Of a stretch of 33,125 nucleotides of DNA, positions 1 through 33,125 are shown in pieces. The translations under genes and the position numbers were made by a program. Under the pieces are notes generated by a model. That model worked only from the letters and a program-made list of their open reading frames with translations, searched no databases and had not been told where the DNA came from. The stretch comes from Actinomycetota bacterium (lineage in GTDB: Bacteria; Actinomycetota; Acidimicrobiia; Acidimicrobiales; Ilumatobacteraceae): NCBI GenBank assembly GCA_016871295.1, contig VFZD01000013.1, forward strand, positions 1-33,125, written 5' to 3'. Every line of letters starts with the position of its first letter. The stretch's first letter is position 1.

Positions 1-1
1 G

Positions 2-118
2 GCCGAAAAAATGAAAGTAACGCGCGAGCGGGTTCGGCAGATCGAACAGAAAACACTGGCGCGATTGCGGCACCCGCACAACAGCGCGAATCTCCGGGCG
101 TTCCTCGACCACGATTAG
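2..118 (+). CDS. RNA polymerase sigma factor, RpoD-type, C-terminal fragment
   Basis: This is the last 38 codons of a gene that enters from the left edge and ends at TAG 116-118. The translation contains VTRERVRQIEQKTLARLRHP followed by a short tail ending LRAFLDHD. That is the helix-turn-helix of sigma-70 region 4.2, which recognises the -35 element, and the usual C-terminal 'LRxFLD' ending of primary (group 1/2) sigma factors. The match to the family ending is close, so the type is secure. Whether it is the housekeeping sigma or a close group 2 paralogue cannot be decided from this fragment. The next gene runs in the opposite direction, so the two are convergent. Confidence 0.9.
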   Translation, partial: AEKMKVTRERVRQIEQKTLARLRHPHNSANLRAFLDHD

Positions 119-165
119 TTGTCGAGGCAGCGTCGGGTAAACGACTAGTTGTCGAGGCAGCCTCG
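116..165. repeat. Two copies of a 20-base direct repeat, 30 bases apart
   Basis: The sequence TAGTTGTCGAGGCAGCGTCG at 116-135 recurs at 146-165 with one difference (CCTCG instead of CGTCG at the end). The first copy begins with the stop codon of the sigma factor gene. The repeat fills most of the short gap between two convergent genes. It may be a local duplication; neither copy forms a strong hairpin. Confidence 0.75.
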
Positions 166-172
166 CGACGGA

Positions 173-1342
173 TTATCGGCCGAGATCGATGACGGGCTCC
201 CACTTGCGTGAGGCCCACGAGTTGATCAGCGCCTGTTGAACGCTGACGACATCGACCGCCTCTTTGAAGCCCGGCGTGTAGCGCTCGCCAGTGACAAGTG
301 AGTTCATGAAATTGAGGTCTTCGATCGCCACGAGGTCTTCGAAGCCGATCGTGTTCGCCATGCCGGGTGCGAACGCACCATGAAATGGAAATCGGTCGCC
401 ACCGTAGATCGTTTTGTAGCCCGTGTTGACGCCGTCTTCGCGTTTGTAAAACTGCAGTTCGTTGATCTTTTCAAGGTTCCACGAGAGCGCCCCCTCGGTG
501 CCATAAACCTCGAAGGCATTTTGGCTTTCGGGGCCGACCATCGATCGGCTGGTTTCGAAAGTTCCGGTCGCGCCGTTTTTGAATGTGCAAAGCATCGATG
601 CGAAGTCTTCGTTTTCGACCTCGCCTTTCGGGTCGCTCGCTTTTCCGCGGTCGTAGTGACTGGCCGCACCAGTCGGTAACGGTCGATGCGTGATCGTGTT
701 GTTTTTCATGCCGGTGACCTCGGTGATTTCGCCGACGAGAAAGTGGGCGAGCGAAACCGAGTGACTGAGAATGTCGCTGGTGACGCCGTAACCCGCCTGG
801 GCGAATTTGAAACGCCAGGTCAAGAGCCCCAACTCGTCGCTGCCGTACATCGACAAAAAACGACCGCGGTAGTGGGTGACCCGACCGATCGCGCCGCTTG
901 TGATCAGGTCACGGGCGTGAATCACCAGCGGTGACCACAGATAGTTGTAACCGACACCCGTTTTTGTCGAATGTTTCTTGGCGATTCGAAATGCCTCGAC
1001 CGTTTGTGCCGGCGTGCCACCGATGGGCTTCTCGCCGAAAACCGCTTTTCCCGCGGCGGCTGCGGCCGAGATCATGGGCACATGCAACATGTTTGGCGCG
1101 GTCACCCAGACGGCGTCGACATCTTTGGCGTTGACCGCTGCTTCGAAACCGGGCACTGCACGGGCAAAACCGAAGTCGTTGACCGCTCGGTCGCGTCTGG
1201 ACCGTTCGACATCGGCGCACACCACCAGTTCAGGTTTGAATTTGCAGTCGGGGAAAAGCGAGGCGATGCGCATGGCGGCGCGACTGTGGGCCTGGCCCAT
1301 CCATCCCAAACCCAAGACTGCGATTCCGATTCGTTTTTTCAT
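173..1342 (-). CDS. Gfo/Idh/MocA family NAD(P)-dependent dehydrogenase
   Basis: This 389-residue protein has the two-domain Gfo/Idh/MocA fold. The N-terminal Rossmann dinucleotide motif is GLGWMGQAH (residues 11-19). The family catalytic-lysine motif EKP is at 104-106, and the substrate-domain acid/histidine pair is in SDILSHS (D190, H194). Such enzymes oxidise a ring or sugar hydroxyl to a ketone with NAD(P)+. It is the last gene of a leftward operon iolC > aldolase > iolB > this gene, starting 12 bases after the iolB stop. An inositol or related cyclitol/sugar substrate is therefore likely, for example a scyllo-inositol- or inosose-type dehydrogenase. It is clearly divergent from the canonical IolG-like protein at 16652. 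Family assignment is sure; the exact substrate is inference. Confidence 0.85.
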   Translation of the reverse strand: MKKRIGIAVLGLGWMGQAHSRAAMRIASLFPDCKFKPELVVCADVERSRRDRAVNDFGFARAVPGFEAAVNAKDVDAVWVTAPNMLHVPMISAAAAAGKAVFGEKPIGGTPAQTVEAFRIAKKHSTKTGVGYNYLWSPLVIHARDLITSGAIGRVTHYRGRFLSMYGSDELGLLTWRFKFAQAGYGVTSDILSHSVSLAHFLVGEITEVTGMKNNTITHRPLPTGAASHYDRGKASDPKGEVENEDFASMLCTFKNGATGTFETSRSMVGPESQNAFEVYGTEGALSWNLEKINELQFYKREDGVNTGYKTIYGGDRFPFHGAFAPGMANTIGFEDLVAIEDLNFMNSLVTGERYTPGFKEAVDVVSVQQALINSWASRKWEPVIDLGR

Positions 1343-1354
1343 CTTTGCTCCGTG

Positions 1355-2263
1355 CTATTTGTGGTGAACTCGACCAGTAGATGATGTCATCGGCACGCGT
1401 GGATCTTGCGACTGGGTTTTCCATGAGTCTCGAATCCAATGGTGGCTGGGGTCGTCGCAGAACGCCATGGTTCTTTGGGGTGCCGGGCCGGCGAGCACAT
1501 TGAGAAAGTACATCGGATATTCGGGTGCGGCGATCGTCGGGCCGTGATAACCGGCGGGAAGAATGTAGACATCGCCGTCACGAATCGTGAGCGTGTCGTC
1601 GACCTTGTTGTCGACCGTGTAGGCGTGAAAGTAACCGCGACCCTCTGAGTCGCCGTGATCTGAATTTTGTTTGCCGATGCGGAAGTAATAGATCTCTTCG
1701 TTCATGTTCGGGCAACCGGCGACGCCGTCGTGTCGATGCGGTGGCCACGACGACCAGTTGCCGCCGGGCGTGAGAACTTCGCAGATGATGATTCGGTCGG
1801 CAGATTGAAACGAATCCGGTGTGGCGATGTTGTTCACCTGACGAGTCGCAAAACCTGCACCGCGGGGTTCGACCGGCACCGATGCGGCGCCGCCGTGATG
1901 GGCGGGAAACTCTTTTGACGCGATCGCCGTGCAGACCGCGACTTCGCCCGACTCGGCGGACACCGTGAACTTTGCGCCCACGGGGGCGTAGAACCAATCG
2001 GCAATGGCGGCGAACACGCCGGGCCTGCCCTGAAGACGATATTTTTTTGAGTCGAATCTGACTTCAACTTCAAGACTCGAGAGCGGAACAACAACGGCCT
2101 CGCGATCACCGAGGTCTGTCTCGACGCTTGTCATCGATTTCGAAAACGCGTGGACATCGATGCCGCAATATGTCCATCCCGCGGTTGTTGCGTCGAGGGC
2201 GAGGGGTTTATTCGGTGCAGCGAGCGCCCCGTTCGGAAAGTACCAACTCGACCGAGTAGTCAT
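1355..2263 (-). CDS. iolB: 5-deoxy-glucuronate isomerase IolB
   Basis: This protein of 302 residues, the usual IolB length, is a cupin-type isomerase. It converts 5-deoxy-glucuronate to 2-deoxy-5-keto-gluconate, the step after ring opening in myo-inositol catabolism. Diagnostic stretches are WSSWPPHRHDG (H176 and H178 as probable metal ligands), MNEEIYYFR (E190) and the late cupin segment DGDVYILPAGYHGP. ATG at 2261-2263 gives the standard N-terminus. The gene lies 7 bases downstream of the Cgl0158-like aldolase and 12 bases upstream of a Gfo/Idh dehydrogenase, so it is in the middle of the leftward iol operon. The identification is solid. Confidence 0.95.
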   Translation of the reverse strand: MTTRSSWYFPNGALAAPNKPLALDATTAGWTYCGIDVHAFSKSMTSVETDLGDREAVVVPLSSLEVEVRFDSKKYRLQGRPGVFAAIADWFYAPVGAKFTVSAESGEVAVCTAIASKEFPAHHGGAASVPVEPRGAGFATRQVNNIATPDSFQSADRIIICEVLTPGGNWSSWPPHRHDGVAGCPNMNEEIYYFRIGKQNSDHGDSEGRGYFHAYTVDNKVDDTLTIRDGDVYILPAGYHGPTIAAPEYPMYFLNVLAGPAPQRTMAFCDDPSHHWIRDSWKTQSQDPRVPMTSSTGRVHHK

Positions 2264-2270
2264 CGCTCAA

Positions 2271-3170
2271 TCACGATTCTGGGTGCACCAATCGACCTGC
2301 TCGCGCGATCGAAGCGTCGACATCGTCGTCATACGGAAACAGTAATGGTCGACCCGCGACGAGCCCGATCACATTGGATATTTTCAGGCCTTCACCCCAT
2401 TCGGTGAAAGTTTTGTCGAGGTTTTTGCCAGGGTCGCCGCCGAGCAACAAGATCGGCAAGGTGGTCGACTTGCTGATCGAGATGTGACTTGTCCATCCAG
2501 GGAGCTTCAACCAGGTGTATGCCGAGGTCGAGCCGAGACCTGAGGTGATCGAGATGATCTTGTCGAGACGGTCGGTCGATTTGTCGAGCACGGGAAAACC
2601 GGCGGCGTCTTTGATGTACGGCAATGGTTCGACCAGGCAGACAATTTTTCGTTCGGCGAGTTGACGCATTGCTTCGACGACATATTCGAGGGTTCGACCG
2701 ACGCCTGGGTCGGTGTCTTCAAAGCGCAACAAAACTTTGCCGGCGTCAAGACCAAGGTCGGCGATGCTGTCGGCGTCGTATGCGCTCATCGAGTCGTCAA
2801 GACCCCACTTGGTGCCCAGATAGCCGCCCCGGTTCATGGTGCCAAAGACCAGCTTCGACTCGAGCGCCCCGAGCCAGGCGAGTTCTTCGACGATGTCGGC
2901 ACTTGCCAAAACGCCGTCGACAAGGGGATTGGCCAAACTTCGCACCAAACGATCGAGCAACGAACGACGATCGGCTATCGCGAACGGATTGTTCTCGACA
3001 TCGATGATGCCGCGCGCGGTGTGGTCTGCCGCCACGACAAGCAGACGCCCGTCTTTGCCCACGAGTTTGCGTCGGCGACGAGTCTTCAGCGCCCGCGTGA
3101 ACGACTCGGGGCTTCTCAACCTGGCGTCGATGAGTTCGTCGTATGCTTTGTCGGAAATCGAGTCGGTCAT
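2271..3170 (-). CDS. Cgl0158-family (beta/alpha)8-barrel aldolase, probable IolJ substitute
   Basis: This protein of 299 residues resembles the Cgl0158/LacD-like aldolase family found in actinobacterial inositol clusters. Visible family-like stretches are LLVVAADHTARG near residue 45, a VDGVLASADIVEEL helix, and a late barrel segment LLGGDPG. In Corynebacterium the homologous gene sits beside iolC. By position here (between iolC and iolB) it probably cleaves 2-deoxy-5-keto-gluconate 6-phosphate to DHAP and malonate semialdehyde, the IolJ reaction; this is inference. The ATG at 3170 was chosen because the frame upstream of it runs into the iolC coding region with no aldolase-like sequence. The gap to the iolC stop is 10 bases. 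No classical iolJ is in the window. Confidence 0.8.
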   Translation of the reverse strand: MTDSISDKAYDELIDARLRSPESFTRALKTRRRRKLVGKDGRLLVVAADHTARGIIDVENNPFAIADRRSLLDRLVRSLANPLVDGVLASADIVEELAWLGALESKLVFGTMNRGGYLGTKWGLDDSMSAYDADSIADLGLDAGKVLLRFEDTDPGVGRTLEYVVEAMRQLAERKIVCLVEPLPYIKDAAGFPVLDKSTDRLDKIISITSGLGSTSAYTWLKLPGWTSHISISKSTTLPILLLGGDPGKNLDKTFTEWGEGLKISNVIGLVAGRPLLFPYDDDVDASIARAGRLVHPES

Positions 3171-3180
3171 CTTGTGGTTC

Positions 3181-4131
3181 TCATTCGAGTCGATTTTGTT
3201 CGTCGATGAACGCGCGAAGCATCGGCTCTGTGGGCATGGCGTCGGCGCAGGCGAGTTTCGTCGCGACATAGGCGCCCGCGGCGTTGGCAAACTCGCCGAT
3301 CTGGCGAATCGACCAGTTGTGGATCAAACCGTGGCTCAAAGCGCCGCCGAACGCGTCGCCTGAACCCAAACCGCAAACGAGTTTGATACGACACGGCTCG
3401 ATGCGGATTCGTTCATCTTTTGTAGCCAGCATCACACCGTCGGCGCCGAGTTTCACGATCGCCAAACCTACGCCGTCGGTCAATAGTTTTTCGGCGATCG
3501 CATCGGGTTTGGTGAGGCCGATCGCCATTTCAAATTCGGCACGGTTGCCGACGACGACCGAGCAGTTGGCGATGGCGGCGCGCGCGGCGACGCCGGCCTC
3601 GCGAATCGAGGGCCAGAAACTTGGACGGTAGTCGAGATCGATCACCGTGTGGCTCTTACGCTTGCGTTGTTCGAGCCATTTGAGAGACGACTTGGCCGTC
3701 TCGCCGTGGGCGAGCGCGCATCCGCTCATCCAAAAAACGGCGCAATCGTCGATCAGTTCGGTTGGTATCGAGTCGAAGGCGATCGTTGTATCGGGGGCGT
3801 TGGGTTGACGATGAAAAATCAGTTTCGGGTCTTCGGGTGGGTCGAGCGCGGCAAGCACCACGGGAGTCAGACCGTTCGGCAACTCCGAAACATATTTCGT
3901 GTCGACTTTCCAACTATTCAACTTGTTGACGATGTATTTTCCGAGCGGGTCGGAGCCGACTTTGGTCAGCAGCACGGCGTGGTTGCCGAGTTTCGCCGCC
4001 GCAACCGCAACATTGCTCGGGCTGCCACCGACGCTCTTCGAAAAACTTTGTTCGCCATCGAAAGCTGCGCCCGCCTCGACGCCGTAGAGGTCGATGCTTA
4101 CTCGCCCCACGGCGACGAGAGAGTTTTTCAT
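3181..4131 (-). CDS. iolC: 5-dehydro-2-deoxygluconokinase IolC (PfkB family)
   Basis: This PfkB/ribokinase-fold kinase of about 316 residues phosphorylates 2-deoxy-5-keto-gluconate with ATP. The substrate-site signature GGSPSNVAVAAAKLG lies near residues 36-50, and the ATP/anion-hole signature GLGSGDAFGGALSHG near 255-268 carries the catalytic aspartate. It is the first gene of the leftward iol operon. Two in-frame ATGs exist, at 4137 and 4131. The -10-like box TAAACT (reverse of 4139-4144) lies exactly 7 bases before the 4131 ATG, so a leaderless start at 4131 giving MKNSLVAVGRV is preferred. If the 4137 ATG is used the protein gains only two residues. The gene is divergent from the dehydrogenase gene starting at 4200. 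Confidence 0.93.
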   Translation of the reverse strand: MKNSLVAVGRVSIDLYGVEAGAAFDGEQSFSKSVGGSPSNVAVAAAKLGNHAVLLTKVGSDPLGKYIVNKLNSWKVDTKYVSELPNGLTPVVLAALDPPEDPKLIFHRQPNAPDTTIAFDSIPTELIDDCAVFWMSGCALAHGETAKSSLKWLEQRKRKSHTVIDLDYRPSFWPSIREAGVAARAAIANCSVVVGNRAEFEMAIGLTKPDAIAEKLLTDGVGLAIVKLGADGVMLATKDERIRIEPCRIKLVCGLGSGDAFGGALSHGLIHNWSIRQIGEFANAAGAYVATKLACADAMPTEPMLRAFIDEQNRLE

Positions 4132-4138
4132 CAACATG

Positions 4139-4144
4139 AGTTTA
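4139..4144 (-). promoter_or_regulatory. -10 element TAAACT for the iolC operon (leaderless)
   Basis: TAAACT on the minus strand matches the actinobacterial TAnnnT -10 consensus. It ends 7 bases before the ATG at 4131, so transcription would begin at or next to that codon. No convincing -35 is visible. The same TAAACT plus 7-base arrangement occurs before cysD. Confidence 0.5.
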
Positions 4145-4163
4145 TTCGCGAGGCCAAAATTTA

Positions 4164-4193
4164 TTGCTACTGATCGGCGTGGACGACTAGTTT
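4164..4193 (+). promoter_or_regulatory. Promoter for the 4200 dehydrogenase operon (leaderless)
   Basis: A -10 box TAGTTT at 4188-4193 is followed by 6 bases and then the ATG at 4200, leaving no room for a 5' leader or Shine-Dalgarno site. A weak -35 candidate TTGCTA lies at 4164-4169 with an 18-base spacer. The iolC -10 lies about 45 bases away on the other strand, so a regulator binding between them could control both operons. Confidence 0.55.
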
Positions 4194-4199
4194 TTTGAC

Positions 4200-5198
4200 A
4201 TGCGAATCGCGGTTTTCGGCGCCGGGAGAATGGCTGACATTCGCATCGAGGACATGGTCAAAGACCCACGGGTCACCGACATTGCGATCGTCAACAGGTC
4301 GGCAAAAAATGCCGAGGCGTTGAAGACAAAGCACGGGGTGCGGGTGGTCGCCGAGCAAGATTTCAAAGCCGCAGATTTCGATTCATACATGATCACAACT
4401 GGCACCTCGCACCATGCCTACGCACTTGGCTTGGTAATCGGGGCGAAGAGAAAGATTTTCTGCGAAAAGCCCATTGCCCTCGAACTTGCCGAAACCGACG
4501 AGGTTCTGCGACGGATGCGCGAGGTGGGCGCAGAATTGCAAATTGGTTTTCAACGCAGATTCGACCCACCGATCGCCAAAGCAAAGCAATTGATCGATGC
4601 GGGCAATGTCGGCACGCTCTACCATCTGCGATTCATGTCGAACGACATCGAACCTTCGTCGCGCGAGTTCTTGGCGGGAAGCGGGGGGATCTTTCGCGAT
4701 TTGCATGTGCATGATTTTGACCTCGCCGAATGGTTGTGTGCCGAACCGATCGCCGAGGTTTACGCGACGCGGCGAGTGCGCGAGCACCAGCAATACGCCG
4801 AGTTCGGCGACGGAGATGTCTCGTTGATTCATGCCACGACGAAGTCGGGCGTGCAGATAAGCATCTCGGGTACGCGACACGACCCGCTCGGCCACGATGT
4901 TCGTTTCGAGGTTTTTGGTTCGAAGAACTCGTTGAGTTCGGGTTTCTCGCCGCGCACGCCGCTCAAGTTGTTGGACGACGGCCTTGCAATCGGAGCCGAC
5001 CCGTATCGCGGTTTTGTCGACCGGTTCAGGGCTGCGTTCAGATGCGAGACTTTGGCGTACATCGATTGGCTGAGCGGGGAACGAGACAACCCGTGCGGGC
5101 CGGAGTCGGCACGCAGCGGCATCTGCATTGCGATCGCGTGCGAGATTTCCGATCGCGACAGGCGCGTCGTCGAAGTTTCGGAAGTGCGCGGCTCATGA
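4200..5198 (+). CDS. Gfo/Idh/MocA family dehydrogenase (IolG-like)
   Basis: This protein of 332 residues starts directly with the Rossmann motif MRIAVFGAGRMAD. The catalytic lysine motif EKP is at 89-91, followed by FQRRFDPP, and the substrate-domain motif GGIFRDLHVHDFD (D167, H171) is the pattern seen in inositol 2-dehydrogenases. The reaction is probably NAD+-dependent oxidation of an inositol or related polyol. There is no Shine-Dalgarno sequence; a -10 box 6 bases upstream indicates a leaderless mRNA starting at this ATG. The stop overlaps the start of the next dehydrogenase (ATGA), so translation is coupled. Divergent orientation from iolC places it in the inositol region, but the substrate is not proven. 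Confidence 0.85.
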   Translation: MRIAVFGAGRMADIRIEDMVKDPRVTDIAIVNRSAKNAEALKTKHGVRVVAEQDFKAADFDSYMITTGTSHHAYALGLVIGAKRKIFCEKPIALELAETDEVLRRMREVGAELQIGFQRRFDPPIAKAKQLIDAGNVGTLYHLRFMSNDIEPSSREFLAGSGGIFRDLHVHDFDLAEWLCAEPIAEVYATRRVREHQQYAEFGDGDVSLIHATTKSGVQISISGTRHDPLGHDVRFEVFGSKNSLSSGFSPRTPLKLLDDGLAIGADPYRGFVDRFRAAFRCETLAYIDWLSGERDNPCGPESARSGICIAIACEISDRDRRVVEVSEVRGS

Positions 5199-6199
5199 GT
5201 CGATTCAAGATCGTTCTCGTCGGGCTCGGGCGAATGGGCAGGGTGCACGCCGCGGCGCTGATCAAGTCACAAAGCGTCGATGTAGTCGCCGTTGCCGATC
5301 AGTCGAGCGCATCAATCGAGTCTGCGCGAGAGATGTTTCCGGGTGCCGCAATGTATTCGGATTATCGGCAGGCGTTGCGCCACGCCGGGGCCCACGGTTG
5401 TTTGATCGCTTCGCCGACACCTCTGCATCCGGAGATGGTGCAACAGGCATTGGCCAACTATCTGCATGTGCTCTGCGAAAAGCCACTCGCTTTAGATGTC
5501 GATTTGGCGCGGCAACTGGCCGAGCAGGCGAAGTCGAGGCAACTTCTGTTGCAGATCGGGCACTGGCGCAGGTTTTCGCCGCCATGGCAGAAGGCAAAAC
5601 GGCTGGTCGACGCGGGCGTGATCGGTGATTTGTTGATGATTCGCCTTTCACAGTGGGATGCGAATTCACCGCCCGCGAGTTTTTGCGACGTGAGCGTGAG
5701 TGGTGGTTTGGCGATCGACTGCGGTGTGCACGAATACGACCTCGCCGAATGGTTCTTTGGCGCACCGGTCAAAGCGGTGCGGGCCTGGAATTTGCCGTTG
5801 GTCGAGAGGTCTTTGAAGTCGGTCGGCGATGTCGACAACCTGTGCGCGGTGCTCGAATTCGCCGACGCCCGAACCGCATTCGTCGACCTGTCGCGAAATT
5901 GTCGATACGGTGACGATGTGCGCACCGAGATTCTGGGCAGCCAGGGCGCGGTATTCGTCGATCTGTTGCCGACGGGGCGAACGCGACTCGCGACCAAAGA
6001 CGGCGTGGTCGAAGTCGAGGGATCACAAGTCGCCGATGCAACCGCCGCCGGAGTCGAGAACCAACTCGAGAGTTTCGTCTCGGCTGCGATAAGCGGAAAT
6101 TTCGACGATCTGCCAGACGGTCGGGCGAGCGCCAGATCGACGGAAATTGGCCATGCGGTCACGAGCGCGGCGAAAAGCGCGAAGCGCATGACTGTTTGA
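5195..6199 (+). CDS. Gfo/Idh/MocA family dehydrogenase
   Basis: This 334-residue protein starts at the ATG that overlaps the previous stop codon by four bases (ATGA, 5195-5198). The frame is open further upstream, but that portion is out of register with any family sequence. Motifs are GLGRMGRVH (10-18), CEKPLALD with EKP at 95-97, and GGLAIDCGVHEYDLAEW with D175 and H179 as probable catalytic residues. It is a second dehydrogenase of the same superfamily as its upstream neighbour but not a recent duplicate: the motifs differ (HEYD against HDFD, GHWRRF against FQRRFD). The two may act on successive intermediates or epimers. Followed after one base by a carbohydrate-deacetylase-like gene. Family is sure; substrate is unknown. 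Confidence 0.85.
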   Translation: MSRFKIVLVGLGRMGRVHAAALIKSQSVDVVAVADQSSASIESAREMFPGAAMYSDYRQALRHAGAHGCLIASPTPLHPEMVQQALANYLHVLCEKPLALDVDLARQLAEQAKSRQLLLQIGHWRRFSPPWQKAKRLVDAGVIGDLLMIRLSQWDANSPPASFCDVSVSGGLAIDCGVHEYDLAEWFFGAPVKAVRAWNLPLVERSLKSVGDVDNLCAVLEFADARTAFVDLSRNCRYGDDVRTEILGSQGAVFVDLLPTGRTRLATKDGVVEVEGSQVADATAAGVENQLESFVSAAISGNFDDLPDGRASARSTEIGHAVTSAAKSAKRMTV

Positions 6200-6200
6200 G

Positions 6201-7079
6201 ATGTTCGAGGGTTTCGATAATTCGATCGTCTTGCATCAAGACGATGTCGGCATGTGTCACGGGGCGAATGTCGCGTTCAAAGAACTTTCGTCACTGGGTT
6301 CGATAACCAGCGGTTCTGTCATGGTGCCGTGCCCTTGGTTTATCGAGGCGGCAAAAATCGCGGCTTCAGACTCGCGGCTTGATCTCGGTGTGCATCTGAC
6401 GCTCACGGCGGAAAAAGAGTTTTACCGCTGGCGGCCGATCAGCGACACGAGTCGATCGACTGGGCTGGTTGACGAGCATGGGTTCATGTGGCGCGACGTG
6501 AGTTCGGTGCGTCGCAACGCGAACCTCGACGCGGTGTCGGCGGAGTTGCGGGCCCAGGTCGATCTGGCGCTTGCAAGCGGTTTTGATGTCACTCACCTCG
6601 ACGCCCATATGGGCGCGACGCTGTCACCCGAGTTTTGTCGTATATACATAGAGCTCGGCCTCGACTACAAGTTGCCGATATTGATCACACGAAAATTGTC
6701 GGCTTACGGGCCGAACAACCACATTGTTGGGGTCAGCGACGAGCAGTTTGCACCGTTCGTCAGGATGGCGGGCGAGAAAGGTCTGCCGATTTTCTCGCGC
6801 GTCTTGGAGACGAACTTTTCACGACCGACGGGCCAGCCGCTGGCCGATGACGCGTACCAGCAAATGTTCTCGCAGAAATACGACGGCATGGTTTTTGCGG
6901 CGCTGCACCCGAACGCCCCGGGCGAGGTCGAGACGATCGAACCGCGCCAGTTTCACGTGCGCACCGACGAATACGCGATTTTCAGGTCGGAAGAATATTT
7001 GACTTGGCTGAATCGATCAGAAATCAGGCGAGTAGGCATGCGAGAGATTCGCGACGAGATGCGAAAGTCGATGGTTTAG
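6201..7079 (+). CDS. YdjC/ChbG-family carbohydrate deacetylase-like protein
   Basis: This 292-residue protein has the YdjC/ChbG fold, metal-dependent deacetylases known to act on N-acetylated sugars such as chitooligosaccharides. Visible signatures are LHQDDVGMC with the paired aspartates (14-15), LGVHLTLT (H65) and DVTHLDAHMG (H132, H136), which together make the metal site and catalytic acid. The start ATG follows the previous stop by a single base, so it is in the same operon as two Gfo/Idh dehydrogenases. That context suggests deacetylation or related hydrolysis of an amino-sugar or cyclitol conjugate before oxidation; this is inference. Its last four bases overlap the convergent MFS gene. 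Confidence 0.82.
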   Translation: MFEGFDNSIVLHQDDVGMCHGANVAFKELSSLGSITSGSVMVPCPWFIEAAKIAASDSRLDLGVHLTLTAEKEFYRWRPISDTSRSTGLVDEHGFMWRDVSSVRRNANLDAVSAELRAQVDLALASGFDVTHLDAHMGATLSPEFCRIYIELGLDYKLPILITRKLSAYGPNNHIVGVSDEQFAPFVRMAGEKGLPIFSRVLETNFSRPTGQPLADDAYQQMFSQKYDGMVFAALHPNAPGEVETIEPRQFHVRTDEYAIFRSEEYLTWLNRSEIRRVGMREIRDEMRKSMV

Positions 7080-8248
7080 CGGCTCGCCAACTCGGCTTGC
7101 CGGGCGGGAAAGCATTTGGGAATCAGTTTTGTGCCGAGCAAAACGGTGGCGGCGGTGCACGACAAGAAAACCGGGAAAGTCCAAGTGCCGACACGCTCCA
7201 AAAACTGCCCGGCAAGCCAGGGCAGGGTCGTTGAACTGACGCCGGCCGTGCCGACGATTCGAGCCGTCATTTTGCCCGACAGCGTCGTGCGATTGCCGAT
7301 GAAGCCGAACATCAGCGGAAACTGCGGCGCGGCGGCGATGCCGTAGACGATGGCGCATGGCACTAGTAGCGAGTCAATTCTGAAATAAAGCAGGGCGCAA
7401 ACCGCGATGTTGGCGATCGCGCCGATCTGAATGAACAAAATTCCATGTCCTTTGCGCGCCAAAAAGACCGTGGCGAATCGACCAAGCATGAAGCCGACCC
7501 AATAGGTCGAAGTGAGAACCGCCGCCTCATTTTTTGAAAGGCCGGTCTTGATGCCGTAGGTGAAGATCCAGGTGACGAACGCGACTTCAAGCGCGACATA
7601 ACCGAGGAAGAACATGACGATCATCGCGATTTGCTTTTTGGAGATGTCGACCTCGGTCTCGCGTTTTTCGAGGTGCGGGTCGAGCGGCGCCCGGTGAAAA
7701 ATGACGACCGTGGCGACGATCGAGATCGCCGCGGCGGCGAACCAGTAGGCCAGAGAAGCGTCGCCACGGGTGGCGTCGGAGCCGCGAACGATCAACGGGC
7801 TCAAAATCGCACCGACGCCGAACATCGTGTGCATCAGCGCCAGGCGTGGGCCGACCCTGTCCTTTAGTTCCCAGACGATCAAGGTGTTGCAACCCACATC
7901 GGAGGTCGAGACCGCCGTGCCAAAAAACAAGAACAAAAGTGCAAGCACGAGCCGCATCGAAACGAAAGGAACGAGTGCAAAACAAGTCGCGGCGACGAAG
8001 AGAGAGCAACCGATCAGACGATTGCCGAGACTGCGGTCGTAGCCCCGTGCAAAAATCCGTGTGCCGAGCACATAGCCAAAGCCGTAGGTGACCAAAATGA
8101 TGCCGACTGACGCAATATTCACGCGAACTTGTTCGGCCAGCAACGAAATCGACGGACCGACGAGGCCGAACGCCAAGCCGACCACCAAAAAGACAGCGAA
8201 ATATGCGCGATGAGAGCGAGTCGGTTGGTCAACCATCTGTGCGCTCAC
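7076..8248 (-). CDS. MFS transporter
   Basis: This 390-residue major facilitator has about 12 hydrophobic segments, beginning AYFAVFLVVGLAFGLVGPSI near residue 15. An MFS-like loop ARGYDRSLGNR follows the second helix, and a long central loop (HLEKRETEVDISKKQ) separates the two halves. The GTG at 8246-8248 is chosen because it overlaps the upstream protease stop as GTGA; an ATG four codons later (8236) is the alternative. Coupled translation with a secreted or anchored trypsin-like protease is an uncommon pairing. Substrate unknown; the neighbouring sugar genes suggest a sugar or cyclitol but there is no direct support. The 3' end overlaps the convergent deacetylase gene by four bases. Confidence 0.83.
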   Translation of the reverse strand: MSAQMVDQPTRSHRAYFAVFLVVGLAFGLVGPSISLLAEQVRVNIASVGIILVTYGFGYVLGTRIFARGYDRSLGNRLIGCSLFVAATCFALVPFVSMRLVLALLFLFFGTAVSTSDVGCNTLIVWELKDRVGPRLALMHTMFGVGAILSPLIVRGSDATRGDASLAYWFAAAAISIVATVVIFHRAPLDPHLEKRETEVDISKKQIAMIVMFFLGYVALEVAFVTWIFTYGIKTGLSKNEAAVLTSTYWVGFMLGRFATVFLARKGHGILFIQIGAIANIAVCALLYFRIDSLLVPCAIVYGIAAAPQFPLMFGFIGNRTTLSGKMTARIVGTAGVSSTTLPWLAGQFLERVGTWTFPVFLSCTAATVLLGTKLIPKCFPARQAELASR

Positions 8249-9006
8249 CCTGTGCAGGCTACGGGTTCTGCCTCTTGCGTCGAGGGATAGTTGCTCGCGG
8301 TATCGACGAGTGATTCGATGGCTTCGGCCCGAGTCGCCCAAGATTTGTCGGCGACGATTCGGCTCGCCGACCAGACCAGGCCGACAATTTCGCCGGCTTT
8401 GTTCACCAATGGTCCACCAGAATTGCCGACTTCCACCGACAACTCAACTTCGATACCGGGTCGCGAAACCTTTTCGCGAAGATAAATGTCCTCGGTGTCG
8501 ATGCGCAGACGGCGTCGAATTTTTGCGGCTCGCACAAACTGTGATTCGTCGTCAAACGCGAAAAAGTAAACATCTTCACCGTTTTCCGCTTCGCCTAAAG
8601 CGAGGGGCGTAAACCTGCGATCTTGGGGCGTCGGGTCGATTTTGAGCAGGGCCAAATCTTGTTGCACATCGATTGCCACGACTTTGGCCGTGAATTTGTC
8701 GCCTTCGAGTGTGGTTATCTCGTTCATCGTTTGTCCGGCCACGCCGTGGGCGACAGAGACGATCAAACGACGGTCGATGAAGGTGCCGACCGTTCTGGTT
8801 ACGGCCGAGCGACAGCCCGACGAGGTGATCAAAACGATCGATGGAGACTTTGTTGGCAGATCGTCTTGGAGGAGCGTCACCGCAAAGATGCCAGACGTCA
8901 GTGAGACGAAAGTCGCCAGCAGAAGCACGAATTTTTTTGGTCTGATTTTGAAAAACGATAGTTGATCGGGGTGTTTTCTACTAGTTTGAGAGAGTGGCAA
9001 GAACAA
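8245..9006 (-). CDS. Trypsin-like (HtrA-type) serine protease with N-terminal membrane anchor or signal
   Basis: The protease domain shows a complete triad: VSVAHGV (H87), QQDLALLKI (D117) and VGNSGGPL (S196), numbered from the 9006 TTG. Spacing and the 'DLALLKI' context resemble HtrA/DegP-type S1C domains, without a PDZ domain at the C-terminus. Residues 27-46 form one hydrophobic segment after RPKK, so the enzyme is exported or anchored with the domain outside. The start is uncertain: no in-frame ATG is available near the N-terminus. TTG at 9006 or 9000 keeps the basic residues before the hydrophobic segment but overlaps the divergent iolE start; GTG at 8928 would remove them. The stop overlaps the MFS start (GTGA). 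Target unknown. Confidence 0.8.
   Translation of the reverse strand: MFLPLSQTSRKHPDQLSFFKIRPKKFVLLLATFVSLTSGIFAVTLLQDDLPTKSPSIVLITSSGCRSAVTRTVGTFIDRRLIVSVAHGVAGQTMNEITTLEGDKFTAKVVAIDVQQDLALLKIDPTPQDRRFTPLALGEAENGEDVYFFAFDDESQFVRAAKIRRRLRIDTEDIYLREKVSRPGIEVELSVEVGNSGGPLVNKAGEIVGLVWSASRIVADKSWATRAEAIESLVDTASNYPSTQEAEPVACTG
8982..8987 (+). promoter_or_regulatory. -10 element TAGTTT for iolE (leaderless)
   Basis: TAGTTT at 8982-8987 is followed by exactly six bases (GAGAGA) and then the GTG at 8994. This is the same geometry as at 4188-4200 and indicates a leaderless iolE mRNA. The best -35-like sequence, TTGATC at 8962-8967, is only 14 bases away, so the -35 is unclear. Confidence 0.55.
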
Positions 9007-9884
9007 AAGTTTCGGTTGTCGATCGTCTCGTAGGCAACCCGATTTCGTGGGGTGTTTGTGAAGTGCCCGATTGGGGTTTTCAACTCGATGCGCGAACTGT
9101 CCTGGGCGAAATGAGAGCGGTGGGTCTCAAGGCAACCGAGCAGGGTCCGGTCGGTTATCTGGGGACGACACCCGAAGAAGTCGCGAAAGTTGCCGATGAA
9201 TTTGGTTTGCCGATTGTCGGCGCATTCGTGCCGTTGATCATGCACGACATGGCCCAGCGCGAAAAAATGCGCAAGGCGGCGCATTTTTCTGCGGGGTTGT
9301 TGGGTGCGACCGGGAAGGGTTTTTTCATAACTGCCGTCGTCGTCGATGAAGGTTGGGGAAAGCGATTCAAACTTTCGGATGCCCAGTGGAAGGCGATGTT
9401 CGACGGGTTCAAGGAGATCGACGAAATCTGCGCCGGATACGGAATTCGCCAGGTGTTGCACCCGCATTTGAATACGCTCGTCGAAACTCAAGATGATGTG
9501 AACCGGGTTTTGGACGGCTCGAGCGTCAGGTGGTTGCTTGATACAGGTCACCTGCAGATCGGTGGTACCGACCCCGTCAAATTCGCACGCGAAAACCATT
9601 CGCGCATCGATCACTTTCATGTGAAGGATGCAAGAATGACCATCGCCAAGAAGTTTTTGGCCGGCGAAATCACCTTGATCGAAGCCACTCGAGATGGCGT
9701 GTTCTGCGCCGCCGGGGATGGCGATGTAAAGATTGCTGAAGCGATCGAAGTCATGGAGTCGAACGGTTACGACGGCTGGTATGTGCTCGAACAAGACATG
9801 GCGATCGTCGGCGATCAACCACGCGATGCGAAGGTTTCGACCGCGGGCGTGCGTCGGAGCATCGACTTTCTCGCAAAACTCTGA
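8994..9884 (+). CDS. iolE: Inosose dehydratase IolE (TIM-barrel sugar isomerase/epimerase family)
   Basis: This 296-residue protein is of the xylose-isomerase-like TIM-barrel family. The early motif NPISWGVCEVPDWGFQL (about residues 15-31) is characteristic of IolE, which dehydrates 2-keto-myo-inositol to 3D-(3,5/4)-trihydroxycyclohexane-1,2-dione. Later barrel segments include LHPHLNTLVET, WLLDTGHLQIGG and IDHFHVKD, which hold the metal-binding Glu/Asp/His set. The start is a GTG with no Shine-Dalgarno but a -10 box six bases upstream, supporting leaderless translation. The product of IolE is the substrate of IolD encoded at 13969 in the same direction, and an ABC importer lies between them. 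Identification is strong. Confidence 0.92.
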   Translation: MARTKVSVVDRLVGNPISWGVCEVPDWGFQLDARTVLGEMRAVGLKATEQGPVGYLGTTPEEVAKVADEFGLPIVGAFVPLIMHDMAQREKMRKAAHFSAGLLGATGKGFFITAVVVDEGWGKRFKLSDAQWKAMFDGFKEIDEICAGYGIRQVLHPHLNTLVETQDDVNRVLDGSSVRWLLDTGHLQIGGTDPVKFARENHSRIDHFHVKDARMTIAKKFLAGEITLIEATRDGVFCAAGDGDVKIAEAIEVMESNGYDGWYVLEQDMAIVGDQPRDAKVSTAGVRRSIDFLAKL

Positions 9885-9894
9885 GTTTTCGATG

Positions 9895-9938
9895 AGCGCC
9901 TCGCCGTGGGCGGCGCTGGAACCTCAAATAGCCTGAGG
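9895..9938 (+). terminator. Possible stem-loops downstream of iolE
   Basis: AGCGCC (9895-9900) pairs with GGCGCT (9912-9917), and CCTCA (9922-9926) pairs with TGAGG (9934-9938). Neither is followed by a clear T-tract, so termination is only a possibility. The rest of the 210-base gap to the next gene holds a promoter and palindrome described separately. Confidence 0.3.
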
Positions 9939-10008
9939 CGGGTTTGAAAGGCTTGATTTAGGCGCTTTGACGATTAGCAAGTCGAATTCATCCCCAAATT
10001 GGTCGGAT

Positions 10009-10037
10009 TTGTCGGACCGCCGTGTGGAGGGTAGTTT
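10009..10037 (+). promoter_or_regulatory. Promoter of the sugar ABC / iolD / iolG operon
   Basis: A -35 TTGTCG at 10009-10014 and a -10 TAGTTT at 10032-10037 are separated by 17 bases. This is the best-formed promoter in the window. It gives a leader of roughly 50 bases with a strong ribosome site AGGGGGAG at 10081-10088 before the ATG at 10095. Confidence 0.65.
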
Positions 10038-10044
10038 CTACACA

Positions 10045-10059
10045 ACAGGAATGTCCTGT
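10045..10059. promoter_or_regulatory. Perfect palindrome, candidate operator
   Basis: ACAGGA-ATG-TCCTGT is a perfect 6-base inverted repeat with a 3-base centre. It lies just downstream of the -10, covering the expected transcription start. That position suits a repressor operator, perhaps for an inositol-responsive regulator encoded elsewhere. No second copy was noticed in the window. Confidence 0.5.
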
Positions 10060-10094
10060 AAGCAATAAAAAACAATTTTAAGGGGGAGAAACAA

Positions 10095-11072
10095 ATGAAG
10101 ATCCGTAATACATGGGGAGTCGTCCTCGGTGCGGCAGCACTGTTGGCACTCGCCGCATGTGGTGGCTCGTCAGATTCAGCCGAGGACTCGGCTGAAGTGA
10201 AAGCCGGCGAAGACATCACGATCGCGGTTATCACCCACGGTGATGACGGCGTGTTCTGGTCAGTCGCTCAGAAAGGTGCAGAGGCCGCAGGTGCTGCGCT
10301 TGGAATCACGATGAACTATCAGGGTGCAAACAACAACGCACAGGACCAGGCTCAAATGATCGAGCAGGCGGTCACTGACGGTGTGGACGGCATCGCCGTT
10401 TCGTTGGCAGACCCGAAGGCTCTCGAAGGAGCGCTCAAGAAGGTTGTTGCTGCGGGCATTCCGTTGATCACCTTGAACTCGGGCTCAGACCTCTTCAAGG
10501 GTCTTGGTGCGATCACCCACGTAGGTCAAGACGAGACGATTGCCGGCCGTGGCGCTGGTGAGCGTTTGAAGGCCGCCGGTGGAACCGTGCTTCTTTGCGC
10601 CAAGCAAGAGCAGAGCAACGTCGCCCTTGAGACACGCTGCAACGCAGCCGCCGAGACTTTTGGTGGCAAAGTCATTCAGATCACAACCTCGGGTGACGCA
10701 GACCGCGTTGCTCAGCAAGGTGAGATCAAGGCTGCACTCGATGCTGACCCATCGATCAACGCCTTCCTTGGAACTGGTCCGGTAATCGCTGTTGACGGTG
10801 CAAACGCCGCCGCAGAACTGGGTCGTGCAATTCCAGTCGGTGGTTTCGACTTGTCGACAGAAATTCTTGACTACATCAATCAGGACAAGTTGACCTTCAC
10901 CATCGACCAGCAGCAATTCCTCCAGGGTTACCTGTCGGTCGTGTTCCTCTATCTCAACGTGACTAACAAGAACACTGTTGGTGGTGGATTGCCAGTTATG
11001 ACAGGTCCTGGATTCGTCGACAAGTCAAACGTCGTCGCAGTTCAAGAACTTGTTGGCAAAGGAACCCGCTAA
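10095..11072 (+). CDS. Sugar ABC transporter substrate-binding lipoprotein (RbsB-like)
   Basis: This 325-residue lipoprotein has a short basic N-terminus, a hydrophobic segment and lipobox LAAC with the acylated Cys22, followed by a Ser/Glu/Asp-rich linker. The mature part is a type 1 periplasmic-binding fold of the ribose/xylose/inositol class: ITIAVITHGDDGVFWSVAQKG starts the first domain, and GVDGIAVSLADPKAL, GIPLITLNSG and AFLGTGP are typical strands. It sits in the inositol locus between iolE and iolD, so a cyclitol is the likely ligand, though xylose is possible given xylAB nearby. It has its own strong promoter and Shine-Dalgarno, and a terminator-like hairpin follows it, which would favour excess of binding protein. 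Codon choice looks more biased than in neighbours, as for highly expressed genes. Confidence 0.92.
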   Translation: MKIRNTWGVVLGAAALLALAACGGSSDSAEDSAEVKAGEDITIAVITHGDDGVFWSVAQKGAEAAGAALGITMNYQGANNNAQDQAQMIEQAVTDGVDGIAVSLADPKALEGALKKVVAAGIPLITLNSGSDLFKGLGAITHVGQDETIAGRGAGERLKAAGGTVLLCAKQEQSNVALETRCNAAAETFGGKVIQITTSGDADRVAQQGEIKAALDADPSINAFLGTGPVIAVDGANAAAELGRAIPVGGFDLSTEILDYINQDKLTFTIDQQQFLQGYLSVVFLYLNVTNKNTVGGGLPVMTGPGFVDKSNVVAVQELVGKGTR

Positions 11073-11096
11073 TTAGTTAGTTGTTCTAATCGCAAG

Positions 11097-11153
11097 TTGG
11101 TTCGCCCGCTCGAATCTTGGGCGGGCGAACCAACCCGATTTGGTTTTGTTTCG
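11097..11153 (+). terminator. Strong hairpin between binding-protein and permease genes
   Basis: TTGGTTCGCCCGC (11097-11109) and GCGGGCGAACCAA (11121-11133) form a perfect 13-base-pair stem with an 11-base loop, followed by a T-rich tract CGATTTGGTTTTGTTT. No new promoter is evident before the permease. It probably acts as a partial terminator or a 3'-end stabiliser that lowers permease/ATPase expression relative to the lipoprotein. Confidence 0.75.
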
Positions 11154-11177
11154 TGAGTTTTGGTGGGGGAAGCAAGC

Positions 11178-13202
11178 GTGAGCGAAGTTGACGGCCTGTC
11201 GCCAGCAAAGAGCGGCGACGAGAGAATCTCATATCGGGGGCCGATCAAAAGACTTTTAGTTTCGCCAGAAATCGGTGCGTTGATTGGCGCGGTCGTGGTC
11301 TGGGCATTTTTCTGGGGCAACGGCGACAAGTTCGGCACGGCCGGCAGCACGGCAAACTTTTTGGATGTTGCCGCGCCGTTGGGCATCATGGCGGTGGTCG
11401 TCGCCCTGCTGATGATCGGCGGCGAATTCGACCTTTCGGCCGGCGTAATGACCGGGGCCAGCGGCGTCACGATCGCATTGATGGCGAAATATTTCACCGA
11501 AGGCGGCATCTCACTCTGGGTTTGTATTCCCGCCGCGTTTTTGTTGGCCGGTTGCGTGGGCTGGTGGAACGGGTTTTTGGTCAATCGAACCGGGCTGCCG
11601 AGTTTCATCGTCACGCTCGGGTCGTTTTTCGTGATCAAGGGCGCAAACCTTGTTTTCGCCAAGCGCATCAACTCAAAAGTCAATGTCGCAGATGTCGACA
11701 AGGCCCACGGATACAAGTTCTTCAAGGCCCTTTTGGGTGGAGAAAATACCTTCGGCGAAATGAAGTATCGCGGTTTGATTTTTATCGTCGGCGGGCTGCT
11801 TTTTGCTGCACTACTTGTATTGGGTTTGATCGAACAATCTTTGGTTCGAAAGCAGTCGGCATCGGCCGGCGACTTGGCGTTTGCAGTCGCGGGACTAGCC
11901 GCGGCGATCGCGGGAGTTTTGATCTTGCATCGCACCGACTCGATCAACGGCAATTATTTGGCCGGTGTGGTCGGGCTTGTCGGCACCGTGGTGGCGATCG
12001 TGTTTTATTCGCGGGCCCGCTTTGAGAGTCGCCACAAGATTGTAGGCGCACTGCCAGACGAGTCGAAGCGGTTCTTGGCGCTTGGTATTTTCGGCATGTT
12101 GGTCGCATCGTTCGCGGGTCGATTGTTCGACCGTAATGAAGAGCAGGTGATGCTGCAGTGGATGCCCGACACATTGAGAATGGTCGTGGCGGTGTTTGCG
12201 GCGCTGTTTCCGCTGGCGATGACGATCAGGTCGTTTGCTCGCGGCGACAAAGAGGCGCGAGGGCGCGTGATCGCCTCGTTGATCGTGCGACTGCCCGTGA
12301 TCTGTCTGGTTTCGTTGATCGGCGTAGTTTCGTTGTTTCAGTTGACGACCGTACAGGCGGTGCGTGCCGTAGTGATAACGGCTGCGGGCTCGGGTGGCGC
12401 AGTTTGCTTTTATCAGGCGCGCAGGGCCGCCGCGAAAATTTCTACTAAGTGGTTCTTGACCATCGGCGCGCTGATGTCGGGAGCGTTCGTGTTCGTGGCG
12501 TTCGCCCTGCGGGCAGATGCCAATGCGGAGAGGTTCAGGGGCGGAATTTTCGCCAGCCTCTTGCTGGTGGCGACCCTGATTTTGGCAACGACCATAGTCG
12601 AGGCGACGAATCGAATCCGCACTGCACCCGATGAAAAGGCCGATGCGCTTGGTCGACGCCTCGTGCTTGTCGGAATTGTTCTGGGTTCGATCGCCCTCAC
12701 CGTGCGCCTGTTGTTTTCTGACGGCGTGTTTCGCATGTCGGTTTTTTGGTGGTTGTTCTTCACGGTCATCGGGGCGTTCGTATTGACCAAAACGAAGTAC
12801 GGCAACTGGATCTTCGCCGTCGGCGGCAACAAAGATGCCGCTCGCGCAACTGGTGTGCCAGCCGACAAAGTGAAGACGACGTTGTTCGTGGCGACTTCGT
12901 TGATGGGCGCGTTCGTGGGTGCGATGATTTTGATGCGACTCAACTCGGTGCAGGCCCAGCAGGGTGACGGCCAAGAATTCGAATACATCATCGCCGCGGT
13001 CGTGGGTGGCAACTTGATGACCGGTGGCTACGGCTCGGTCATTGGCGCGTCGCTCGGCGCCTTGATCATGGCTATTTCGAAGAACGGCATTCCTGCCGCC
13101 CGTTGGAACCAAGATGGTCGGTTCATTTTCTTGGGCGCCGTGTTGCTGGTATCGGTGTTGGTGAACAACTACGTGCGAAAGAAAGCGAACGAACAACGAT
13201 GA
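11178..13202 (+). CDS. RbsC/XylH-type sugar ABC permease with a large internal membrane insert
   Basis: This 674-residue permease is roughly twice the usual RbsC length and well beyond XylH. The N-terminal part is typical: [21 protein letters not shown] (about 67-87) and [20 protein letters not shown]. The C-terminal part is also typical: [20 protein letters not shown] (about 541-560) and the EAA-like region [20 protein letters not shown]. Between about residues 199 and 514 lies an extra segment with some ten hydrophobic stretches that has no counterpart in ordinary family members. The frame is continuous and codon use looks uniform, so it is not a frameshift fusion. GTG at 11178 is preferred (GGGGGAAG 5 bases upstream) over TTG at 11160. 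The stop overlaps the ATPase start (ATGA). Confidence 0.88.
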
Positions 13203-13954
13203 CCGCCAAGAATCCGCTGCTCGAACTCGACAACATCTCCAAGTACTTTGGCAATGTAAAGGCGCTCGAAAACGTGTCGACCAAAGTTTTGGCCGGTCAA
13301 GTCACATGTGTCTTGGGCGACAACGGTGCCGGAAAATCGACGTTCATCAAAATCATCTCGGGTCTTCACAAGCCGAGCTCCGGAAAATACAAATTCGAGG
13401 GTCATGAGGTTTCATTCGAGTCGCCGCGTGAAGCCCGATCCTTGGGTATCGCGACGGTTTATCAAGACTTGGCGATGGCGCCGCTGATGTCGGTTTGGCG
13501 AAATTTCTTTCTGGGTTCCGAGCCGATGCGACGATTCGGCCCGATCAATGTGATCGACGCCAAATTTGCCCGAAAAACCGCGAAAGAAGAAATGGCCAAA
13601 CTGGGTATCGATGTGCGCGATGTCGACCAACCAGTAGGCACGCTTTCGGGCGGGGAGCGACAAAGCGTCGCCATTGCGCGCGCGGTCTATTTTGGGGCAC
13701 GAGTTTTGATTCTTGACGAGCCGACTTCGGCGCTCGGCGTGCGCCAGTCTGATTTGGTGCTCGGATATGTGCGCGCGGCCGCCGCCCGAGATCTCGGCGT
13801 TATCTTGATCACGCACAACCCGCAGCACGCCTTGCCCGTCGGGGATCGCTTCTTGATTCTGAACCGCGGACAATCGATCGGGCAGCTCGAGAAAGCCGAC
13901 CTGACCTATGAGCGTTTGATCGAGTTGATGTCCGGTCGTATCCACGCCGCCTAG
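13199..13954 (+). CDS. Sugar ABC transporter ATP-binding protein, single nucleotide-binding domain
   Basis: This 251-residue ATPase has all motifs: Walker [10 protein letters not shown] (40-48), Q-loop TVYQD (Q89), signature [14 protein letters not shown] (149-162), Walker [10 protein letters not shown] (169-177) and H-loop LITHN (H206). Ribose/xylose-type importers usually carry a double-domain RbsA/XylG of about 500 residues; this one has only one domain and presumably works as a homodimer. The ATG at 13199 overlaps the permease stop as ATGA and gives the standard N-terminus, while the frame upstream reads over permease sequence. With the lipoprotein at 10095 and the enlarged permease it forms one importer. 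Substrate inferred as inositol from context. Confidence 0.92.
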
Positions 13955-13968
13955 GCGAAGGTTTCGCC
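13954..13968 (+). promoter_or_regulatory. Hairpin abutting the iolD start codon
   Basis: GGCGAA (13954-13959) and TTCGCC (13963-13968) are perfectly complementary around a 3-base loop, and the iolD ATG begins at the next base. The stem includes the only weak ribosome-site candidate (GAAGG), so it could limit iolD initiation unless opened by ribosomes finishing the ATPase gene. Confidence 0.45.
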
Positions 13969-15813
13969 ATGAAGACAATTCGCCTCACCACGGCACAGGC
14001 TCTCGTTAAGTTTTTGATCGCGCAGCGAATCGTCATCGATGGGCGAAAAGAAAAGTTGTTTCCCGGCGTCATGGCAATTTTCGGCCACGGCAATGTGACG
14101 AGCCTGGGCGTCGCATTAGACGAAAACCGCGAACATATCCGCACATATCGTGGCCAGAACGAGCAGGGCATGGCGCTGGCCGCAGTGGGTTTTGCCAAGG
14201 CGAAACGCCGACAACAGATCATGGTCGCGTCTTCGTCGATTGGTCCGGGCGCATTGAACATGGTCACTGCCGCGGGCGTGGCATATGTCGACCGTCTGCC
14301 GATCTTGATCTTGGCCGGTGACACGTTCGTGCATCGAGTGCCAGACCCAGTGTTGCAACAGGCGGAGAACTTCGTCGACCCGACCCAGAGTGTGAACGAC
14401 GCCTTCAAGCCCGTAGCGAGATATTGGGATCGAATCGTCGCGCCCGAGCAGTTGTTGCATTCTTTGCCGCATGCGGTGTCGACAATGCTCGACCCTGCGA
14501 CTTGCGGGCCGGCCTTCATCGGCCTGCCCCAAGACGTGCAGGCCGAGAGCTACGACTTTCCGGAGATATTTTTCGAAGAGGTCGTGCACACGATTTTGCG
14601 TCCGCGGGCCGACAAGGATGAATTGTCGCGGGCAGTCGAGGTATTGCGCACCGCAAGATCGCCTTTGATAATCGCCGGCGGTGGGGTGCATTATTCACTT
14701 GCCGAAAAAGAATTGGCCGAATTCGCGACGAAGCACAATGTGCCCGTGGTCGAGACCGTGGCGGGCAAGGCGTCGTTGTTGGCCGAGCATCGTCTCAACG
14801 GCGGGCCTGTTGGCGTGACTGGTTGTGAGTCGGCGAACAAGTTGGCCGCCGAGGCCGATGTTGTTTTGGCGTTGGGCACCCGTTTGCAAGATTTCACCAC
14901 TGGTTCGTGGACAATTTTCAGCAACGCCAAGACGAAATTTGTCGGTGTCAATACGACGCGTTTCGACGCGACCAAGCATCGCTCGTTGCCCGTGGTGGCC
15001 GACGTGCGCGAAACCTTGGGCGAGTTGACGAACGCATTGTCGTCATGGCGTGCGCCCGACACCTGGTCGAAACTGGCACAAACGGAAGCGGCGAAGTATC
15101 ACGCGTATATCGACAAGTTGGCAAGGAGTGATCCGAAAAAAATCGCGACATACGCCCAAGTTGTCGGTGTGGCCGATCGTTTGGCGCAAGCGAATGATTA
15201 TGCGCTGACCGCCGCGGGCGGTTTTCCGGGTGAGTTGAACAACGGCTGGCGAGCCAAGAGCCTCAATTCGTTCGACTGCGAATACGGGTTTTCGTGCATG
15301 GGCTATGAAATCTCGGGCGCCTGGGGGGCGAAGTTGGCGATGCCCGATCGCGAGGTGATTTCTTTCGTCGGTGACGGGTCGTACATGATGATGAACAGCG
15401 ACATCTACAGTTCGGTTTTGTACGGCAACAAACTGATCGTGATCGTCTGCGATAACGGCGGATATGCGGTGATCAACCGTCTGCAGACCAACCAAGGAGG
15501 AGTGCCGTTCAACAATCAATATGTCGATTGTGATGTGGCGAACCTCGTGTATGTCGACTTTGCCAAGCATGCCGAGTCGATGGGCGCGATCGCCGAGACG
15601 GTCGGGTCGATCGAAGAACTCGAAACCGCATTTTCGCGCGCCCGAAGTTCGACGCGAACCCATGTGATTGTTTTGAAGACGAGTTCGAACGACTGGACAG
15701 AAGGCGGCTCGTTCTGGGAGGTCGGCGTGCCGACAACGAGTCATCGACCCGAAGTGGTCAAAGCAGGCGAGGCGATGATCGAGGGCAAAAAACAACAGCG
15801 AGTCGGTTGGTAG
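13969..15813 (+). CDS. iolD: 3D-(3,5/4)-trihydroxycyclohexane-1,2-dione hydrolase IolD
   Basis: This 614-residue thiamine-diphosphate enzyme hydrolyses the cyclic diketone made by IolE to 5-deoxy-glucuronate, opening the inositol ring. The N-terminal domain begins RLTTAQALVKFLIAQR, as in IolD, and contains the ThDP-activating glutamate in YRGQNEQGMAL (E65). The C-terminal domain carries the ThDP/Mg motif starting GDGSYMMMNSD (468-478) and ending DNGGYAVI. Length is normal for the family. It begins 14 bases after the ATPase stop, with a small hairpin directly before the ATG, and is followed closely by an SDR gene and iolG. Identification is strong. Confidence 0.96.
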   Translation: MKTIRLTTAQALVKFLIAQRIVIDGRKEKLFPGVMAIFGHGNVTSLGVALDENREHIRTYRGQNEQGMALAAVGFAKAKRRQQIMVASSSIGPGALNMVTAAGVAYVDRLPILILAGDTFVHRVPDPVLQQAENFVDPTQSVNDAFKPVARYWDRIVAPEQLLHSLPHAVSTMLDPATCGPAFIGLPQDVQAESYDFPEIFFEEVVHTILRPRADKDELSRAVEVLRTARSPLIIAGGGVHYSLAEKELAEFATKHNVPVVETVAGKASLLAEHRLNGGPVGVTGCESANKLAAEADVVLALGTRLQDFTTGSWTIFSNAKTKFVGVNTTRFDATKHRSLPVVADVRETLGELTNALSSWRAPDTWSKLAQTEAAKYHAYIDKLARSDPKKIATYAQVVGVADRLAQANDYALTAAGGFPGELNNGWRAKSLNSFDCEYGFSCMGYEISGAWGAKLAMPDREVISFVGDGSYMMMNSDIYSSVLYGNKLIVIVCDNGGYAVINRLQTNQGGVPFNNQYVDCDVANLVYVDFAKHAESMGAIAETVGSIEELETAFSRARSSTRTHVIVLKTSSNDWTEGGSFWEVGVPTTSHRPEVVKAGEAMIEGKKQQRVGW

Positions 15814-15824
15814 GGGCGAGACGA

Positions 15825-16655
15825 ATGACGGACAAGTCCGAGCCTTCGAGCATGCGGGGCAAAGTCTTGCTCCTAAGTGGCGCATCTCGGGGTGTCGGCG
15901 AATGCGTGGCGCGGTTGGCTGTCGAGCGGGGTGCGGCTGGCTTGGCCCTGGTCGGTCGCGACACCAAAACGGGCGAGAAGTTGGCCGCGGAACTGAGCGA
16001 GCTTGGCACACGCACGATTTTTATCACTGCCGATTTGGGCAAGGCCGACGAACCGAGCCGGATCGTCGGTGTTGTCGACGAAACTTTCGGTGTCGTGCAC
16101 GGACTCTTGAACTCGGCGGCGGTGACCGATCGCGGCAGCGTGTGGAACACGACGACAGAAATGTTCGACACGATGATGGCGGTCAATGTGCGGGCACCGT
16201 TCATGTTGATTCAGGAATGCGCAAAGATAATGAAACGCGAGGGCGTATCGGGTTCGGTGGTGAACATCGGCAGTGTCACCGGCCACGGCGGTGAAGTGAA
16301 TCTGACGCACTATGCGATCTCGAAGGGCGCGTTGCATACTCTGACACGAAATTGCGCCTATTCGTTGATGCGCGACCGTATTCGGGTCAATCTTTTGAAT
16401 CCGGGGTGGATGGACACACCAACCGAAGACGCGACCCAGCGTCGTTGGCACAACGCACAAGATGGTTGGTTGCAAAATGCCGAGGGCGAGCAGCCACTCG
16501 GTCGACTCATCAAGCCCGACGAACTCGCGCGCACGATCTTGTTTTTGCTTTCTGACGAATCGGGACTGATGACGGGGGCGATAATAGACTTCGACCAGTC
16601 GGTGCTTGGCGCCGGTTCGCCGTCGAAACCCAAATTAGGAGAAGTTTGGCCGTGA
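15825..16655 (+). CDS. Short-chain dehydrogenase/reductase (SDR)
   Basis: This 276-residue classical SDR has the cofactor loop SGASRGVGE (18-26), the NSAA variant of the NNAG motif (about 96-99), and the catalytic set N121, S150, Y163 and K167 (YAISK). The basic residue in the glycine-rich loop and R45 after the second strand suggest NADP(H) could be used. ATG at 15825 is preferred, with GGGGCGAG about 8 bases upstream; an earlier TTG at 15807 lies inside iolD. It sits between iolD and iolG in the same operon, so it probably oxidises or reduces an inositol isomer or inosose, but an SDR is not part of the classical iol set. The stop overlaps the iolG start (GTGA). Confidence 0.88.
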   Translation: MTDKSEPSSMRGKVLLLSGASRGVGECVARLAVERGAAGLALVGRDTKTGEKLAAELSELGTRTIFITADLGKADEPSRIVGVVDETFGVVHGLLNSAAVTDRGSVWNTTTEMFDTMMAVNVRAPFMLIQECAKIMKREGVSGSVVNIGSVTGHGGEVNLTHYAISKGALHTLTRNCAYSLMRDRIRVNLLNPGWMDTPTEDATQRRWHNAQDGWLQNAEGEQPLGRLIKPDELARTILFLLSDESGLMTGAIIDFDQSVLGAGSPSKPKLGEVWP

Positions 16656-17659
16656 CAATTGCAATCGGAGTTTTGGGTGTCGGTCGCATCGGGGAGATGC
16701 ACGCCGAGTTGATCGCCCAGCGAATCGAAGGCGCGCGTTTGGCGGGTGTTTTCGATTTGAATGGCGAGGCAGCCAAGGGCGTCGCCGCGAAGTTCAATTG
16801 CCGGCAGTTTTCTGATCCAGAAGAGCTGATGTCGTCGTCAGATGTAGATGCAATCGCAATCTGCACATCGACCGACACCCACGTCGACATGTTGGTCAAG
16901 GCGTCAAAATTTGAGAAGCCCGTGTTCTGTGAGAAACCCATTTCGCTCTCGTTGTCAGAAACAGACCGTGGTCTGAAAGCGATCAGTGACTCGAAAACGC
17001 CGTTGATGATCGGCTTCAACCGAAGATTTGACCCGAGCCATCGATCGGTGCGAGACAGCGTCGCCGACGGTTCGATCGGTGATGTGCACATTGCCCGCAT
17101 CACCAGCCGCGACCCAGCACCGCCACCAGTCGAATACGCGAAGGTTTCGGGTGGCATCTTTGTCGACATGACGATCCATGATTTCGATATGGCGCGATAT
17201 GTGGTGGGCAGCGAGATTGTCTCGGTTTATGCGACGGGTGCCGTGCGTGTCGTGCCGGCTTTAGCCGAAATTGGCGATCTCGACACGGTGGCGTTGATGT
17301 TGCAGCACGCAAATGGCGCAATCACGATGGTCGACAATTCGCGCCAGGCCGTTTATGGTTACGACCAAAGAGTCGAAGTCTTCGGATCGAAAGGTTTGGT
17401 CGGCTCGGATAATCCGCTGATGACAAGCACGGTTTCGCGCAATGCGCAGGGCACGCAGTTGGCGAAGATGCCGTATTTCTTTTTGGATCGTTACATACCT
17501 TCTTACATCGCCGAATGGAACGAATTCATCGCCGTGGCCAGCGGCAAGATCGCGCCCGCCGTAACTGGTGCCGATGGGCGGGCCTCGCTGGTGGCCGGGC
17601 TCGCCGCATGGAAGTCGGTTCGCGAGGGTCGCCTGGTCAAGACCAGCGAAATCAACTGA
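16652..17659 (+). CDS. iolG: Inositol 2-dehydrogenase IolG
   Basis: This 335-residue Gfo/Idh/MocA enzyme oxidises myo-inositol to 2-keto-myo-inositol with NAD+. It is the paralogue in this window closest to canonical IolG. Motifs are GVGRIGEMHA, VFCEKPISLS (EKP at 94-96), GFNRRFDPSH, then the diagnostic TSRDPAPPPVEY and GGIFVDMTIHDFDMARY with D172 and H176. The start is read as GTG at 16652, overlapping the SDR stop as GTGA, with AGGAG at 16637-16641; a TTG at 16646 is the alternative. It ends the rightward inositol operon and is convergent with xylB after a 5-base gap. Confidence 0.94.
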   Translation: MTIAIGVLGVGRIGEMHAELIAQRIEGARLAGVFDLNGEAAKGVAAKFNCRQFSDPEELMSSSDVDAIAICTSTDTHVDMLVKASKFEKPVFCEKPISLSLSETDRGLKAISDSKTPLMIGFNRRFDPSHRSVRDSVADGSIGDVHIARITSRDPAPPPVEYAKVSGGIFVDMTIHDFDMARYVVGSEIVSVYATGAVRVVPALAEIGDLDTVALMLQHANGAITMVDNSRQAVYGYDQRVEVFGSKGLVGSDNPLMTSTVSRNAQGTQLAKMPYFFLDRYIPSYIAEWNEFIAVASGKIAPAVTGADGRASLVAGLAAWKSVREGRLVKTSEIN

Positions 17660-17664
17660 GGCGA

Positions 17665-19089
17665 TCAGACGCCGAACGATTTTTTTCGAACCGCGGCGAA
17701 CCGTTGGCGCGTGGTTGTTTTTTGATCGTCTGAAGCGACTGGGTGCGCGGCGACACGAGAAGAGGCTGTCCACTGTGGCCAGTTGCCGGTGAGTGCCGCG
17801 GCGGCCTGTCGAGCCGCGCCGAGGGCGACGATTTCCGGTTCGTTCAAGACATTGACTTGTTCGCCCGTGAGATCGGCCACGATTTGGCAAACCGCACTCG
17901 ACTGCGCGCCACCACCGAGCAAGAAGATGCGACCCGAGGTGTCGACCGCGCAGTCGTTGATCGCCGATAATCCGTCGAGAAGTCCGCAGACGACGCCTTC
18001 GATCGCGGCGCGCGCGACATCGCTTCTGGTGTGACTCGCGCTCAGCCCGACCAATGTCGCCCGCGCATCGGGCAAGTTCGGTGTGCGCTCACCGTCGAGA
18101 TATGGCAACAACACGAGATCTCGTGAACCACACTCTGAAGCGAGCGCGAGATCGCCCAACTCGTGCAGACTGCAGTTCAAAAAGTTGGCGAACGAGTCGA
18201 AAACCTTTGTTGCGTTGAGTGTGCACACCAGCGGCAAGAATGCACCAGTTGCATCGGCGAAGCCCGCGACGCTCGCGCTGGCATCGAAGGTCGGTGAGGC
18301 GCTGACGCAATAAACGGTGCCCGATGTGCCTAGGGAAATTGCTACATCCCCTGGTTGCAACCCGATGCCAAGCGCACCCGCCATGTTGTCGCCCGTGCCG
18401 CAAGCGACAACCGCGTTTTGCCAGGTGCCCGTCTTTTCGAGCGGCGCGGCGACGCGGGGCAAAGCGCCAGACCAGTCGCGCTTTGCGTCGATGACCTGAA
18501 GAATCTCGTTGTCATATTGCCCTGACTTTGGCGACCAATAACCCGTGCCCGATGCGTCGCCGCGATCGGTGACGATCTCGTTCGCTCTCGCGCCTCGCAA
18601 TTGCCACGAGAGATAATCGTGGGGCAGGCATACGCGCGCGACACGGGCCCAGTTCTTGGGTTCGACCCGCTTGAGCCACGCGAGTTTGGCGACGGTGAAA
18701 CTTGCAACGGGCACGCTACCGACGCGGTCGGCCCACCATTTCGCATCGCGTTGTTGGATGCACCAACTTGCATCCGGGGCCGACTCGGTGTCGTTCCATA
18801 ACTTTGCCTTGCGCACGATGTTGTTGTCGCCGTCGATCGCCACGAGCCCATGCTGTTGGCCCGCCACCGAAATCGCCGCGACATTTTTGTCGTGATTCGT
18901 GAAACCCGCCTGATACAGCGCCGAGTCGAGGGCCTTCAACCATTCTTCGGGATGTGTTTCGCTGATCGGTGCGACGCCGGTGTCGGGGTGCGACGCCCGA
19001 CCGGCCGCGACGAGTTCACCCGAATCGACGTCGCGAAATTCGACTTTTGTCGACTGTGTCGACGAATCGACACCGATCACCAGCGACAT
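17665..19089 (-). CDS. xylB: Xylulokinase XylB
   Basis: This 474-residue FGGY-family kinase phosphorylates D-xylulose. The N-terminal phosphate-binding motif is GVDSSTQSTK, and AGQQHGLVAID and KLWND are typical of xylulokinases. The second-domain segment CGTGDNMAGALGIGL carries the catalytic aspartate, followed by the ATP-binding SLGTSGTVY and the late glycine-rich LLGGGAQSSAVCQIVAD. It follows xylA by 15 bases in a leftward pair, making 5-phospho-xylulose for the pentose phosphate pathway. It is somewhat shorter than average but all motifs are present. The 3' end nearly touches iolG. Confidence 0.93.
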   Translation of the reverse strand: MSLVIGVDSSTQSTKVEFRDVDSGELVAAGRASHPDTGVAPISETHPEEWLKALDSALYQAGFTNHDKNVAAISVAGQQHGLVAIDGDNNIVRKAKLWNDTESAPDASWCIQQRDAKWWADRVGSVPVASFTVAKLAWLKRVEPKNWARVARVCLPHDYLSWQLRGARANEIVTDRGDASGTGYWSPKSGQYDNEILQVIDAKRDWSGALPRVAAPLEKTGTWQNAVVACGTGDNMAGALGIGLQPGDVAISLGTSGTVYCVSASPTFDASASVAGFADATGAFLPLVCTLNATKVFDSFANFLNCSLHELGDLALASECGSRDLVLLPYLDGERTPNLPDARATLVGLSASHTRSDVARAAIEGVVCGLLDGLSAINDCAVDTSGRIFLLGGGAQSSAVCQIVADLTGEQVNVLNEPEIVALGAARQAAAALTGNWPQWTASSRVAAHPVASDDQKTTTRQRFAAVRKKSFGV

Positions 19090-19104
19090 TTGTCGATTGA
19101 CTTT

Positions 19105-20274
19105 TTATCTGACGCCGAGCAGCAGTTCAGTCACCAATTGATCGAGTCGCTCGTGGGCGTAACCTCGCTCGCCGAGCGCCTTCACATCGAACGAGCCCGT
19201 GCGCAGCGAATGAAGCGCGTCGGCGCCGAGACCTTCGGGCGAAGTCGGCTCGGCGAGTTTGTCGACCATCGCCGCCTTGAGCGCCGCCTGAATCTCTTTG
19301 TCTTGTTTGAATCGTCGCGATTTTTCGGCGAGGATCAAATAGGTGCGCATGCATCCGCGCGCGAAATCCCACACGCCCTCGGCGTTCTCGGTGCGGTAGG
19401 CGTGGGCGTCGAAGTGCAACATGCCGTTCCACTTCGAGTCTTCGAGAAGTTTGACCAAATAGAACGCGTCGCGGATGCCCTCGCTGCCGAAACGAAAATC
19501 TTGGTCGTATTTGCCGATGCGTTGGGCGTTGAGATCGATGTGAAACAACTTGCCGTGCCACAAAGTCTGGGCGACCGCATGGGTGAAGTTCAGACCGCTC
19601 ATCGTTTCGTGGGCGAACTCGGGGTTGAGGCCGACCATGTCTGGCCACTCGAGTTCGTTGATGAACGCGATCGCGTGTCCGACGGTGGGCAAGAACATGT
19701 CGCCACGCGGCTCATTGGGCTTGGGCTCAAGGGCGAACTTCAGGTCGTAACCCCGATCTTTTGCATAGGCGCAACAAATGTCCACCGCCTCGGCGTATCG
19801 ATCTAGAGCAGTGCGCACATCTTTTGCGGCCTCGCACTCGAGCCCCTCGCGACCACCCCACATGACATAAACTTTGGCGCCGAGCGAAACGCCCATGTCG
19901 ATCGACTCCATCGTTTTTTTGATCGCGTAGCGACGCACGATTGGATCATTCGCGGTAAACGCGCCCTCTTTGAAAACCGGTTGACCAAACAGATTCGTGG
20001 TCGCCATTGGCACCTTGATGCCCGTCTTGTCGAGCGCCTGACGAAAACGCTTCAGCGCGGTCTCGCGTTCTGCGGCTGTCGCACCGAACGGCACCAGATC
20101 GTCGTCGTGAAAATTCACGCCGTATGCGCCGATTTCGGCGAGGCGATGCACCGACTCGACGGGGTCGAGCGAAGGACGCGTTTCGAGACCGAACGGGTCT
20201 CGACCCATGTTGCCAACGGTCCATAGACCGAAGGTGAAGCGATGTTCTGGTTTCGGTGTGTAGTTGTCAGACAT
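19105..20274 (-). CDS. xylA: Xylose isomerase XylA
   Basis: This 389-residue TIM-barrel isomerase interconverts D-xylose and D-xylulose, the length typical of actinobacterial class I enzymes. Catalytic and metal residues are visible in order: [13 protein letters not shown] (catalytic His and Asp), [21 protein letters not shown] (metal Glu and catalytic Lys), [16 protein letters not shown] (metal Glu and His), HIDLNAQ with KYDQDFRFG (metal Asps), and [16 protein letters not shown] at 20274 gives the standard N-terminus [14 protein letters not shown] -10 TAACAT seven bases upstream makes a leaderless start likely. First gene of the xylA-xylB operon. Confidence 0.96.
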
Positions 20275-20281
20275 GTCGCAG

Positions 20282-20311
20282 ATGTTAGTTGTAATTCGCA
20301 ACGGCACTCAA
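20282..20311 (-). promoter_or_regulatory. xylA promoter (leaderless)
   Basis: On the minus strand TTGAGT (reverse of 20306-20311), an 18-base spacer and TAACAT (reverse of 20282-20287) form a promoter. Its -10 ends 7 bases before the xylA ATG. Confidence 0.55.
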
Positions 20312-20323
20312 CGCGGTTAGAGT
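20295..20323 (+). promoter_or_regulatory. Possible tRNA-Asn promoter
   Basis: TAGAGT at 20318-20323 fits the -10 consensus and TTCGCA at 20295-20300 is a weak -35 at 17 bases. The start would fall about 10 bases before the mature tRNA. It overlaps the divergent xylA promoter. Confidence 0.4.
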
Positions 20324-20340
20324 AAACAAGCCTCTCACCT

Positions 20341-20416
20341 TCCGGGGTAGCTCAGCTGGCAGAGCAACGGACTGTTAATCCGTGTGTCGTGGGTTCGACC
20401 CCCACCCCCGGAGCCA
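20341..20416 (+). tRNA. tRNA-Asn (anticodon GTT), CCA encoded
   Basis: A complete cloverleaf can be drawn. The acceptor stem TCCGGGG pairs with CCCCGGA and the D-arm is GCTC-AGCTGGCA-GAGC. The anticodon arm is CGGACTGTTAATCCG with GTT in the loop, and the T-arm is GTGGG-TTCGACC-CCCAC. The discriminator is G and CCA is encoded at 20414-20416. The amine oxidase gene starts 35 bases after the CCA. Confidence 0.96.
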
Positions 20417-20451
20417 AGTTTTCAAGTGCTTTGTAGATTTTCGGAGGCGAG

Positions 20452-22389
20452 ATGTCGGCAGTTGCGGCGGGGGCTGATTTGTCGAGTCGTGCGCATCCAT
20501 TGGACCCGCTGAGCAAGGGCGAACTCGAGTCGTTGATCGCCGGTCTGCGTGACCAAGGTGTGATCGATCAGCGCCACTTGATCGCGGTGGTTCAACTCGA
20601 AGAACCGTCGAAGGCGACGCTGGCCAGATTTCGCCTCGGTGAAAGCGTCGAGCGCGCGGCGCGAGTGACTTTGCTGGATCGCTCGAGCGGCGAGGTCAGT
20701 GAAGTCGTGGTCACTGTTTCGGGTCGCGTCGTCAGCAACAGGATTATTGCAGGCGCCAAGGCGCCGATTTTGAGCACTGAAAGCGAGATGGCGATCGCCG
20801 CGGCCAAGCGCGACGCGCGTGTGATCGAGGCGTTGCGCAGTCGCGGCATCACCGATGTCGAAACCGTGCGCATGGAGACATGGCCGATCGGCGCTCAGAT
20901 TCCCAAATATTTGGACGACGGTCGTCGAATCATCTGGACACCGATGTGGCATCAGCCGACGCCCGCGGCGAACTTTTATGCGCATCCGATCTCGGGGCTG
21001 CATGCGATCGTCGATCTCGATTCGGGCGAGGTGGTCGCGGTTGAAAACGAGCAGCAGATCGCGGTGCCCCAGACACCGGGGCCGTATCGGCAGAGTCAAA
21101 CGGGGGCGGGCGTCGCGCTGAAGCCGCTCGAGATCAAACAGCCCGCGGGAGTCTCGTTTTCGATCGACGGCCACAGCGTGAAGTGGGAGCGCTGGAACTT
21201 CAACATCGGTTTTTGTCAGCGAGAAGGGCTCGTGATTCACGATGTCTGGTTCGACGACGCGGGCGAGATGCGCAAGATCGCCCATCGAATGTCGATCGCC
21301 GAACTGGTCATTCCTTATGGCGACCCGAGCCAGGGTGCGTATCGCAAAAACGCCTTCGACACGGGCGAGTTCGGCTTGGGTAACTACACGAACTCTCTGA
21401 CCTTGGGCTGTGACTGTCTGGGCGAGATCGTTTACCTGGATGTCGCGGTTGCGACGCCGAACGGCATCGTGCGCGAGATCAAGAACGCGATCTGCACGCA
21501 CGAGGAAGATTTCGGAATCCTGTGGAAGCATGTCGACGTCGACGGCAATGTCGAGGTTCGGCGCGGGCGGCGTCTTGTCGTGTCTTCGATCGTGACGATC
21601 AACAACTATGAATACGGATACTTTTGGTATTTCTACCAAGACGGGTCGATCGAGTTCGAGGCCAAACTCACGGGCATCGTGTTGACGCTGGCCGATCATC
21701 TGGGTACCGAGCACGGCTCGGCGACCGAACTCGAGCCCGGTTTGTGGGCGCCGTATCACCAGCACATCTTGTGCGCGCGGCTCGATTTAGATATCGACGG
21801 CGGCGCCGACGAAGCTGCCGGCGTGCGCAACACCGTGGTCGAAGTCGACTCGTTCGCCCACGAAATGGGGCCGAAGAACGTTTATGGCGGCGCATACGAG
21901 ACGAGTGAAAAGGTTTTGCGGCGCGAGGGTGAGGCGCGGCGCGTCGTGGATCCGTTCAAGAGTCGGTTCTGGAAAATCATCAATCCCGGTCGAAAAAATC
22001 ACATCGGCAAACCGGTGGGCTACAAACTGCTGTCGGGGCACACGACTTACCCGTTGGCCAAGCCCGAGTCGAGGATTGGTCGCCGCGCCGGTTTCATGTA
22101 TCACCACCTGTGGGTGACGCCGAATCGGGCCGACGAGCGTTATCCGGCGGGGGATTATCCGTATCAGCACCCGGGCGGCGCGGGGTTGCCCGAGTGGACG
22201 CGGGCCGATCGCGAGATCGAGAACACCGATGTGGTGTTGTGGCATGTGTTCGGGACGAATCACATTCCGCGGGCTGAAGATTGGCCGGTGATGCCCGTCG
22301 AGCGCACGGGGTTTCATCTGAAACCGAGCGGATTTTTCTCGCGCAACCCGGGCATCGATGTTGCACCCGCACCCAAGGCCTGCCATTAG
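20452..22389 (+). CDS. Copper-containing primary amine oxidase (tyramine-oxidase type)
   Basis: This 645-residue copper/TPQ amine oxidase deaminates a primary amine to aldehyde, NH3 and H2O2. The topaquinone precursor tyrosine is in INNYEYGYFW (Y386), the catalytic base in AFDTGEFGLG (D303), and the copper ligands in YHQHIL (H436, H438) and NHIPRAEDWPVMP (H604). Length and C-terminal motif match actinobacterial phenylethylamine/histamine/tyramine oxidases of about 640 residues. There is no signal peptide, so it is cytoplasmic. ATG at 20452 has GGAGG seven bases upstream. It stands alone between two tRNA genes with no aldehyde dehydrogenase or amine permease beside it. Specific substrate unknown. 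Confidence 0.94.
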   Translation: MSAVAAGADLSSRAHPLDPLSKGELESLIAGLRDQGVIDQRHLIAVVQLEEPSKATLARFRLGESVERAARVTLLDRSSGEVSEVVVTVSGRVVSNRIIAGAKAPILSTESEMAIAAAKRDARVIEALRSRGITDVETVRMETWPIGAQIPKYLDDGRRIIWTPMWHQPTPAANFYAHPISGLHAIVDLDSGEVVAVENEQQIAVPQTPGPYRQSQTGAGVALKPLEIKQPAGVSFSIDGHSVKWERWNFNIGFCQREGLVIHDVWFDDAGEMRKIAHRMSIAELVIPYGDPSQGAYRKNAFDTGEFGLGNYTNSLTLGCDCLGEIVYLDVAVATPNGIVREIKNAICTHEEDFGILWKHVDVDGNVEVRRGRRLVVSSIVTINNYEYGYFWYFYQDGSIEFEAKLTGIVLTLADHLGTEHGSATELEPGLWAPYHQHILCARLDLDIDGGADEAAGVRNTVVEVDSFAHEMGPKNVYGGAYETSEKVLRREGEARRVVDPFKSRFWKIINPGRKNHIGKPVGYKLLSGHTTYPLAKPESRIGRRAGFMYHHLWVTPNRADERYPAGDYPYQHPGGAGLPEWTRADREIENTDVVLWHVFGTNHIPRAEDWPVMPVERTGFHLKPSGFFSRNPGIDVAPAPKACH

Positions 22390-22429
22390 GCTCATTCCTC
22401 GCAAGTGAGCGCCAAAAGATCTAGTTGTG

Positions 22430-22505
22430 GGGCCAGTAGCTCAGTGGTCAGAGCAGGGGACTCATAATCCCTTGGTCGTAGGTTCGATCCCTACCTGGCC
22501 CACCA
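22430..22505 (+). tRNA. tRNA with CAT anticodon, probably tRNA-Ile2 (lysidine type)
   Basis: The cloverleaf has acceptor GGGCCAG/CTGGCCC, anticodon CAT at 22463-22465, T-arm GTAGG-TTCGATC-CCTAC, discriminator A and encoded CCA. G1-C72 pairing excludes the initiator. C4-G69 and C5-G68, positive determinants of TilS in E. coli, are present. The stretch GCAGNNGACTCATAATCNCTTGGTC resembles E. coli ileX rather than elongator metT. This favours an Ile tRNA whose C34 becomes lysidine. Elongator Met remains possible. Confidence 0.88.
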
Positions 22506-22553
22506 AGCATCACGGAAGGGAGACGCGGCTGTTTCGGCAGCGGGCGCCCAGTT

Positions 22554-22582
22554 TTGGTGTGTTCCGGGGGGTGCGCTAGTCT
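22554..22582 (+). promoter_or_regulatory. Promoter of the BMP lipoprotein gene
   Basis: A -35 TTGGTG at 22554-22559 and -10 TAGTCT at 22577-22582 are 17 bases apart. The leader is about 45 bases and contains GAGGGAG at 22621-22627 before the ATG at 22635. Confidence 0.6.
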
Positions 22583-22634
22583 CGTTACGCAAAACGCATA
22601 AACCATCGGGGTCTATGCAAGAGGGAGAACAACA

Positions 22635-23723
22635 ATGATTAAGCGCAAAGGGCTGAGGTCTGCTGCTGTCGCTATTGCTGCGTTTTCACTTATCGCGGGT
22701 GCCTGCGGTGGGGGCGATGACACGGCAACTGAAGAGACGACAGCCGAGACGACAGCCGAGACGACAGCCGAGACAACCGCGGCACTACCGGGTGAGGGCA
22801 TTCTCGCCTGTCAGGTAACTGACACCGGCGGAGTCGACGACAAAGGCTTCAACCAAATTTCATACAAGGGCATGCAAGACGCCGAGGCGTCGCTCGGTGT
22901 AACCATCGACTTGCTCGAGTCGGCATCGGATGCGGACTATGCACCGAACCTGCAGAACTTTGCAGACAAGGGTTGCAACATCATCGTCACCGTCGGTTTC
23001 TTGCTTGGCGATGCGACAAAGGCAGCCGCCGAAGCGAACCCGGACAGGAACTATGCAATTGTCGACTTCGCATTTGATCCGGCGATCGCAAATGCTCGCG
23101 GTCTCGTCTTTGCGACCGACCAACCGTCGTTCATGGCGGGTTATTTGGCCGCGGCCATGACGAAGACCGGTGTGGTCAGTACCTTCGGTGGTATCAACAT
23201 TCCGCCGGTGAGCATCTTCATGGACGGCTACGCCAAGGGCGTCGCCTACTACAACGCCCAAAAGGGAGCGAAAGTCAAAGTTCTCGGCTGGGACACGGCG
23301 AAGAAAGACGGCACATTCGCCGGCAACTTCAATAGTTTGGACGACGGCAAGAACATCGCCAAGAGCCAGGCAGACGAAGGCGCCGACATCATTTTCCCAG
23401 TGGCTGGTCCGGTGGGTCTTGGTTCGGCACAATTCGCCAAAGAGTCGGGTGGCAAGGTCAAGATCATCGGTGTTGATGTTGACATGAGCATCTCGAACCC
23501 AGACGCAGCAGAGGTTTACGTTGCCTCAGTGTTGAAGAACATTGACGCAGCGGTACTCGCGGCGATCACCGACACCGTCAATGGTGTGAAGACATCAGAA
23601 AACTATGTCGGTACTTTGGCCAACGGTGGTGTTGGCGTTGCCTTTACGGCAGTGCCAGCCGGTCTGCAGGCTGAAGTCGAGGCAATCGGCAAGGGAATCG
23701 CCGACGGCACGATCAAAATCTAA
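22635..23723 (+). CDS. BMP family nucleoside-binding lipoprotein
   Basis: This 362-residue lipoprotein has N-terminal KRK, a hydrophobic segment and lipobox IAGAC with Cys24, then a Thr/Glu linker. The mature fold is that of PnrA/Med/BMP proteins, which bind purine or other nucleosides in ABC importers. Typical segments are VDDKGFNQISYKGM near residue 66, NIIVTVGFLLGDAT, NYAIVDFAFD, FMAGYLAAAMTKTGVV, and a late GVDVDMS. It has its own promoter, and a strong intrinsic terminator follows, so it is transcribed apart from the ATPase and permeases downstream while serving the same transporter. The nucleoside specificity follows from the family, not from visible residues. Confidence 0.92.
   Translation: MIKRKGLRSAAVAIAAFSLIAGACGGGDDTATEETTAETTAETTAETTAALPGEGILACQVTDTGGVDDKGFNQISYKGMQDAEASLGVTIDLLESASDADYAPNLQNFADKGCNIIVTVGFLLGDATKAAAEANPDRNYAIVDFAFDPAIANARGLVFATDQPSFMAGYLAAAMTKTGVVSTFGGINIPPVSIFMDGYAKGVAYYNAQKGAKVKVLGWDTAKKDGTFAGNFNSLDDGKNIAKSQADEGADIIFPVAGPVGLGSAQFAKESGGKVKIIGVDVDMSISNPDAAEVYVASVLKNIDAAVLAAITDTVNGVKTSENYVGTLANGGVGVAFTAVPAGLQAEVEAIGKGIADGTIKI
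22734..22769 (+). repeat. Three exact copies of a 12-base tandem repeat in the lipoprotein linker
   Basis: GAGACGACAGCC occurs three times in a row, followed by a partial fourth copy. It encodes the repeated TAET motif just after the lipidated cysteine. A multiple of three, so gain or loss of copies would change only the linker length. Confidence 0.9.
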
Positions 23724-23760
23724 TTTCTTGCCGTAACAACGGCGGAAGTCCAAAAACTTT

Positions 23761-23795
23761 GGCCCTACTGCGCGAGCAGTAGGGCCTTTGTTTTG
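23761..23795 (+). terminator. Intrinsic terminator after the BMP lipoprotein
   Basis: GGCCCTACTGC (23761-23771) and GCAGTAGGGCC (23776-23786) make a perfect 11-base-pair stem capped by a GCGA tetraloop of the GNRA type, followed by TTTGTTTTG. This is the clearest Rho-independent terminator in the window. Confidence 0.9.
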
Positions 23796-23867
23796 TCTGC
23801 GAGCGATCGACCGTTCGAAAAGTGTCGCGGTTGTCCTCGTGAATTTTTTGTGCTGAATCGCGCCGAC

Positions 23868-23873
23868 TAGTCT
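23868..23873 (+). promoter_or_regulatory. -10 element TAGTCT for the nucleoside ATPase/permease operon
   Basis: TAGTCT lies in the 9-base string CTAGTCTCG that is also present at the lipoprotein promoter (22576-22584). The -35 region is only T-rich. Transcription would begin about 28 bases before the ATG at 23908. Confidence 0.45.
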
Positions 23874-23907
23874 CGGTGCAATAGTTTGCGACGAGGTAAC
23901 GCCTGAG

Positions 23908-25437
23908 ATGAAACTTGAATTGCGGGGAATCACGAAGAGATTTCCCGGTGTGGTCGCCAACGATTCGGTGAACTTGAGCATCGCCACCGGTGAAGTGTTG
24001 GCCCTCGTCGGCGAGAATGGTGCCGGTAAGTCGACGTTGATGAACGTGCTTTATGGCTTGTACAAGGCCGATGAGGGTGAAATCTTCATCGATGGCGCGT
24101 CGAAGAAATTCAACTCGCCAGCCGACGCGATAGCCGCCGGCATCGGCATGGTGCACCAGCACTTCATGTTGGTGCCCGTGTTCTCGGTGGTCGAAAATGT
24201 GGTGCTCGGATCTGAGCCGACCAGACGACTCGGTGCGCTCGACATCGAGCAGGCGCGCAAGATGGTGCGCGAAGTTTCTGAGCGCTACAACCTCAACCTC
24301 GACCCCGATGCGATTGTCGAAGACCTGCCGGTGGGCGTGCGCCAACGCGTCGAGATCGTGAAGGTTTTGTTGCGCGACGCAAAAATCGTCGTGTTCGACG
24401 AGCCGACCGCCGTGTTGACCCCGAGCGAAATTCTGGAGTTTTTCGAGATCGTGCGCACGTTGATCAAATCGGGCAAAGGTGTCGTGTTCATCACCCACAA
24501 ACTGAAAGAAGCGCTGACGATCGCCGATCGCATCAACGTGTTGCGGCGCGGCAAAGTCGCGGGTGACGCCGACCCGAAGACCGCCTCGGAGGCCCAGATC
24601 GCCGAGATGATGGTGGGTCGCCCCGTGCAACTGACCGTCGACAAGAAACCCGCGAGTCCGAAACAGGTCGTGTTGAGCGTGAGAGATCTGAGTCTGATCG
24701 ACCCGGACGGTCGAACCGTGGTCGACCAAGTGTCGTTCGAGGTGCGGGCTGGCGAGATCGTCGGTATCGCCGGCGTGCAGGGCAACGGACAGACCGAATT
24801 GGTCATGGCGTTGAGCGGTTTGCGCAACGCGAATTCTGGGGTCGTCGAACTCGACGGCAAAGATGTGACCAAGGCTTCGCCGCGAGATCGCCACAGTTTG
24901 GGGATGGGTCATGTGCCCGAAGATCGCCAGCGACAGGGGTTGATAACTGGGATGTCGATCACCGAGAACCTTGTCTTGACCCGGTATCACGACAAAGAGT
25001 TCTGTGACGGCATGAGGATGAGATGGTCGGACGCGTCGAAGAAGGCCAAAGAGTTGGTGGCAAATTACGACATTCGAACCAGTGATCCCGATCAGTTGGC
25101 GTCGACACTGTCGGGCGGCAACCAACAGAAGGTCATCGTCGCCAGAGAACTGAGCAGGAAGATCGGCCTGGTTCTTGCGGCCCAACCCACGCGCGGTATC
25201 GATGTGGGCAGCATCGAATACATCCACGAACAGATCGTCAAAGAAAGAGACTCGGGCACCGCGGTGTTGATCGTGAGCACCGAGCTCGATGAAGTGATGG
25301 CGCTGTCCGACAGGTTGTTGGTGATGTATCGGGGGAGAATAGTCGCCGATCTTGACCCGAAAAAGATCAGCCACATGGATGTGGGTCTGTACATGGCGGG
25401 TTCGCGGCCAGAAAGTGCCGTCGGGTCGCGCCGATGA
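23908..25437 (+). CDS. Nucleoside ABC transporter ATP-binding protein, two domains
   Basis: This 509-residue ATPase is a tandem of two nucleotide-binding domains, as in NupA/YufO and RbsA-like proteins. Domain one has Walker A GENGAGKST, the variant signature LPVGVRQRVEIVK and Walker B IVVFDEPTAVLTP. Domain two has the degenerate P-loop GVQGNGQTE that is normal for the second half, an intact signature LSGGNQQKVIVARELS and AAQPTRGIDVGS in the Walker B region. It powers the importer formed with two permeases that follow with 4-base overlaps, and the BMP lipoprotein upstream. Start ATG has a weak GAGG site somewhat far upstream. Confidence 0.94.
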   Translation: MKLELRGITKRFPGVVANDSVNLSIATGEVLALVGENGAGKSTLMNVLYGLYKADEGEIFIDGASKKFNSPADAIAAGIGMVHQHFMLVPVFSVVENVVLGSEPTRRLGALDIEQARKMVREVSERYNLNLDPDAIVEDLPVGVRQRVEIVKVLLRDAKIVVFDEPTAVLTPSEILEFFEIVRTLIKSGKGVVFITHKLKEALTIADRINVLRRGKVAGDADPKTASEAQIAEMMVGRPVQLTVDKKPASPKQVVLSVRDLSLIDPDGRTVVDQVSFEVRAGEIVGIAGVQGNGQTELVMALSGLRNANSGVVELDGKDVTKASPRDRHSLGMGHVPEDRQRQGLITGMSITENLVLTRYHDKEFCDGMRMRWSDASKKAKELVANYDIRTSDPDQLASTLSGGNQQKVIVARELSRKIGLVLAAQPTRGIDVGSIEYIHEQIVKERDSGTAVLIVSTELDEVMALSDRLLVMYRGRIVADLDPKKISHMDVGLYMAGSRPESAVGSRR

Positions 25438-26558
25438 AAGATTTGCTCAAATCGCTGCGCTACACCCTGCTGGCGCTGTTGGCGTCGCTGTTGGTGGGGG
25501 CGGTGATCATCGTCGTGACCGACATCGATGCGTTGAAAGTCGGCGATTACGGCAAGGCGTTCTCGACCGTGCTGACCGCATACAAGTCTTTGTTCGAAGG
25601 TTCGTTCTGGGGTGTGCGATCGATTTCAAACACGATCACCGGCACGACGCCGTTGTTGCTGAGCGGTCTCGCGGTTTCTGTGGCGTTCAAGGCGGGTTTG
25701 TTCAACATCGGCGCGACGGGTCAAATGTTGGTCGGTGGAATGACGGCGTTGTGGGTCGGGTTCACGATGAGCGGTCCGGGTTGGCTGCAAGTGCCCCTCG
25801 CGGTGTTGGCGGGGGCGATCGGCGGCGCGATTTACGGCGGCATCGCCGGCGTGCTGAAGGCCCGCACCGGGGCGCACGAAGTGATCACGACGATCATGCT
25901 CAACAGCATCGCCAGTTTTTTGGTGCTGTGGCTGTTGAAGACGACTGTCTTTCAGCGCGAGGGTCGACCCGACCCGATTTCGAAACTGATCGCCGACGAG
26001 GCGCATCTTCCCCGACTGTTCGGCTTTTTGGAGGGGAGATCTGATCTGGTCGCGCACTCGGGTCTTTTCGTCGCGCTGTCGGCGACCTACGGATATTGGT
26101 ATCTGCTCACGCGCACGACGCTGGGTTTCGAACTTCGCGCCACGGGTTTGAACAGCGATGCGGCGAAGTACGCCGGCATGAAATCAAAAACTTTGATGGT
26201 GGTGGCGATGCTGCTGGCCGGGGGTTTCGCGGGCATGGCTGGCGCGACCGAAGTGCTCGGCACTTATGGCTATGCGTCGACGAGTTTGGCGGGCAACATC
26301 GGGTTCGATGCGATCGCCGTGGCGCTGCTCGGTCAGTCGTCGCCGATCGGCACGCTGGTGTCGGCGCTGTTGTTCGGCGCGCTGCAGGCGGGTGGTCGCT
26401 CGATGCAGGCCCACACCGATGTGCCCGTCGACCTGATAATCGTGTTGCGCGCCTTGATCGTGGTCTTCGTCGCCGCGCCGCTGTTGGTCAAGGCGATGTT
26501 CAGGGTCAAATCGCAGGTTTCGGCCCAGGGTCAGACCTTCAGGGGGTGGGGCGGGTGA
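25434..26558 (+). CDS. Nucleoside ABC transporter permease 1
   Basis: This 374-residue multi-spanning permease is of the BPD_transp_2 family paired with BMP-type importers. The segment ISNTITGTTPLLLSGLAVSVAFKAGLFNIGATGQ carries the family-typical 'KAGLFNIGATGQ' at about residues 82-93. Later come GAHEVITTIMLNSIA and GFAGMAGATEVLGTYG. The ATG overlaps the ATPase stop (ATGA), and its own stop overlaps the second permease start (GTGA), so all three subunits are translationally coupled. It forms a heterodimeric channel with the next gene. Confidence 0.93.
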   Translation: MKDLLKSLRYTLLALLASLLVGAVIIVVTDIDALKVGDYGKAFSTVLTAYKSLFEGSFWGVRSISNTITGTTPLLLSGLAVSVAFKAGLFNIGATGQMLVGGMTALWVGFTMSGPGWLQVPLAVLAGAIGGAIYGGIAGVLKARTGAHEVITTIMLNSIASFLVLWLLKTTVFQREGRPDPISKLIADEAHLPRLFGFLEGRSDLVAHSGLFVALSATYGYWYLLTRTTLGFELRATGLNSDAAKYAGMKSKTLMVVAMLLAGGFAGMAGATEVLGTYGYASTSLAGNIGFDAIAVALLGQSSPIGTLVSALLFGALQAGGRSMQAHTDVPVDLIIVLRALIVVFVAAPLLVKAMFRVKSQVSAQGQTFRGWGG

Positions 26559-27802
26559 ACCAGGTGAACCAGGTCGCAGAGAGTTTGGTGTTGTCGGCCG
26601 AGCAGAAAAAACGCGCACGCAATGTCGGCTTTGCATATTTGGGTTTGGCGGTGATCACGATGCTCGTCTTCTCGCGACGACCCGGCGACGCAGGTTTCAG
26701 GTTGACCGAGGGCGGCGCACTGCTGACTCTGCCAGCCCAGCAGATCGCATGGATATTCGGTCTCGTATTCGTCGGCCTCGGGTCGGCGCAACTTTGGCGA
26801 GGCTTCGGCAAGATCTCGAACATCGTGCTGGCGTTGGCGACGGCGATGTTCGTGATGAGTTTCTTGTCGTGGGCCACGGCGGGTGAGTCGTTCAGTCTGG
26901 TCGGCATGCTGCAAGACACGGTCGCGCGCAGCGTGCCGATAACCCTTGGCGCGCTCGGCGGCATTTTGTGCGAACGCAGCGGCGTGATCAACATTGCGAT
27001 CGAGGGCATGTTGTTGGCCGGCGCGTTCACGGGCGCGGTCGGTGCGTCGCTCACGAACCTGTGGTTCGGCACGGTCATTGCGGTGCTCACGGGCGTGTTG
27101 TTGGCGTGGATACTCGGGGTTTTTTCGATCAAGTATCGAGTCGATCAGGTGATCGTCGGCTTTGCGATCAATTTCTTCGCGCTCGGTATCACATCGTTCT
27201 TGAGTTTCCGCGTGCTCGTGCCGAATCCCGACTACAACTCGCTCGTGCCGGTGATGCCGATTTCGGTGCCGTTGTTGTCGAAGATTCCGTTCATCGGGCA
27301 GATCTTTTTCGTGCAGACGATTTTCGTCTATTTTTCGTTTGCCGCGGTGGCGCTCTTGACTTGGTCGATGTATCGCACGCGTTGGGGTTTGCGCACCAGA
27401 GCCGCGGGCGAGTATCCGAAAGCGGCCGGCACACTTGGCGTCGATGTCATCAAATTGCGCTATCGAAACTTGCTGATAGCTGGGGCCGTCGCGGGCATCG
27501 GCGGTGCATGGTGGCCGATCGGCACGGTGGGGCGGTTCGACCAAAACATCACGGGTGGTCGCGGTTTCATCGCCTTGGCAGCGGTGATTTTCGGTCGATG
27601 GCACCCGGTCGGGGCGTTCAGCGGCGCGTTGGTTTTCGCGTTGGCCGAGGCGGTGCGGTTGAAGATCGGCAACTTCGACACCGGCATCCCGAGCGAATTC
27701 TTGTTGATGGCGCCGTATTTCGTGACCCTGGTTGTCGTCGCCGGTTTCGTCGGCGTGAGTCGCGCACCGAAAGCGGCGGGCCAGCCCTACGACGAGCAGT
27801 AG
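26555..27802 (+). CDS. Nucleoside ABC transporter permease 2
   Basis: This 415-residue permease is the partner of the previous one. The diagnostic stretch GILCERSGVINIAIEGMLLAG corresponds to the 'xERsGVvNIgiEGmm' motif of NupQ/YufQ-like subunits, and YRVDQVIVGFAINFFALG and YRNLLIAGAVAGIGGA follow. The first GTG (26555) overlaps the upstream stop as GTGA. A second GTG three codons later lies in an exact 9-base duplication (GTGAACCAG twice), so the true start could be either. The N-terminus carries about 15 hydrophilic residues and two or three extra helices before the core. It ends 3 bases from the convergent mogA gene. Confidence 0.92.
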   Translation: MNQVNQVAESLVLSAEQKKRARNVGFAYLGLAVITMLVFSRRPGDAGFRLTEGGALLTLPAQQIAWIFGLVFVGLGSAQLWRGFGKISNIVLALATAMFVMSFLSWATAGESFSLVGMLQDTVARSVPITLGALGGILCERSGVINIAIEGMLLAGAFTGAVGASLTNLWFGTVIAVLTGVLLAWILGVFSIKYRVDQVIVGFAINFFALGITSFLSFRVLVPNPDYNSLVPVMPISVPLLSKIPFIGQIFFVQTIFVYFSFAAVALLTWSMYRTRWGLRTRAAGEYPKAAGTLGVDVIKLRYRNLLIAGAVAGIGGAWWPIGTVGRFDQNITGGRGFIALAAVIFGRWHPVGAFSGALVFALAEAVRLKIGNFDTGIPSEFLLMAPYFVTLVVVAGFVGVSRAPKAAGQPYDEQ

Positions 27803-27805
27803 AAA

Positions 27806-28360
27806 CTATTTGCCCTTGGGGCGAAACGCGACGAGACCGTTGGTCAGTTCGAGTCGCGGGCCGTTGATCAGGTCGATGCAATAGGGAACCGCGGGCATCA
27901 CCGCGTCGAGGCATTCGGCGATCGACGATGGCTTGCCCGGCAAGTTGATGATCAGTGCACCCGCGCGGATGCCGGCGGTTTGTCGTGACAAGATCGCGGT
28001 GGGCACGGCTTTGAGCGATGTCGCGCGCATCAGTTCGCCGAAACCGGGCATCATCTTTTCGCAGACCTGTTCGGTGGCCTCGGGTGTGACATCGCGCAAC
28101 GCGGGGCCGGTGCCGCCAGTCGTGACGATCAGGCAACATCTCTCGATGTCGGCGAGTTCGCGGAGGGTTGCGGCGACGACATCGACTTCATCGGCGATGA
28201 CCCTGGCCACCGGTCGCCAAGGCGACGACAAATGCTTGCCGAAATATTCGTGAATCGCCGGGCCGCCCAGATCTTTGTAGACGCCGGCCGAGGCGCGATC
28301 AGAAACCGTGACGATGCCGATCTTGGCCGTCGGTTCGTGCCCCTGGTCAGTCGTGGTCAT
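27806..28360 (-). CDS. MogA/MoaB-family molybdopterin adenylyltransferase
   Basis: This 184-residue protein has the MogA/MoaB fold and adenylylates molybdopterin in cofactor synthesis. Signatures are IGIVTVSDRASAGVYKDLGG near the N-terminus, LIVTTGGTGPALRDVTPEAT (TTGGTG at 80-85) and INLPGKPSSIAECLDAV. It is the last gene of the leftward cys/sulfotransferase operon, only 3 bases after the sulfotransferase stop. No other molybdenum cofactor gene is in the window, and the link to sulfation is unexplained. MogA versus MoaB cannot be settled from sequence alone. Confidence 0.9.
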   Translation of the reverse strand: MTTTDQGHEPTAKIGIVTVSDRASAGVYKDLGGPAIHEYFGKHLSSPWRPVARVIADEVDVVAATLRELADIERCCLIVTTGGTGPALRDVTPEATEQVCEKMMPGFGELMRATSLKAVPTAILSRQTAGIRAGALIINLPGKPSSIAECLDAVMPAVPYCIDLINGPRLELTNGLVAFRPKGK

Positions 28361-28363
28361 GGC

Positions 28364-29323
28364 TCACCAAAAAAGGTTTTGCGGGTCGTTGTATTTCCTG
28401 CCGAACGAGAGTTTGCGCACGATCGACTTGAAGATTTGTCGCCAGCCGAAACGAAAACCGGTCAGCGACCTTGCCGTCAACGAGACGGCCTGGAGTCGCT
28501 CGATCGAGGCGCGCAATCCCAGCAACATCGCCGTCTCCGACGCGCCGAACACCAGCGGCTGGATCGATGCGGCAAATTCGTGTTTCGCAAACCCGAAAGT
28601 CTCGTAGTCGGTGGCATACACGGCCTGCAGGCGATTGGCGGTGTGCTGGTCGCAGACCTGCTCGAGTTTGATGCCGAAACCGACATTGTGTCGCTCGAGC
28701 GAGAGCGTCGTGCCGGCCCGACGGTTGACCTCGTCGACCAACCGTTGCATCTCGGCGGGGTTTTCGACGCTGGCGACCATGTTGTAGTTGAACTTGTCGG
28801 GGTGCACGATATGCGACTGGGGCAGGAAGTGGTGGTCGTCCATGAATTCGTTGGTGTGTTCGGCGATCATTTTGGCGAACAATGCGAAACTCTCGCTGAC
28901 GTTGATCTTGCCGTCGAGAATCTGATCTTGGCAGAGTTCGATCGCCTTTTCGGGCGTGCCCGGCGCGCGCGAGAGGATTCGGTTCTCCCACGCCGAATAA
29001 GCGCGCGAAAGCGGATCGCGCGTGGCATAGACGCGAAGCCACTCGGGAGAGTTCAGGATTTCGTCGATTTCCGCGGCCTTCATGTCGATCAACTTCGTCA
29101 GGCCGTTGACGCCGAGTTCGTGAATCGTCTGCGCGCGGGCCATGTGCGGGCTGATCAGGCGATCGACGCGAGATTGGTCGTAGGTCGCGCCCGCCTTGGC
29201 CAAAAGCATCTTGATGCTGCTGCAGGCGACCTTGGTCGTCGGACAATACATGACCTTGAGACGGGGGGCGACGAGCAAGAAGCCCGCATACGGTTTCGAC
29301 GGAAAATCCTTTTCACTCACCAT
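28364..29323 (-). CDS. PAPS-dependent sulfotransferase (Sulfotransfer_2-like)
   Basis: This 319-residue protein has the two PAPS-binding sites of the carbohydrate sulfotransferase type. The 5'-phosphosulfate loop is YCPTTKVACSSIKMLL (K31 to S37) and the 3'-phosphate site is VYATRDPLSRAYSAW (R102, S107). It would move sulfate from PAPS to a hydroxyl or amine acceptor, most likely a sugar of a surface glycan or lipid; the acceptor is unknown. There is no signal peptide or membrane segment, so it acts in the cytoplasm. The gene follows cysC by 16 bases in an operon that makes its donor. ATG 29323 is used; a GTG one codon later is equally plausible. Confidence 0.82.
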   Translation of the reverse strand: MVSEKDFPSKPYAGFLLVAPRLKVMYCPTTKVACSSIKMLLAKAGATYDQSRVDRLISPHMARAQTIHELGVNGLTKLIDMKAAEIDEILNSPEWLRVYATRDPLSRAYSAWENRILSRAPGTPEKAIELCQDQILDGKINVSESFALFAKMIAEHTNEFMDDHHFLPQSHIVHPDKFNYNMVASVENPAEMQRLVDEVNRRAGTTLSLERHNVGFGIKLEQVCDQHTANRLQAVYATDYETFGFAKHEFAASIQPLVFGASETAMLLGLRASIERLQAVSLTARSLTGFRFGWRQIFKSIVRKLSFGRKYNDPQNLFW

Positions 29324-29339
29324 TGGGCATCACCTGATG

Positions 29340-29936
29340 TCATTGACCCGCACGAACCAGAAGTTTGGCCATGATCAAGGCGACCGATTGGGCCAGGGTT
29401 TCGTTGTTCGCGCCGACGACGACCTCGGCATTCTTCGGCGGCTCGTAGACGCTGTCGAAACCGCTCAGGCCCGAGATCGCACCGCTGCGCGCCTTGGCGT
29501 AGAGGCCTTTCGTGTCGCGTCGCTCGCATTCGTCGATCGGGGTGGCGACATGAACTTCGATGAATCGAAGATTCTTATCGACATGGATTTTTCGCGCGCT
29601 CTCTCGCGAGGCGATGAACGGCGAGATGATCGGCACGATCGCCACCAGGCCCGCGTCGGCGAACAGACACGACACCTCGGCGACGCGGCGAATGTTTTCG
29701 GTGCGATCAGAGTCGCTGTAGCCGAGGTCGTTGTTGATGCCGTGGCGCAAGTTGTCGGCGTCGAGAATGTATGCAAGACGGCTCGTGTTCAGAAGCTCGC
29801 GCGCGAGTTCGTTGGCGATGGTTGATTTTCCCGAACCCGAAAGACCCGTGAGCCAGACGGTCGCCCCCGACAAACCGTGCCTCATCCACCGTTGCGGGCG
29901 GGTTACCGCAGGTTCGTGCCAGACGGGTTGGTTCAT
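29340..29936 (-). CDS. cysC: Adenylylsulfate (APS) kinase CysC
   Basis: This 198-residue kinase phosphorylates APS to PAPS. The P-loop is GLSGSGKST (31-39), then DADNLRHG with the following SDSDRTENIRR, and IISPFIASRE, all hallmark APS-kinase motifs. GLYAKARSGAISGLSGFDS is the usual C-terminal substrate loop. It is a stand-alone enzyme rather than fused to CysN, which ends 26 bases upstream. The sulfotransferase gene follows directly. Confidence 0.95.
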   Translation of the reverse strand: MNQPVWHEPAVTRPQRWMRHGLSGATVWLTGLSGSGKSTIANELARELLNTSRLAYILDADNLRHGINNDLGYSDSDRTENIRRVAEVSCLFADAGLVAIVPIISPFIASRESARKIHVDKNLRFIEVHVATPIDECERRDTKGLYAKARSGAISGLSGFDSVYEPPKNAEVVVGANNETLAQSVALIMAKLLVRAGQ

Positions 29937-29962
29937 CGTTCAAAGTTTACGAGTCGGCGACG

Positions 29963-31219
29963 CTACGAACGGGGCGAGAGCAGCATGCCTGCCGCGGCGG
30001 TTTGGCCGGTCGACTCATCGATCAAGATGAACGAGCCCGTCGTACGGTTTTGATGGTAGTCGTCGAACAACAGGGGGCTCGTGGTGTGCAGCGTCACCCT
30101 GCCGATCTCGTTGAATTTGAGTTCCTTGATGTTCGGCTCGCGGTGCAGGTTGTTGATGTCGAGACGATACAGAACATCGGAGATCTTGCCGCGCGCGAGC
30201 TTGGTGGTGTGCTTGATCGAATAAATCTTGTCGATCTGCAACGGTGCGGCGTCATCCATCCAACAGAGCATCGCCTCGAGTTCTTGTGACGAACGAGGAC
30301 GATTGGTCGGCCGACAGATCATGTCGCCGCGCGTGATCGAAAGGTCGTCGGCCAAGAGAATCGTCACGGCTTGACCGGGCTCGGCTTGGGTCAGCGGCCC
30401 GTCGGGTGAGTCGATCGCGGTGATCGTGCTGGTCAACCCCGACGGCATGACCATGATTTCATCGCCGACCCGCATAACGCCGCCGGCGACTCGACCCGCA
30501 TAACCGCGATAGTCGGGATTGTCGGCGCGCTGGGGTCGAATCACATATTGCACGGGAAACCTGGTGTCGATGCGATTGCTGTCGCTGGCGGTGTAGATGT
30601 TTTCGAGGTGGTGCAACAATGTCGAGCCTTCGAACCACGGCATGTTCGCCGAGCGACTGACGACGTTGTCGCCGGCGAGCGCGCTGATCGGCAGAAAGGT
30701 GACATCGCGCAGGTCGAGGCGTGCGGCGAAATTTTCGAACTCTTGGCGGATGTTGTTGAAAACCTCGAGGTCGTAGTTGACGAGGTCCATTTTGTTGACG
30801 CAGATCACCAGGTGGGGTACGCCCAACAGTGAGACGAGCAGGCTGTGGCGCCGCGTCTGCTCGACTATTCCCGCGCGGGCGTCGACTAGCACGATCGCCA
30901 AGTCGGCGTTCGACGCCCCGGTGATCATGTTGCGGGTGTACTGAATGTGACCCGGACAATCGGCGATGATGAAGCCGCGTTTTGGCGTGGCGAAATAGCG
31001 GTAGGCGACGTCGATCGTGATGCTTTGTTCTCGCTCGGCGCGCAAACCATCGGTGAGCAACGACAGGTCGACATAGTCGTCGCCGCGTCGCTTGCTGACG
31101 GCTTCGATGTGTTCGAGTTGGTCCTCGAAGATGCTCTTCGAGTCGTAGAGCAGCCGCCCGATGAGCGTCGACTTGCCGTCGTCGACCGAGCCGACGGTGG
31201 CGAAGTGCAGGCGTTGCAT
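29963..31219 (-). CDS. cysN: Sulfate adenylyltransferase subunit 1 CysN (GTPase)
   Basis: This 418-residue GTPase subunit of ATP sulfurylase couples GTP hydrolysis to APS synthesis. Motifs are G1 GSVDDGKST (10-18), the effector region REQSITIDVAY (63-73), G3 DCPGH (87-91) and G4 NKMD (142-145), then two EF-Tu-like beta-barrels. There is no C-terminal APS-kinase domain. The ATG at 31219 shares one base with the cysD stop (TGATG). The frame is open upstream but that part lies over cysD and has no family sequence. Confidence 0.95.
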   Translation of the reverse strand: MQRLHFATVGSVDDGKSTLIGRLLYDSKSIFEDQLEHIEAVSKRRGDDYVDLSLLTDGLRAEREQSITIDVAYRYFATPKRGFIIADCPGHIQYTRNMITGASNADLAIVLVDARAGIVEQTRRHSLLVSLLGVPHLVICVNKMDLVNYDLEVFNNIRQEFENFAARLDLRDVTFLPISALAGDNVVSRSANMPWFEGSTLLHHLENIYTASDSNRIDTRFPVQYVIRPQRADNPDYRGYAGRVAGGVMRVGDEIMVMPSGLTSTITAIDSPDGPLTQAEPGQAVTILLADDLSITRGDMICRPTNRPRSSQELEAMLCWMDDAAPLQIDKIYSIKHTTKLARGKISDVLYRLDINNLHREPNIKELKFNEIGRVTLHTTSPLLFDDYHQNRTTGSFILIDESTGQTAAAGMLLSPRS

Positions 31220-32115
31220 CAGAAGTATCCCAATTTTTTGCGGTCTTCCATGCCCGCCTCGGAAATTCGGTCGTCGGCGCGAGTCGCGCCGCGTTCGGTG
31301 ATTCTGGCGACCGAGGTTTCGGCGATCACCTGGTCGATGGTCGTGGCCGATGATTCGATCGCCGCGGTGCAGGTCGCGTCGCCGACGGTGCGAAATCTGA
31401 CGAGTTCCTCGCTGACTAACTCGTCTTTTTCGGGTTGCAAAAACGGCGAGACGGCCATCCACATGTTGTCGCGTCGAAAGACTTGGCGTCGATGGGCGAA
31501 GTAGATGCTCGGCAGATCGATGTTGTAGTCGCCGATGAAACGCCAGACATCTAGTTCGGTCCAGTTCGATATGGGGAAGATTCTGAAATGTTCGCCGGGT
31601 TTGTGACGCCCGTTGTAAATTCCCCAGAGTTCGGGTCTTTGGGTTTTTGGGTCCCACTGGCCGAAAGCGTCGCGATGAGAATAGACGCGTTCTTTGGCCC
31701 GCGCGCGTTCTTCGTCGCGGCGCGCGCCACCGAACACGGCATCGAACCTGTGTTCTTTGATCGCGTCGAGCAGCGTCACCGTCTGCAACGGATTGCGACT
31801 GGCTCTCGGCCCGACGGCTTCTTGCACGCGCCCCGCGTCGATCGACGCCTGAACCGAGCCGACTATCAATTGCACATCGAGGTTGCGCACCGTTCGGTCA
31901 CGAAAATCGATCACCTCGGAAAAATTGTGGCCCGTGTCGATGTGCATCACCGGAAACGGCACCCGAGCGGGGCTGAACGCACGAACGGCGAGGTGAAGCA
32001 TGACCACCGAGTCTTTGCCGCCCGAGAAAAGCATCACGGGGCGCTCGAATTCGGCGGCGACTTCGCGGATAATCGTGACCGATTCGTCAATCAGACTGCG
32101 CAATGCTGATTTCAC
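31219..32115 (-). CDS. cysD: Sulfate adenylyltransferase subunit 2 CysD
   Basis: This protein of about 298 residues is the ATP-pyrophosphatase subunit of ATP sulfurylase. The PP-loop is MLFSGGKDSVVMLHL (SGGKDS at 31-36), with VMHIDTGHNFSEV, GGARRDEERARAKER and the C-terminal GRISEAGMEDRKKLGYF-like ending (here ADDRISEAGMEDRKKLGYF). Starts at 32121 (ATG), 32118 (ATG) and 32115 (GTG) are consecutive codons; the -10 TAAACT ends 7 bases before the GTG, which favours a leaderless GTG start, but the ATGs differ by only one or two residues. The frame is open far upstream without family similarity. First gene of the leftward operon. Confidence 0.94.
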   Translation of the reverse strand: MKSALRSLIDESVTIIREVAAEFERPVMLFSGGKDSVVMLHLAVRAFSPARVPFPVMHIDTGHNFSEVIDFRDRTVRNLDVQLIVGSVQASIDAGRVQEAVGPRASRNPLQTVTLLDAIKEHRFDAVFGGARRDEERARAKERVYSHRDAFGQWDPKTQRPELWGIYNGRHKPGEHFRIFPISNWTELDVWRFIGDYNIDLPSIYFAHRRQVFRRDNMWMAVSPFLQPEKDELVSEELVRFRTVGDATCTAAIESSATTIDQVIAETSVARITERGATRADDRISEAGMEDRKKLGYF

Positions 32116-32122
32116 CATCATC

Positions 32123-32128
32123 AGTTTA
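32123..32128 (-). promoter_or_regulatory. -10 element TAAACT for the cysD operon (leaderless)
   Basis: TAAACT on the minus strand is followed by 7 bases (GATGATG) and then GTG at 32115. It has the same box and spacing as the iolC promoter. No clear -35 is seen. Confidence 0.45.
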
Positions 32129-32192
32129 GGGCTTGCCGTCGCGGCACGAGTGCACGAACGCCGAGATGTCAAAGCGTGAATTGTTCGGCAAT

Positions 32193-32198
32193 TAGTGT
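32193..32198 (+). promoter_or_regulatory. Possible -10 element for the CysQ-like gene
   Basis: TAGTGT fits TAnnnT and lies 17 bases before the GTG start, with GGGAGAGG between as ribosome site. The -35 region is unconvincing. Confidence 0.35.
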
Positions 32199-32215
32199 GA
32201 CGGGAGAGGAAAATC

Positions 32216-32986
32216 GTGGCGCGCCTGAACAAATCGAGTTCGAATGCAGAAATCTTGGCCGTGTTGAACGAGACGGCCGATGCGGTGGGCGCCGTCTTAC
32301 GGGCGAACACAGATTGGTCGCTTTCGGGTTTGCGCGACACGCAATACTCGGTCGATCTGCGTGCCGACGCCGCGGGGCTCGAGGCCTTGCGGGGTGCCGG
32401 TGTCGCCGTGCTCTCGGAAGAAAGCCAGCTCACTGGCGTGTTTGGGGACGACGATCTTTGCGTCGTTTTGGATCCGTTGGACGGTTCGACGAATGCCAGC
32501 CGAGGTGTGCCATGGTTCGCCACTGCGCTGTGCGCGATCGACAAAAACGGTATGCGCGCGGGGCTCGTGGTCAATCAGGCCAACGGCCACGACCGATATT
32601 GGGCGACAGCCGGCGGAGGAGCGTTTCACAACGGCGCGGCGATGCGACCGAGCGGTTGCGTCGATTTGGGCGAGGCTGTGGTCGGTATCTCGGGCATTCC
32701 GAAACAGCGACCAAGGTGGAATCAGTTTCGTGCGTTCGGCGCGGCGACCCTAGATCTATGCCTGGTCGCCGACGGGGTGATCGATGCGTGGATCGATTTC
32801 TACACCCACGGTGTTTGGGACTATCTGGCCAGCGCATTGATCTGTCAAGAGGCGGGTGCGCAAATTGTCGACCATCAAGATCGCAGCCTGGTCGTCCATG
32901 AGCACGCGCAGCGTCGCACGCCGATCGCCGCCGCCACAGCAGAGCTGCTGGCCAGCGTTCGTCGAATCCGCGGGCAGCAAAACTGA
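32216..32986 (+). CDS. Inositol-monophosphatase/CysQ family phosphatase
   Basis: This 256-residue Mg2+-dependent phosphatase has the family metal motifs SEES (E68, E69), LDPLDGSTNAS (D86, D89, G90 to T92) and GVWDYLAS (W201, D202). Two functions fit: PAP phosphatase (CysQ), which would remove the 3',5'-ADP left by the sulfotransferase, or inositol-1-phosphatase. The divergent position next to cysD favours CysQ; the inositol genes are 15 kb away. GTG at 32216 has GGGAGAGG about 6 bases upstream; the short ATTAGTGTGACGG region in front holds a possible -10. Followed after one base by a membrane-protein gene. Confidence 0.88.
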   Translation: MARLNKSSSNAEILAVLNETADAVGAVLRANTDWSLSGLRDTQYSVDLRADAAGLEALRGAGVAVLSEESQLTGVFGDDDLCVVLDPLDGSTNASRGVPWFATALCAIDKNGMRAGLVVNQANGHDRYWATAGGGAFHNGAAMRPSGCVDLGEAVVGISGIPKQRPRWNQFRAFGAATLDLCLVADGVIDAWIDFYTHGVWDYLASALICQEAGAQIVDHQDRSLVVHEHAQRRTPIAAATAELLASVRRIRGQQN

Positions 32987-32987
32987 G

Positions 32988-33125
32988 ATGACGCGCAAGC
33001 CCCATAGTCCGGCCGGTTTTTTGGAGCGGTTCGTCGCGGTCGAGGTGCGCGCGGCGAGTTTGATTTTTGGCGCGGCGCTGTTGGGTGTCGCGCTTGCGAC
33101 CTTCGGCGACTTTTACGTGCACAAC
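32988..33125 (+). CDS. Membrane protein, N-terminal fragment (possibly NhaA-type antiporter)
   Basis: The 46 codons from ATG 32988 run off the right edge. The translation has a short polar start MTRKPHSPAGFLERF and then an amphipathic-to-hydrophobic segment ASLIFGAALLGVALATFGDF. The arrangement 'F..xE...A.LI..AALLxVALA...D.Y' recalls the first helix of Na+/H+ antiporter NhaA, but the fragment is too short to be sure. It begins one base after the stop of the phosphatase gene, so probably shares its operon. Confidence 0.5.
   Translation, partial: MTRKPHSPAGFLERFVAVEVRAASLIFGAALLGVALATFGDFYVHN

Follow-up and report, generated by a model that had tools for sequence, protein, structure and literature searches.

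A predicted five-hairpin membrane insert in an inositol-type ABC permease of Acidimicrobiia

The window analyzed here is a stretch of 33,125 nucleotides from a member of the Ilumatobacteraceae (contig VFZD01000013.1), and it carries on its forward strand a set of genes that, judged by family matches and gene order, forms an inositol catabolism operon. The operon starts with a gene for an IolE-like TIM-barrel protein (8994–9884), whose best NCBIfam model is myo-inosose-2 dehydratase with a score under the cut-off. It is followed by genes for a lipoprotein sugar- or inositol-binding protein of the Peripla_BP_4 type (10095–11072, PF13407), an inositol-type CUT2 ABC permease (11178–13202), a single-domain ABC ATPase of 251 amino acids (13199–13954), IolD (13969–15813, 831.6 against an NCBIfam cut-off of 715), a dehydrogenase, and IolG (16646–17659, 409.6 against a cut-off of 355). 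The permease, with the binding protein and the ATPase as its partners, is part of this operon, and the locus is predicted to encode an importer of inositol or a close cyclitol. The related genomes examined keep the order of iolE-like gene, binding protein, permease, and ATPase, and in L049 no binding protein was recognized beside the permease. In L045, iolD appears as two overlapping frames (9485–11538), probably due to a frameshift or a sequencing error. On the reverse strand, a 421-residue frame at 7076–8341, with no NCBIfam match at 1e-15, is kept beside the operon in close relatives (L031–L048), and genes for a xylulokinase (xylB) and a xylose isomerase (xylA), both exceeding their NCBIfam cut-offs, are found directly after the inositol genes (17665–20307).

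The permease is encoded by an uninterrupted open reading frame of 674 residues with zero internal stops, starting at a GTG codon at 11178, with a TTG at 11160 as a possible alternative. PF02653 (BPD_transp_2) is the only Pfam family found in it, matched in two stretches that fall in both halves of the protein (131 bits against a gathering score of 26.8). The N-terminal half (residues 1–185, 11178–11732) aligns with insert-less relatives and is of the normal RbsC/IatP type, while the C-terminal half (residues 513–674, 12714–13202) contains the coupling region. Between them lies the insert (residues 186–512 approximately, 11733–12713), delimited by hydropathy and by the alignment of relatives. 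The inter-half site holds 345 residues in this protein, against 20–48 in insert-less relatives, an excess of about 321 when measured against the commonest insert-less linker of 24. Hydropathy predicts 18 membrane segments for the whole permease, ten of them inside the insert, leaving an ordinary core. These results agree with the sequence-only reading, which had described normal RbsC/XylH-like ends, about 315 extra residues at 199–514, and roughly ten hydrophobic stretches in one frame, and had interpreted them as a possible extra membrane domain between the permease halves; such a domain is indeed absent from normal relatives. With 18 predicted helices, the protein departs from the approximately 10 of CUT2 permeases, a usual rather than strictly defining number, and it is assigned to CUT2 by its two conserved halves. 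In a TCDB-based survey of ABC uptake porters, the 17 CUT2 members have 7–12 predicted helices (PMC3654945); the core and the type of transporter are shared with the window permease, whose 18 segments exceed the surveyed range.

The ten predicted helices of the insert are arranged in five hairpins, named U1 to U5. U1 (residues 195–257, 11760–11948) includes helices 200–218 and 233–251; U2 (258–330, 11949–12167), helices 260–278 and 299–317; U3 (331–390, 12168–12347), helices 332–350 and 368–386; U4 (391–450, 12348–12527), helices 394–412 and 426–444; and U5 (451–516, 12528–12725), helices 456–474 and 495–513. The inter-half loop of RbsC-type permeases faces outward. When this orientation is assumed for the window permease, the loops predicted inside hold on average 2.6–4.8 lysines and arginines, and those predicted outside 0–2.9; loop h-i (445–455), predicted outside, is the single exception to this positive-inside pattern.

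The closest comparison is provided by inositol permeases that have the same operon partners, namely a binding protein, a single-domain ATPase, and iol genes, and both conserved halves, with an inter-half linker of their own of only 20–48 residues instead of the 345 residues and ten helices of the window protein. Two of them (L096 and L097) belong to the same order and occupy the corresponding operon with 24 residues at the site, contrary to the case in which all close homologues would carry the segment as ordinary helices. Short-linker permeases are also found beside annotated iol genes in plasmid records from Thermus (Thermus thermophilus pTHTHE1601), Roseateles (Roseateles sp. XES5), Tsukamurella, and Paracoccus. 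These relatives also bear on the ATPase. Unlike the double-domain ATPase of the Caulobacter myo-inositol importer, the one in the window is single-domain, as the sequence-only reading had noticed, and each of its orthologues in the acidimicrobial loci holds one set of Walker A, signature, and Walker B motifs. The further proposal that this ATPase type is tied to the insert, and marks a special stoichiometry, is rejected, since the insert-less operons of L096, L097, Thermus, Roseateles, and Tsukamurella share it (as does that of Paracoccus; in the four records outside the order this is judged from the annotated length). The single-domain ATPase is therefore the ordinary partner of this subfamily. 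The insert-bearing permease represents a genuine elaboration, specific to one lineage, of a known transporter. It offers a clean natural experiment, in which inositol importers of one kind that share their operon partners occur both with an insert of 8 to 12 helices and without one. This allows one to ask how membrane proteins gain helices between domains while staying functional, and what an accessory membrane domain contributes to an ABC importer. Moreover, with the insert the permease is about twice as large, in a genome that is small (1.5 Mb assembled) and from which useless sequence might be expected to disappear.

An assembly or frameshift artefact, which had been named as a possible source of the long frame, can be excluded. 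Independent metagenome assemblies of Acidimicrobiia, more than 15 in number and including Ilumatobacteraceae and acIV, contain full-length copies with 74–92% identity and an uninterrupted frame; many of these assemblies derive from lakes. In addition, synonymous changes far outnumber replacement changes within the insert. Between close relatives, dN/dS is 0.04–0.12 for the insert and 0.01–0.02 for the core, ratios that are rough, most pairs being close to saturation at synonymous sites. By this comparative evidence the insert is translated and under purifying selection, although less tightly constrained than the core. Nine insert positions are invariant among 27 divergent inserts (R198, R224, R281, T391, Q393, R396, A441, R454, and R481), and the conserved charged residues sit at predicted helix ends. 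In L051, an insert-bearing permease is broken into two frames near residue 330–344 (3663–5691).

The origin of the insert was addressed with a tree built only from the two permease halves, with the insert omitted. In this tree all insert bearers group in a single clade with support 99/97; the insert-less L020 is its sister, and the remaining insert-less sequences fall outside. When distant XylH-type sequences had served as outgroups in an earlier tree, three insert-less order-mates fell inside the insert clade (92/80); the tree with closer outgroups is preferred, and the long branches of the insert-less sequences leave some doubt. Within these limits, a single gain of the insert in Acidimicrobiia appears well supported by the core phylogeny. 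Of 397 sampled genomes from the order, 61 matched a profile of the insert, in all but three weak cases within frames of 639–906 residues, and the matches of this profile among 396 genomes of the phylum were confined to members of the order. Across both sets, the insert was not convincingly found as a separate protein, the only candidates being those three very weak matches. The suggestion that it represents a fused helper is thus unsupported, given that the profile is convincing only inside the permease.

After its gain, the insert changed in size by whole hairpins, as judged from the aligned sequences. Linker lengths fall by subclade into 296–308, 345–363, 403–415, and 436–540 residues, and the number of insert helices is even in every member counted: 8 in L053, 10 in the window, L049, and L004, and 12 in L005 and L009. 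The aligned insert-bearing members have a common 8-helix core, and U3 is the hairpin missing in the 8-helix members. In L009 and L010, with frames of 906 and 904 residues, a long and mostly polar stretch precedes the first insert helix, in addition to extra hairpins.

Profile comparison revealed similarity among U1, U2, and U5, with none of 100 hydropathy-preserving column shuffles reaching the observed scores (z 5.4–6.2). The likeness of U4 to other hairpins is borderline, and for U3 no similarity to the other hairpins was detected. The resemblance of U1, U2, and U5 beyond shuffled expectation suggests that the insert was likely built by hairpin duplication. Single-sequence comparisons covering a part of the members, L009 among them, showed no duplication; the tandem duplication apparent by eye in L009 was not significant.

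Examination of the insert alone against protein families and by structure prediction, as proposed in the sequence-only reading, yielded a helical bundle of moderate confidence (AlphaFold, pLDDT 73, pTM 0.70), with no consistent family or fold match. Searches of Pfam and NCBIfam gave nothing convincing beyond scattered weak Pfam matches in at most 4 of 27 members, and Foldseek found no match to the insert model under an E value of 0.001. The middling helical-bundle matches to 14-3-3, designed bundles, YiiP, and TTYH2 were not accepted as relatives. Neither the permease nor its insert-less relatives, used as queries, gave a match in a sequence search of the PDB, and the AlphaFold model of the full permease (mean pLDDT 51) was too poor for placing the insert.

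The insert probably forms a membrane collar at the periphery of an inositol ABC importer that is ordinary in its other parts. Such an importer would consist of the lipid-anchored binding protein, a presumably homodimeric permease, and the single-domain ATPase used twice. By the core tree, the membrane segment was gained once, in the putatively outward-facing inter-half loop of the ancestor of one acidimicrobial clade, and it then grew and shrank hairpin by hairpin, with five hairpins in the window permease. Addition of helices in pairs would let both halves keep their orientation, leaving a workable pump with 8, 10, or 12 extra helices. The insert probably packs against each copy of the permease on its lipid-exposed side, outside the translocation path, and its several-fold weaker constraint compared to the core fits a position in the periphery rather than in the pore. 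The collar may help the complex to assemble, make it more stable, or dock the lipid-anchored binding protein, any specific role being a guess; the invariant residues could imply a specific function beyond that of a collar.

Other explanations differ in whether the insert serves a function and in where it came from; the chief rivals to the collar are neutral accretion and a regulatory module. Of the proposals made in the sequence-only reading, a regulatory or scaffold module is one that may hold. Neutral accretion, in which chance hairpins would have ratcheted into a tolerant loop with no positive function, kept only by the need to fold and insert harmlessly, seems rather unlikely. It would account for the absence of the insert from relatives, for the wide range of linker lengths (296–539 residues) and for a constraint far below that of the core, but the listed insert bearers all retain at least 8 helices, and the low dN/dS together with the nine invariant positions points to selection on specific residues. 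A selected role could take the form of a regulatory or partner-docking module that senses or binds a lipid, a membrane protein, or the substrate, and tunes uptake. The common 8-helix core and the placement of conserved charged residues at the ends of predicted helices are consistent with it; however, with no known domain or fold match, and no separate copy of the insert beyond the three very weak matches, it is an unlikely reading. A more far-reaching reading, well short of probable, is that a new membrane domain arose by hairpin duplication within an ABC importer of one bacterial order and is now selected as an accessory unit, serving either to dock the lipid-anchored binding protein or to adjust uptake by bacteria of nutrient-poor fresh water. 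The widened channel contemplated in the sequence-only reading, or an added one with altered stoichiometry owing to the single-domain ATPase, is highly improbable. The many added helices would favor it, but insert-less operons have the same ATPase, and the core is strongly conserved whereas the insert is drifting and differs between members in its count of helices.

Permeases of the GguB/XylH type also hold an extra membrane hairpin at the inter-half site, a site that tolerates hairpins in two lineages. In contrast to the window permease, theirs is a single hairpin within a linker of 73–92 residues, on a separate branch of the core tree, and the window permease scores 133.5 bits against the GguB NCBIfam equivalog, below its cut-off of 450. 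Descent of the insert from this hairpin, as an enlarged form of it, is appealing by local alignment, since alignments extend from the XylH/GguB hairpin into U5. Nevertheless, when the XylH hairpin profile is compared with U1, U2, and U5, its scores are equaled or exceeded by 1, 2, and 10 of 100 shuffles, respectively, which places the likeness within or near the shuffle range. The neighbors of the insert clade among inositol permeases in the core tree lack a hairpin, and such a descent would require either loss and regain or transfer. Enlargement of the XylH hairpin is, accordingly, unsupported by the tree and the shuffles and quite unlikely.

No comparable insert is known in Caulobacter IatP, and the open-access literature searched yielded nothing on this insert, on CUT2 permeases of extended length, or on how Acidimicrobiia take up inositol. 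Among inositol importers, the Caulobacter system IbpA-IatA-IatP, which takes up myo-inositol, has been studied best (PMC2597717). It shares with the window system the kind of importer, the probable substrate, and the association with the iol pathway. As to the substrate, the best NCBIfam model for the binding protein (10095–11072) is a rhizopine (inosamine) binding protein, at 184 bits against a cut-off of 420, and a gene for a primary-amine oxidase is found downstream (20452–22389), which makes an aminated inositol conceivable.
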